Position numbers and translations under genes: made by a program
Source of the DNA: Ariolimax columbianus
Taxonomy: Eukaryota; Mollusca; Gastropoda; Stylommatophora; Arionidae
Assembly: GCA_036924085.1 (NCBI GenBank)
Contig: JAVGWX010000019.1
Location: 6,589,641 to 6,653,640, forward strand
DNA: 64,000 nucleotides
Reading direction: 5' to 3'
Shown here: in pieces, positions 1 to 64,000 of the stretch
Layout: every line of letters begins with the position of its first letter
How positions within the stretch are numbered: position 1 is the stretch's first letter
The notes under the pieces: model-generated
The model's input: the letters and a program-made list of their open reading frames with translations, nothing else
The model's database searches: none
Told to the model about the DNA's origin: nothing

Positions 1-38
1 GGACCTCTGAAAACAATCTCACCATAGGAAGAAATCGG

Positions 39-596
39 ATGCAGCAGGCCCTAACATCGCTGGGAGAGTGGGCGAACTCATGGCTGGTCCAAATAAACGA
101 GGAGAAAACCACATGTACAATATTCTCGCTCTCAATAAAACCCAAAAACACCAAATTAGGTCTAAATGGCAAATTCCTGCAGCAAAACGACAACCCAAAC
201 TATCTGGGAGTCACATTTGATCGGCGCATGACATGGAAAAGTCAGATCGAGAGAAACCGAATGAGAGCCAGAGAAAGAATGGCAATCATGAGGAAACTTG
301 CTAGCACAAGCTGGGGAGCAGACGAAAGTATACTAAAGAAACTGTACACTGGAAGAGTGAGACCAGTTCTCGATTATGGCATTGCGGCATGGACAACATC
401 AGCAAAAGCGAACTTCGATAAAGTTAGCAAACTTCAAAACCAAGCCATGAGAGTTATAACAGGAGGCATGAAGTCAACGCCAATTGTAGAACTTAAAAAG
501 TTTACAAAACTGCAATCCATTACCGATACAAGAGACTGCAGAGCCCAGCTGCAGTCAGAGAAACTCCGAAGACTGACTGACCATCCAATTCACTAG
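39..596 (+). pseudogene. RT thumb/connection segment of copy A
   Basis: A 185-codon open stretch. It starts at the motif reading ALTSLGEWANSWLV, shortly after the RT active site, and covers the YLGVTF palm-end motif and the thumb (LYTGRVRPVLDYGIAAW). A TAG at 594-596 interrupts a frame that continues in the sister copies (RLNNLGNGK). Only the distal RT is present, so it cannot encode a working enzyme. Confidence 0.85.
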
Positions 597-852
597 AGAC
601 TAAACAATTTGGGAAATGGGAAACTAAAGCGGAGAAACTTTGCAGAAATAGCCAACGCAATCATGCACGAAGATCCCATAAACGCACTAACAACACCAAA
701 GCCCATCACTACTGTACGAAAACCTACCTGGAGGTAGCATGTATTTCCAGAGGTGGTAGAAAATATACCGGGTATTGGAAACAAAAACTGCCAGACTGAA
801 AAAGAAAGGATAGATACTACCCTAAGCTTTAAATCGAAAAACTACCCAAGCA

Positions 853-1397
853 TGGACTGGACCCATGCATACACCGACGGTTCTGTAACAAACACTACAC
901 AGAACTGAGGGGCAGGAGCTTTCCTGAACCTACCAAATGGCAGAAAAATAACACTGTCATTCGCTACTGGTAAGTGCACAATAAATTTCAGAGCGGAGGC
1001 AGAGGCACTGAGGGCGGCGGTGGAAGAAATGATGACACATACAGAACATGAAAGCCAAACAGTCCTGCTTACAGATGCTCTGGCCGTAGTCACAGCGCTA
1101 AAAAGCCAGCAAAACACTGAGCTTAATGACTTAAGAGCAGTACTCTATCAACTATGCCAGCAGTCCGCACCAAAAAGGGTAGTGGTACAGTGGGTCCCAT
1201 CACACTGCAACATCCAAGGCAACGAGGAGGCAGACAGACTGGCAAACGAAGGTGCAAGACTACCACAAACAGATACTAGTATGACGTACGAAGAGTCAAA
1301 ACGGCTTATTAAAGCCAGATACATAACCAAATGGAAATCTGAACATACCGGCTACACCAAAAACGATGCCTATTACCAGTTGAACAGAAGAGAGTAG
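853..1397 (+). pseudogene. RNase H domain of copy A
   Basis: Carries the RNH signature in order: the YTDGS first Asp, the AEAEAL Glu, the LLTDAL Asp, and the HCNIQGNEEAD block near the end. RNH in LINEs of the I group is thought to remove RNA from the cDNA hybrid. A TGA near 906, just after TQN, and a TAG near 1396, just after RRE, split the domain from its neighbours. The catalytic residues themselves survive. Confidence 0.85.
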
Positions 1398-1457
1398 GTC
1401 GTTGTCTTCAGACTTCGCACTGGCCACAATAGACTGAGGTACCACCTATTCAACAAA

Positions 1458-1772
1458 TTGAATATAGGTGGTACCGACGAATGCCCGTGTGGTACCGGGA
1501 AAATGACCGCTGAGCATCTGCTGCAGAACTGCCGGACATACGAGGATCAGAGAGAGCAGATGTGGCCATCACCAGTGGAACCTCAAGACAAGCTCTATGA
1601 CAGTGTCGACAGCCTCAGGATGACCGCCGCTTTTTTTCGAAAAAATAATGGTTACTGTCTGACTGCGTACTATGAAGAAGAAGAAGAAGAAGAAGAACAG
1701 CACAGAAGCTCATATGACCAGATGACATATATACAATGGGGAATAGAAAACTTCTTCGCAGGACAGTTTTAG
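1458..1772 (+). pseudogene. C-terminal Cys/His motif of copy A running into the GAA tail
   Basis: Encodes the conserved CPCGTGKMTAEHLLQNC knuckle (C-x-C-x8-H-x4-C), probably zinc binding. There is no stop before the (GAA)n tail: the frame reads ...CLTAYYEEEEEEEE and continues into flanking DNA to 1772. The family ORF therefore seems to end in a glutamate run whose length and stop depend on the tail and the insertion site. Confidence 0.75.
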
Positions 1773-2004
1773 AAATCTCTTTGACCTATTTCATACTGTG
1801 GAGAGAAGACACGATATGGAAACTACCCCAATCAGGAGTTACCAACATGTGCTCACGGACACAAGGGTATCTTTTACAAAAATCTACCTGGTTAAACATG
1901 GACAACTATACCAGAAGATCAGACAGGCCGAGAAAAGGAATGTCATTGGAAAGCGATATAGCGCTCACTTTTTAAGATGTGTGTGTGTGTGTATGTATAT
2001 ATAA

Positions 2005-2042
<38 letters not shown>

Positions 2043-2544
2043 TCAGCATGTATCAAACAGTTTAAACGCAGATGACCGCTATATGGACAGCCACATCATA
2101 TGCAACAACAATCTTACACTTCCTCCTAAAGACAGAAGAGAAGGTGGATAACTGAACAGAATTGTGGGGATTAAAAATAAGCCACACCAATATCACCCAT
2201 CACTCACTTCTCACTCTCCCCAAAACAAAGATAAAATAGCAGTACATATAGTAAACATAAAGTAAACCAACAAAAACCTCAGTCGGAATCGCCCACTTTT
2301 CTTTGAGTCAATGTTGGCTCAAGACACAACAGGAAGTCAAATTTTGAGAAAATAAAGGCAATGCCCAGAAACAGACTATGTGAACAACAATACATCGTGG
2401 TGGAGTATTGGGGGGGGGGGTGTTCCTTAACCAATTCTACACTAGGCCAGTTAGGCCAAATATGGAATATACATATTGTAATTTGGCAAACGCACAAATA
2501 TTCAATTCATAATTTGAAAATTAGAATTCCCAGGTGTTACGTAT
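1700..2544. other. Unassigned spacer with (GT)n and (AT)n runs
   Basis: No gene recognised. Contains a short (GT)n run near 1980-1992, an (AT)n tract at about 2008-2040 and a G10 run near 2410. The ORFs here are short and have no family signature I know. Confidence 0.5.
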
Positions 2545-2955
2545 ACTCGTGACTACTTTATGACGCAGAAACATGGGCAATGAATAACAAGTTGGACAAA
2601 AACTATCAAAACCTTCGACACGTGGGTATATAGATAATTGGGTCGGATATCTTGGAAAGAGAAGAACACACAGTTGGAGTTATTGGAGAAATTACGGGCT
2701 GAAAAGAGAATGAATGACCGAAATCAGGATTAGACAGTTACGTCATTTTGCTAATATCAAGATGTACCTCGTTGTTGAAGATCATCCTGGAGGGCAGAGT
2801 GGAAGGCAGTCATTCAAGAGGCAGACACAGTTTTAAGTGGATTGATAACATTATGAGATGGACTTGATGCCGCCTCTCAGATTGCACATTTACAGCAAGA
2901 GATATAGTGCACTGGAGACCCATTGCAGCCGATCTTATGTTCGGAGATCGCACTT
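2545..2955 (+). mobile_element. LINE 3' end remnant (RTE/Jockey-type C-terminus)
   Basis: In shifting frames it reads LLYDAETWAMNNK, ISWKEK and LEGRVEGSHSRGR followed by FKWIDNI and TGLDAA. This order (LLYG-ETWT, RISW, then GR..R-R..WIDNI..WTGL) is typical of the region after RT in many invertebrate LINEs. It is heavily frameshifted and abuts the opposite-strand LINE tail at about 2930-3353. Clade uncertain. Confidence 0.6.
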
Positions 2956-3353
2956 GAACAGAACAGAACTGGATGTCTCCAAACATTTCGATCCTGAACA
3001 ATGTTTGTCCCATCCCTTATATGAGATGTTGCACACGTTCTTGAAAAAGTGTGGGGAAGCCAATTCTTCAAACCCCAATCACTAGCAATCCATATAGGAT
3101 ATCATTTGCCAGCATTTCATCTTCCATGCAGTAAACATGCCCAACCATCGAAGCCATCGCTGCTTCAACAGCGAGTTGATGATGTGAGGGTTTCCTTTCT
3201 GTTAGATATTATTATGCGGCACTCTATCTTGCCACTCAATCATTAACTTATACTAACCAACATAGCTCATGAGAAACGTGTTGAACCGCCGTTTCTTTTG
3301 AGTGTAAGTGTTCCAAGTATCTCTTCTATGCACGAGAGTGCCAATAACGCCCA
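2930..3353 (-). mobile_element. Distal half of RTE-like family F LINE, split by copy 1
   Basis: On the minus strand it reads TLVHRRDTWNTYTQKKRRFNTF, then WQDRVPHNN and LLKQRWLRWLG, matching the post-RT part of family F (compare 53190-53500). It continues the RT that stops at about 8321, so the element was one LINE before chimeric copy 1 inserted at 3366-8309. The edge of the last ~100 bp is unclear. Confidence 0.65.
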
Positions 3354-3365
3354 ATTATTAGACCC
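3354..3365. repeat. Target-site duplication of chimeric copy 1, left
   Basis: Reads attattagaccc and pairs with attgatagaccc at 8310-8321 (10 of 12 identical). It lies directly against the (GAA)n tail on one side. Its partner lies directly against the 18S-derived 5' end. Confidence 0.75.
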
Positions 3366-3903
3366 TTCTTCTTTTTCTTCTTCTTCTTTTTCTTCTTCTT
3401 CTTCTTCTTCTTCTTCGTACTGTCAGACGTCCACTTGTATTTGTTCGAAGAAAGCAGCTGTCATTCTGAATCTGTCGACACTGCCACAGAGAGTGTCTTG
3501 TGTTGCCACTGGTGGTGGCAAAATGTGCTTTCTCTGGTCCTCGTATGTCGAGCAATTCTGCAGCAGATGTTCAGGGCTCATTTTGTCTGTACCACAGGTG
3601 CATTCGTCAGTGCCAACTATCTTCAGTTTATTGAATAGGTGGAACCTCAGTCTGTTGTGGCCTGTCCGGAGTCTGAAGACGACGACCTGCTCTCTTCTGT
3701 TAAACTGGTAATAGGTACACTTTTTTGGAAAGCCAGTATGTTGTTTCCCATTTGGCTATGTATATGGCCCTAATAACCCTTTTGGACTTTTCGTAGCTCA
3801 AACTAGAATCTGGCTGTTGTAGTCTTGCACCTTCTTTTGTCAGTCTGTCTGTCTCCTAGATGCCTTGGATGATTCAGTGTGATGGGACCCACTGTACTAA
3901 TGC

Positions 3904-4230
3904 TTATTTTGGTGCGGACTGCTGGCATAGTTGATAGAGTACTGCTCTTAAATCATTAAGTTCATTATTATTATGGTTTGTAAGTGCGGTAACTACGTTC
4001 AGGTCATTTGTAAACATGACTATCTGGCTTTCATTGCTTTCGCCTGTGAGCATTGCTTTTACTGCAGCCTTCAGTGCCTCTGCCTCCGTTCTGAAATTGC
4101 ATGAGTGATTTCCAGTTGCCACTGACAGTGTTATTTTTCTACCATTTGTTAGGCTCAGGAATACCCCTGTCCCTCCATTCTGTGTTGTTATTGTTACAGA
4201 ACCGTCGGTATATGCATGGCTCCAGTCCAT
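3904..4230 (-). pseudogene. RNase H domain of copy 1
   Basis: A 108-codon open frame with YTDGSV and TEAEAL. The expected LLTDAL motif reads MFTNDL, which disturbs the third catalytic acid. It is cut after QQSAPK, before the HCNIQGNEEAD block. Sister copies at 30382-30912 and 45019-45819 show the intact motif. Confidence 0.8.
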
Positions 4231-4952
4231 GCTTGGGTAGTTTTCCGCTATGTACCTCAGGGTTATGTGTGTTCCTTATTTTTCAGTCTGGCTGTTCTTG
4301 TGTTCAATACCTGGTATATTTTCTACCACATTCGGAATGATATGATGATTCCATGTGGGTTTGCGTACAATAGGGATGCGCTTTTGTGTTATTGCGGTGT
4401 TCATAGGGTCTTCGCTAATCTTTCTTCACCTATTTCTGCAAAGTTTCTCTGCTTTACTTTCCCATTTCCAAATCTATTTAGTCTCTGGTGCTTTGGATGG
4501 TCTGTCAGTCCTCTGAGTTTCTCTGCTTGCTTCTGGGCTCTGCATTCTCTTCTGTCGGTCATGGATTGCAGATGTGTAATCTTTTCAAGTTCTACAATTG
4601 TGGTTGACTTCATGCCTCGTGTTATAACTTTCTGGGTATGGTTTTGAAGTTTGCTAATTTTATCAACGTTTGCCTTAGCTGTAGTTCATGCCGTAATGCT
4701 ATACTTCAGAACTGGTCTCACTCTTCCAGTGTACAGTTTCTTTAGTATTCTTTCGTCTGTCTCCTGCTTTTGCCAGCAAGTTGCCTCAGAGGTCCACATA
4801 GCCAGATCGTCTGCAAACATGGAGCTGTGGACTTTTCTTGGTATATATTATGTAATGCTGGTTATATACACCAGGAAAAGTGTGGGTGACAATACTCCCC
4901 CTTGGGGTACTCCATGCTCCGGTGTCACCTTTTTGGTCATCTGCCCTTGTAC

Positions 4953-5372
4953 TTAAACTCTAGCTGTTCTGTTTTCGAGATAGGGGTTGATCAATCTGTA
5001 CATTTTTCCAGATACTTCACTTCTTCGTAGCTTGAGTTTCACTCCATCTTGCCACACCTTGTCAAATGCCTTCTCTAAATCCACCCAAACCGCTATTTTG
5101 TGTTTTTTCTCCTGGTAAGTATCCTCTATTTCCTGGGCTATGAGAGTGATCTGGTCCTCAGTGGATCTGTGTTGTCTAAACCCTGCTTGATGTGGAATTA
5201 ATATTCGTTTTTCTTCCAGGTGCGACATCAATCTGGTGTTTATCATACGATCCAACAGTTTACCTACACAGCTCAGTAGACTGATAGGCCTGTATCCATT
5301 TGGATCTGTTTTAGCTTGTGTCATTCTTTGGTACTGGTATAAGTACAGCATCTTTCCATGCCTGTGGTACAA
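4953..5372 (-). pseudogene. RT palm fragment of copy 1
   Basis: 139 codons covering RT motif 1 ([15 protein letters not shown]), motif 2 ([12 protein letters not shown]) and motif A (VWVDLEKAFDKVW), ending before the PQG and FADD motifs, which lie in other frames. The APE-RT linker is at 5732-6115. Confidence 0.85.
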
Positions 5373-5897
5373 TAACTATTTTTTTCAGCATTGGTTCAGG
5401 ATTGATAGTAACTTCCAATTTGCTGTTTGGCCCAACCCCATCAGCATTGCGTTTGTTACTTCATCTTTTCCGGGCGATTTATATTTCTTTAAAGTTATCA
5501 TGGCCTCTTCCATTTCGTTCATTGTTAGTTAGGCCATCATGTGCTCCTCTGGTGCTATGTTGATGTTGTCGTGGCTCTTTTGTTTCTAATTAATGTATGT
5601 GTGCCTGTCTGTAGGGACATCAATGCTTTTTGCTCTGGAATAATGTTCTATAAAGGCGTTTACTGCTTTTTTTTCCGGTTAGCATGTTGTCGCGCTGCTT
5701 GATGGTAATTTCTTTATTTGATGGTGTTTAGTCATTCATGGCTCTGACTAAATTTCCAAAGTTTGTTCCCTTCTTTATCTAGATCGAGTCTTTCTGTTTT
5801 TGTTTTTGTTTTTTCCAGCTGTCTCTTGTTATTTGGTTCAGTGTTCTTTTGTATTTCGCAGTGATGGCCTTGATGCCAAAATTTGCATCCATAGATT

Positions 5898-5932
<35 letters not shown>
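5898..5932 (-). repeat. (GA)n expansion inside the copy 1 linker
   Basis: A CT/GA dinucleotide run on the + strand lies where sister copies encode MAEREKSMEAN. On the minus strand the frame reads MAERERER... for about eight repeats before resuming at QSMDAN. It is a microsatellite grown from a short RER-coding seed. Confidence 0.8.
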
Positions 5933-5933
<1 letters not shown>

Positions 5934-7596
5934 ATGTTCCTAGCATATAAGACTTGGTCCTCCGCTTTCTGCAGTTCATGATTCCAATTTGGCTTATAGT
6001 TTTTCCTTGCGCCTCTTTGGATTGTTTCGGTTGCTGCTTCCAGTATTACTTTTCTTAGGCTTTCCACCATAGGTTTCATATTGTTATTTCGTGTATTCAT
6101 AGTTTCACAGTTCATCTGTCAGCATTACAAATCTGTCCCAAACGGCTCGTCTATAGTTCCAACGTGGTAGCGGTTTTATTTCCAGGGGGCTACTTCCAAA
6201 TCAATTTCTAGCCTAATTGGTATGTGGTCGCTACATGCCAATTGGTTGAGCACCTGACGATTTATTGATTGGTGAATATCCACCGTGGAGAAGGTCAAGT
6301 CTGGAGTGGAGGTGGTGTGTCATGTTCTAGAATAGAAGCTAGGGCTGTCGTCTGACCTATTGATAAAATAGAGATTTGTGTCTATCTCCCAGTTTCCCAC
6401 TTCATCCCCTCTGCTGTCTGTGACTGAATATCCCCATCTCTCCGAGTGACTGTTGAAGTCTACAACCACTATGCATTGATTTCCATACTCGAGAGCGAAA
6501 TGTCTTTGTTTGGTGGGCCATACAGGTTGAATATACGGGTTTTCGTTTCCTGTGTCAATTTGTCGACTCCTACAATGTCCGCCGTTCCGGTGTGATTTAC
6601 ATTTTATGTGCTACGGGTTATGCAGTTCCGTGTCATTATCAGAACGCCTCCTTTGTGACCTTCTCTATCAAGACGGAAGGTCTGGTATCCTCTGATTGAA
6701 CATTTGTGGTTTTTGTTGAGGAACGTTTCTTTGATGCATGCCACATATATCTTACCTTCGTACAGGCGATTTGTCAGGGAAACCTTTTTTGGTACTTACT
6801 CCCTCCGTGTTCCCCTGTAGTATTTTAAGTGTCTTCAGTTTTCGGTCAATAGCTCTGGCCGCATCGCCTTGTGCATTGACTCCACAGCACATAAAGGGGT
6901 GTCTGTCAGTAGCATCAGGCGGGTCCCTTTGAGGCGTGGGGCCCAGCACTCTCGCTGCCTGGCGGGACTCCACAGGATGAGCACCATACTTTCTTCATTT
7001 AAGCTGTGACGTCATCATACAGCGATTTACGTTGCACTGTTTCGTTAAGCCTGTGGCCCAGTGCATCCGATTTCAACATACGTTTCTCTAAGGATGCCCG
7101 CCTTAGCCTTTTGCTGTCCCCAGCCCATCTGCAAGGCAGCAGTTGTTTGAGGTCAGAGTTGTCTCTCTTAGGAAAGTTGTCTTGCAGGACTATCGAGTCT
7201 TCCCCCCGTCTCGAAAGAGTGATGATGATTGTGATATGATTGACTTATATACTAGTTTTTCAAGTGTTTCAAAAGAGAGGCAGTCCAGTGTGTCTGTGTC
7301 CCAGGATCGTCACGTCCTGCCAGAAACGTAGCATATAAATGTGAGTGGGGGTATCTCCTTGCTCCCCTTTAGTATTCCCGGTTCCTTGCATTAATGGTAC
7401 GTCTAGTATTTCCCGCCACCTCGGAGGTTGTTACATATGGACAGATGTGCAATGTCCGCTGGCCTATATCTCTTCTGCGTCCATTGGGATGACTGATATG
7501 AGACGCATATAAATACCGAGGCAAGAGTGCATTGATCCAGGAAAAAGGATGGTCATGGCACGGAGATGTTGTTCTCCTGGAGTGGGAACATATCTA

Positions 7597-8078
7597 ATGA
7601 TCGAGGGGTGAGTCTCAACAGTTCGCAGTCAGGTGGCTGCTCTACTGCTTGTACACCCCGATCGAGAACTAAGTCGTCTACACGTGATTTCCCACCTCCA
7701 CGCCGCATGGGTGAATATCGGACAGCTCCCCGCCCGCTTTGATCGGCGGGACGGCAGAAACCTCTTTCTTCGGCTCGACCAGGTCGGGCTGAGACGCAAG
7801 CCCCCAGGTCCCAACCATATCGGTTCCCCCCGTCGCAGTGATGCTAAGAATATTGTCGCATATCCAGGCGGGATTCTGACTTAGAGGCGTTAAGCCATAA
7901 TCTATCAGATGTCAGCCTCGCAAAATTGGCTCTCAGGCAATCACGTGAACCAAATGTCTGAAACCTGTGATTCCTCTCGGATTGTGCAGGATTACCGTAG
8001 CAACGACCTGTCATCAGTCGGGTAAAACTGACCTGTCTTCCGATGTTTTAATTCCAGCATACGTTCCCTATTAGACCC
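7597..8078 (-). pseudogene. 28S rRNA 3'-end pseudogene inside copy 1
   Basis: The reverse complement follows the 28S 3' end: the region of TAATAGGGAACGT, AGACAGGT-AGTTTTACCC, GGTAATCCTGC, GAGAGGAA-C-CAGGTT, CTCTAAGTCAGAATCCCGCC, and the terminal TAGACGACTT-GTTCTCG-TCGGGGT and GCAGAGCAGC text. It is diverged and cannot be a working rRNA. It joins the LINE 5'UTR at about 7597, the same junction as in copy 2 at about 34543. Confidence 0.85.
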
Positions 8079-8107
8079 AACGAAAAAAAATAGGTATGTC
8101 AATCATT

Positions 8108-8309
8108 GGCGTGTTGAGTTAAATTAAGCCGCAAGCGCAACTCATGGTGGTGCCCTTCCGTCAATTCCTTCAAGTTTATGACTAACGCTTAGTGCGAATT
8201 CATCGTTCATGGGGAAGAGTTGCAAGCCCCAATCCCTAGCACGAAGGAGATTCAACGGGTTTCCAAACCCTTTCAAGGCAGGGAGGCATCCATGCTGATT
8301 CCTTCAGTG
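8108..8309 (-). pseudogene. Scrambled 18S rRNA pieces at the 5' end of copy 1
   Basis: Minus-strand reading begins with an 18S 3'-region piece (CACTGAAGGAATCAGC ... CTAGGGATTGGGGCTTGCAA ... CCCCATGAACGA). At about 8180 it jumps back to the 18S core (GGAATTGACGGAAGGGCACC, GGCTTAATTT-ACTCAACACG). In a real 18S the core precedes the 3' region, so the order is inverted. The switch falls at a short TAA-CTT similarity, as expected for template switching. Within 30 bp of the core piece the 28S piece begins. Confidence 0.85.
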
Positions 8310-8321
8310 ATTGATAGACCC
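8310..8321. repeat. Target-site duplication of chimeric copy 1, right
   Basis: attgatagaccc, the partner of 3354-3365. Family F coding text (TKVWVYQ frame on the minus strand) runs up to it. Confidence 0.75.
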
Positions 8322-9057
8322 ACACCTTCGTGTATTCAGATAGCCCAGTGCTCTCTTGTCAGGCGGACCATGGCGGTACTTGCCCTTGCCTAGCCTACTG
8401 TATATCTCCTTTATGAGCAAGAGAGTGTTGCTGATGGCAGTCTCCCGCAAAGTGAAACTGATGACGCCTTCCAGAGTTACGTCATCAATCTCTATGGAGG
8501 GGGGACTCGTAATACTATGTGCGCAGACCTTTGTCTTTTCCAGGCTAATCGTGAGCCCAAACTGCTTGCACTCATCGGCGAATCTGACTCACAGTCTCTG
8601 TAGGACATCCTCTAGATTTATCACTAGAATTTTATCATACGCAAATATCATCTCCCCAATGCGCACTGTTCTCACCTTGGTCTTCGCACGTCGTCGTCAA
8701 CTTTGCCTACAACGCTCAGGAGCGAGATCCCTCTTTAATCATTGTAGTCCTCGCGACAACTTTTGTTTTTTGTAGCACCTCTTGCAGTAAGACCTACGCT
8801 TATCTTTATGCCAATGCGCATGCCATGAATATGTTCTTGCTCTGCACATATCTACATTTCTTCACACATTTTCTGTGAGTACTCATGTGTGCATTGTCTA
8901 GCGGTTCGTTGGTTGGTAATTCAGGCTCTCTTGAGAGCATGACGTGATATCTCGTTTGGGAATTTTTCAAAATCGATGAAAACTTCTTCGATCGCCTCAA
9001 TTACTTGTTCACTTCTTGCGAGATGTGCATTAAGCCAGTCCTGATTAGCCCGTTCCT

Positions 9058-9366
9058 TCATGACAAACGTAGCTTGTGTTTTATGTTAAATGACCTTTTC
9101 ATAACGTTCCACTTAGTTGGGGCGTCAAACTCCGATCGTTTTTGATGAGCACGATTCAGGTCGGACACACACCTATATGCCTTGGAAGGAACCAACATTA
9201 GCGCAGTTTTGTTGTGGGGATGCACCCTTTGTTTGGAGCGGTATAATTTCCAAAACTGCAAGCGTAACCTGCTACATACAGGAGCATAATCGTAGTCACA
9301 GTCTGCACCGTGATAACTTCTAGTTCTGAGGACCATGTTTAAAGAAAGACGTCTGATGACGATCAA
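9058..9366 (-). pseudogene. APE C-terminal part of family F LINE
   Basis: 102 codons with RTRSYHGADCDYDYAPVCSR, equivalent to the RSYHSADCDTDH motif at the end of the endonuclease domain in this family. The catalytic His-bearing TDH has decayed to YDY. Confidence 0.65.
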
Positions 9367-10011
9367 TCGATGTGACCTATGGTGTTTCTAGGATACTTTA
9401 TGTTGCTTCTTGCCTTTTAAAAAAGTATTTGTAATCCATACACATTGTTTTTAGATGCACAACTCCAGGATGCTCTGAACGTTGTCATGGATGCTGCCAA
9501 TATCATGATGCCCGAGGCTGGTAGTTCACACTATTTGCTCCACACCTATTCTAGCATTACATTCTTTGAGAAGGAAAAGTGCTACTTTCATGGCGCTGTT
9601 CTTCATCATTTCCTACAGCTGTCCATAGAAGTGATCCTTCACTCCCTCTTTATATGTCAGAGTGGGAACATAGATGCTAAGGATATTAACAGTTCATGTT
9701 GCGGTTATGATTCCTCATAGATCTACGAAGATGAATCTTCTGAGGCCATTATGGTGTTTCTAATAACAAAGTCAACTGCATGCTGTAGAGACTATTTAGG
9801 TTCACGAACCTTCTAGAAGATAGAGTAGTTTTTCTCCCTAACAGCAATGTCTGGTCATCTGCAGGCAGCCATGTTCTCATTCAATGGAGAAGGCTCCATA
9901 TCAATGATGACTTTCATCCTAGCATCCTTGACTTCTTGAAGATCATGGGGTATGCCTGGACACATAGTACACACGTTTCCGTTTGAACATCGAAGAGCTG
10001 GAGTCTTCTTT

Positions 10012-10469
10012 TCATTGTTTTTGTTTGGTGCAAATTAAACATATGCTTGTCAACCATGCACTAATATACAGGCAACCACTGGAGCGGGCGGACGTTGATG
10101 TTGGCAGACGTTGGCGTACAATGGGACGCAATGATTCTCGCAACGTCGAAGGAGACAAGTGGCGCCATTTGCCTACATCAATCGGGTGGAACTTATAATC
10201 CGAAGACTGCCAGCCTCCGTGTCCTCACTCGAAAGCCTGAGAGCTGAATATGGAGACTCAGGGTTGCCTAAACTACAGAATCCCCCTCTCGGCCTCACTA
10301 GTGTATTTCAAGGGAATGCAAAGCATAACGATTTGGTCTCAGCTCAGCTACAGATGCTAAATCCATTCGCCTTATGTTGTACCAATGTGGATTGTATGTA
10401 TGGGTTTACTCTCGAAGCCTTACAGTCTCCTGAGGTTACCACAACGTAGGACAGTTGATCTCGCAGAAG
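10012..10469. other. Unassigned spacer before the satellite
   Basis: No gene recognised. Short open frames at 9983-10198 and 10159-10449 on the + strand show no family motif. Confidence 0.4.
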
Positions 10470-11033
10470 CTAGTTACTCGAGACATCTGATGATACCACC
10501 ATAGCCTCAGGATTAGCTAGTTACTCGAGACATCTGATGATACCACCATCGCCTCAGGATTAGCTAGTTACTCGAGACATCTGATGATACCACCATAGCC
10601 TCAGGATTAGCTAGTTACTCGAGACATCTGATGATACCACCATCGCCTCAGGATTAGCTATTTACTCGAGACATCTGATGATACCACCATCGCCTCAGGA
10701 TTAGCTAGTTAATCGAGACATCTGATGATACCACCATCGCCTCAGGATTAGCTAGTTACTCGAGACATCTGATGATACCACCATAGCCTCAGGATTAGCT
10801 AGTTACTCGAGACATCTGATGATACCACCATCGCCTCAGGATTAGCTAGTTACTCGAGACATCTGATGATACCACCATCGCCTCAGGATTAGCTAGTTAC
10901 TCGAGACATCTGATGATACCACCATCGCCTCAGGATTAGCTAGTTACTCGAGACATCTGATGATACCACCATCGCCTCAGGATTAGCTAGTTACTCGAGA
11001 CATCTGATGATACCACCATCGCCTCAGGATTAG
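10470..11033. repeat. 47-bp satellite, 12 copies
   Basis: Twelve head-to-tail units of exactly 47 bp (12 x 47 = 564), each starting ctagttactcgagacatctg. Units differ mainly at one A/C site (catagcc or catcgcc) plus single changes in two units. The near-identity contrasts with the decayed LINEs around it, so the array is recent or homogenised. No tail or duplication of a mobile element is evident at its edges. Confidence 0.95.
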
Positions 11034-12479
11034 CTATCACTCACTGGCCCTTCTGGGTATAAAATCATAGTTCTACTTCTTTTAGGCGAACCATCTACAC
11101 GGGATAACGAACTTCGTCTACCCGGGTTTAGACTCAGAGTTTACCATCTCTTAGATTGTGTGCAAATCAAAGCTAATGAGCCAAATCTGCCTGCCTAGTT
11201 ACACAGCAGGGTACTCGGTCTCGCCTCACAGCTGGTCCTGAAAGAAACACAGAGCAACTCATGATGGAGGTTCTGGGAACACATTAATGTAGGAGAGGTC
11301 ATTGTCAACAACAATCCTGCCCGGCAAGCCGAACACCGAGTTCAGCGGCGATCTACACGTATAAAGGAGAGGTTATAAGACATCATTTCCTTTCCTGTAA
11401 CGACTGGGACGTCTAGGTCCAGACATTGCTACCCTCTAATAGCAATTTTTAGACTAGGGATAATAACAATAATAATACTGTGCTTAAAACTGCGTACCAT
11501 CTTCTTTGGACTTTCGTGTAATTAACAACCATTGAAAGTCAATTCTAAAATATGCACGTCTCATTCTAATCAATCACTGGAACAAGCAATTCTTAACCTT
11601 TTCTTCCTTTCCGGTGAATAATGATACAAAAACACATTTAAAACTGCTTACCTATTCCTGCAAGAGGATAACTATTCTGAACTGGAACTTATAAAACACA
11701 TAAAGTACTACTGTGATTATATGACTTGCAGATTTTTAAACGTCGAATAGGCGCTGTTGAAATTGCTTTTCGTTGACTTCTGCTCTTTTGAACTTATTTG
11801 CGTTTTGATGAAACCTTTCAAGATGAATGACTTCTATTCCGTTATTCATGATTTGTAAAAAGCTGAATGAGCGTTTCTTGAACTGCTGTTCGCTGACTTC
11901 TATGTCGATAACTTTTCTGGGCTGGTCTTTGTAAAAAAAACGAATGATAATTACCCGTTTCAACTTTGTGTCATTCTAAGATCTTCATGTCAGTCGCTGC
12001 CGTTTCAGGTTTCATTCGATGCTTTCTTTTCGACTTTTGCTCGTTGAACCACTTCTTCACTAAATGTATCTGAGTACTAAAACTCCACCATAATATTGTG
12101 CCAAACATCCCATGCTACGCTAGCCATGATAGCGTCAACTCTCGCCTACAACGAACAGTCTATTTTTCTAACTTGAATGGTTAACCAGTCACCAACCCGC
12201 GCTTACTTGGAACCCATTGCTAGAGATATTTTAATTGGTGGTTATTTTATTACAACCTAAAATAGAATTCCAGAGATCCAGATGTCTTTAATATAAAGGT
12301 GTTAGGAACCCTACCTGTGTAGAGGTTCTAAAACTGTACTAAGGGAAAACAAAACATCCCTACTATGTTCACGTTTCTCAACTGGGTGATGTGATTGTGT
12401 GTCACCATTACCACAGCACAATAAAATATCATCGAGTCCGGTATTATACGTATCCGGTATGCGAGGTAGTCAACAATGT
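11034..12479. other. Unassigned AT-rich spacer
   Basis: No recognised gene. It holds one minus-strand frame (11736-11963, listed separately). No repeat match to other parts of the window was noticed. Confidence 0.4.
11736..11963 (-). CDS. Hypothetical 75-codon ORF with an internal duplication
   Basis: Not recognised. The frame holds two similar segments, IEVSEQQFKKRSF and AEVNEKQFQQRLF, about 40 residues apart, so the DNA contains a diverged ~120-bp tandem duplication. It may be only a repeat that happens to be open. No start context or neighbours support expression. Confidence 0.2.
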   Translation of the reverse strand: MKRVIIIRFFYKDQPRKVIDIEVSEQQFKKRSFSFLQIMNNGIEVIHLERFHQNANKFKRAEVNEKQFQQRLFDV

Positions 12480-13260
12480 CATGTACGCAGTCCGATCTTT
12501 CGCGGTAGCGTACCATTTCGGACCTAGGTTTCTCAACATCTCGCCATCGTATGGGCGGGTGACCTAGTGATCATATTCGGCTACCAAAACGGCGGTCTGA
12601 GTGTCCATATGTTTCCTGACATGTGCACCACCTGGCCATCCCAGTGGCTTTTGAGAGACAACGCAGCCTCCACAACGTCTCGAAATAGAGGGCCTCTGAT
12701 TTCAGAATTGTGGATTCGATCTCTGATCGAGATCATGAGTCGAGTCTGTTTTGCATCGCTCGCTGGGTAATGCGTAATTTTTGTTCATCCGCGTAGCAAA
12801 GATTCTACACTTCACATACATCGATCATTGCTGGTACGTCCGCAGAATTGAGCATCCCCATAAAATGGTGTCTTTCAGAAGCATGAGTGCATGCGTTATG
12901 GTATTGATGTTAGACCAGGTAGCAAGTCTTGGTTTGGAAATGTCCATGTATAGGGTCTGTGTGGATTTTATTTCCTGCCCCAAGTTAATGAAGGCGCTGA
13001 CATCTTCGACCGGTTTAGGAAGCATTGCGTTTTCTTGTTGTTCATTTATATTCCGACACCTCTACCGACCTCATCCAGTAACTTCAGTGAGTGTTGGACC
13101 TCGTCGGTGGTGCGGCTGATGTCGTCAGCAAAGAGCAGGCTGGTGAGCCTTTCCCCATCTACATGTATCGCTCTATTGGCTAAACTCACATGTATATACA
13201 TATATTTCGTCTGCGGAAGCTGGACTGTATACTTTGGACACGCATGGAGGTAAAACCCCT
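12480..13260 (-). mobile_element. LINE remnant, RT active site to C-terminus
   Basis: Minus strand in changing frames: GERLTSLLFADDI near 13150 (the FADD RT active site), MNNKKTQ, then INLGQEI and ALMLLKD at 12825-13025, followed by VCEVWSL and CGGCVVSQKPLGWPGGACQE text. The order matches the palm-thumb and W-GH region of RTE-like LINEs. 5' truncated, no intact ORF. Confidence 0.65.
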
Positions 13261-13421
13261 TCTAAACAGCTTACTGCGACGAATAATCTACATTCACCGA
13301 CATCGAAGTTCTCTCGAGGGCTGATTTGCCCAACATCCATGGATGGCTAGAAAACGTACAACTTAGATGAGCCTGTCAAAGACGCCTCCCAAAGAGGCTC
13401 TACTGGAAACTGAGAGAAAAA

Positions 13422-13592
13422 AGGTGCGGTCAGAGGCGTTAAAAGAAATTTTTTTAAAGAGAGAATAGGCGCGAGCAGGGGCGCTAAAAATTATTTTCAA
13501 CAGAGAGGATAGGCGCGAGTAGGGACAGTAAAAAAACTTTTTTTAAAGATACGATAAGCGCGAGCAGGGACGCTAAAAGACACTTTATAAAG
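13422..13592. repeat. 44-bp tandem repeat, about 4 diverged copies
   Basis: Units of 44-46 bp keyed on ggcgcgagcaggggcgctaa followed by an A/T-rich stretch and a gagaggata-like end. The first copy begins as ggtcagaggcgttaa. Far more diverged than the 47-bp satellite. Confidence 0.75.
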
Positions 13593-15439
13593 ACAATCTG
13601 GGGGACACAGAGAAAAAGTGATAGTAGATATTACCACCTCAGAAAAACAAATCTGACTGGAGGAGCGCAGTCGAAGCGAGTATAGCTAGCAGCGTAGACC
13701 ACCGTGTTGTGAAAACCCAGAGCAGACGCGAGACCCGAAAATCACGAGCAGGAAGAATATGATCACTTTCTGACCTCTTATGCCCGTTATGCCACATATG
13801 TTTTCGTTCTACCATTGGCCTGTTCAGCTACATGTGGACCAACATCCAACAGGGACATATGTGACAAGCATCATGTCGACGGTCCGTATCGATAACAATG
13901 AACATCTGTTATTATTAGTATATATATATATATAAATCTGGAAAAGATGGCGCAATAACTGGCCGCGAGTCTACATTTCTCTGTTTTGGATCATTATGGT
14001 TTCCGCCAGACCACAGATTTGCATGGAATTCACGCTAGTCGACGACTAGTGTGGTAACCCTGAGGCAAAATCTGCATCCTATGCTATCTCCAGTCGTCTC
14101 GATGAATATCTTGCCACTGACAAAAGGTAGCTTAGGCTCTGTGAATGAGGTTGACAAAAGGTGCAGTTTCTTCCTCACTTTAATCCAAATCACCGCGCAA
14201 GTCACCCATTTCAGCGGACACAGCAAGAGATACGACTGTTCACACGGCTGAACAAAGAGAGTGGTCTTCATCACTTGTGATGGACAACTATTATATAAAT
14301 ATATATATATAATTATGAACATAATATACATTTCATATAGACAAGTCAAACCAAGAGCACGTGCACGTGTGTTTCATGCCACCTTACCATTCACACTTTT
14401 GCTCAATTGAACTCGTTTAAGCAAATGTTAAGAAGAGAGTATCATCTAGAATCTGGTTAAACATGCGTTTTTGTTCTGTAAATTGATTTGTGTTGAGCTT
14501 TTGGGAGAGTATAAAATAATATTCTTTCATTTACAACTTAATTTAATGTCTTGCATCAGCAGTTTTAGAGATGTAGGCTGTTAAACAAGCCTGGCGTCAG
14601 TCCCAAAACATGAAGACAACAATTGAGAATGGCTGCCGGTTACTAGTTTCAATTTAGTACTCCCCTAGAATTTAGTTAATAAAACAAAGATAATGGGTTT
14701 TCAAGCTTCCATAAAAAATATATAACATAATGAAAAATCCCCACTTTTGTCCCCTCATGTAATGCAAATGACATGATGTTAGTCAACTTTTAGCTTAAGA
14801 AAATGTAATGTTTAAAGAAAAACAGTTTTCTGAGATATTTCGGAAATTAAATCATGTCGTGACGCAACGATAAGAAAAACAGTAAGTAAGAAACGTACGT
14901 TTATTAGCGAAAGGGCTACTAAAGTAGCAGGTGTCGAACTATGTGACAATGTATCTATTGGACTATAGTATAGGCCTCTTCACACATTCTGGGAAACATA
15001 ACAATATGGGCATCGAATCTTTTAAAAGTCTACTGACCGCACTCACTCGGTCAGAAATGAAGAGAGACAAATTGTATGATCTTGTGAATCAGATTCAATT
15101 TTAATTGAACATCACAATGTTCAAGATGAGTTGGATGGAAGGCAGTATAATAATTGGCATTTGAAGACTCCATTAAAAAATATTTAATTGCAGATCCTAT
15201 TTGTCAGTTTTGTTTAGTCAATGTACAACTGCTAGAGACAACGAGGAAGGTCCAAGGCAGTGAGTTTGAGTTTCATTTTACAACAATCAATTGTAATATA
15301 CATCAATTTCGTCATGCCATCACATATACATGTGGGCAATGTATGTGTGAATCCAACAATATAAACAAAAATGTCTCTTAACTCAATGAAATCAATAATT
15401 TAAGCCAAACAGACATCGATCACACGTGTTAAACGGCGA
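13593..15439. other. Unassigned spacer
   Basis: No recognised gene or element. Short AT microsatellites at about 13919-13933 and 14296-14311. Open frames at 14035-14349 (-) and 15154-15381 (+) carry no known motif. Confidence 0.4.
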
Positions 15440-16356
15440 TAATATAAACCATACTGGAGCCGCATACTAGAAAAACTACGTGGTGACCTACATGAATCAA
15501 GAGAAACCATGGAAGAAAGCCCTACATAAGAAAACATCCAGATGCAGAATAAGAAAGAAAATACCTTCAATGAACATAACAAGTTCGAAATACAAAGTAG
15601 TTGACACGAAAAGACCAGCAGCGTTAACATGGACATAGGCACACTAAAGCTATGGAAGCTAACAAAATACAGGACAGATGGAGGAAAATATTTTAGCAGA
15701 CTCATACACAGACGGAAGTAATACAACAATCATGCAAGAGCGCATCAAACAAGGTCACATACTGAGACCAAAAATAAGCTAAATCACCAAAACCCAGTCA
15801 CATGAATGCAGCCATCTCTTGTAATGATAGAACTAAATGTCTCCATAAACAAACTAATTCTTAAGAAAGCGACATGGTTAGACATATTTGACCCACAGCC
15901 AGACACAAGCTTCTCATACTTTACCAATTATAGAGCACCGGAATAATCCGAGACAAATTGCGAGAACCAATCATACCCCCTTAAGAAAGAAACAACAAGA
16001 TAAAACAAAGTAGTTAAGCTACAGACCAATCAGCGTAATGAGCTGACTGGGCAAGGTCACGGAGAGGATTGTCAACACGAGACTAATAGCACACCTGGGA
16101 AAGGTCATGGAGAGAATTGTACACAAGAGACAAATGACATACCTGGAAAAATTGTATACTAGATAACTCACCTGGTACAGAAGAAATTGCTAAAGAAGAA
16201 ATACGTAATGGCAGTCTTTGTAGACCTAACAAAAACATTCTATAGTGTGTGGAAAGACGGACTTCTCTAAGTGGAAGAGAGCAAATTCATTTGGATAAGT
16301 GATTTCCTCCGCTATTGAACAGTAGGAGTGAAGCTAGATGATGATTCTGAGACACC

Positions 16357-17067
16357 GTGGCACTCTCACAGCAATGTCGAGCCAAATCATCTACTTTTTA
16401 CATCATGTTCATCAATGATATAGTGGAGACAATTCCTAAGCATATCTCCAGGACTTTCCATGCATATGATCTTGCAGCATGGTGTGCTGCAGAAAACCTA
16501 CTCACGACTACACACAGGAGGCATGGAGCACTACATATTAACGGAAAACATACGTCAGACTGTGGCATCCAAATAAATACCTCAAATACCCTAATAACAT
16601 TCGTTTCGTTATCCAACCGGAAAGAAACATTCAAACTAAAACTACAGGAAAGGGAAATCACATATAAAGAAAACCCTACACGTCTTTTCGTAAAGTTAGA
16701 CAAATGGCTCACCTGGAAACCACACATGAACAACATAGAACAAAGACCAACAAGAAAGCTCTCCCTAATGATGAAGTTGGAAGGCACAAGATGGAGAGCA
16801 AACAGTCGCATTCTCAAAAAATTATTAGTCAGGCCAGATCTGGAATTCGGCATGTCAGTCTGGGACACATCATCAAAAAACAAATACAGAAATACAAATC
16901 GCATACCTCAGGTGGATTTAATAGTACCTCAATCCAGGCAAATGAAACGCACACCAAACTCATACACTTGCATTGTAGTCGACAAGAGAAAGCGGCTTGT
17001 GCACAGCGAGAAGTTACGACGCATGCAAAAACCATACAATGCCTGCCAAACACCAAAATACATGTAA
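16357..17067 (+). pseudogene. RT distal domain of the second I-like LINE
   Basis: The longest open stretch here, 236 codons. It begins just before MFINDIVETIP and carries an RT active site decayed from FADDLA to HAYDLA, so both catalytic Asp codons are compromised. It then has TWKPHMNNIEQR and RPDLEFGMSVWDTSSKN, matching the YTGRVRPVLEYGIAAWTT thumb block of element N. Confidence 0.75.
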
Positions 17068-17275
17068 AGAAAGGTGGTAAAAAACTAACTGCATTCACAC
17101 ATCACAACAAATATACAGCTGCCACAGAACCAAAATACATGTAAACAAAGGTTGTAAAGAACTAACTGCACACATCACAACAAATATATAGCTGCCACAG
17201 AACCAAAACACATGTAAACAAAGGTTGTAAAGAACTAACTGCATTCACACATCACAACAAATATATAGCATCCAC
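17040..17275. repeat. ~77-bp tandem repeat, 3 copies
   Basis: Three units beginning acatgtaaa-aaaggt-gtaaa and containing aactaactgca, cacatcacaacaaatata and gccacagaacc. Units are 73-77 bp. It lies between the RT and RNH remains of the same LINE, so it duplicates connector sequence. Confidence 0.8.
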
Positions 17276-18064
17276 AGAGAATTCCTCCCAGGTAAAAGCA
17301 CTGCAACAGAGATGATGTCGGACTGTGAGGAGCCAAACCACTATCGATATTAACTTTCCATTAACACAGAGGTGCCCGGAATAGAAAACAAAATACCATC
17401 AGGACACCTGCCACCTAAGAGCCAAGGCTCAATAGGTGATTGAAGGCAAATGCAACTCCAAACAATGGACAAATGTGTACATAGATGGATCTATAGAAGG
17501 GGCGGCAAAGATGGTGGTAGAGGCATCGTTATAAAACAACAAAAACGGAAAGATAACCCATAAGCCGTTTAGAACATGGGACATTTCTTCTCTCCTAAGG
17601 ACAGAATCAATGGCACATTTTCAATAACCGAACATTGTCACCAAATTGGAAGCTCAAACACACGGGAGGATAGTTATCTTCACTGACTGTAAAGAACACA
17701 ACAAATGAGGAAATAGTACATACAATCAGAACAGAACTAAATGTCATTCAAAAGATATAAAAGATCACTACAGTTGATCCCCTCTAATTGTGGAATTACG
17801 TGAAACGATATAGCGGATGTACCATACAAAGTATGTGGAAACATAAAACAATGCACCCATAAAATGCGATATAAGGAGGCAGAAACCATCATTCGCAGCC
17901 AGTATAACATTGAATGGGAGAAATAAATTGGAGAAAGTAATAGTCCAGACCCAATCCACCAGCTTCAAAGACACCAGCAAACTGCAATCTTCCGCATGAT
18001 AACAGGGTCATTGCAGACTACTGGACCACATATAGCAGCGCTCAACATCTCCGGAATAAATAAA

Positions 18065-18260
18065 TCTCCATGTGGGACAGGAGTCCAGACCCCTGAACAC
18101 GTACTTCAAGAATGGCCATGTAGAACAGAAGTCCAGACCCCTGAACACGTACTTCAAGAATCTCCATGTGGGACAGGAGTCCATATCCCTGAACATGTAC
18201 TTCAAGAATCGCCATGTGGGACAGGAGTCCATATCCCTGAACACGTACTTCAAGAATGCC
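18065..18260 (+). repeat. ~51-bp tandem repeat multiplying the Cys/His knuckle
   Basis: Four in-frame units of about 51 bp, each encoding PCGTGVQTPEHVLQE or a variant (PCRTEVQ, PCGTGVHIPEH). The single counterpart in element N is CPCGTGKMTAEHLLQNC. The reading frame stays open across all four (17996-18274). Confidence 0.85.
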
Positions 18261-18439
18261 CGGCCTACGAATAACTAAGATGCCAGACCTAGCCAAATGG
18301 AACCGAGCTGAGGCAAAAACTATGAGGCCACCGCTCAGACCTCGGAAAGACTGTGGACGTCATTCTGACAATATGATTGAATATTTAACAGGCTCAGATA
18401 AGCCCGAACGCTGAAGAAGAAGAAGAGGAAAAAAGAATA

Positions 18440-19610
18440 TGGCTGCTGCAAACCTGGAAGAATTACGTCCAAATCATCGTATTTCATCAGCTAGTTCTGT
18501 CGGTTATCGACTACGGACTGTACATCCTCACATTAACCAGGAAACAGTGAAAGGTTGGAACGCATCCACAATGAAGTTATGCATCTAGTTTTGGGATGTA
18601 CTAGAGACACCCAGATTGTGATGGTGCGGTACATCTTGAGATTGTTATGGGTGACATTAAGATTTAAACTGACACAAGCCTAAGTCTATATGCGTGTCAC
18701 CATAGACACGCTGCACCTTCTGTAAAGTAGTATCTCAGACATCAAGGGATCAAGAATCAAAAGAGAGGCGGCATGGATGGCACAGGCAGAGACAAAAATC
18801 AGGCATAGCTCCCCAACTGAGACGATAGCCAATGGGTAAGATTAGAACACCACAAAGTCATCAAAACAACCAATGAATACACAAAATGGGACAACGAGAG
18901 AGGAGAGCAAGAGGTGAATCTGTTGATAAAGAAGAGCACGCAGCTTTGGGATGCCGTCATAAAGTGATGCCGATGGATCAGTTCGGCTCAATTAACATCA
19001 GGCTGGGGCTTTTCGGCTAAAATGAGAGGATATATTGTTGCTGAGTGCAGTAGGCCATACATGTCAAAAACCTCCACTATGAGAATGGAGTTGGAAGCAG
19101 TGATAAGAACCCTGAGATGGATATGTGATACTTCTTTAACAAATGCAGTCATCTTGAAATATGCACACGCCGTACTTTAAAATTTGCAGAAGGGTTATCT
19201 TAGGTTCGATTGGATAGCAGCTGTAGAGGTCTCTAGGGTTGACAAGGATTAATTACCTTTCTCATGCAAAGTGTTCATGGCAACGAAAAAGCTGTCACCA
19301 TGGCTCCACAAGCCCCCATCATGGACACGTTAATTAAGTGAGTGAGTGCCATTTTGTAATCAATAAATTGCCGCCTGTTGGATGAAAATGCTGCAATAGT
19401 CGAACCATCAATCCACAGGCTGCAGACTTTTGACATTAAATGAGGTACGAGTGGATTCGGGTGCATGAGAGGACAGATCTAGAGAGTGTACAACCAGAGA
19501 ACTACAGGGACAATCAGCATCCACAACCTGCCTCGTTTGCTAAGAGAGACTGAGAACGTATGGGTATGTCCGGATTGCAGTGACGTCGATTCTTAGAAAC
19601 ATAAACTGAA
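18440..19610 (+). mobile_element. Third RNH-bearing LINE family, thumb to C-terminus
   Basis: Reads VIDYGLYILTLT and ASSFGMY.RHP (thumb), SGWGFSAKMRGYIVAE and STMRMELEAVIRTLRWI (RNH first strands and Glu helix), then HGNEKAVTMA (His/Asp block), IHRLQTFDIK, RVYNQRTTGTISIHNL and VWVCPDC. This order fits the C-terminus of Jockey/I-type LINEs with RNH. The 3' part has a relative at 26330-26760. Frameshifted. Confidence 0.7.
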
Positions 19611-20300
19611 ACAGAATGAATTATGTACGAAATACAGTTTACACATCACGATTGAGGAAGCTGAAGTTGTGACCATTGCAAGAAACAAAATAGAAACAGA
19701 TATTTTACTAAACCAATAAGTAAAGGGAAACAGGTGAAACATTTCACGTTTCTGGGTAACATTAGTAACACAACTAAACTGATGACAAATCAGACATCGA
19801 AATCCAACATAGATGCAATAAAGCAAGTTAAACAAGTTGGTAAATGTCTCCGATATCATAATGTAAATACCTGACAATGGATACAAAACGAACGCGATAA
19901 AACACGATATTCCTACCCACTTTGTGATATCAGTATCAACATTGGAAATTGACAAGCAAAGATAAAAGAAACATTGTAACAATAGAGATGAAATGCATGC
20001 ACATAATGCTTTGAGCAACAAGCATTAATAAAATCATAAACATATATATTACAAAACAAGTATGTACAACACCAGTGCTTGACCTGCTCAAGAGACAGCA
20101 AACCAAATTGTTCGACCGCGTGCCACGTGCAACACATGATACTATCCCTCAGAAGGCATTGCTTCGCAGATACAATAGAGGGATACATAGCTAAGGGCGA
20201 ACAACGCAAAATATAGTTAAAAGAAATAAAAGAAGCAGTTCGGCTCCCTGCGTATGAAACGCATACAATGGCCAAGTCAAGAAACAATTTCAAAATTTAA
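19611..20300 (+). mobile_element. LINE remnant, RT connection region
   Basis: Reads VVTIARNKIETDI and, in a shifted frame, HFTFLGN and SKSNIDAIKQV, resembling the KTK..VIARNK and V..F.YLGS block after the RT active site. Highly decayed; no tail identified. Confidence 0.45.
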
Positions 20301-20504
20301 TGATGAAAGGCACACGCATGACAAACGCGAAAAGAAAAGAAAATACTTAACAAAGAGTTAAAACAAAATACAAATTACCTTGAAAACAGCACTAGAAGAA
20401 AAGGAAGGAAAAACCTCTCATTTTACATTGACAAAACATAGCAACCGATCTTGGATGCGGAAATAAAAAGCAAGTGAACAATTCAGAACAATTTGTTTGG
20501 TTAA

Positions 20505-21440
20505 GAAGATGTCCTGTATTTCGGTTTTGGACATAAAAAGTAGATTGCAAAAGGGATCGGTTTTGGGACCAATTTTATTCTTTATATACATAAGCTACTT
20601 GGACATTGATCGCCACATTCGTTAATGGCACGATACTATACAATAGTGTCTAATCTAAAGCAGAGGTTGAAATATTGAAATCAGATTCAGATACAATTTG
20701 GTAATGATCTGTGAGCTGGCAAATGGAGTTTTTTTGTAGATACATGTACAGTCCGCCTTTTGGGTAGATCTAATATGGTTCATCATTGCATAACAATATT
20801 AGCATGATAGAAAAGTAAAGGGACATAGGGGTAATAATAGATCATACAGGTAAAGTTAGTGAACAAGTCCAGGTAGCATTGGCACAAACAAATGCTAGGT
20901 TAGGTATGATAAACATTAATATTAAACATAGGGGCAAGGAAGTGATTGTCATACTGTATAAAGCAGTTAGACCTAGATTGAAGTACTGTGTACAGGTGTG
21001 GAGTCCTTATCGTTGAGGGGATATAAACATCCTGAAAATGATACAAAGACAAGCGACAGTTGATGGTTGCATTCCAGAATTACAGTTATGAGAAAAGACT
21101 AAAACAATTCGACCTGCTTGGTTTACAACAAGATAAATGTTTAAGGTAACTTACTCCAGGTTTATACGATACGTAAAGGAAATGGTAAATTAGACTATAA
21201 CCGTTTATTTTCACACAAAAAACACCTACAAGAAAAATACAAATTAGCTAAAGTAAGGTCCAGATTAGATATTAGGAAATGTATGTTTAATCAGAGAGTG
21301 ATGAATGCATGAAGTAGTGGAGGAGATGGCAAAAAATGCATTTATGAAAACATTGGAAGCACTTTGCTTTTAGAGCAAGGAAATGTAAATGAAACTCGAT
21401 GTACACGAAGTCTTTATAGTATTCTAAACCAGTATAAAGA
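20505..21440 (+). mobile_element. CR1-like LINE 3' fragment
   Basis: Reads QKGSVLGPILFFIYIS (RT motif B region), WQMEF, RDIGVIIDHTGKVSEQVQVAL, GKEVIVILYKAVRPRLKYCVQVWSPY, MIQRQATV and LDIRKCMFNQRVM. This is the distal RT and C-terminus of a CR1-like LINE and the same family as the split element at 29255-42690. Frameshifted. Confidence 0.75.
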
Positions 21441-22499
21441 CGTTAAGTTATATTCAATGACTAGTATGCGTGAATCTAGTACTTTTTTTAAAGAAGCAGA
21501 CATTATAGTAACAGGATTGGAATAAGAAACTACGTGACAAGACATATCCCAAATAAAGAAAACACTGATAAAACATAATCACCATTTATCACAAAAAGTT
21601 ATGTAATAAACACACACAACATCTCTACTTACTCAAATGTTGATACAAAATAATTATCTAACTCATGTGTACCAGTTTTTAATAACAAGACTAGATTAAA
21701 TGGTGAAATATATACACTTTGTTAGCAAATGTCAAAAGCGGTGTTTCAGCATAACACATGTTAGTGTTCCTGGTCCTGAGAGAAAGCGTTTAGAAGATGT
21801 TTAATTATGAAATCAGACAACGTTTGGAGTTCTGCTTAGCAGCGTCGGCAACACTGGTAAAACACATCTGCAGTCACTGAACTGATAAACTGAGCACCAT
21901 GACTCAAAACTGAATGTGCATGAATTGGTAATAGATGTATTGTTTCTCAGCAAAAACAGACAGCATAAGGACAACACTACCCATGAAGACAACACTACTG
22001 AAGGTCACCGAATATCCTTTACCATAGGAATAGGTCAATGAAACCGTACATATCGATTTGTAAATAAGTCGTATGACAGTTGAGTATATGAGTTCAGTAA
22101 TCTGCAACAGATAAGTGGCAGACTGAGTATTACTGAAGAAAACTATCCAACAGAATTGCGTCAACATGTCGACACAGATGGATGAAATGCTGTTAAGAAA
22201 GAAAGTTCGGGCATCTGTCTCATGTCCATAAAACTAATATGAGACCAAGAAGAAGTATTCGCACTACTCAATTCTGTTCTAATTATAGATGTGTAACAAC
22301 ACGTCAACAAGAGGTCAATGATTCATGTCAGCATTCACGATTGCTGCCAGGCGGGCACCTTCACAGACACATTGTCTACACGACACGATCTCATGGGTGG
22401 TAAACGTCCAAATATCAGAAATGAATTAAGCAACGTAACTTCCACAAAGCGAACCATGCTTCAGTGGTTATCATCCCATTGCGTCTTAGTAGATACGTT
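21441..22499. other. Unassigned AT-rich spacer
   Basis: No gene or family match seen. Short open frames only. Confidence 0.4.
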
Positions 22500-22975
22500 T
22501 GTAAAAAAAAGAGGAGATGGAAGCTACTAACAAAAAGGAGCAAGACTAGGCCGACTTTCTGGTATAAAGAATGCACGCACAAATGGTGATTAAAGAGGCC
22601 AAATCTAAATTTTAAAAGAGTATGGAGAACTTATAAATTCGGAATGCAAAATTGCAACAAGAAACGTATGCATGAGAATCAAAAATATAAGATGCAGATA
22701 TGATTACGACAATCCAACAAAAATTATTAATGACGACAAAGGAATCTCAATAAACGATCAATAACTGGTCATGAACAGATTACAGCAATACTTTAAAAAA
22801 ACTTCTCAACTTTCCAACAACTGGGAACAATGACAAATCAGATATCAACGTTAACATAAGTAAGGAGTTAGAACTAAACATCACTCTTTCATGAATCAGA
22901 AATGTTTGTCAAGCTGTTTCACTCAACAAATGTCCAGGGCCTGATGAAATTTCTGTTGTTTTAATTATAGCGGCC
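22500..22975 (+). mobile_element. LINE APE-RT linker remnant
   Basis: Contains FWYKECTHKW, INDDKGISIND, NRLQQYFKK and, in another frame, AVSLNKCPGPDEIS, the AL..LK-GKAPGPDGI motif that precedes RT. Too short to place in a clade. Confidence 0.5.
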
Positions 22976-24200
22976 AATGATGTACGGATATTATGTCTAC
23001 ATATATCGCATAGCTTTGAATGGGCCTTACAGAACATGTCAAAATATTGGGCACATGTTGTAGCAGACGGGACGGGGTATTGCTCTCCCGGTTCTCTGAG
23101 GCCGCAACGTGACTATCCACCTTTTCAGTCTTAAAATTGATCACATAAACTAACACTTCAATAAACTATCTATGGACACTATTTCAAAACAATAAAAACA
23201 AAGTATTTATAACTGCATGTTAAAACACTTCCACTCTTCAACTATACTGTATTTCCTGCACGCTCCTAACTAATGGTTACCTAATTTAAACCAGGCACTT
23301 CCGCTAAACGTAAACTATTGTCCACAGTCTACTTTCCGTACTTCGCCTGCCGTAAAGTGAATACTGAATTATGGCGTTTTGACGCCGATGGTTAATTCGT
23401 GTTTTAAATCTAAGCCAGGTAAAAGGTACTTGGTTGCTTAGCGACGACTGCCAATCGGCGTGGTGGAAGTCGAAAGACTAGGCTACTGCTGTGAATCTAC
23501 GATGACTACAGACTTGGCAAGGTAGCCACGTGTTTAAACTGGTGTGTGTTGTACAAAAGCGGGCTGACCACGGTTAGATGGTATAGTTCTATTTGAGTCG
23601 ATATAGATGCCTGGAAGCCCGTTCTCTCCCACAGTGGGTAGTTATGACTGATCTAGGCTGCTTCTGTGAGATCTTTGCGACGACTATAAACTTGAAAAGT
23701 CACACTTGTGTTTGACCCTGGTCAAACTTCAACCTGATGAAGTTCTGTCTAATTACTCACAAATGAATAGTTTAGTTCTGATAACTCGAACTGCTATGTT
23801 CAATCTTCTCTGACTGGATAGACTCTCAAAGTGAGTCCTTCTCTGATTCTTCTCTCTGGTAATGTATTTTTCTGAATATCTCGTAATGTAATGTCTGTCT
23901 TGTGAATCTCTTTGAAAATTTTGTCTCGAAATGTGTCGGCTATGAAATGCCGTCTCTCTCTGAACCTCTCGGAAAATATGACTTGGGCTCTTGTCCCACC
24001 AGGCTTTTATCACACTGGAATATTTTCTCTGCTGGTGCTACTTGCAAAATGACATCCTGGGCGTCAATATGAATACGCGACACTATCGTGGTATAGCTGA
24101 CGAGAGTTGTCAGGTCCGGTTGAAAGTCCGCTTATAAATTTAAAATAAATCTATAATTACGATTTGAAAGTAATTCTAGACACAAATAAGCTGTCAATAT
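22976..24200. other. Unassigned spacer
   Basis: No recognised element. The minus-strand frame 23753-24013 is rich in Arg/Ser/His and shows no known domain. Confidence 0.35.
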
Positions 24201-24229
24201 GGAGACACTATGTGTCTGTCAAGACTAAA

Positions 24230-25490
24230 CCTGTCACAATGCATTTACAATTCTAATATGCAAACAAAAATAATTAGCTTCAGACGCTACCCAAAATACA
24301 CAGGAATATCGCTCTTGATCCACACTGGCAAAATGTTTTGTAAAATCTTTGCAAAAAAAAAAAAAAAAATGATGACGGTACATCATCAAACCTCAGGTCA
24401 ACGATAGTCAGATGGGATTAAGAAAGAACAGAAGCTGTACAGGTACATTTTTTACATTCCGATAATTGATGGAACAAAAAATCAAGTGGATATGACCGTA
24501 ATTATATGTTATGTTTGTAGATCAAGAAAAAGCGTTTGACACGTTAGATAGACATCATATATGGGAACATATGGGCATACTTTAGAGTAAACGATTACAT
24601 AATTAACCTATGAAAAAGTTATATTGATAGCGAAGGCTCTCTTCAAACAATAACCAGACTCTCAGCAAAATTGCATTTGGAATATGAAGAACAACAAGGA
24701 TGTGTGCTATCACCTTTGTTGTTCATTACATTTGTAGATCACATTTGTAGAACATACAGCCCAAATGAATGTAGCAACATTGGAACAATCTTAAAAGAAT
24801 TTCAAGCAGTCATATAAACTTCAGAGCTCCAATTGCAACAGTGTATTGATAAACTAAGTACATCTTGAAACAAACATAAACATCCAAAATGGAAATCAAT
24901 ATTTAGAATAACTAGAAGTGTTAATATCTTCCTTGGAAAACAGGAATACCAAACATAACAATTATTTCACATATTTTAGGAGCATGTTATCAGCAGACGG
25001 AAGAATCACATGGTAAATCTAACAACGATGCAATAAGGCAATGACATTAATGGTCAATTAACTTAAACACGTAATTGTAAGCACGTGTTACTAACTACTT
25101 AAAGAGACTTATCCAACACGATGTTCGTCCCAACACTAAGCTTTTAATGCCAAAACTTAACTCCAATATAAAAGAAAAAAAACCATGTTCAGATTGCAAT
25201 AGATGATTTTTTTCATGGGTGGGTGAGATGATTCGAGCTGACAAGCGAGTAACTATAGACAGTGTATTAACTGCACTAGATTGTTCGCATTGTTTAGCCT
25301 ACATCATAATGCATGATACAATTTCTGGAAAATGTGCTAATGGTGAGTATCCAGACAACTGACTGATGGACTCAATGTGAACCAAATTGGTCTGTCCTTT
25401 CACTGATGTAGGGGAAGAAGTATGACTGTGTCAGTGGAAATTATGTTGATGAATAAGGGGGAATGTAATTTCAATAATAAATGGTTTTCA
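24230..25490 (+). mobile_element. LINE RT remnant
   Basis: Reads YPKYTGISLLIHTGKMFCKI (the NYRGISLLS..GK motif), then YVMFVDQEKAFDTLDRHHIWEHM (RT motif A) near 24510-24570 and a motif B-like stretch near 24700. An A-rich run at 24352-24370 interrupts it. 3' end ill defined. Confidence 0.6.
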
Positions 25491-25502
25491 AGTGCGTGTA
25501 CC

Positions 25503-26090
25503 ATTTCATCATCATCATCATCATCAGGTTGATATGTCCGTAGACTGGTTGTATTGTTGTCTGAGTATATCTCTCCATTTTACCCTATTGTAAGCTGTTC
25601 TCTTCATTGCAGTTCGTACTTTAATGTCCCTGCATGCCTGAGATGAAAAGATAAGTCTTGGTTGCCCCGCTCCTATTTTCACGTAAATCGTGTCCTCTAG
25701 TATCCTCTGTTAAAGACTGTCATGTCTCATATTGTGGCCCAGCCAACTCAACCGACGTTTCTGTATCACATGCAAGATTTGTGAGTACATTGTCATTTAA
25801 TCTTCTTTCTGTCAAACTCACTGTTTCGATTCTACGGTAGCACCCCATTACAGACATTGAAAACGTGTGTTATCCTTCATTGCTATAGTCCATGTGCCAG
25901 CCCCATACAGTCCGAATGGCTAAATATGAATGTCGATTATGTTTGTCGTCAGTAATTTCCTGATATTTCTTTAGGGTGACATTATATATTCCTCTACTGA
26001 TCCCTTTTTTGTCAATGTAATCATTGACATAATGTATTTCTCCTTGCAGGCATACTATGTTATGATTTACCAAAATATGTAAACGTATGT
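25503..26090 (-). mobile_element. LINE 3' end with (ATG)n-type tail
   Basis: The minus strand reads LYGAGTWTIAMKDN, KIGAGQPRLIFSSQ and TAYNRVKWRDILRQ, and terminates in a trinucleotide tail at 25507-25528 (catcatcat on +). Short trinucleotide tails are typical of RTE-like LINEs. Frameshifted. Confidence 0.55.
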
Positions 26091-26329
26091 ATTTGTTCCA
26101 TTATTTCTTCATTGATGAATATATATATTTGCCTCCGTTGCTTGGATATTTCCAAAGTCTTTCCTTTCGATGTGTGTGTCTTCATGGCAATCGTTTTGAC
26201 CGTGTTAGTATGTTTCTTCTAGCAGCATATATAAAATTTCTACTGATCCCCTCACTATGGTTTCGTTAACGACTTTAACTTCCATGCTATTAACTTTGAT
26301 ACCCATATTATAATTACGCATAACCTTGT

Positions 26330-26760
26330 CGATCATCGTATCAGATTATGCGTTATAGAGACTCAGTCAATGAATCGGTCAAAGAGACGAGTGGAAAGCA
26401 GCTATTGAGGCCTCAAACCTCTAGGCGTTGACATGAAATGAAAGAGCTGGCATCATGGCTTCACAAGCTACCGCCAAGGGCACATTAATTAGGGATACAA
26501 GTGTTAATTTGAAATCAATCAATGACCGCCTGATAAAAGAGGACACCGCAGTAGATGAAACATCAATTCGCAAACTGCAAACTTTCGACATTAAATAACG
26601 CTTGTGCGGAGTGGGGTTCATGAGAGGACGGGGCAGGAAAGTGTACAACCAGCGAGCTACATGGATCATCAGTATCCATAACTTACGCCCTTTGATGAGA
26701 GAGATTGAGCATTTATGGGTATGACCAGAAGGTAATTACATCGATTCCTAGAAATGGAAA
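26330..26760 (+). mobile_element. RNH C-terminal remnant, related to 19228-19600
   Basis: Roughly 70-75% similar by eye to 19228-19600: MASQATAKGTLI, SIRKLQTFDIK, CGVGFMRGRGRKVYNQRAT, ISIHNL and EIEHLWV. It starts after the catalytic RNH strands, so only the C-terminal extension remains. Confidence 0.65.
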
Positions 26761-26799
26761 CGGTCAAAGCAAGCAGCGAAGTCGTATCCCCTGCCTTGA

Positions 26800-26970
26800 A
26801 AACTTGATCCATTAGAACTACTGTGATTGAAATAATCTGCTAATTTTCACACAGGCTCTTGATTAACTTTGAATGGTCTGTCTTTACCTATGTGCTGCAT
26901 AATCTTAACTAGTTTGTTCCATAGGACTCGATCAAAAGCTGATCTTTAGTGTAAAAGAAATTCAAATATA
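26800..26970 (-). mobile_element. Short LINE RT fragment
   Basis: The minus strand reads STFDRVLWNKLVKIMQHIGKD, equivalent to the motif A text KAFDRV-W..L. About 170 bp only. May belong with another minus-strand remnant nearby. Confidence 0.5.
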
Positions 26971-27530
26971 AATCAACAAAATATACTTCTACAACTTACC
27001 TCTAAATGACATCACAATCAGAATAGTGGTTTCTAACAATCGCATCATGGTAAATATGATATTCAGAGATGAAATGTATAGAAATGTGTTTTTTCCTGGA
27101 TCTGTAATGAATATAAAATATAATTAAAATTGAAAGTCCTATTTTTCTTTTAAACAGTTATCGTGCATGGCATACACATAGACAGACAAAGACACGAGAC
27201 ACACTCAAACATGCATACATTCAAACAATGAAAGGAAAACTTTGCTAAAACAACAATTGCAGATATTGTTATTACATATTAGACAGATTTGAAAGCCCAT
27301 CAAAACATCAGAAATAGTAGACATTCCTGTCTAGTTCCAGTTTGAATATCAAATTAATCATACAGTTTACCTTTGTGGACCATTCTAAATGTGGTCCCTT
27401 CAATGAAAGTCTGTACTATTTTTTTTCAATTTATTATGGTAATCCAAGGTGTTCGACTATTTTGTAAATAGCCATGCCATTATATCAGGCCAAGTTAGGC
27501 CATCCGTAACCGGTGAGGTCGTTAGGAAAC

Positions 27531-28640
27531 ACATTAAGGCATCCTAACAACCCAATTCCTACCCCCTATGCCTCCGGCCGCTGCCTGTGCCTCTTCTTGT
27601 TGGAGATTGGTCCATTTATATATGCTGTCCTCCCACCTCATTTCGGGCCGGCTTCTTAGTAGTCTGCATTGTACCTTTCCGTGGAGGATCGTATTTGCAA
27701 GACCATTTGATCTCGATATGGGACCGTAACAAGCGATTTTCTTTCTTTTGACAGTTGCTAAGATGTCTTCAAAAGGCCCTATTACTGATGTAATTATATC
27801 TCGTATTTCCTCATTTGTAACTCCATCTTTTGACGTGACGTTTAAAAGTCTTTGGAAACATCTCATCTCCATGACATGTATCCTTCGCTGAAAGTCTACT
27901 GTAACTGCCCATGTCCGACAAGCAGGTCTATTGAAGATCACGCATAGATTGCAGAAATGTATAAATTCAGCTGGTAGCTGCAATGGGAAGGAAAACGCAC
28001 TGTGTCAAATGTCAACGTTCTCCTCCTACTCTTTGATGGTCAGGGTAAGGACTTATGATACTCCCTCTGTAATATTATATAAGTATTTGAACTCCCGTAT
28101 GTGCTAGATACCAATATCTCCGATATAAAAACTGCACTTGTTCACGCAATGTCAACATAGCCTGCCTTGGTAAAATTAGACCTGATCATCAGCAAACAAC
28201 TATTCATTTAATGACTCCTCATTAAAGTTTGACAACTTTAAAATTGTATTCAGATACATTTTTAACAAAGTGTAGAAAGAAAACATTCCTGTCGTACACT
28301 ACTCAGCACTGGAATCCACTTTGCCATACCTGCATTCGGTCGTTTGCACCTTCCCATGTTTTGCATACAAGGCACGAATGTCATCCCGTAGTTGGCATTC
28401 TATGCCATATTATTCCATTATTCCCCACATCCTTCCTCAGTTTAACTGGCCAGATGCCTTTTCTTGATCAAAATAGTCACATTGAGTATTTGCATTGTTT
28501 TCTACGGTTTGCTGAACTTAACTATCGGAGAGCAAATATAGCATCCGCTTTTCCAGAATCCTGATTGTGAAGCACTGATCAGTGGCTTCACAATTGTTCG
28601 AACTCGTTGTTCAAGGACCCGTGCAACAATTGGTTATAAT
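27531..28640 (-). mobile_element. LINE RT to C-terminus remnant
   Basis: Minus strand: CDYFDQEKASGQL near 28470 (motif A), GIMEKYGI-like text, LFADDQV near 28190 (active site), then the 149-codon frame at 27534-27983. The order and the closing WEDSIYKWTNL are typical of a widespread invertebrate LINE type. Confidence 0.7.
27534..27983 (-). pseudogene. C-terminal domain of the 27.5-28.6 kb LINE
   Basis: 149 open codons with RTWAVTVDFQRRIHVMEMRCF, RLLNVTSKDGVTNEEI, IACYGPISRSNGLA and MRWEDSIYKW. These correspond to the WTL...R-IH..EMRC-RR-L, the V-NEEI and the W-GH-TRS-GLA blocks of related LINEs. It may reach its natural 3' end. Confidence 0.75.
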
Positions 28641-29254
28641 GTAAATAGAGAAAAGATATGGCCCTATAAGAGATGCAGTATTTTCTGCTACTGTTCTTTT
28701 TTTCTTCAAAACGGCCCCACCACCGCCATAAGCAATCCCAGGTACCTTCCCTTCAAATCAAGACCTGATTAAAGGTCTATGTAAGCCATCTAACTTCTTC
28801 ATTGTGACAACTTTTTATGGCACGAACTGATAAGCTGTCCACCTGTGGCCTTGTATTTTGTGGTGCTCTTCAAATATCTGAGTTTTCTTCTTAAATAGAA
28901 ATAACTCTGATACAGTCAAGTACTGACCCGTACTTGAAATCAACACTGGGATTACACGTAGATGTTCTGGACAAGCAGAAAATAGCTCGGAAAATGAATA
29001 AAACAGCAAAATTATACTTTTTAAAAAAAGTTCTTCAGAGGATCAAGACTGATAGTCAATTGGCCATTTTGTAGATAATACATGATAAATAACATGTGAA
29101 CATAGAGATGCAGCTAATAACTCAATCAGTACTTTGGCACAGTCTACACAAAAGATGACTGCTTACAAGAATCCGGTGATTATATATATTTTTCAAGGAC
29201 ACATGGAAACAACGTGATTCAGATCAATCTGTATTACAGAGAAAATGTTTTTTT
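28641..29254. other. Unassigned spacer
   Basis: No recognised coding or repeat sequence. Confidence 0.35.
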
Positions 29255-30075
29255 TTAAACTGGAGGTGTTAAAAGTGGATAAATGCTCAGGTCAAAATTG
29301 TATTCATCCTCAATTTATGTTTAACACCAACTAGCAAAATCGTTTGATATATTTTGTTACCAATCACCTGCAAAAGGAATTGTTCCATGGGATTAGAGAG
29401 ATGCTGGGGTGATCCCATTTTTCGAAATGAAAACAAAATCAGATCCAGCAAATTATCGACCAGTGAGTTTACCGAGCATAGTCTGTAAATTGTTAGTCAA
29501 TAATCAAAGACACCATTGTAAAGGATTTAGACAAGCGGTCTATATTCAGAAATAGTCAGCAAGGGTTTACTAAAGGGAATTCGCGCTTAATAAATATATT
29601 CAAATTCATGGATAAGGTTTCAAAATGATGGAAAGAGGGGAGCCAGTGGATGTTATTTATCTAGATTGTGCAAATGCCTTTGAAAGTGTACCTCATAAAA
29701 TATTATTTCGAATGTTAAAATCACATGGAATAGGAGGGGCAATTGACAAATGGATTTAACATTGGTTAACGAAAAGACAGCAGTAATTTGCTCAAAAAGG
29801 AAGTACTCTGAGTGGTGTGAAGTAAAACGTAGAATGCCACAGTGATCGGTTTTGGGACCAATTTTTTTCTTGATAAATATATAAACGATTTGGACGTTGA
29901 CATGGGATCCATGATTGCAAAATTTGCTGATGACTCAAAACTCTGCAGTAGTGTCTCATCTAAAGCAAAAGTGAATATATTGAGGTCGGAATTATATTTA
30001 ATGTAAGATTGGTCTGTAAGCTGGCAAATGGAGTTTAATGTAGATAAATGTACAGTCATCCATATGGATAGATCC
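29255..30075 (+). mobile_element. CR1-like LINE, segment 1 of 3
   Basis: Reads VLKVDKCSGQNCIHP, NYRPVSLPSIVCKLL (in frame pieces), QQGFTKGNS, VIYLDCANAFESVPHKI (motif A), SVLGPIFFLI and FADDSKLCSS (active site), WQMEFNVDKCTVIHMDRS. It stops at 30075 in mid-frame. The next residues, DRSNMELTYI, are found at 39367, so this is the 5' part of a CR1-like copy interrupted by chimeric copy 2. Confidence 0.85.
30065..30075. repeat. Target-site duplication of chimeric copy 2, left
   Basis: tggatagatcc, identical to 39367-39377. It lies against the (GAA)n tail of the minus-strand LINE. The paralogous CR1 at about 20766 reads gggtagatct with no interruption. Confidence 0.92.
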
Positions 30076-30381
30076 TTCTTTCTTCTTCTTCTTCGTACGT
30101 AGTCAGACAGTAACCATTATTTTTTTTACAAAAAGCGGCGGTCATCCCGAGGTTGTCGACACTGCCATAGAGCTTGTCTTGTGGTTCCACTGGTGATGGC
30201 CACATCTGCTCTCTGTGATCCTCGTATGTCGGGCAGTTCTGCAGCAGATGTTCAGCGGTCATTTTCCCAGTACCACACGGGCATTCGTCGGTACCACATA
30301 TCTTCAATTTGTTGAATAGGTGGTACCTCAGTCTATTGTGGCCAGTGCGAAGTCTGAAGACAACAACCTGCTCTCTTCTGC

Positions 30382-30912
30382 TCAACTGGTAATAGGCATC
30401 GTTTTTGGTGTACCAGTATGTTCGGTTTCCCATTTGGTCATGTATCTGGCTTTGATAAGCCGTTTTGACTCTTCGTTCGTCATACTAGTATCTGTTTGTG
30501 GTAGTCTTGCACCTTCTTTTGCCAGTCTGTCTGCCTCCTCGTTGCCTTTGATGTTGCAGTGTGATGGGACCCACTGTACCACTACCCTATTTGGTGCGGA
30601 CTGCTGGCATAGTTGGCAGAGTACTGCTCTTAAGTCATTAAGCTCAGTGTTTTTCTGGCTTTTTAGCGCTGTGACTACGGCGAGAGCATCTGTCAGCAGG
30701 ACTATATGGCTCTCATTTTCATTGTGTGTCACCATTTCTTCCACTGCCGCCCTCAGTGCCTCTGCCTCCGCTCTGAAATTGCTTGTGTACTTACCAGTAG
30801 CGAATGACAGTGTTATTTTTCTGCCATTTGGTAGGTTCAGGAATGCGCCTGCCCCTCCATTCTGTGTAGTGTTTGTTACAGAACCGTCGGTGTATACATG
30901 GGTCCAGTCCAT
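30382..30912 (-). pseudogene. RNase H domain of copy 2
   Basis: 176 codons with all expected RNH motifs: VYTDGSV, RAEAEALRAAV, VLLTDALAVV and SHCNIKGNEEADRLA. It starts at MDWTH, 60 bp beyond the RT frame end. A frameshift near 30410 (GTPKTM for GYTKND) moves the C-terminal Cys/His motif into the frame at 30056-30433. Confidence 0.9.
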
Positions 30913-30978
30913 GCTTGGGTAGCTTTTCGTTATGAAGCTTAGGGTAGTGTCTCTCCTTTCTTTTTCAGTCTGGCAGTT

Positions 30979-32049
30979 TTAGTTTGCAATACCTGGTATA
31001 TTTTCTACCACCTCTGGAAATATATCCTGCCTCCAGGTAGGTTTTCGTACAGTAGTGATGAGTTTTGGTGTTGTTAGTGCGTTTATGGGATCTTCGTGCA
31101 TCTTTGCTTTGGCTATTTCTGCAAAGTTTCTCCGCTTTAGTTTCCCATTTCCCAAATTGTTTAGTCTCTGGTACATTGGATGGTCCGTCAGTCTTCGGAG
31201 TTTCTCTGACTGCAGCTGGGCTCTGCAGTCTCTTCTATCGGTCATGGATTGCAGTTTTGTAATCGTTTCAAGTTCTACAATTGGCGTTGACTTCATGCCT
31301 TCTGTTATAACTCTCATGGCTTGGTTTTTAAGTTTACTAACTTTATCGAAGTTCGCCTTTGCAGCTGTTGTCCATTCCGCAATGCCATACTCGAGAACTG
31401 GTGTCACTCTTCCAGTGTACAGTTTCTTTAGTATGCTTTCGTCTGCTACCCAGCTTGTGCCAGCAAGTTTCCTCATGATTGCCATTCTTTCTCTGGCTTT
31501 CATTCGGTTTCTCTCAATCTGACTTTTCCATGTCATCAAATGCCGATCAAATGTGACTCCCAGATAGGTTGGGTTGGTGTTTGGCTGCAGGATTTTGCCA
31601 TTTAGACTTAATTTGGTACTTTGGGGTTTTAATGAAAGCGAGAATATTGTGCATGTGGTTTTCTCCTCGTTTATTGTGACCAGCCATGAGTTCGCCCACT
31701 CTTCCAGCGATGTTAGGGCCGTCTGCATCCGATTTCTTGCTATGGTGAGATTCTTTTCAGAGGTCCACATAGCCAGATCGTCTGCAAACATTGAGCTATG
31801 GACTCTTCTTGGTATATTCTCTGTAATATCGTTTATATATACCAGGAAGAGTGTGGGTGACAATACTCCCCCTTGGGGTACTCCCTGCTCGAGTGTCACC
31901 TTTTTGCTCATCTGCCCTTGTACTTGGACTCTGGCCGTTCTTTGTTTGAGGTAGTGGTTGATCCACTTGTACATCTTCCCACAGACATCACTTAGCTTGA
32001 CTCTAAGTCCATCCTTCCAGACTTTGTCAAATGCCTTTTCCAGATCCAC
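30979..32049 (-). pseudogene. RT domain of copy 2
   Basis: 356 codons, the longest open frame in the window. Motif A (DLEKAFDKVW) is at residues 2-11. Motif B (QGVPQGGVLSPTLF), motif C (FADDLAMW, the two catalytic Asp) and YLGVTFDRH follow, then the thumb and a long connection to VENIPGIAN. One codon pair is missing near residue 19 (KLSDV for KLRRSDV). It would copy the RNA at the nicked target. The preceding RT motifs are in the frame at 32170-32409. Confidence 0.9.
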
Positions 32050-32140
32050 CCAAACAGCTACTGTGTGTTGCTGTGCCTGGTAGGCATCTTCTATCTCCTG
32101 GGCTATGAGGATGACCTGGTCCTCAGTGGATCTGTGCTGT

Positions 32141-33010
32141 CTAAAGCCGGCTTGCTGTGGAATTAGTATTCATTTTTCTTCCAGATGCCACATCAGTCTG
32201 GTGTTTATCATACGTTCCATCAGCTTGCCGACACAGCTCAGTAGGCTTATGGGCCTGTATCCATTTGGATCTGTTTTGTCCTTTCCTGTTTTTGGTACTG
32301 GTACCAGTATTGCATCTTTCCATGCCTGTGGTACAATTCCCCTTTTCCAGCTTTGGTTCAGGACCGATAGCAGTTTCCTCTTCGCTGTTTGGCCCAGCCC
32401 CATCTGCATTTCGTTTGTTATCCCGTCTTTTCCGGGAGATTTCCTTTTTCTTTAGTGTTCTCATAGCCTCTTCCATTTCGCGCATTGTTAGTTTGGCCAT
32501 CATGTGCTCTTCAGGAGCCGTATTTATGTTTTCGTGTCCCTTTAGCTCTTCGCTAAAGTCTGTATGCTTATCTGCAGGGACCTCGATGTGGTTTGCTCTG
32601 GCATAGTGATCGACAAAGGCGTTTGCGGCTTTCTTACATGTGATCAAGTTCTCGCCCTGCTTGATAGTAATTTGTTTATTTGACGGGGTTTCGTCGTTCA
32701 TGGCTCTGACTAGCTTCCATAGCTTGTTCCCGTCTTTTTCCAGGTTTAGACTTTCCGTTTTATTTTTCCAGCTTTCTCTTGCTGTTTGCTTGAGAGTGTG
32801 TTTGTACTTCACCGCGGCGGCTTTGAGGGCGATGTTTGCCTCCATGGATTTTTCTCGCTCTGCCATGTTCCTAGCATTTGTTACTGCATCTTCCACTTTC
32901 TGCAACTCATCATTCCAGTAGGGCTTATAGTTTTTCCTAGCTCCTCTTGGGATGGTTTCAGTGGCGGCTTGCATTATTGCCTTGCTTAGGCTCTCTACCA
33001 TGGGCTTCAT
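32141..33010 (-). pseudogene. APE-RT linker of copy 2
   Basis: 289 codons: KPMVESLSKAI, ARKNYKPYWNDEL, SLNLEKDGNKLWKLVRAMND and LTMREMEEAMRTLKKKE. A frameshift then takes the RT start ([20 protein letters not shown]) into the frame at 32170-32409. The block is shared with copies 1 and 3. Confidence 0.8.
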
Positions 33011-34542
33011 TTTGGTGTTTCGTGTGTTGATGGTTTCACACAGCCCATCTGTCAGGATTGCAAATCTGTCCCAGTCGGCTCGTTTGTAATTCCATCGTGG
33101 GAGCGGTTTTTTTTTCCTGTGGGCCTACTTCCATATCAATGTTTAGCCTGATCGGCCTGTGGTCGCTACCTGCCAATTGGTTTAGCACCTGGCGGTCTAT
33201 TTTTGTGTTTGTCCTGTGTGGTAAAGGCCAAATCTGGAGTCGAGGTGGTATGCCATGTTCTTGAATAGAAGCTAGGGCTATTCTCCGGCCTATTGATTAG
33301 GGAGAGATTTGTGTCTATCTCCCAATCTTCCACTTCGTCACCTCTGCTGTCTGTGTCCGAGTATCCCCATCTCTCCGAGTGGCTGTTGAAGTCTCCAACT
33401 ACTATGCAGTTGGAGTCTTTGACTTCCATACTTGAGAGCGATAGGTCTCTATTTGGTGATCCGTACAGATTGAAAATGCGGAGATTCGTCTCTTGGGCCA
33501 TTATGTCAACTCCTACAATTTCTGCTTGTCCGGTGTGATTGACAGATACCGTGCTACTCGGTATGCAGTTTCGGGTCAGTATCAGGACCCCTCATTTGTG
33601 GCCTTCTCTATCGAGACGGAAGGTCTGGTATCCTCTGATTGAGAATTTATGGTTTTTTGTTTAGGTGAGTTTCCTGGATACTTACCACGTCAATCTTACC
33701 TTCATGCCGGTGATGTGTTAGGGCAAGCTTTTTGTTAATGACTCCCTCCGCATTCCACTGTAGTATTTTGAGGGTCTTGAGTTTTTTTGTCAGTAGAACT
33801 TGCCCCATAGCCATGTGCCTTGACTCCACAACACATGGGTGGGTGACCATCAGTAGTCAATGGTGGGCCCCTTCGATGCATGAGGCCCGGCACTCTAGCC
33901 GCCTGGCGGGACTCCGCAGGATGAGCGCCACACGTTTTTTTGATAGGTTGTACTGTCATCATACTGCTATTTACGTTTCACTGCATGTTAAGCCTGTGGC
34001 CCAGTGCATCCGATTTCAACAGGCGTTTCTGTAGGGATGCCCTCCTTAGAATTTGGCTGTCCCCAGCCTATCTGCAAGGCAGCAGTTGTTTGTGATCAGA
34101 GTTGTCTCTCTTATGGAAGTTGTCTTACAGGCCTGACGAGTCTTCACTACTCGTGTCTATAGGATGCGGCAATGATATATTAAATATGATATGTGATATG
34201 GACTATGTACTGGTTTGTACTAACCCGGAAGAGAGGCAGTCCAGTGTGTCCGTATCCCAGTATCGCCACGTCATGACATAAACGTATCATGTGCATTTTG
34301 GCAGGGTACCTCTTTGCTCCCTTTATTTTCTCGGCACATCTTCAGTGATGAAACGCTTAACATTCCTTGCCACCTGGGAGGTTGACACAATAGGGCAGAT
34401 GTGCAATGTCCGCTAGTCTGCATCTCTTCTGCGTCCATTGGTATGGCTGATAGCGTACAGAGGTAGAGATCGAGGCAGAAGTGCATTTAACCAGTCGGCA
34501 AGACTGGTAATGTCACGGAGATGTTGTTCGTCATGGTTATTG

Positions 34543-34985
34543 GTTGAGTCTCGACCGTTCTCAGTGAGGTGGCTGCTCTACTGTTTTCGACACCAAGAAC
34601 TAAGTCTTATGTTGGTGGTTTCGCATCCAATCGCCGTACAGGGTTAATATCAGGCAGCTATCCGCCCACTTTGGTCGGCGGGCGGCAGAGACCTCTTTCT
34701 GCGGCTCTACCGGATAGGGCTGGAGCGCAAGACCCAGGTCCCGACCCTGTCGTAGCCTCCCATTGCATTGGTGCTGAGATTTTGGGCGGGATTCCGGCTT
34801 GCATGCGTTCGGCCGTAATCCCTCACATGGTAGCCTCGCGCCATTGGCTTATCAGCCTGGTACGTGAACCACAGTGTCTGCGGCCCCTCTCGAATTTGAG
34901 CAGGATTACCGAAGCAAAGCCCTGCCATTAGTAGGGTAAAACTTACCTGTCTTCAGATGGTCTATTTCCAGCACCCGTTCACTAT
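34543..34985 (-). pseudogene. 28S rRNA 3'-end pseudogene inside copy 2
   Basis: The reverse complement carries GACAGGTAAGTTTTACCCTAC, GGTAATCCTGCTCAAAT-CGAGAGGGGCCGCAG, the GAAT-CCCGCCC block and the terminal GTAGAGCAGCCACCTCACTG text. It joins the LINE 5'UTR at the same point as copy 1, with similar sequence on both sides of the join. Diverged and partial, so non-functional. Confidence 0.85.
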
Positions 34986-35107
34986 TAGACCAGACGAATT
35001 AATTGTGGACTTTTGTTTGTCAATGACCATGTATCTGAAATCTGCGATTAATCTGAAATCTGGGGTTAAACACGATTTTTGTAGCGTTCTTTTATTTAAG
35101 GTTAATG
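34986..35107. other. Unassigned insert between 28S pieces of copy 2
   Basis: About 120 bp with no rRNA match I can see, including a short duplication (atctgaaatctgcg and atctgaaatctggg). Absent from copy 1. Confidence 0.4.
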
Positions 35108-35398
35108 AGCTGATTTGTCTTCCGTGAGTCTAATACCAGCACTCGTTCATTATTAGACCCAACGGAAGTGCTCTCGATTTTTCAGTCGTTCTACAGAATT
35201 GGCGTGTTGAGTCAAATTAAGCCGCAGGTTCCACTCCTGGTGGTGCCCTTCCGTCAATTATTTTAGCGAACATTAGATACGAGACAATCAAGCTACCGAG
35301 AGGAAAGCCCCAGATTTTCGAGGGTCTAATTCCAGCATCCGTTCTATATTAGACCTAACGAAAGTGCTCTCGGAATGTTAATCATTTCAGTGTTTGGC
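35108..35398 (-). pseudogene. Two tandem 18S-core/28S fusion units in copy 2
   Basis: On the + strand each unit has a 28S piece (tctaat-ccagcactcgttc, ttagaccyaacg) followed by a short linker with agtgctctcg and then an 18S core piece (gcgtgttgagtcaaattaag, gccgcaggttccactcctgg, gtgcccttccgtcaatt). Unit 1 covers about 35108-35262 and unit 2 about 35310 onward, where the 18S core runs on into 35398-35563. Copy 1 has the same fusion once (8050-8190). Confidence 0.8.
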
Positions 35399-35438
35399 CG
35401 TGTTGAGTAAAAATAAGCAGCAGGCTCCACTCCTGTTT

Positions 35439-35470
<32 letters not shown>

Positions 35471-35563
35471 TTTGCAACCATACTTCCCCCGGAACCCAAA
35501 CACTTTGGCTTCCCGGAAACTGCCCGCAGAGGCATCGAAGCAACTCCTGCGGATCGCTTGTCG
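35399..35563 (-). pseudogene. 18S rRNA pseudogene, segment 2 (core)
   Basis: The reverse complement reads CGATCCGC-GGAGTTGCTTCGATGCCTCTGCGGGCAG-TTCCGGGAAGCC, TTTGGGTTCCGGGGGAAGT, GGTTGCAAAGCTGAAACTTA and GGAATTGACGG. It directly continues the 18S segment at 37666-38744 once nested copy 4 is removed. Confidence 0.9.
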
Positions 35564-36388
35564 GCAAATGGATACAGACCCATCAGCCTACTGAGATGGG
35601 TCGGCAAGCTCATGGAATGTATTATAAACACCAGGCTGATGTGGCATCTGGAAGAAAAACGAATACTAGTTCCACAGCAAGCCGGCTTTAGACAGCACAG
35701 ATCCACTGAGGACCAGGTCATCCTCATAGCCCAGGAAACAGAAGATGCCTACCATGCACAGAAACACACAGTAGCTGTTTGGGTGGATCTGGAAAAGGCA
35801 TTTGGCAAAGTCTGGAAAGATGGACTTAGAGTCAAGCTAAGAAGAAGTGATGTTTGTGGGAAAATGTACAAGTGGATCAACCACTACCTCAAAAACAGAA
35901 CGGCCAGAGTCCAAGTACAAGGGCAGATGAGCAAAAAGGTGACATTCGAGCAGGGAGTACCCCAAGGGGGAGTACTGTCACCCACACTCTTCCTGGTGTA
36001 TATTAAAGACATTACAGAGAATATACAAAGAAGAGTCCATAGCTCAATGTTTGCAGATGATCTGGCTATGTGGACCTCTGAAAATAATCTGACCATACCA
36101 AGAAATCTGATGCAGCAGGCCATAACATTGCTGGACGAGTGGGCGAACTCATGGCTGGTCAAAATAAACGAGGAGAAAACCACATGCACAATATTCTCGC
36201 TTTCAATCAAAACCCAAAATACCAAATTAAGTCTAAAGGGCAAATTCCTGCAGCCAAACGACAACCCAAACTATCTGGGAGTCACATTTGATCGGCGCAT
36301 CACATGGAAAAGTCAGATTGAGAGAAACCGAATGAGAGCCAGAGAAAGAATGGAAATCATGAGGAAACTTGCTGGCAAAGCTGGATAG
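35558..36388 (+). pseudogene. RT domain of copy 4
   Basis: 276 codons with [34 protein letters not shown] (the second Asp of motif A changed to Gly), QGVPQGGVLSPTLF, FADDLAMW and YLGVTFDRR. It stops at KLAGKAG where sister copies read KLAGTSW. The first two codons come from 18S. Confidence 0.85.
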
Positions 36389-37665
36389 CAGACGAAAGCA
36401 TACTAAAGAGACTGTACACTGGAAGAGTGAGACCAGTTCTCGAGTACGACATTGCGGCATGGACAACAGCAGCAAAGGCGAACTTCGATAAAGTTAGCAA
36501 ACTTTAAAACCAAGCTATGAGAGGAGGCATGAAGTCAACGCCAATTGTAGAACTTGAAAAGATTACAAAACGGCAATCCATGGCCGATAGAAGAGACTGC
36601 AGAGCCCAGCTGCAGTCAGAGAAACTCCGAAGACTGACTGACCATCCAATGCAGTAGAAACTAAACAATTTGGGAAATGGGAAACTAAAGCGGAGAAACT
36701 TTGCAGAAATAGCCAAAGCAAAGATGCACGAAGATCCTATACACGCACTAACAACACCAAAACCCATCACGACTGTACGAAAACCTACCTGGAGGCAGGA
36801 TATATTTCCAGAGGTGGTAGAAAATCGACCAGGTATTGGAAATAAAAACTGCCAGACTGTAAAAGAAAAGAGAGATACTACCCTTAGCTTTATATCGAAA
36901 AGCTACCCAAGCATGGACTGGACCGATGCATACACCGACGGTTCTATAACAAACACTACACAGAACGGAGGGGCAGGAGCATTCCTGAACCTACCAAATG
37001 GCAGAAAAATAACACTCTCATTCGCTACTGGTAAGTACACAAGCAATTTCAGAGCGGAGGCAGAGGCACTGAGGGCGGCAGTGGAAGAAATGGTGACACA
37101 TAAGAAAATGAAAGCCATATAGCCCTGCTTACAGATGCTCTCGCCGTAGTCACAGCGCTAAAAAGCCAAACAAACACTGAGCTTAAGGACTTAAGAGCAG
37201 CACTCTGTCAACTGTGCCAGCAGTCCGCACCAAAAAAGGTAGTGGTACAGTGGGTCCCATCACACTGCAACATTAAACGCAACGAGGAGGCAGACAGACT
37301 GGCAAAAGAACGTGCAAGACTACCACAAACAGATACTAGTATGACGTACGAAGAGTCAAAACGGCTTATCAAAGCCAGATACATGACCAAATGGGAAAGC
37401 GAACATACTGGTTACACCAAAAACGATGCCTATTACCAGTTGACCACAATAGACTGATGTACCACCTATTCAACAAATTAAAGATATGTGGTACTGACGA
37501 ATGCCCGTGCGGTACCGGTAAAATGACAGCTGAAGATCTGCTGCAGAACTGCCCGACATACGAGGATCAGAGAGAGCAGATGTGGCCATCACCATTGGAA
37601 CTGCAAGACAAGCTTACTGTCTGACTGAGTACGAAGAAGAAGAAGAAGAAGAAGAAGAAGAAGAA
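35564..37665 (+). mobile_element. Element N copy 4, nested in the 18S part of copy 2
   Basis: A 5'-truncated LINE on the strand opposite to its host. It starts in the RT motif NGYRPISLL, runs through FADDLAMW, the thumb, RNH and Cys/His, and ends in a long (GAA)n tail at 37632-37665. It is flanked by gcttgtcg (35556-35563) and gctagtcg (37666-37673), an 8-bp duplication with one change, and splits a continuous 18S sequence. A deletion removes part of the C-terminal code just before the tail. Confidence 0.9.
36670..37122 (+). pseudogene. RT connection and RNH N-terminus of copy 4
   Basis: 150 codons from NGKLKRRNFAEIAKAKM through MDWTDAYTDGSITNTTQN and RAEAEALRAAV. A frameshift at MVTHKKMKAI removes the rest of RNH to the frame at 37242-37457, which holds CNIKRNEEADRLA (Gly changed to Arg in the His/Asp block). 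Confidence 0.8.
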
Positions 37666-38744
37666 GCTAGTCGACATCGTTTATGGTCAGAAATACGACG
37701 GTATCTGATCGTCTTCGTGCCTCTGACTTTCGTTATTGATTAATGAAAACATTCTTGAAAAATGCTATCGCAGTAGCTCGTCTTGCGGAGATCAAAGAAT
37801 TTAACCTCTAACGCTGCAATATTGATGCCTCCGTTTGTCCCTGTTAATCATTACCTCCAGTTCCGAAAACCAACAAAATAGAACCGAGGTCCTATTCCAT
37901 TTCTCCATGCACCATTATTCAGGCAGCCGAGGCCTGCTTTGAACACTCTAATTTTTTCAAAGTAAACGCGCCGGCCACCCAGGACGCTCAGCGAAGAGCA
38001 CCCGTGGGAGAGAGCCGACAGACGGTAGGGCAGAAGACAACAGGCAGTTAACCGGAGCGAGCCGGATCGCCTGCCTGCGCCTGAGATCCAACTACGAGCT
38101 TTTTAACTGCATCAACTTTAATATACAATATTGCAGCTGGAATTATCGCGGCTGCTGGCACCAGACTTTATCTCCAATAGATCATCGTTAAAGGGTTTAA
38201 AAGGCACTCATTTCAATTACGGGGACTCGAAAGAGTCCCGCATTGTTATTTTTCGTCACTACCTCCCCGTGCCGGGAGTGGGTAAGTTGCGCGCCTGCTG
38301 CCTTCCTTGGATGTGGTTGCCGTTTCTCATGCTCCGTCTCCTGAATCGAACACTGATTCCCCGTTACCTGTTACAAACATGGTAGGCATGTCACGTACCA
38401 TCGACATTTGATAGGGCAGACATTTGAAAGATGCTCGCCGGCACATGAGGCCATGCGATCAGCACAAAGTTATCCAGAGTCACCAGTCGGGACGCCGCAA
38501 CCCCGCGAGGAGAAACGACGATTGGTTTTGAACTAATAAAAGCGCTCTTTCCGTGAGGGTCGGAGCTTGGTAAGCATGTATTAGCTCTAGAATTGCCACA
38601 GTTATCCAAGTAGGATCGTGTCATCTAAGGAACCTCGACTGATTTAATGAGCCATTCGTGGTTTCACCGTGAGACAGTGTGAACTTAGACATGCAGGGCT
38701 TAATCTTTGAGACAAGCATATGACTACTGGCAGGATCAACCAGA
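37666..38744 (-). pseudogene. 18S rRNA pseudogene, segment 1 (5' part)
   Basis: Read on the minus strand it begins near the 18S start (GGTTGATCCTGCCAGTAGTC) and continues collinearly through CATGTCTAAGTTCACACTGT, GCTAATACATGC, CGCGCAACTTACCCACTCCC, GTGCCAGCAGCCGCG, AAAAAGCTCGTAGTTGGATC, TTTGAAAAAATTAGAGTG and ACGATGTCGACTAG, about 1.08 kb. It is much better preserved than the 28S part, with scattered changes (CCGCGATAATTCCAG). It lacks the rest of the gene and is interrupted by a LINE, so it is a pseudogene. Confidence 0.92.
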
Positions 38745-39366
38745 TATCTGTCGGACACGTACGTACTGCACACACCGGTCGGCGGAGGACGGGTGTGTAA
38801 AAAGCCTCACTGGGACGGCCGCAGGGACCGACTGACGGAACCGACGGACGGTTGTTCCACCCGTCCCTCACTCCGTCGACCGCCTGACAGAGGCCCCTAC
38901 ACACACCAGACGACCGACCGACCGGGATCGCTCGAGGACGGATGGCAGCGCTCTGTGCCAAACGGATCCCAACGACCCCGGCGATTCACTGGGACTAGAT
39001 CCAATTTGGCCTGCTGGCCTGCCCTTCTCCCGAGGGTTGGTCCCCGGGAGAACACAGGGCCTTCAGGCACGATTCCTGCATTCCATTTGTCGGTCACAGG
39101 CTCTTTGCGAGAGTCTGACCACCAGCCAGCTCTGCTATAAGCCTTCGAAAAATCACCACTGACTGTGTAAGTTTCTTGTTACGGACCAGAGCAGTGCACC
39201 TCATTGGAAGCAACGACAAAAAAAAACCGCTTCCCGATACGTCATCGGGGAAAGGCGGGCAAGCGTTTTCCGCAAGCCCGCGCTATCGCTCCGCCTGGCG
39301 GGACTGAGATCGCTTTAGGAACACTGATTGTGATTGAATCGCGTCGGCGAGACAACTACCCCAGAT
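38745..39366 (-). other. GC-rich 5'ETS-like sequence upstream of 18S
   Basis: About 620 bp immediately 5' of the 18S start on the minus strand, rich in GC blocks such as tcggtcggtcgtctgg. Position and composition fit the 5' external transcribed spacer of pre-rRNA, but such spacers diverge too fast for recognition by sequence. It ends exactly at the target-site duplication, so it would mark the 5' end of the copied RNA or a truncation point. Confidence 0.6.
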
Positions 39367-39836
39367 TGGATAGATCCAATATGGAACTTACATACATAAT
39401 TGGCGAGAACAATATTAGAAAAATAGAAAAGGAAAAAGTCGTAGGTGTTATATTAGATCATTCAGGTAAGGTGAGTGAGATAGTCTAGATAGCAATGAAA
39501 AAGCCAAATGCAGTTGTATGGGTGATAAATAGAAATATTAAACTTAAGAGCAAGGAATCTATAGTCAATCTGCATGAAGCTTAAGTTCGACATAGATTGG
39601 AGTATTGTGTACAGGTGTGGAGTCCTTTTCATAGAGGGGATATAAACATGCTGGAAATAATGCAAAAAAAGAGCGACATGGATGATATTGGGATTCCAGA
39701 ATTACAGTTAAAGGGAAAGAGAAAAAACGGACTACAGTGTCTATAAAAGTGAATAATTCGAGGTGAGGCAAAACATAACCACATGAACAAGAGCGCATTG
39801 CTAATAATTGACTAAAGTGACGTCCAGATTAGATCA
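39367..39836 (+). mobile_element. CR1-like LINE, segment 2 of 3
   Basis: Begins with the second copy of tggatagatcc and reads DRSNMELTYIIGENN, EKEKVVGVILDHSGKVSEI, KSKESIVNLHEA, LEYCVQVWSPFHRGDINML. It continues segment 1 in the same frame. It breaks at gtccagattagat (39824-39836), where a minus-strand RTE tail (catcatcat) starts. Confidence 0.85.
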
Positions 39837-42464
39837 TCATCATGTCCTTTGTAGAACGTCGCTCCCATCTAAGTCTGTCGGAAAGAAACCCGCTGTCTTG
39901 CAAAAACGTCACCCTTCGCCACAGTCATACCAAGGCATTCCGGGATATATTAGTGCCATCGTCTTTTTTGTCTACCCCTTCCTCTTTTGCCTGGCACCAT
40001 GCCTTCCATCACTGTTCTCTAAAGACCGTTGTGTCTTTTGATGTCTGTTTGCATTTTCTAGCCAAAATAGAATAATTGATAAACCAGCTTTCCTCTATAC
40101 TCAACTCTTGCCGAATGTTTATATTTGTTTTTTTGTTCACTGTCCATGGCATTTTGAGGATATTTCTGTAACATTTTGACTCGAATGATTCGATTCATTG
40201 TCCAAACGTTTTGGTAATCGTCCAAGATTCACAGCGATAAGCTGCTACATGAAAAAAAGGCTCTCAAGACTTTTACTTGTAACATTTTGATGGTTATCTG
40301 CCATAATTTTTTTCAGGCGGTTCATTATCTGCATTGCCATAGCTAGTCTTCTTCTTATTTCTTTCGACCAGTCGCCATTTTTGTCAATTCTGAAACCCAG
40401 ATATTCAAAATGTGTGACCTGATCTATTTCCTCACCACGCACTGTAAATTATGCTGACATTGTGTTTTGTCGGTGGTCATTATCTATGTTTTATATAAAT
40501 TTATGAACAGTTTTTTATCTTTACTATATCCATTAACGGCTAAAAGTAGCTGCTCTAGCCCTTCTGCACTTCTTGATAGTATCACTATGTGATCTGCGAA
40601 TCGTAACTCTGGAATCTCGTACACCAAATCGTAAATGGGTCGAAACTTTCAACGTTCTCTTCTCCAACATTTCTCATTATACATTTCGCATATGGTGTAC
40701 AGACAAGGATGAGAGGATACATCCCTGTCAGACTCCCTTTTGTACTGCTAACCAATCTGATGTTTGCCAAGATACTCGGACAGCGGCTTGTTGATCGTAG
40801 TATAATTATTCCATGAGATTGACTATATGCAAAGGAAACCTCATTGTCTTCATGATTGTCCACATATTTTGATGTTTTAACGTGTTAAAAACCTTATTGT
40901 AATCGATGAAAAATGTGTACATGTCTACATTAAACTCTCTAAATTTGTCGTAGATATTCCTGACATTGAATATGCTGTCCCTGGTCCCTCTGTTTTTCCT
41001 GAAATCCGCCAGGATAACGTGAATTTCAGAATCAAACCTTTTCTCTATCCTTCTTAATAGGATTCGCAAGAGTATCTTGCTAGCATGGCTGATCAGCGCG
41101 ATAGTTTTGTAGTTCGTGCACAGCTTCAGGTTGCCTTTTTTGGGGAGGGGGATATGATTTGATTTATGCCATGCTTCTGGCCACTCTGAACTGTGCCATA
41201 TATGTTTACAAAGCTTGTGATATACTCGAGCACTTTCCTCCCCTCCTGCTTCTATTAGCTCTGCTTGGATATCATCATTTCCCTGGGACTTTCCCTTTTT
41301 CAGGCTGTTAATTGCAGAGCGTACTTCTTCCAATTTTGGTTCAGGTTCTTTCTTATTCTTTTGTAGGATTGTAACTGAGCGCTTTGTGGTATCTCCATGC
41401 ATGGTTCTGCAGTACTCTCTATCTATTCAGTATGTCTTTCGTTTCTGTTAATGTGTTCTGCTCCTTGTCATTTATGACATGAGGGACCGGACGGATCTCT
41501 CTTGTAAGTGTTCTTATTGCCTTACATGCATCTCTCTCTGCCTTGTTGCAGTAGGTTTTCTTTATCCTTACACGTTTCCACTATGTGCTTGCCTTTATCT
41601 TTTCTTATTTCTCTTTTAACTTTTATTTCGCAGTTTCATATGCTGTGTTGGCCCCATTACTTCCCATTTGTTTTAAGTGTTGCCTTTCTTCAATGAGTTT
41701 ATGTGTTTCCTCTGTCATGTAGCTCTGTGTCTTGTGCGACATCTTGGGAATCATTTATTTCGCTGTCGAGATTAAACACCCATTGCATACGATCTCTTCT
41801 CCCCAGATGGCATCTCTTCCTGTACCGAAAGCAACGCCTCAAATGTATTGTCTACTTTGATTTTAATTCAGTAGGTATTGCTGTTTTTTCGAAGAGTTTT
41901 GGCTGGCAACCTTTGTTGATCCTACGTAGTCTTGTTTGGAAAACTGCAAAAAGTAATTCATGGTCCGTATTGCAGTCTGCTCCTGGCAGTGCTTTTGTTG
42001 CCAGCACATTTGATCTCCATCTATTTTGCACTAGGATGTAATCTATTTGGTATATAGCCTACGTGGATGTTTTTTGAATAAGGTGTTGGCAATGGAGAGG
42101 TTTTTTCCCGTGCATATTTCAATCATTTTTTTTCCTGGCTAATTTCTGTGTCCCAAACCAAAGAGTTCTTTAACACTTCTCTCCTCTATAGCTCTCTCGT
42201 CTCCGACTTTCGCTTAGAAATCGCCAATGATGATCAAAATATATCTTTTTTTTCAACTGTTTCCATCGTTTCTTGCAAAGTGTTATAAAAATCACCCATT
42301 TCGCAATCGTCAGATGATGATGTTGGTTCAAACAGGAAAATATACGTGAGCTAGACAGAAGTGGGGGAACCAAATAGGATCATGGCTATCAAGGATGGGG
42401 GATGCCTCTAACCGTGAGGTACTCTCTCTTAGACACGTCTGTCTTTCCCCTCCTTTCCTCCCCC
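39837..42464 (-). mobile_element. BovB-like RTE LINE nested in the CR1-like element
   Basis: Minus strand: APE text DFYNTLQETMETVEKKDI near 42280, IDYILVQNRWRSNVLATKAL and GADCNTDHELL near 42040-41960, a linker to 41450, RT at 41402-40560 and YLGFRIDKNGDWSKEIRRRL at 40390. The 3' tail is a short ATG-type repeat at 39837-39845. The closest match I recall is the BovB/RTE clade. Both flanks are CR1-like sequence that joins when it is removed. Ends approximate. Confidence 0.75.
40806..41402 (-). pseudogene. RT domain of the BovB-like RTE
   Basis: 198 codons: KLEEVRSAINSLKKGKSQGND, EWPEAWHKSNHIPLPKKGN, NYKTIALISHASKILLRIL, ADFRKNRGTRDSIFNVRNI and FFIDYNKVFNTLKHQNMW (motif A, with AFD changed to VFN). 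Motif B and the EYIMRN-like text (KCIMRNVGEE) are in the frame at 40585-40863. Frameshifted and missing a complete active site. Confidence 0.8.
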
Positions 42465-42690
42465 AGATGTTAGAAAATATTCTTTTAGTGAGATAGTGGT
42501 GAATGCTATGAATGCATTTCTAAAAGAGATAGCGGAGGCAGGGACAAAAAATTCATTCAAGAATAGTTTGGATGTGCATAGCCTTTAGAGTAAGGTGATG
42601 GCAATGAAATTGGATGTATACATACATATTCTGCAGAGTCTTCTTAACAAGTATAAGGACTTTAAGTTAAGCTAGTACAGAACAATTAAT
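42465..42690 (+). mobile_element. CR1-like LINE, segment 3 of 3 (3' end)
   Basis: Reads VRKYSFSEIVVNAMNAFLKE, GTKNSFKNSLDVH and KYKDFKLS, the extreme C-terminus that follows LDIRKCMFNQRVMN in the 20.5-kb copy. It continues segment 2 after the RTE insertion and also forms the outer end of the left arm of the inverted duplication. Confidence 0.75.
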
Positions 42691-43983
42691 ACAAATCGAA
42701 TGTCAGTTCGCTAGGCCAGGCTCAGTTTAATCTTCGTCATTTTAAAATCATGTTTACTAAACTATACCTCTACGTTCAGAACATACAAATTGGCCGTTAA
42801 AGAGATTTGGCGGTTAACCTATCTATTATGGACATGGCTCCATCTTTGTGCGACTATTTGGTGCGATGTTGTTACCGTGCAAAGAAATGTAGATGCTCAG
42901 ATTCAATAAATGATGTATGATTTAATCAGATAAATGACTTCAGTAATTGGTTTCCCCGGTACATGTTATTTTTTTGGTGCAACACTTTGAGATTTGAGGT
43001 AATTGTCATTTATACATGACTTTCAGTACTTGTCTCTATGGCCGTTGTTACGGACTCACTCTACCACCATTACATTTCTTCCTTACAACTGTCACTCCTT
43101 ACCTCACAACTAACTAACAAATTATTTTAACAGAAGCAAAGCAAAGAAATAAAGGTTTATTTCACATACAACATACACAGAATATTATTAAACTGGCACG
43201 TGAATCGTTTTCTACTGTTCATTACACAACAACTAACAACAATGTCTATCAAGAGTTTCGTGCAAATAGCACATGCATTTATCTTGCTCTTCATTAAGCA
43301 CAAATTCCATCATGTGATCAATTCTAGCAATTTTTGTTTTTCATTCACAGTTCTATATCACTTGACGTTGTCTAAATGCTGTCTAGCTAGCTGTTCTCTG
43401 TCCTATCGTTCGATCCTCGCTCTTCTGGTGGCCTTATCTTCCACCGCTCAACTTCTGCAACGCATGTATCTTCTGAACCTCTTGTCTGTCTTGTCTTCAC
43501 GTGTGAGTTGTGTCAGCGTCCTATTGAACAGGATAACACAGACCGTCAAATGCTTTCAAGTGCGCGGTCTCTGATTCTCTCTTAGTGCTGGTGTCTGCTT
43601 CGGTGACTTGTCTGTTCTATCTCTCTATTCTAACTACTGAACTTCAGCTCGTGTTAATTACTCTGTTCTGTGGTATTTCCTTTCAACTTGCGGTAGTATT
43701 TTGCTCTTTGATATATCTTAGTAACTGACCTAGCTGCTCAGTAGTCTTTTGCTCTATGATCTATCTTAGTAACCGACCTAGCTGCTCGGTAGTCTTCTGC
43801 TCTTTAGTCCCCGTCCGCTGTGGTATATATTGAATTACATGATCGCTCCATCATATATCACATGATCCCCGCCTTGGCCAAAGACCTCTCCGCCTTTTCA
43901 GTTCTTGGGCCTCAACTTTCGTTGAACTACCTTATCGCAAACTTAAGGATACCTTGTTTAAAACTGTATATGTGCTCTAAAAG

Positions 43984-44823
43984 ATCGTGTCATTTTCAGT
44001 AAAACCGTGGAAAGTATCCATTGTGACTGGCCATTCTAAAATGAGCAATGTTAAAGAAGTGCAAAGAATTAACTCAATGTTTGCGAAATGATTCTACAGT
44101 TATACGTGGATGCCACGAATTTAATCTCTTGGACATTGTTTTAAACATATGCGTGGATGCCACGAACTCCATCTCTTGGACAGGGTTCTCAAACTATATG
44201 TTGATGCCACGAACGGTGTTTTCGGGGCGTCCCTTACCCTTACTCGTTGGACCCTTGTGACTCATTTACACTTTACTGGGTACACATTATGACAATTTTG
44301 TTTCAGAAGAGTTGCCAAAAATATATATGTAAAGAAGGCCATGAAACGCATTTAGAAAAACATAAATGTGAGAGGACCTGCTGTGCTCCGTGGATACCCC
44401 CATCGGGAAAATGAGATATATGCTTGGACTTGTTTCTCTAAAATAAAGTTGCACACGGCACAGGCCGATGTCTACAAAAAAGCAGCTACATATAAAACAT
44501 ACAAAGGAATTGTAGATATGGCTGGCACAGAAAGAGAGAACGAATGTTTAAGTAACCGCAGTAAAGACTATAAACAAAGGGGCTAAAATGGATTCATATT
44601 GGAGACAAAATTACAGAATACCACCGAGTCATTATCCTCCTACTGAAGAAATGCAGAACCTCTTGCGATGAGAAATGGGAATTCGAGGTCAAACAACTAG
44701 CAAATGGAAATGTCAAATATGACGATTTATCTGTTATACGCGGGGAAGAAGACTAACGCCAGGTCAGGCACAACATACTGATCATATCTGTTAGTCAAGG
44801 TCAGGCAAAATATACTGGCCAAG
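43984..44823. other. Left-arm-specific stretch
   Basis: 840 bp absent from the right arm. Contains a ~52-bp tandem repeat (44104-44225) keyed on gtggatgccacgaa and a 72-codon + strand frame (44368-44586) with no recognised motif. May be an unidentified insertion. Confidence 0.4.
44104..44225. repeat. ~52-bp tandem repeat, 3 partial copies
   Basis: Each unit has tggatgccacgaa followed by an atctcttggaca-type segment. The third is incomplete. Confidence 0.65.
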
Positions 44824-44999
44824 ATCCTTACCTTGGCTTTCTCCCCAACCTCCTTGCTAACGGGGAGAGGGATCGACCTGATTCCCATAGTAGTGAGCAA
44901 CACGCAGATGAAGCCAAACAAAGCACAACCACATGGAGGAACTTGTTCCTCCTTCATCTGCAAGATTGGGATGTGATGAAAGCTACTGCAACCGGCCAA
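44727..44999 (-). CDS. Unrecognised 90-codon frame shared by both arms
   Basis: Not recognised. MAGCSSFHHIPILQMKEEQ followed by CGCALFGFICVLLTTMGIR. A similar frame lies in the right arm (55113-55421: CSSFPHIPTLLMK, CGCAMLEFICVLPTTTRI). The conserved hydrophobic stretch could be a membrane segment. Similarity may simply reflect the DNA duplication, so coding status is unproven. Confidence 0.3.
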   Translation of the reverse strand: MAGCSSFHHIPILQMKEEQVPPCGCALFGFICVLLTTMGIRSIPLPVSKEVGEKAKVRILASIFCLTLTNRYDQYVVPDLALVFFPAYNR

Positions 45000-45018
45000 G
45001 TAATGGCCTTTTCAGGGT

Positions 45019-45819
45019 TCACTGCGGAGTAAACATACTCATTGTGAACATTCTTCTTCTTCTTCTTCTTTCTTCTTCTTCTTCGTACGCAGTCAGACAG
45101 TAAACAATATTTTTTTCGAAAAAAGCGGTGGTCATCCTGAGGCTGTCGATACTGCCATAGAGCTGGTCTTGTGGTGGCCACATCTGCTCTCTCTGATCCT
45201 CGTATGTCCGGCAGTTCTGCAGCAGATGTTCAGCGGTCATTTTCCCGGTACCACACGGGCATTCGTCGGTACCACCTATCTTCAATTTGTTGAATAGGTG
45301 GTACCTCAGTCTATTGTGGCCAGTACGAAGTCTGAAGACAACGACCTGCTCTCTTCTGTTCAACTGGTAATAGGCATCGTTTTTGGTGTAACCAGTATGT
45401 TCGGTTTCCCATTTGGTCATGTATCTGGCTTTAATAAGCCGTTTTGACTCTTCGTACGTCATACTAGTATCTGTTTGTGGTAGTCTTGCACCTTCTTTTG
45501 CCAGTCTGTCTGCCTCCTCGTTGCCTTGGATGTTGCAGTGTGATGGGACCCACTCTACCACTACCATTTTTGGTGCGGACTGCTGGCATAGTTGACAGAG
45601 TACTGCTCTTAAGTCATTAAGCTCAGTGTTTTTCTGGCTTTTTAGCGCTGTGACTATGGCCATAGCATCTGTAAGCAGGACTGTATGGCTTTCATTTTCT
45701 TTATGTGTCACCATTTCTTCCACTGCCGCCCTCAGTGCCTCTGCCTCCGCTCTGAATTTGCTTGTGTTCTTACCTGTAACGAATGACAGTGTTATTGTTC
45801 TGCCATTTGGTAGGTTCAA
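45019..45819 (-). pseudogene. RNase H and C-terminal Cys/His domain of copy 3
   Basis: 266 codons, the most complete C-terminus in the window: RAEAEALRAAV, VLLTDAMAIV, HCNIQGNEEADRLA, the middle EQVVVFRLRTGHNRLRYHL, then CPCGTGKMTAEHLLQNC. It starts just after the first RNH Asp, which lies in another frame. It ends YCLTAYEEEEE and runs through the tail (frameshifting to Arg codons) into flanking DNA, stopping at 45019. Confidence 0.88.
45044..45053. repeat. Target-site duplication of copy 3, left
   Basis: gtgaacattc, repeated at 49102-49111. The right arm of the inverted duplication shows the empty form near 55103-55112 (gaatgcccac on +). Confidence 0.85.
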
Positions 45820-46645
45820 GAATGCTCCTGCTCCTCCGTTCTGTGTAGTGTGTGTTACAGAGCCGTCGGTGTATGCATGGGTCCAGTAAAATGCTTGGAT
45901 AGTTTTTCGATATAAAACTTAGGATATTATCTCTCCTTTCTTTTTCAGTCTGAAAGTTTTTGTTTCCAATACCTGGTATATTTTCTACCACCTCTGGAAA
46001 TATATCCTGCCTCCAGAAAGGTTTTCGTACAGTAGTGATGGACTTTGGTGTTGTTAGTGCGTTTATGGGATCTTCGTGCATCTTTGCTTTGGCTATTTCT
46101 GCAACGTTTCTCCGCTTTAGTTTCCCATTTCCGAAATTGTTTAGTCTCTGGTGCATTGGATGGTCAGTCAGTCTTCGGAAATTCTCTGACTGCAGCTGGG
46201 CTCTGTAGTCTCTTATACGGTCATGGATTGCAGTTTTGTAATCTTTTCAAGTTCTACAATTGGCGTTGACTTCCTGCCACCTGATATAACTCGCATGGCT
46301 TGGTTTTTAAGTTTACTAACTTTATCGAAATTCGCCTTTGCTTCTGTTGTCCATGCCGCAATGCCATACTCGAGAACTGGTCTCACTCTTCCAGTGTACA
46401 GTTTCTTTAGTATGCTTTCGTCTGCTCCCAGCTTGTGCCAGCAAGTTTCCTCATGATTTCCATTCTTTCTCTGGCTCTCATTCGGTTTCTCTCTAACTGA
46501 CTTTTCCATGTCATGCGCCGATCAAATGTGACTCCCAGATAGTTTGGGTTGTCGTTTGGCTGCAGGAATTTGCCATTTGAACCTAATTTGGTGTTTTAGG
46601 GTTTGATTGAGAGCTAGAATATTGCACATGTGGTTTTCTCCTCGT

Positions 46646-47200
46646 TTATTTTGACCAGCCAATAGTTCGCTCACTCTTCAGCGATGTTAGGGCCTGCTGC
46701 ATCCGATTTCTTGCTATGGTGAGATTCTTTTCAGAGGTCAACATAGCCAGATCGTCTGCAAACATTGAGCTATGGACTCTTCTTGGTATATTCTCTGTAA
46801 TGTCGTTTATACACACTAGGAAGAGTGTCGGTGACAGTATTCCCCTTTGGGTTACTCCCTGCTCGAGTGTCACCTTTTTGCTCATCTGCCCTTGTACTTG
46901 GACTTTGGCCTTTCTTTTTTGGAGGTAGTGATTGATCCACTTGTACATTCTCCAACACATTTCACTTCTCCTTAGCTTGACTCTAAGTCCATCTTTCCAG
47001 ACTTTGACAAATGCCTTTTCCAGGTCCACCAAAACGCCTACTGTGTGTTTCTGCGCCTGGTAGGCATCTTCTATTTCCTGGTCTATGAGGATGACCTGGT
47101 CCTCAGTGGATCTGTGCTGTCTAAAGCCTGCTTGCTGTATAATTAGTATTAGTTTTTCTTCCAGATGCCACATCAGTCTGGTGTTTATCATACGTTCCAT
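46646..47200 (-). pseudogene. RT palm of copy 3
   Basis: 184 codons: [23 protein letters not shown] (AFD changed to AFV), QGVTQRGILSPTLF (PQG changed to TQR) and FADDLAML. Two conserved RT motifs are damaged although the FADD Asp pair remains. A frameshift after SLKSE ends it. Confidence 0.85.
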
Positions 47201-47337
47201 CAGTTTGCCGACACAACTCAGTAGACTGATAGGCCTTTTTCCATTTGGATCTGTTTTGTCCTTTCCTTTCTTTGGTACTGGTACCAGTACTGCGTTTTTC
47301 CATGCCTAGGGTACAATACCCCTTTTCCAGCTTTGGT

Positions 47338-47679
47338 TCAGGACTGATAGCAGTTTCCTTTTGGCTGTTTTGCCCAGCCCATCAGCATTTCGTTTGTTAT
47401 CCCGTCTTTTCCGGGAGATTTCCTTTTCTGTAATGTTCTCATGGCCTCTTTCATTTCGCTCATTGTTAATTTGGCCATCATATGCTCTTCTGGTGCCGTA
47501 TTGATGTTGACGTGCCCCTTTTGCTCTTCACTAATGTATGTATGCCTATATGCAGGGACCTCGATGTTGTTTGCTCTGGCATAGTGTTCTACAAAAGCGT
47601 TTGCGTCTTTTTTTCCAGTGAGCAGGTTTTCGCCCTGCTTGATGGTAATTTGTTTGTTTGACGGGGTTTCGTCGTTCAT
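47338..47679 (-). pseudogene. APE-RT linker of copy 3
   Basis: 113 codons: MNDETPSNKQITIKQGENLL, FVEHYARANNIEVPA, LTMSEMKEAMRTLQKRKSPG and KDGITNEMLMG. The last part is the LK-KSPGKDGI motif that leads into RT. Confidence 0.8.
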
Positions 47680-47919
47680 GGCTCTGACTAGCTTCCATAG
47701 CTTGTTCCCGTCTTTGTCCAGGATTAGGCTTTCCGTTTTGTTTTTCCAGCTTTCTCTTGCTGTTTGCTTGAGAGTGTATTTTTATTTCGACGTGGCGGCT
47801 TTGAGGGCGATGTTTGCCTCCATAGATTGTTCACGCTCTGCCATGTTCCTAGCATTTGTTACTGCAGCTTCCGCTTTCTGCAACTCATTATTCCAGTAGG
47901 GCTTATAGTTTTTCCTAGC

Positions 47920-48987
47920 TCATCTTGGGATGGTTTCAGTGGTGGCTTGCATTATTGCCTTGCTTAGGCTTTCTACCATGGGCTTCATTTTGTTGTTTCG
48001 TGTGTTGATGGTTTCACACAGCCCATCTGTCAGGATTGCAAATCTGTCCCAGTCGGCTCGTTTGTAATTCCAACGTGGGAGCGGTTTTGTTTCCTGTGGG
48101 CCTACTTCCATATCAATGTCTAGCCTGATCGGCATGTGGTCGCTACCTGCCAGTTGGTTTAGCACCTGGCGGTCTATTTTATGGTGTATGTCCTGTGTGG
48201 AGAAGGCAAAATCTGGATTCGAGGTGGTATGCCATGTTCTAGAATAGAAACTAGGGCTATCCTCCGGCCTATTGATTAGGGAGAGATTTGTATCTATCTC
48301 CCAATCTTCCACTTCGTCACCTCTTCTGTCTGTGTCCGAGTCTCCCCATCTCTCCGAGTGGCTGTTGAAGTCCCCAACTACTATGCAGTTGGAGTCTTTG
48401 ACTTCCATACTCGAGAGCAATAGGTATTTTTTTGGTGGTCCGTACAGATTGAAAATGCGGAGCTTCGTCTTTTGAGCCATTATGTCAACTCCTACAATTT
48501 CTGCTTGTCCGGTGTGATTGACAGATACCGCGCTACTCGGTATGCAGTTTCGGGTCAGTATCAGGACCCCTCCTTTGTGACCTTCTCTTTCGAGACGGAA
48601 GGTCTGGTATCCTCTGATTGAGAATTGATGATTATTGTTGAGGTGCGTTTCTTGGATACATGCCACGTCAATCTTACCTTCATGCAGGTGATGTGTTAGA
48701 TAAAGCTTTTTGTTAATGATTCCCTCCGCATACCACTGTAGTATTTTGAGGGTCTTGAGTTTTTGGTCAATATAAATTACCCCATAGCCATGTGCCTTGA
48801 CTCCACAACACATGGGTTGGTGACCACCAGTAGTCAAGGGTGGGCCCCTTCGAGGCGTGAGGCCCGGCACTCTCGCTGCCTGGCGGGACTCTGTAGGATG
48901 AGCGCCATACGTTTTGCTGATCGGTTGTACTGTCATCATACTGCGATTTACGTTGCACTGTTTCGTTAGGCTTGTGGCCCCGTGCAT
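47920..48987 (-). pseudogene. APE endonuclease domain of copy 3
   Basis: 355 codons. APE motifs: ILQWYAEG at residues 82-89 (the usual Asn is Tyr), QETHL at 112-116, GDFNSH at 205-210, TWHTTSNPD at 251-259 and SDHMP at 282-286. The Glu, the GDFN Asp/Asn and the terminal SDH are present, so most catalytic positions survive. The 80 residues before the domain include PMCCGVKAHG, shared by all copies. It would nick the target DNA for priming. The frame breaks at TIPR, before the RT linker. Confidence 0.88.
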
Positions 48988-49111
48988 CCGATTTCAACAG
49001 GCGTTTCTGTAGGGATGCCCTCCTTAGCCTTTGGCTGTCCCCAGGCTTTCTGCAAGTTGTTTTGGATTAGAGTTTTCTCTCTTATGGAAGTTGTCTTACC
49101 AGTGAACATTC

Positions 49112-49770
49112 AAAACACAATATATCTGATATGCGATAGGAAATATGTGTAAGGGGAGGGGAAGCGATGGGGGTTGAGGGTTGTTATATGCTAGTGTAAG
49201 ATACAGGGTCATTGCTAGGAGGAGATGTGTCTACTTGACAACAGCGTGTAATACTATAATGGAGATCGGGGCAGTGAGTCTATTGTATTTATATTGGACC
49301 TCTTTAATAAAGACAGTAATCGTCTCTGACTCTCAATCCTGCCTTAGGAAGTTGAGTCAGGTTTGCTGCGTCATGAATGCAGGATGAATATATAGGCCTC
49401 GATTCTAGAACATGGTGTAGATCTACTGCCTTGACTATGATATGGTATGCGGGTATTAAAAAGCTGACATCATTACCTCCCTGGACACCAGCAATGACAA
49501 TTGGTATTGGTGACATTTTCAAGTTCATCACCGATCGTCCTATGGATTACGTGACTGAGTTTATGAACCAGCCCTGCACATTTTGCAGGATGTAGAAATC
49601 ATTCGAGGGTCCAGAAGACAGAAACGCTTGACAGGACGGACCAGGAGAGCATACAATAAGTAAGTTACATGTGCATCAGTATCTACAATCTTCACCATTT
49701 TCTGAGACAAAGTGATCTTTTATGGTTTTACATGGAGCATAATCATATCATTTACTTCGGCATTCTAAAC
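49112..49770 (+). mobile_element. RNH-bearing LINE C-terminal remnant, left arm
   Basis: Reads RYRVIARRRCVYLTTACNTI, MEIGAVSLLYLYW and VIVSDSQSCLRKL (RNH Glu helix and third Asp strand), IGDIFKFITDRPMDYV, then RLTGRTRRAYNK in another frame. These fit RNH and the C-terminal extension of an I/Jockey-type LINE. The same sequence is inverted at 54492-54715. The site near 49748 is the empty counterpart of the stub at 54289-54481. Confidence 0.7.
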
Positions 49771-50349
49771 GTGTGTTAAAATAAGGCAATCAGAGTAAAT
49801 AAGCTGGTTTACACACGTTATAATAAAGTGTAACATATTAAGGGATCCATTAAATATATTGTTTACAGCATCAGTGTAAGAAAAACGACAAGGAGTGTCG
49901 AGTATACTGAACAGGCCAAACAGCAGAAGGAAAAAGTTTACGTTGGAGGAGCATTATCATTTTTTGTAACGTATAGGTTTTATTATGCTGGATACAAGAA
50001 GCGTTGTGTGTATCGACCTGATATTACCTCATTGAACACCTACCTCCAGCAATTTTGAATAGTAAAACTATTGTGTATATATATAGTTGAGAAACTCATA
50101 GCTTTACTGCCGTAGATGTGTGAGGTGTAAGCGATTTCACATCGTTAAAGGTTCGGCTATATGAGGGCGGTATCCATCTCCTCTCCCTCGCCGCTTTTAG
50201 ATCCTGGACTGAACCGGTACCTATTTTAGGCTGTGTTGACCCGAGAGCCCTCTTCCACCTCAACTGAGGAATGAACGCAGGACCACTCAGATGCGAAGAC
50301 ATCGTGCTATCTACTGCGCTACCCGCCTACCTTATATACATATATATGA

Positions 50350-50920
50350 TTGGTTGGATAGGCATCCTGTCAGTCTCAAGAGACAATACAATGGTCATCG
50401 CGCTAGGTAATGGGCAGACTGTTGTCCTGATTTTGGCCGCAGATGTATGTAGTCTCCATTTTGACGTATCATGTCTTCCCATGCCTGCATACCAACACAC
50501 ACAGCCTGCATCTAGCCGGGTCTGTCTTTGACAAGTTTCTCCCAGTTGCATGCGTTCAAATCTAACGCTTTCACGTCACGGTTGCAAACATCTATGAAGC
50601 GGAGGAAGGATCTGCCCTTGTTTCCGTAAATTATATATGTTGGTATTCTCTCATAACATTTTGCACACGGCGACCAAGGCCCCCCCCCTCCCCCGCCCCC
50701 TCCCGGCAACCGGCGCTGGTGCATGATCGTAACTAAGCTGAAAATGTGTGCACGGTCCAACATTTCGTTGTTAGTAACTCTGTCACTCAATGAAATGCCA
50801 AGTATGCGTTTCAGGCACTGCATATAAAAAGCATTTGGTATTTTTACTTGTGAGACATGCAGAGACCACATTTCGTTGCCATAGAGCAGGTTAGTAATCA
50901 TACATGATATGTACACAACA
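50350..50920 (-). mobile_element. Family F RTE-like LINE, C-terminal fragment
   Basis: The 134-codon frame 50512-50916 reads NLLYGNEMWSLHVSQ, YMQCLKRILGISLSDRVTNN and IMHQRRL, then a glycine run from a C-rich tract (50681-50705) where relatives have RWLGHV, and IDVCNRDVKALDLNACNWEKL. It is the post-RT region of the family also seen at 53190-53560. Confidence 0.75.
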
Positions 50921-51179
50921 ACCGAAATAGAAATGGTCAGATGGTGTTATTCTACACTCTCTGTGGGAGCCTGATAGTTGTTGACGAGGCCATTCCTGTT
51001 CTTTTACAACACCGAAATCAGTCACCGACCTGCGAATACCTGGCACATAGCAGTCACGAGATGTGACTTTTAATACCCACTTTCACATCCATCAATTATA
51101 TGGAGAGATAGCCTTGTCAAAACCCTTGATCCAACATAGTAGCCCCGTGCGAAATATTGCATCGAGTTTAAGTGATTCA

Positions 51180-51285
51180 CTCCTTCGAGCCGATATCTTG
51201 GCTTATTAACGTTCTTACACATGCCACAGAGACGATATCTTGGCTTATTAACGTTCTTTCACATGCCACAAAGCCGATATCTGTA
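51180..51285. repeat. ~49-bp tandem duplication
   Basis: Two near-identical units containing gatatcttggcttattaacg and ttcacatgccaca, followed by a partial third (gccgatatctg). Lies just upstream of the family F LINE body. Confidence 0.75.
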
Positions 51286-51861
51286 CTCGAATTCATGGCC
51301 GGTTTAAGCAAACATAGTATTGGGCACATGGATGAAAATGTACAAAGGCTGCTGGAATTCTGCACAAAAAACAATCTCTACATCACAAACTCCTACTTTG
51401 CAACCCGAGTGCAGACTGTGACACTGACCCCACGTTGGTCGTTACCCGAGTCAAGCTGAGACATAAGATTCTCTTGTCAACACCAAGGATCAAGAAAAGT
51501 TTTTGAGGTTCCAACAGGAGCTTGCATATGTTCTCACAGATATATCAAGAGACATTACGGCTAGTGAAAGTGGGATTTAATCAAAGAAGCTACTCTCAAA
51601 CCAGCAGTAACATATTATGACATTAGAGAACACGGCAATCAAGACTGGTTTGAAGCAAATAGTAGAATACTGCAGCTTTTGATTGAAAGGAAAAAGGCAG
51701 CAATACTGAACAACAAAGACAAAACAACACGGAAATATCTGAATGTATTGAAACAAGCAAGAAAATAAGAGCAAAGGACAGCGAGGCAGTGTGAAAATCA
51801 CTATTGGAGACATTTATGTGAGAATATCCAAGATGCTGTTAATAATGGTAACATCAGAGGC

Positions 51862-52380
51862 ATGTATGAAGGGATAAAGAAAGCCTTCGGCCCAAAAGTG
51901 AAACAGAGTGCGCAGCTAAAAGCTTCATCTGGGGAAATCATCACTGATAAGATGAAGCAATTAGACAGATGGGTAGGGCCCTATCTTGAACTCTACTTAA
52001 GCGAGACAGAGCAAACAGACGATGCCTTGAATGCCTTCGTGGCCATGTCAACTCTTGACCATCTGGACTCTCTGCTAACTATAGAAGAAGTTAACTGTGA
52101 TATTGCTGACCTTGCTTCTGACAAGGCTCTAGTAAAGAATGGAATCCCGGTAGAGGTCATCAGGGGTGGGCAAGACATACTTGCTTCACAGATACACCAG
52201 TTGATAACATTATGCTGGCATGAAGGACATGTCTTGCAGGATTTCAAAGATTCGAGCATTGTAACCTTGTTCTTACAAGGGGGAACCGGAATGACTGCAA
52301 CAACTACAAAGGAATTTCGAGTCCGTATACCGTTGGGAAGATACTTGCCAGAATTGATTTACGCAGACTTCAGGTCCTAG
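51862..52380 (+). pseudogene. RT N-terminal segment of the family F LINE
   Basis: 172 codons beginning MYEGIKKAFGP, with LKASSGEIITDKMKQLDRWV, LYLSETEQT, LTIEEVNCDIADLASDKA, KNGIPVEVIRGG and LCWHEGHVLQDFKDSSIVTL. A frameshift just after this point loses the NYRGISLLS motif (readable nearby as NNYKGISSPY). Confidence 0.8.
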
Positions 52381-52533
52381 GAGATCATGTTTACCTCAGA
52401 GTCACAGTGTGGTTTTCGTGGGCATAGGTCTACCACATATATTATATTATCGTTACGACAGTTGCAAGAGAAATGAAGAGAACAAAAGCAAGCATTGTAT
52501 ATTGCCTTCTTTGATCACATGTAGGCATTTGAC

Positions 52534-52953
52534 TTGGTCAGTCGAGTAGGTCTGTACAAAGCGCTCGGGACGATAAGTTGCCCACCGATTCTTCTGAGCA
52601 TTATCGAGTCGTTCCACACTGACATGAAAGGCACCATCAATGTTAACGGTGCTTCCTCAGAGGAGTCCGCAATTAAGTGCAATGTAAAACAAGGTTGTAT
52701 GCATGCTATAACCCTTTTTGGAATATATTTCTCATTTCTCTGCAGGCATGCATTTCGTGACGAGGAATGTGGTATCTTCTATGCCACAGCTGGTGGCATA
52801 TTCAATTCCCAAAGGCTAAAAACCAAGACCAAAATAAAGAAGGTGCTGATGAGAGAACTGCTCTTTGCGGACGATGTCCTAATTACGACTCAGAGGTGGA
52901 ACTGCAAAGCTTACTATCTCCATTTTCAGATGCCTGCTGTGAGTTCGGGTTAA
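52534..52953 (+). pseudogene. RT active-site segment of the family F LINE
   Basis: 139 codons: SRVGLYKALGTI, FHTDMKGTINVNG, AIKCNVKQGCMHAITLFGIY (motif B, with PTLFG changed to ITLFG), RLKTKTKIKKVLMRELLF and ADDVLITTQ. The FADD Asp pair is intact. A frameshift near 52900 follows. Confidence 0.82.
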
Positions 52954-53289
52954 CAATCCGCACAACGAAAACTCAAGTTTTTTGTCCAGGATGCAAACAA
53001 ACCACCAGCAATATCAATTGATGATGAAGCTCTAGATGTAGTAGATCACTTTACGTACTTTGGATCCTCAGTCAATAATAAACTATCCCTGGACCAAAAG
53101 ATCAATATCTGGATACAAAAAGCAGCAGCAACACTGAGCATGTCAACAAAAAGGGTCTGGAAGAACAAGAAATTTGCTGTTTAAATAAAAACATTTGTTT
53201 ACCAGGCATGTGTTCTCAGAACTATTTTTTACGGCAATGAGACATGGTCTACCTACATACACAAGGAGAGGCGGCTAGGCAGTTATCAA

Positions 53290-53622
53290 ATGAGGTGCTC
53301 GCGCAGAATCCTGGGCGTTAGGTGGCAGGACACGATCACCAACGCAGAGGTGTTGGAGAGAACAGGCTTAGTCATAGAAGGCTCTGCTGGCTGGGACACA
53401 TTCGGAGGATTCATGATGGCAGAATACAAAAAATATCTTCTTTATGGGGATCTACAGATGTGGAAAAGGTCTCGTGTCGGCCATTACTTTGGTGAAAGGA
53501 TGTATGCAAGCGGGATAAGAATGACGCAGGCATCGATTTGGAATCATGGGAACAGGACGCCATGGATCGTGTTACATGGATGGGCAGGATTATGCATGAA
53601 ATACAGACAGAGGATATACTGA
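53290..53622 (+). pseudogene. Post-RT segment of the family F LINE
   Basis: 110 codons: MRCSRRILGVRWQDTITNAE, VLERTGL, LLYGDLQMWKR. The RRL-WLGHV block of relatives is missing between TGL and the LLYG text. The downstream frame 53538-53789 carries the terminal Cys/His finger. Confidence 0.78.
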
Positions 53623-53838
53623 GTGCTGATAGGCTAAAGATTCAGAGTTTGAGAAGACAAACCACACCATGCGATACCGCAAACAATCCTGCTTTTTCTT
53701 GCACACACTGTGGAAGATACTGTCCGGCCCGGATTGGTTGTACGAGTTACATTCGTTACCGTCATGGACTGTTGTTGCATACCTTTTGAAAGCACAATTA
53801 CTATCGTCTGATAAGACTGAAAGAGCTAATGATGATGA

Positions 53839-53946
<108 letters not shown>

Positions 53947-54288
53947 ATTAAATTGAAGTTGAATGGTTTTACCATTCGAAATTTCTGGATGAAGGCGTTC
54001 AATGAGGTAATATCATTTTGATACAAATACTATGTGTCTTGTATCCAGCAAAATACAACCGGACGTATAAGTTATAATAAATGATAATGCTCTTCCCACG
54101 CACACTACTTTATTTTGATGTCTGGCCTATTCAGTGAATCATTAAATACTCCGTGTCGTTCTTCTTACACTGGTGTCGAAAACCTTTTGTTTAATGGATC
54201 CCTTTTATATGTTTAGCCGTATTGGAACGTGTGCAAGCAAGCTTATTTAACTTGATGGTCTTATCTTAACACCTTTAGAATGACACGG

Positions 54289-54481
54289 CCCGTGCGGTAC
54301 CGGTAAAATGACCGCTGAACATCTGCTGCAGAACTGCCTGACATACGAGGATCAGAGAGAGCAGATGTGGCCATCACCAGTTGAACTGCAAGACAAGCTC
54401 AACGGCAGTGTCGACAGCCTCAGGATGACCGCCGCTTTTTTCGAAAAAATAATGGTTACTGTCTGACTGCGTACGAAGAAG
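54289..54481 (+). mobile_element. Element N 3' stub (193 bp)
   Basis: Only the Cys/His code and tail: cccgtgcggtaccgg through CGTGKMTAEHLLQNC-equivalent text to gcgtacgaagaag. Flanked by aatgacacgg (54279-54288) and aatgtcacgg (54482-54491), 9 of 10 identical. The left arm near 49748 lacks it. A severely 5'-truncated insertion of the same family. Confidence 0.88.
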
Positions 54482-54491
54482 AATGTCACGG

Positions 54492-54715
54492 TAAATGATA
54501 TGATAGTGCGCAAGGTAGAACCATATCGGATCACTGCGTCTCAGAAAATGGCGAAGCCTGTAGATACCGTTGGCACATGTAACTCCCTTATTGTACGCTC
54601 TCCTGATCCGTCCTGTAAGGCGTTTTTCTCTGCTAGACCAGCGACTAATTTGAACACACTGCAATATGTGCATGGCTGGTTCATCGACTGCCAATGTCAA
54701 TTAACTCAATACTGG
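54492..54715 (-). mobile_element. RNH-bearing LINE C-terminal remnant, right arm
   Basis: The minus strand reads EPAMHILQCVQISRWSSREK, RLTGRIRRAYNKGVTCANGI and RLRHFLRRSD. It matches 49560-49760 in reverse. Confidence 0.7.
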
Positions 54716-55112
54716 TAACCATGAAACAATGATATCAGCTCTTTAATACCAGCAAATCCCCTCATTGTTAAGGCAGTAGATTCACACGATATTCTATAAT
54801 CTAGGAATATACATTCAACCTCCATTAATGACGCAACAATCCCGTATTAACCTTACTAAGAAAGTATTGAGAGCCAGAGAGGATTACTGCTTTCATTAAC
54901 TAGGTCAAATTTAAATACATTTGAGCCGACGTCACTGCATCGATCTCAATTATGGAATTGCAAGCTGTTGCAAAGTATGCACAGCTTCCCCCAGGAACGA
55001 GCCTGCTTCTTACGCAGGCAAAGATCAGCCCTCAACCCCCAACCCGTCCCCTCTCCTTACACATCTTACTTACCGAGTATCATATATACTGTGTGTCGAA
55101 TGCCCACAATGA

Positions 55113-55421
55113 GTGGGCTTACTATTTGTGTGCACACTGAAAAGGACGTTACTTGACGTTACTTGCAGTAGCTTTCCTCATATCCCGACCTTGCTGATGA
55201 AGGTGGACGCGGGTTCTCCATGTGGTTGTGCTATGCTTGAATTCATCTGCGTGTTACCCACTACTACCCGGATCACGTTGATCAATAATCCCGTTAACCA
55301 GACGGCCATGAACACAGCCCGTTTGAAGAGGGTGGACAGGAGGGTAACTACTAGGAAAGTGAGGGTCGTGGCCAGTGTGACAGATTTAGTCTGGGGAGAC
55401 AACTCTTGTCTTGCTGTTTAA
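55113..55421 (+). CDS. Unrecognised 102-codon frame, right arm
   Basis: The counterpart of 44727-44999: CSSFPHIPTLLMKVDAG, CGCAMLEFICVLPTTTRI, then NNPVNQTAMNTARLKRVD. Homology to the left arm stops at ggccag (55375), and the frame then runs on into the LTR-like block for 15 codons. No domain recognised. Confidence 0.3.
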   Translation: MGLLFVCTLKRTLLDVTCSSFPHIPTLLMKVDAGSPCGCAMLEFICVLPTTTRITLINNPVNQTAMNTARLKRVDRRVTTRKVRVVASVTDLVWGDNSCLAV

Positions 55422-55541
55422 ATTTGTGCACGCATTGAGAAGTGTTTTTGCAAACGGGCAAAAACTTTGGTGTGTATTGTATGACGCACCATATTGATTT
55501 GAGTAGTGTGTGGTGTACCCTTGTTTTTCATTGTACTATGA

Positions 55542-55943
55542 ATGTATTGTGTTCAGGTGATTGGAACTAAATTGCTACTTATTGATTTGCCTCATGGTTA
55601 TTGGAAATTAGAGAGACCTGAGACGGCAGTTGCCGCAGGGTTGAAGATTTGGGAGACCTGGGAAGGTATTTGCCTAAGGGGTGATAGGGGGTCATGGGAA
55701 GGCATGATGCTTCATGGGACTGAGAAGACTAGGATATGGGTAGAGGAGGGAGCATGGCGGTGCTCCATTGTTTATTATATGACCCCTGTAGGTACAACAT
55801 ACGGTTATCTACAGAATGAGTGGTTGAACCCAAGGGAGTTCAAATTTGGATGTAATGCTATTGTTCAGATCCTATTGTTCAGATACTATTGTTGTGTAAC
55901 AGAGTTACAGGGGTACAACAACCCAAAGACAGGGAAGCCCTGA
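55542..55943 (+). CDS. Unrecognised 133-codon ORF
   Basis: Not recognised. Trp- and Gly-rich, with LKIWETWEGICLRGDRGSW, GAWRCSIVYYM and NEWLNPREFKFG. Lies within the LTR-like block. A second open frame follows at 56014-56244 (MVLNYQTMQVWGWPTNVGRI, then a Lys-rich end). They could be remains of one gene split by a frameshift. No signal peptide or known domain seen. Confidence 0.3.
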   Translation: MYCVQVIGTKLLLIDLPHGYWKLERPETAVAAGLKIWETWEGICLRGDRGSWEGMMLHGTEKTRIWVEEGAWRCSIVYYMTPVGTTYGYLQNEWLNPREFKFGCNAIVQILLFRYYCCVTELQGYNNPKTGKP

Positions 55944-56635
55944 AAATACCGTTCGTTGTACCCAAACATAACTTGAGAACCCGGCCCGAGAGTTTCAGTT
56001 CATTGAACGAGGCATGGTCCTCAATTATCAAACAATGCAAGTTTGGGGCTGGCCGACCAATGTAGGTCGAATTCTCACGGTTTTAACTGGGAATCCCCGT
56101 CAACAAGCGGTCAGTCAGTGTTTGGAAGATAATGCAGCCTTTCTTTGGGACACGCGAGTTCAAATAAAGTTGGTGGGAAATGAACTCAAGAAAGCAAAGT
56201 CATTATGGAAAAGCGGGAAAAACTTGGCTTATAAACGGGAGTGAGACAGTATAGGAGACAGATCAGGAGCAGCAGGCAAGGGTGTCCTACCAGACAGTGT
56301 AGTTAGTAGCACTTAGTCTAGAACAAGTAGATAGTTAAAAGCTACAGAAACTTAGCCATTGAGTGACAATAGTAGAGTAATACAGTTAGAAGCCACCGAA
56401 GCAGACCAACACGGAAAGGCAACAAGAGACCACACACATGTAAGAATCTGTCTGTGTGTGATGTTCTGTTCAAGTCGTCGTCGCTAAACATCTTGCTCGA
56501 GTGACCTGACTTCATTCTCGTCAGACGGAAACGTGTTGCTACAATACGAAGCTGTAGTCCTAAAACGACCGTTGTGATGTGTGGGTTTTCCTCGTCCTGA
56601 CAACCCCAGTAACACAACCACTGTCGTCCGTCATA

Positions 56636-56706
56636 GACACGAGCACAGCCGCAGACACGAGCACAGCCGCAGATACGAGCACAGCTGCAGACAGAGCACA
56701 GATGCA
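56636..56706. repeat. 18-bp tandem repeat, ~4 copies
   Basis: Units of the form cacgagcacagccgcaga with single changes. The last is degenerate. Confidence 0.8.
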
Positions 56707-56784
56707 GTCACCGACTGCCTTACGAGAGACGAGACAAGTGGTCCAGTAAACATCCCTTTTTAGTAAACTGAGAGGACAGATAGA

Positions 56785-56907
56785 TGAGGACTGAGAAATT
56801 GTCGATAGACTTCCATTATATCAACGCACAGAGATAGACAGTGAAAGAGGACTGAGAAATTGTAGATAGACATCCATTATATCAACGCAGAGGGATAGAC
56901 AGTGAAT
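56785..56907. repeat. ~61-bp tandem duplication
   Basis: Two copies of a unit with aggactgagaaattgt, ccattatatcaacgca and gatagacagtgaa, differing at a few bases. Confidence 0.85.
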
Positions 56908-57190
56908 AGAACAATTGCTAGATTCCGACCACGTGATGAGAACCCTGGGTAAAGTTTAGTACTAGAGTAAGACCTGTGCTACTTGCACGAACCTTTAGAA
57001 TTAATCTTAGACAGTTAGAGAAGACAGATCATAACCAACCATTAGAGAGACATTAGAATTAATTACATAATTGATGAACTGTATAATATGATAGAATGAA
57101 TAGCGATTTGATTGATGTGCATATTATTTTACTTGTGTGAGAAAAATACATGCTGTGTTTTACCTGTGTTAAAACAGAATTGTTTGTATT
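56900..57190. repeat. Diverged direct repeat with 59440-59690
   Basis: Shares tgctacttgcacgaa (tgctatttgcacgaa at the other site), a gaactgtaa-like start and a ctgtgttaaaacagaattgtt-like end in the same order. Similarity is weak. The pair could be remains of terminal repeats. Confidence 0.4.
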
Positions 57191-58659
57191 TTAATTTAGA
57201 GTGAGTTAAGGAGGGATAGTGGTAAAGAAGATTAGGATAGAGCATTAACGTTAACCCTGATACATATTATATTAAATGATACCGTGACTTAGGATATACA
57301 ATTATTGTTAGGACTGTTATCGTTGAAATACTACTGTTTTGTATAAGAATTTTGGCGAGCATGTGTAGGGGAGGTCAAGGGCGGTTATATAAGTTGGGAA
57401 AACAATGGATTTTAGGAAACCCTTTGTTTTCTCTGGCCATGGAAGATGTGTGACAGATTTAGTCTGGTGAGACAAATCGTACTCCCCCTACGGACTTGCC
57501 ACCGGGACATGGTCACTCAGTCGGCGGGTACCGTGACGGATGGCGTAAGAATATCTACGCCATCTTGCAAGTAGCCCCGACTGAGAAAGAGTCCCGGCTT
57601 ATAAAAAGCCTGGCAGGCCAGGAGGAGGAGGAGGTAGGTCGTTTTTAGAGGTTGGTTGGTTGGCCAGCTTGCTGTAACGTTTCTGCGATACACTGTTGGA
57701 GAACGCAGAGCGTGAGATTATCCGATTTGGGCGGATTGGAAAACGAACGTCACCCCACTAGGAGCTGCTTGAACGAACGTTACCCATTTGCAGCAGGTAC
57801 ATTACAACCTGCTACGATCTGCAGTAGTTCTACCTGAATTTGTGCGAAGAGAAAATTATAGAAGCGGCAGTTGAGTGCCGTACTTGAAGAGGGTTCACCA
57901 GCGCGAGCTACCCGATTCCAGCCAGGGCTGCCGAATTTACTCGAGGGTTGCAAGCGGCCGACACCTCAAACTGACTGGACCAGTCTACATCGGCGAGTGT
58001 CTTCAAGTTTAGGCTGAAGTGTGACCAGTTGACCATATTCGCTCGTGTGGTGAGCGATCCTTGTTCTCGGTGACGTGAGCTGACCCGCGGCCATCTATCA
58101 CCGGGTCAGTCGGCTCCTGAGAAAAACAGATCACATTTCATACATGCGGCTGCTGAGTCGTGCTTTTCCTATAAAGAGACGAACGAACAAGTCAAAGGGC
58201 GATCCACCTGGTTTGCACTGACAACGCGAAGTACAAAGCAACGCTATTCCGGCCAAAATTCTGGTCCGCGTGGAGCACGGGAAAGGTGACTATTGACAGT
58301 AGTTCAGGTGTAGAAGGGATTATTTAGGTTAGGTATCCCTGCATAAGAGTGAGTGTGTGTTAGGAATAGTTAGTGAGAATTAAAGAATTTGTTTAGTGGA
58401 GTTTTGTTTCTTGTGTTAGTTGGAGAGCAGTCTTGGGTTTGTTGATTTGATAGAGCAAGACCTTGTCCACTGCTACACTTTTAGAGCACACAGAATATTA
58501 AAAACAAGGTATAATTAATTTGAAGGTACGGTAATTCAAGGAAAATTGCGGTGCAAGAACTGATCTTTGGCTAAAGCGGAGGATCATGTGAAATAATATG
58601 GAGGGAACAGGGAATTAAATATTTACAACAGAGGACGGGGACATAGGAGCAGACGCCTA

Positions 58660-58860
58660 CCGTAGATTAGTCGGTAGCTGAGATAGATGAGAGCAAAAGT
58701 TACCATATGTTGGTCGGTAGCTAAGATAGAGCACAGGGCTACGGTAGGTTGGTCGGTAGCTAAGAAAGATCACATAGTAGAAGGCTACATAACACTTTGG
58801 TCGGTAGCTAAGACAGACAGCATAGCAGAAGGCTAACGTAGGTTGTAGGATAGGCCACAC
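58660..58860. repeat. ~60-bp tandem repeat, 4 copies
   Basis: Four units keyed on ggtcggtagctaagayaga, each followed by a variable stretch of about 40 bp. The left arm holds a shorter, inverted version at 43700-43810 (atcttagtaaccgacctagc). Confidence 0.75.
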
Positions 58861-60124
58861 AATAGATCTGAAGTTCAGTAGTTAGAATGAAGAGATAGAT
58901 CAGAAAAGTCACGGAAGCTGATACTAGCACAAAGAGAGAACCAGCGACCAAGCATTTGTTAGCATTTGACGGTCTGTGTTATCCTTTTTAAATCGTCACA
59001 CGTGACGCTGAATTCGAAGTCACTGCATGTCATTCGTCTGCGTACGATTCAGATATATACGTATTTCGTCAAGCACTACGCTGTCGTTCCAGACAACAAG
59101 TCGTAACACAGGTGTTACTCTTGGATTGACGTCTATAGTAACAGGACCCCTGTCGTCTGTAGTTGACACGATAACTCCTGCCATTAAGGGTGTTAGGCTC
59201 GAGTTAGGGAACTAATACGGAACAAGATCTGCTGCATTCGTTAAATAGTTCTGACTAGACGACGAAGGAGAGGAACCAGCAGATCGTATCGCTGAAAATA
59301 TCTTCCTGACATAAAGACGAGACAGGAAATTTAGATAGCACATGCGTTGCAGAAGCTGAGAGGTGGAGGATGAGGCCACCAGACGAGCGAGGATCAAACG
59401 ATAGGACAGAGAACAGTTAGCTAACGGCATTGAGACAACTTAAAGTGATATAGAACTGTGAATAGAAAATTAGCTAGAATTAATGACGTGATGGAACTTG
59501 TGGTAAATTAAAAGCAAGATAAATGCATGTGCTATTTGCACGAAACTCTTGAGAGACATTGTTGTTAGTTGAGTGTGAACAATATACGATTTCCGTGCCT
59601 AGTTTAATAATATAATGTGTATGCTCTTTGTCAAAAAAACATTCATTTGTTTTTTGCTTCTGTTAAAATAATTGTTAGTTATTTCTGAGGTAAGGCTCAG
59701 GAAGAAATGTAATGGTGATACAGTGAGCCTGTAACATCGGTCATAAAGACAAGCACTGAAAGCCGTGGTTAATAACATTTAAGTTATCTAAAATCTTAAC
59801 ATTTTGCATAACCAAAATAACATGTACCGGAGAAAGCAAATAATGTAGTCATTGATTTGATCAAATAATAAATCAATTCTCGGATCTGAACATCTACATT
59901 TCTTTGCACGGTAAGAAGAACGCACCAAGATGGCGCCAGTTCCGAAATACGTTTACAGCAAAACATCTTCAACGGCCAATTTTGGACTCCAATTCAACGT
60001 AATTTGTTTTTTTCTGGACGTAATCTATATTTTAGTGCTCACGATACCGTTTTAAAATGAGGAATATGAAACTGTGACTGGCCTAGCCAGCCGACATTCG
60101 ACTTGAATTTTATTGTATGTACTA

Positions 60125-60620
60125 ACTTAACCCTACGACTTTATACTGTGTTAAAAGACTCTGCAGAGTATGTATGTATACATCCAGTTTAATTTCCCTT
60201 ACCTTCCTCTAAAAGATATACATTCAATGTATTTATAAATTCATGTATTGCCCCTGCTTTCACTAACCTCATGTGGCAATGCTTTCCAAGCAATCGCCAC
60301 TATCTGACAAAAAGATTCCATAGACGTCTAATCTGGACGTCTCTTTAGTTAATTTTTAGCTGTGCGCTCTTGTTCGTATGGTTGTGATTTAGAAATAAGA
60401 AAAAAACTTGCTATAGTCTAATGCATCCTTTCCTCTAAACATCTTATACACCTGTATTAAATCACCTCGAATTTTTCTTTTTCTAGAAACTGAGAAACTG
60501 AGTCTTTCCTCCCAACTGTAATTCTGGAACCCCACTATCAGCTTTGTCGATTTTTTTTGCAACCTAACTCGGACATGATTTTGCTTATATTTCTTATCAG
60601 ATATATGTGCTGTATACTAT
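60125..60620 (-). mobile_element. CR1-like LINE 3' end
   Basis: The minus strand reads LQKKSTKLIVGFQNYSWEER, SVSRKRKIRGDLIQVYKMF, SDSGDCLESIAT and LDVYIHTLQSLL, the C-terminal block of the family seen at 20505 and 42465. Confidence 0.75.
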
Positions 60621-60689
60621 TTGCTTGAAATATGTAATCAATGTACCCATTAACTAAAAAATTTTTTTAAATCATACACACAACTTTCC

Positions 60690-60995
60690 GTAACGTATTT
60701 ATACTGGTTTAGAAGACTCTGCAGAGTCTGTATACAACCAGTTTTATTTACATGGCCCTGCTATAAAAGCTATGTGCATCCAATTCATTCTTAAATGCAT
60801 TAATTGTTTCTGCCTTCAATAGTACCTGTGGCAATACATTTTAAGCTTTCACCACTCTCTGAATAACAAATATTTCAAAATATCTAATATGGATCTTTCT
60901 TTAGTTAATTCGTAGCTATGTACACTTGTTCTTGTAGATGGTTGGATTTTGAAAAAAAAGTGTTATAGCCCAATGTATTCATTCCTGTGATTATC
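60690..60995 (-). mobile_element. Second CR1-like 3' end fragment
   Basis: About 300 bp repeating the last part of 60125-60620 (ctctgcagagtctgtatac, tcaccactctctgaata, atctttctttagttaatt), in the same orientation. Either a tandem duplication or a second truncated insertion. Confidence 0.65.
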
Positions 60996-60999
60996 TTAC

Positions 61000-62640
61000 T
61001 TACTTAGTCGCTTCTCTTGAGTACTTCTGTTTGGCCTAAACCCACAATGAGTTTCATCCATATTTGGCTTAATCCTAGAGTAGACTTTCCCGGGGACACT
61101 GAGATGGGAAATACCTCTGTGATTTTCACATTGTCGATTGTCAAACTTTTTAAATATTGGTATTATTATTGGAACCTGCCAGTCTCTTGGAATCTTCTTG
61201 TGGCGCCAAGCTGCCTTAAAAATCTTCATGAATAGCATCTCTCCTGCCGCTCCCATGTATTTAACCATTTCTGGTGTTATACCAACATGTCCTGCTGCTT
61301 TACCAATCTAAATTTTCTCCAATGCTGCTTTTAGTTCTTCCATTATATCTTTCCCCTCCATGGCTCCCTCTTCTTGAATTGGGACTGTTACTTAAAGAGC
61401 TTAGTTTTACTCCACTCCAAGGATATCTGAGAAATATTTTTCCCATCTGTTCATTACCCCTTCTGGGGCGGTCAACAGCGCACCGTGTTTCTATTTAACA
61501 AATTTCAAGAGGCATTCATTGTCCTTCTCATGTTCTTTAAGGTCCTGTAGAAAAGTTAATGGTTTTCTCCAGCATTATTTTCCAGTTTCTCTCCAAATTC
61601 TTCCCAGGATTTCTGTTTGGCCTTGAGCAGTCTTCGTTGCTTCTGTTCTAACATTGACATAATCTTTATATTTCTTTGTTTGTTCTTCTGTATTCCTAGC
61701 CTATAGGTATTGCTTCCATTACTTTCTTTTCTCGTATTATTCTTTTAACGTCTTCTATCCACCATGGTGTACTCTTTCTCTTCCACCCTTCTTTGGTTTG
61801 ACCGCATGCCTCTGCTGCAGCCTCTTTGAGGATGTCTTTGAATTTTACCCAGAGCATTTCCATATCTTCTTTCGATTCCTCTATCCTTGCTATTGCTATT
61901 GTTATGAGCCCTTGTTATCTCCTTAACATCTGGTTCTCGTAGTTTTTAAGCCTTAATTGTATTGTCTTCTCGTATGTTATGTTTCATGCTTGCTGGTGGA
62001 TGTTGCGTGGCTGGATAGTGTTTTTCAATTTCTCTCTTTATTTTAACTAGGTAGTGGTAGCTTCCTATCTCTGGTCCTCTGAACAATCTAGCATCCTTTA
62101 CATACTTGAAATCAGTTTTCCTCACTATTGCATAGTCCATTACGGATCTTTCATTTCTTGCCGGTTCGCATCTTGTGTAGGCATGGATACTCTTGTGTGG
62201 AAACCTTGTATTTGTAATGACAAGGTTTTGCTCTCTGCAGAATCTCAGCAGTCGTTTTCCATTCTCATTTAAGACATCTTCATAATTACCGATCACTCCA
62301 TCCGATCTAGAATAGTCGTTTCCAACTCTTGCGTTTAAGTCTTCAAGGATAAGTATTTCATTTTGGCAATAGCCAATGGTGTTTTATGTCAGTGCTCTCC
62401 TCTTCGTTTTGTTCATACGCAGTGATGATATCCATTTGACTGTGCTCCTCTTGTAGAATTAGAACCATCAGTCGTTCTGAAATGAACTTCCATCCTTTAA
62501 TGTTTGCTTTGTTATTTATGTCCACTATACAGCCAACCCCTGCCCTGGCTGGTTCACTTATGGGAACTCCGCTGTAGTATCTTCTTCTTCTTCGTACGCT
62601 GGTTACAGCGATACACTGCAGGCGATATAGAGGCGATGTC
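61000..62640 (-). mobile_element. LINE with APE and RT start, 3' truncated
   Basis: Minus strand: APE text at 62358-62642 (GVGCIVDINNKANIKGW, SERLMVLILQEEHSQMDIIT), APE end at 61946-62296 (NENGKRLLRFCREQNLVITN, MDYAIVRK), linker, then the RT start at 60996-61268 (IFKKFDNRQCENHRGISHLS, CGFRPNRSTQ). RT stops just after motif 2 and abuts CR1-like sequence, so the active site is missing. RTE-like, clade uncertain. Confidence 0.75.
61946..62296 (-). pseudogene. APE C-terminal half of the 61-62.6 kb LINE
   Basis: 116 codons: NENGKRLLRFCREQNLVITN, SIHAYTRCEPARNERSVMDY, AIVRKTDFKYVKDARLFRGP and SYHYLVKIKREI. The terminal SDH of the APE fold has become SYH. Confidence 0.75.
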
Positions 62641-62649
62641 ACTGGCGAT

Positions 62650-63220
62650 CATCGTACTGTACGACGGCCAGGTATACCCTGGTCCACCTTCTCACATAAT
62701 ACTGTTGAAGTATGATAGTCGTTGCTGCAAGCTACCAAAGAAACATAGCTAAGAGTTAACAATTGTGTACGAACTACTTCAAACAACTGAGAACGTGGGG
62801 CTTCAAACAACTGAGCACGTGAGGTTTCGAGCAACTGCGCAGTGACATGCTTTCCGGTTGTTCAAGATGGTGGTGGATTCCAATTGACAGTACATAGATC
62901 TATACTATTTCAGGATAATTATTAGTGTTTGAGAATCAAGTTGTGTAATAATAACATAGTTGTACTTGTAGCGTACTGTAGCATTCGTATCTTCAAATAG
63001 TGGTATGGTTGTAACAGATAGTTAGTGACTTGATAGAATCAAATAGCGTGGCATTGTGTGTGGTAGTAATATAAAATTTAGTATAGGCCTAGCAGTATTT
63101 AGTGATTCGTTCTTGTAAGTTAAATACCAGTGACATTTGATTTTTTTGGTGTTGCTTTAACAAGTATATATTTTCTTAGGTATTAGTATACATTATTGGC
63201 ATACGGTAATAACTATAATA
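62650..63220. other. Unassigned spacer
   Basis: No recognised gene. A short duplication (tcaaacaactgagaacgtg and tcaaacaactgagcacgtg) lies at about 62778-62822. Confidence 0.4.
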
Positions 63221-63224
63221 ATTA

Positions 63225-63720
63225 GTATGGCCGATGAGACCAGACGAAATGCTATGAAGAAAGGCTAGGTCAGATTGTGTGATGTGTGGCGGCAGTGTTT
63301 GTTCAAGTATTAGTGTATGGTTAGATACAACGTTGGAAGATGGAGGAACATTTATATGTAGGGTGTGGTGCTGACGAGGGACAGGCTCGAATGGAGTGCG
63401 ATATAAAAACGCATCAGCAGAGATTGGAGGAGATTGAAAAGAGGCAAATGGAAATAGAAGAAAAACAGAGAAAATAGAAGGGGGACAATAGACAATAGTG
63501 GAAATTTAAGAAAAAAGCAGCAGTTATATATTCGGGGTGATACAATTAAACCAGATTCAGTTAAGTATGGGTTGGAGAAGGTGATATGATTTGGAAGTAG
63601 GAAATATTTTAGTGAGGCAACAGTTCACATGTTAGAGAGCTGTTCAGATAAGTATACACATATAGGTGAGGGTTCAGTATTTGTAGTAGGAGATTCAATG
63701 ATGATGGAGGTTGGTAGACT
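63225..63720 (+). pseudogene. Possible LINE ORF1 remnant
   Basis: In shifting frames: ADETRRNAMKKG, a short heptad-like QQRLEEIEKRQMEIEEKQRK, and VVGDSMMMEVGR near 63684. A coiled coil followed by an IGDS-type start of a GDSL/SGNH esterase is seen in some CR1 ORF1 proteins, so this could be such a remnant. Evidence is thin. Confidence 0.3.
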
Positions 63721-64000
63721 TTAGTCTAAACAAGATACGTTTGAAAAAATGAATATTTGGGGAAGAATAATTGAGGACATAGAGGGGAGAAAAAAGAGGA
63801 TAGATGAGAGCAAACAGTCATGTGGTATTGTAAGAAAATAATAATGTAAAGAGTTATGGTACCGACATAATTATGAATTAATACATAAGTCTTATTGGAA
63901 CACTTAAGGAAAACAAGTTCAGAAACGTCACAATGATGGACATTTAAGATAGCCTGGACCCATCTGCGCTATCTAAAGAGTAAGATAATAGGTCTCGACT
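63721..64000. other. Unassigned end of window
   Basis: AT-rich sequence with no recognised feature. Confidence 0.35.

What the first reader, a model, noticed from the sequence alone, without database searches (positions are those of the whole stretch)
30065..39377. A 9.3-kb insertion in which 5'ETS-like DNA, 18S, 28S and a LINE moved as one unit
Seen: an 11-bp perfect duplication (tggatagatcc) lies at 30065-30075, against the LINE (GAA)n tail, and at 39367-39377, against the ETS-like end. The CR1 frame stops at HMDRS on one side and resumes at DRSNMEL on the other. All rRNA and the LINE lie between, in the same orientation. Known: LINE insertion makes such duplications, and the RNA 5' end lies at the far side from the tail. 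Inference: one RNA carrying pre-rRNA 5' sequence, part of 18S, the 28S 3' end and the LINE was reverse transcribed. That implies rDNA-driven, possibly Pol I, expression of the LINE, or an element that has taken rRNA as its 5' region.
Basis: partly seen in the sequence, partly recalled or inferred. Interest (0 to 1): 0.95.

Follow-up and report, generated by a model that had tools for sequence, protein, structure and literature searches.

The report
LINE wearing a ribosomal RNA head
This is one copy of a LINE jumping element, found at many places in the genome of what is probably a snail-like mollusc, whose front end is made of ribosomal RNA sequence and likely includes the start of the rRNA precursor, so it is likely expressed from ribosomal DNA, which would give a protein-coding parasite one of the cell's strongest promoters.

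Summary
Window 30076-39366 is one insertion in a CR1 copy, bounded by an 11-bp duplication; CR1 relatives show the empty site. It is not unique. In the window's own 2.29-Gb genome, 41 long matches (own copy included) from 40 scored candidates span the 28S-end/LINE junction. The ETS-like plus 18S start matches at 40 of 40 scored candidates; 38 reach the unit's exact 5' end. Twenty of 20 such copies read begin at the same base with unrelated flanks, and the exact 22-base terminus occurs 3,173 times. So this is a LINE family with an rRNA-derived 5' region: ETS-like DNA, 18S to ~1208, an rRNA mosaic, the 28S end. In nine copies the 28S/LINE part shows subfamilies and the 18S part does not, although private mutations are equally dense: the 18S is renewed from host rRNA, most likely because source copies sit in rDNA and are transcribed by Pol I. 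The rival is a template switch onto pre-rRNA at each insertion. Pol I transcription, rDNA location and identity of the ETS are untested.

The parts
39367..39377 (-). 5' target-site duplication TGGATAGATCC
   Evidence: exact, only two in the window
38747..39366 (-). 5' ETS-like segment; 39366 is the shared 5' terminus (ATCTGGGGTAGTTG...)
   Evidence: 40 of 40 scored genome matches, 38 reach 39366; 20 of 20 other copies read start at the same base; 3,173 exact 22-mers. Called ETS because it adjoins 18S position 1; identity with the host's true ETS not tested
37666..38746 (-). 18S rRNA, positions 1 to about 1050
   Evidence: RF01960, 745 bits (Rfam's match runs to 37615, into copy D)
35566..37665 (+). 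nested 5'-truncated LINE copy D, antisense in the 18S, with (GAA)n tail
   Evidence: 91% to 32267-30171; absent from 11 of 11 fetched copies whose 18S crosses this place
35556..35565 (+). left copy of D's probable duplication GCTTGTCGGC (right copy 37666-37675 GCTAGTCGAC, 8 of 10)
35398..35555 (-). 18S continued to about position 1208
34999..35397 (-). leader mosaic: degenerate tandem repeats of 18S ~1145-1208 with 28S ~2935-2975 pieces (28S positions estimated by counting back from Rfam 3007)
   Evidence: repeat pairs 35316-35461/35120-35265; alignment
34530..34998 (-). 28S 3' end, about 2940 to 3399
   Evidence: RF02543 at 34784-34910; the rest by alignment to copy B, where Rfam reaches 3399; shared with B, L023, L026
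34035..34529 (-). LINE 5' UTR proper
   Evidence: shared with B, L023, L026 and, from 34494, with L016 and L027
30095..34034 (-). LINE coding region, decayed: endonuclease, reverse transcriptase, RNase H
   Evidence: PF14529/PF03372 (in copy C), PF00078 and PF00075 (in this copy)
30076..30094 (-). (GAA)n 3' tail
30065..30075 (-). 3' target-site duplication TGGATAGATCC
3366..8314 (-). copy B: older family member (about 77% to A) with 28S 3' end and 18S pieces; 7-bp duplication GGGTCTA at 3359-3365 / 8315-8321
45057..49099 (-). copy C: same LINE, truncated in the 5' UTR; 7-10 bp duplication
   Evidence: 91.7% to 30075-34128
20534..21104 (+). CR1 paralogue with the empty site

Best explanation
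This is a single retrotransposed copy of a dispersed LINE family that carries ETS-like, 18S and 28S sequence as its 5' region with one fixed 5' terminus, and its RNA is likely a Pol I transcript made from source copies that would sit in ribosomal DNA. Shown here: the insertion boundaries, the family, the fixed terminus in every copy read (21 of 21), the shared junctions, and an 18S part that lacks the subfamily structure of the rest. Inferred: the ETS-like DNA is the host's 5' ETS and its first base the pre-rRNA start site; source units (rDNA start, 18S to ~1208, mosaic leader, 28S end, LINE) lie in the rDNA array, where concerted evolution keeps their 18S/ETS canonical while leader and LINE diverge into subfamilies; the RNA is primed at its GAA tail at unspecific sites and reverse-transcribed to its 5' end; new copies lack the upstream promoter and decay. 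Copies that start in ITS1 and carry 5.8S would be cDNAs that switched to a processed pre-rRNA.
For: Fixed terminus. Junction shared on 17 contigs. Two of the 3 junctions on the listed part of C1 have an exact terminus 2.1-2.2 kb upstream on the same strand, unit A's own spacing without D. Of 5 terminus sites taken from the first 7's list and read 1.83-1.98 kb downstream, 5 are in a leader of a second subfamily and 4 show its join to canonical 18S (L069's stretch starts inside the leader). In 9 copies (of 15 loci; the others lack part of the stretch): shared variant sites 5/698 in 18S against 27/662 in 28S+5'UTR (p=4e-5); a subfamily split at 0/853 against 16/1055 columns (p=1.2e-4, split defined after seeing the data); singletons 100/698 against 101/662 (p=0.65). 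L026: 18S 95.4 and 99.3% to the majority of 8 copies, leader 86.5%, 28S 87.9%, 5'UTR 90.0%, endonuclease region 93.6%. A recalled 28S core outside the element matches only 10 times against 3,173 termini, so this is not general rDNA scatter.
Against: No rDNA-resident source copy and no rDNA array was seen; the 10 places of the 28S core are dispersed. The host's own ETS and 18S were never seen, so 'host-like' rests on Rfam and recall. A homology-guided switch onto pre-rRNA at each insertion explains the homogeneous 18S equally well, and L065 (ITS1-5.8S-ITS2-28S start-18S-18S-leader) suggests that such switches happen. Only 3 of 15 A-type 18S-leader joins on the listed part of C1 have an exact terminus upstream; decay and truncation may explain this. 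No clear codon-position bias was seen in the RT region, so no selection on the LINE protein among these copies. L022 holds the LINE start with non-rRNA upstream.
Confidence: 0.55

Rival explanations
1. Fresh capture at every insertion: the LINE RNA itself starts near the leader (about window 35400), whose 18S-derived tip lets the cDNA pair with host pre-rRNA; reverse transcription then runs to the 5' end of the pre-rRNA (ETS start) or of a processed intermediate (ITS1).
For: 18S without subfamily signal. L064 joins ITS2 to the leader at 35401 and L065 has a different set of joins, yet both start at the same ITS1 bases GGGGTACCTGAGCGTCC. L023 and L035 end at about 35412 and 35405-35409.
Against: Would need a switch in nearly every full-length copy; the same 18S join recurs at 585 exact places and in a second leader subfamily (4 of 5 read). 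The pattern counts that would show a pile-up of 5' ends at the join were asked for and never answered.
Confidence: 0.3
2. Plain inheritance: rRNA was captured once, and the whole ETS-18S-28S-LINE element has since moved as an ordinary LINE with its own internal promoter, independent of rDNA.
For: Shared junctions and fixed 5' end.
Against: 18S lacks the subfamily split of the rest and is less diverged than leader and 28S, unless it is under strong selection.
Confidence: 0.12
3. Independent one-off chimeras by template switching, as in primate rRNA/LINE-1 chimeras.
For: Such chimeras are known (PMC13174262, passages).
Against: Same junctions and same start in copies on many contigs.
Confidence: 0.02
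4. Assembly error, or a duplicated piece of an rDNA array.
For: The rDNA array itself seems not to be assembled.
Against: Target duplication plus empty sites; 21 of 21 5' ends read have unrelated flanks.
Confidence: 0.01

Closest known systems
R2 and other R elements of rDNA
   Same: LINE without own promoter, co-transcribed with rRNA (R2: PMC3542110, abstract and passages); the likeness in transcription is inferred
   Different: R2 RNA is processed away from the 28S co-transcript by a 5' ribozyme and R2 inserts at a fixed 28S site; here rRNA stays on the copies, which lie at unrelated sites, and no ribozyme family was matched
28S rRNA/LINE-1 chimeras of primates
   Same: rRNA 5' of a LINE, mostly in sense, in one insertion (PMC13174262, passages)
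   Different: 18 loci with 50-482 nt of 28S; here a multi-copy family with ETS-like DNA and 18S and a fixed 5' end
rRNA-headed SINEs (5S-derived HaSE3; 28S-derived)
   Same: rRNA-derived 5' head on a mobile element (PMC3272025, passages; 28S case named in PMC13174262)
   Different: short and non-coding, with a Pol III promoter in the 5S case; here a protein-coding LINE
R2 families with 28S-like 3' UTR
   Same: rRNA sequence built into a LINE (PMC5035012, passages)
   Different: at the 3' end, perhaps tied to target choice
R7/R8 elements in 18S rDNA (recalled, no call)
   Same: LINEs associated with 18S rDNA
   Different: site-specific; here no 18S target site was shown

Membership tests
LINE (non-LTR retrotransposon) with APE-type endonuclease and RNase H | endonuclease, reverse transcriptase and RNase H domains | tested here: met
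   PF14529/PF03372, PF00078, PF00075
LINE (non-LTR retrotransposon) with APE-type endonuclease and RNase H | marks of target-primed reverse transcription: target duplication, simple 3' tail, 5' truncation | tested here: met
   duplications of 11, 7 and 7-10 bp in copies A, B, C and (GAA)n tails, variable 5' ends; no clean duplication for L023 and L026
LINE (non-LTR retrotransposon) with APE-type endonuclease and RNase H | clade placement (I, Ingi, Nimb or other) by RT tree | not tested
   the named proteins among the nearest 120 are gastropod; no tree built
R element of rDNA | insertion at one fixed rDNA site | tested here: not met
   21 of 21 copies read have unrelated 5' flanks
R element of rDNA | source copies in rDNA, Pol I co-transcription | not testable with these tools
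   no rDNA array found in the assembly, no RNA data
R2 | 5' HDV-like ribozyme | tested here: not met
   no ribozyme family at E up to 10 in 33900-34700 nor at gathering score in the window
one-off rRNA/LINE chimera | each locus has its own junction | tested here: not met
   41 long matches span the same junction
SINE with rRNA head | non-coding, lacks reverse transcriptase | tested here: not met
   LINE coding region in the same insertion

The most novel reading that the evidence does not exclude
A LINE family whose protein-coding RNA is a Pol I transcript: it lives in ribosomal DNA downstream of the 18S start, keeps pre-rRNA as its 5' leader, and exports thousands of full-length copies to unspecific sites across the genome, each copy recording the host pre-rRNA start and sequence of its day.
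Probability: 0.5. Interest if true: 0.92.

Novelty: new variant of a known kind. Interest (0 to 1): 0.87.

Why it matters
LINEs are known (recalled) with Pol II-type internal promoters or, for R elements, as residents of rDNA that trim the rRNA off. A dispersed LINE that keeps the pre-rRNA start as its front end would show that a coding retrotransposon can run on rRNA transcription and still colonise the whole genome. It raises directly testable questions: how an uncapped RNA would be translated, whether reverse transcription happens in the nucleolus, and what the leader's rRNA repeats do. It would also leave many dated fossils of the host's own ETS and 18S, and many false 18S copies that could disturb barcoding and rDNA assembly.

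Tried and rejected
Rejected: one-off chimera, assembly join, segmental duplication (different flanks, different 5' truncations) and, less firmly, plain inheritance (see rivals). Tried without result: the 28S family RF02543 over the genome gave no usable answer; a junction pattern in viral contigs found nothing; Rfam at E up to 10 over the LINE 5' UTR found no ribozyme; codon-position bias in the RT region showed none clearly; clean target duplications for L023 and L026 were not found. Literature: among the titles and abstract starts listed by seven answered searches (one search listed 12 of 25) I saw no LINE family with a pre-rRNA 5' region; they cover open-licence PMC papers only. Read as passages: PMC13174262, PMC5035012, PMC3272025, PMC3542110, PMC13188248; other papers were seen in listings only.

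Rows left out before counts: for the 5'-end reading 20 of the 39 other matches were taken from the top, skipping C7:76140523, whose match stops at 709 of 727. For one search, 9 of 15 loci (L029 being unit A) were used; L031, L033, L034, L035, L039 and L040 lack part of the stretch. For one search, 5 of the first 7 places were read; C1:138915 was passed over because it already pairs with a junction, and C1:4904253 for want of letters.
Full report
Observation. The window holds TGGATAGATCC exactly twice, at 30065-30075 and 39367-39377. The flanks are a CR1 element, and an uninterrupted CR1 at 20534-21104 aligns with both flanks, overlapping by exactly the duplication. Rfam finds 18S at 37615-38746 and a piece of the 28S 3' end at 34784-34910 on the minus strand; weaker 18S signal continues to about 35400. 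The LINE, with endonuclease, reverse transcriptase and RNase H domains in its copies, lies downstream on the same strand, with a (GAA)n tail against the duplication. A second copy of the same LINE (35566-37665) sits antisense inside the 18S with its own tail and a probable 10-bp duplication. In 11 of 11 fetched copies whose 18S crosses this place it is uninterrupted (L026; ten loci), so this is a later, private insertion.

Not a single event. Copy B in the same window (3366-8314, 77% identical, its own 7-bp duplication) has the same 28S-LINE junction. The window's genome is held (2,294,143,704 bases, 401 contigs). Twenty of the 39 other LINE hits were fetched with 10 kb each. Two carry rRNA at Rfam's threshold (L023, L026); in the other 18 the copy that brought the locus in is truncated within the LINE or its 5' UTR. 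Other copies in the same loci add: L016, a shorter 28S piece with another junction to the LINE; L027, a remnant of that junction; L022, the LINE start with unrelated DNA upstream. A search with the junction region gave 53 matches from 40 scored candidates (4,866 in the first look); 41 of the 53, the window's own included, are long and span the junction, on 17 contigs, at 81-100% identity; the other 12 are short pieces of the leader repeats. The scored candidates are the best ones, so this is a lower bound and no rate.

Fixed 5' terminus. A search with the ETS-like segment and the 18S start gave 40 matches from 40 scored candidates (3,447 in the first look; own copy included), 38 of them reaching the unit's last base. 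The 5' ends of 20 of the 39 others were read: with unit A, 21 of 21 have A at the position of window 39366 followed by TCTGGGG (19) or a one-base variant (2). Mean pairwise identity is 0.27 over 100 bases upstream and 0.955 over 29 bases downstream. The exact 22-base start occurs 3,173 times, 1,561 on plus and 1,612 on minus, against 0 for the reversed control; the 100 places listed are spread over the first 76 Mb of C1.

Do the starts belong to LINEs? Unit A shows the whole run. Two of the 3 junctions on the listed part of C1 (C1:141056, C1:45370715) have an exact start (C1:138915, C1:45373745) 2.1-2.2 kb upstream on the same strand, unit A's spacing without the nested copy; the third (L041) has none. 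Of 5 starts read 1.83-1.98 kb downstream, 5 are in a leader that is 89-93% like L065's and 76-84% like A's, and 4 show its join to 18S at ...CAACACGG; the fifth stretch (L069) begins inside the leader. Of 15 A-type 18S-leader joins on the listed part of C1, 3 have an exact start 1.5-1.9 kb upstream. That most of the 3,173 starts continue into a LINE is therefore likely but inferred. A recalled 28S core sequence outside the element occurs only 10 times, dispersed, so the starts are not abundant because of whole rDNA units; no rDNA array was found in the assembly.

Where the rRNA comes from. In nine copies with both parts, the 28S+5'UTR region (662 columns) has 128 variable sites, 27 shared by two or more copies, with a clean split of L041, L042 and L043. 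The 18S region (698 columns) has 105 variable sites, 5 shared and none for that split. Over the longer alignment the split appears at 0 of 853 columns in 18S and 16 of 1,055 downstream (p=1.2e-4; the split was defined from the downstream data). Shared sites as such differ at p=4e-5. Private changes are equally dense (100/698 and 101/662, p=0.65). The equal load suggests that both parts entered together in each copy; the missing split suggests that the 18S part does not share the long history of the rest. L026, from an older subfamily, agrees: 18S 95.4 and 99.3% to the majority of eight copies, leader 86.5%, 28S 87.9%, 5'UTR 90.0%; its endonuclease region, 93.6%, is nearly as close as the 18S. 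At conserved Rfam positions the family's 18S differs at 7 of 283 sites, most of them, by recall, ordinary molluscan variants. The host's own 18S was not seen.

Further captures. 5.8S is dispersed too: 40 of 40 scored candidates are over the cut-off (53,434 in the first look; the control search rings in 9 of 14 well-known genomes, over the cut-off in 5). Two of the 40 lie just upstream of a junction, and a third (C1:106064912) lies upstream of 18S-leader joins. Reading the first two: L064 is ITS1-5.8S-ITS2 joined to the leader at window 35401; L065 is ITS1-5.8S-ITS2-28S start-18S piece-18S piece-leader (28S start recognised by recall). Both start at the same ITS1 bases although their joins differ. 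This looks like reverse transcription that switched to a processed pre-rRNA and ran off its 5' end.

Mechanism. A likely chain: source units in rDNA carry ETS, 18S to ~1208, leader, 28S end and LINE; Pol I transcribes them from the rRNA start; the RNA is inserted by target-primed reverse transcription at unspecific sites; copies lack the promoter and decay. This explains the fixed start, the same 18S-leader join in two leader subfamilies, and the renewed 18S (by concerted evolution in the array). The main rival is a switch to pre-rRNA at each insertion, guided by the leader's 18S tip. Both hold that host rRNA is renewed in the element; they differ in whether the 18S-leader join exists as DNA in rDNA. 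The test by pattern counts did not complete by the machine.

Known relatives. R2 lacks a promoter and is processed from a 28S co-transcript (PMC3542110, passages). Primate 28S/LINE-1 chimeras are 18 loci with 50-482 nt of 28S (PMC13174262, passages). 5S-headed SINEs are short and non-coding (PMC3272025, passages). [quoted passage not shown] None of these is a dispersed, coding LINE with a pre-rRNA 5' end. Host: the named proteins among the 120 listed LINE relatives are gastropod (Elysia, Bradybaena, Candidula, Nucella, Littorina, Pomacea), so the host is probably a gastropod; it was not identified.

Noticed in passing
window 10468-11037: Tandem array with a period of 94 bases, copies about 98.5% alike; not identified.
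   Followed up: no
window 3366-8314: Copy B carries 18S ~1500-1648 upstream of 18S ~1145, an order not found in rRNA, joined at a short shared sequence: an independent template switch.
   Followed up: partly
L022:2905-3500 and L027:5472-6300: LINE 5' UTRs whose upstream sequence is not rRNA (L022) or only a remnant of an alternative 28S junction (L027), so the LINE has changed its 5' end more than once.
   Followed up: partly
G000 C6:45356329-45357910: Two junction regions head to tail on the same strand: a tandem leader.
   Followed up: no
G000 C1:27730268 and C1:27732195: Two exact element starts 1.9 kb apart on the same strand: possibly a double run through pre-rRNA.
   Followed up: no
window 35322-35357: The leader's 28S-derived piece forms a perfect 8-bp inverted repeat (GGTCTAAT...ATTAGACC) not expected from the 28S (canonical sequence recalled); function unknown.
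   Followed up: no
L044, L050, L051, L063: Share a variant (ATATCATCCAG) about 30 bases from the 5' terminus: ETS variants occur among copies; whether they follow rDNA variants or LINE subfamilies is open.
   Followed up: no
window 53832-53948 and 1984-2049: Low-complexity self-complementary repeats.
   Followed up: no
window 8304-8588: Minus-strand frame that reads like part of another reverse transcriptase, next to copy B; no Pfam match.
   Followed up: partly
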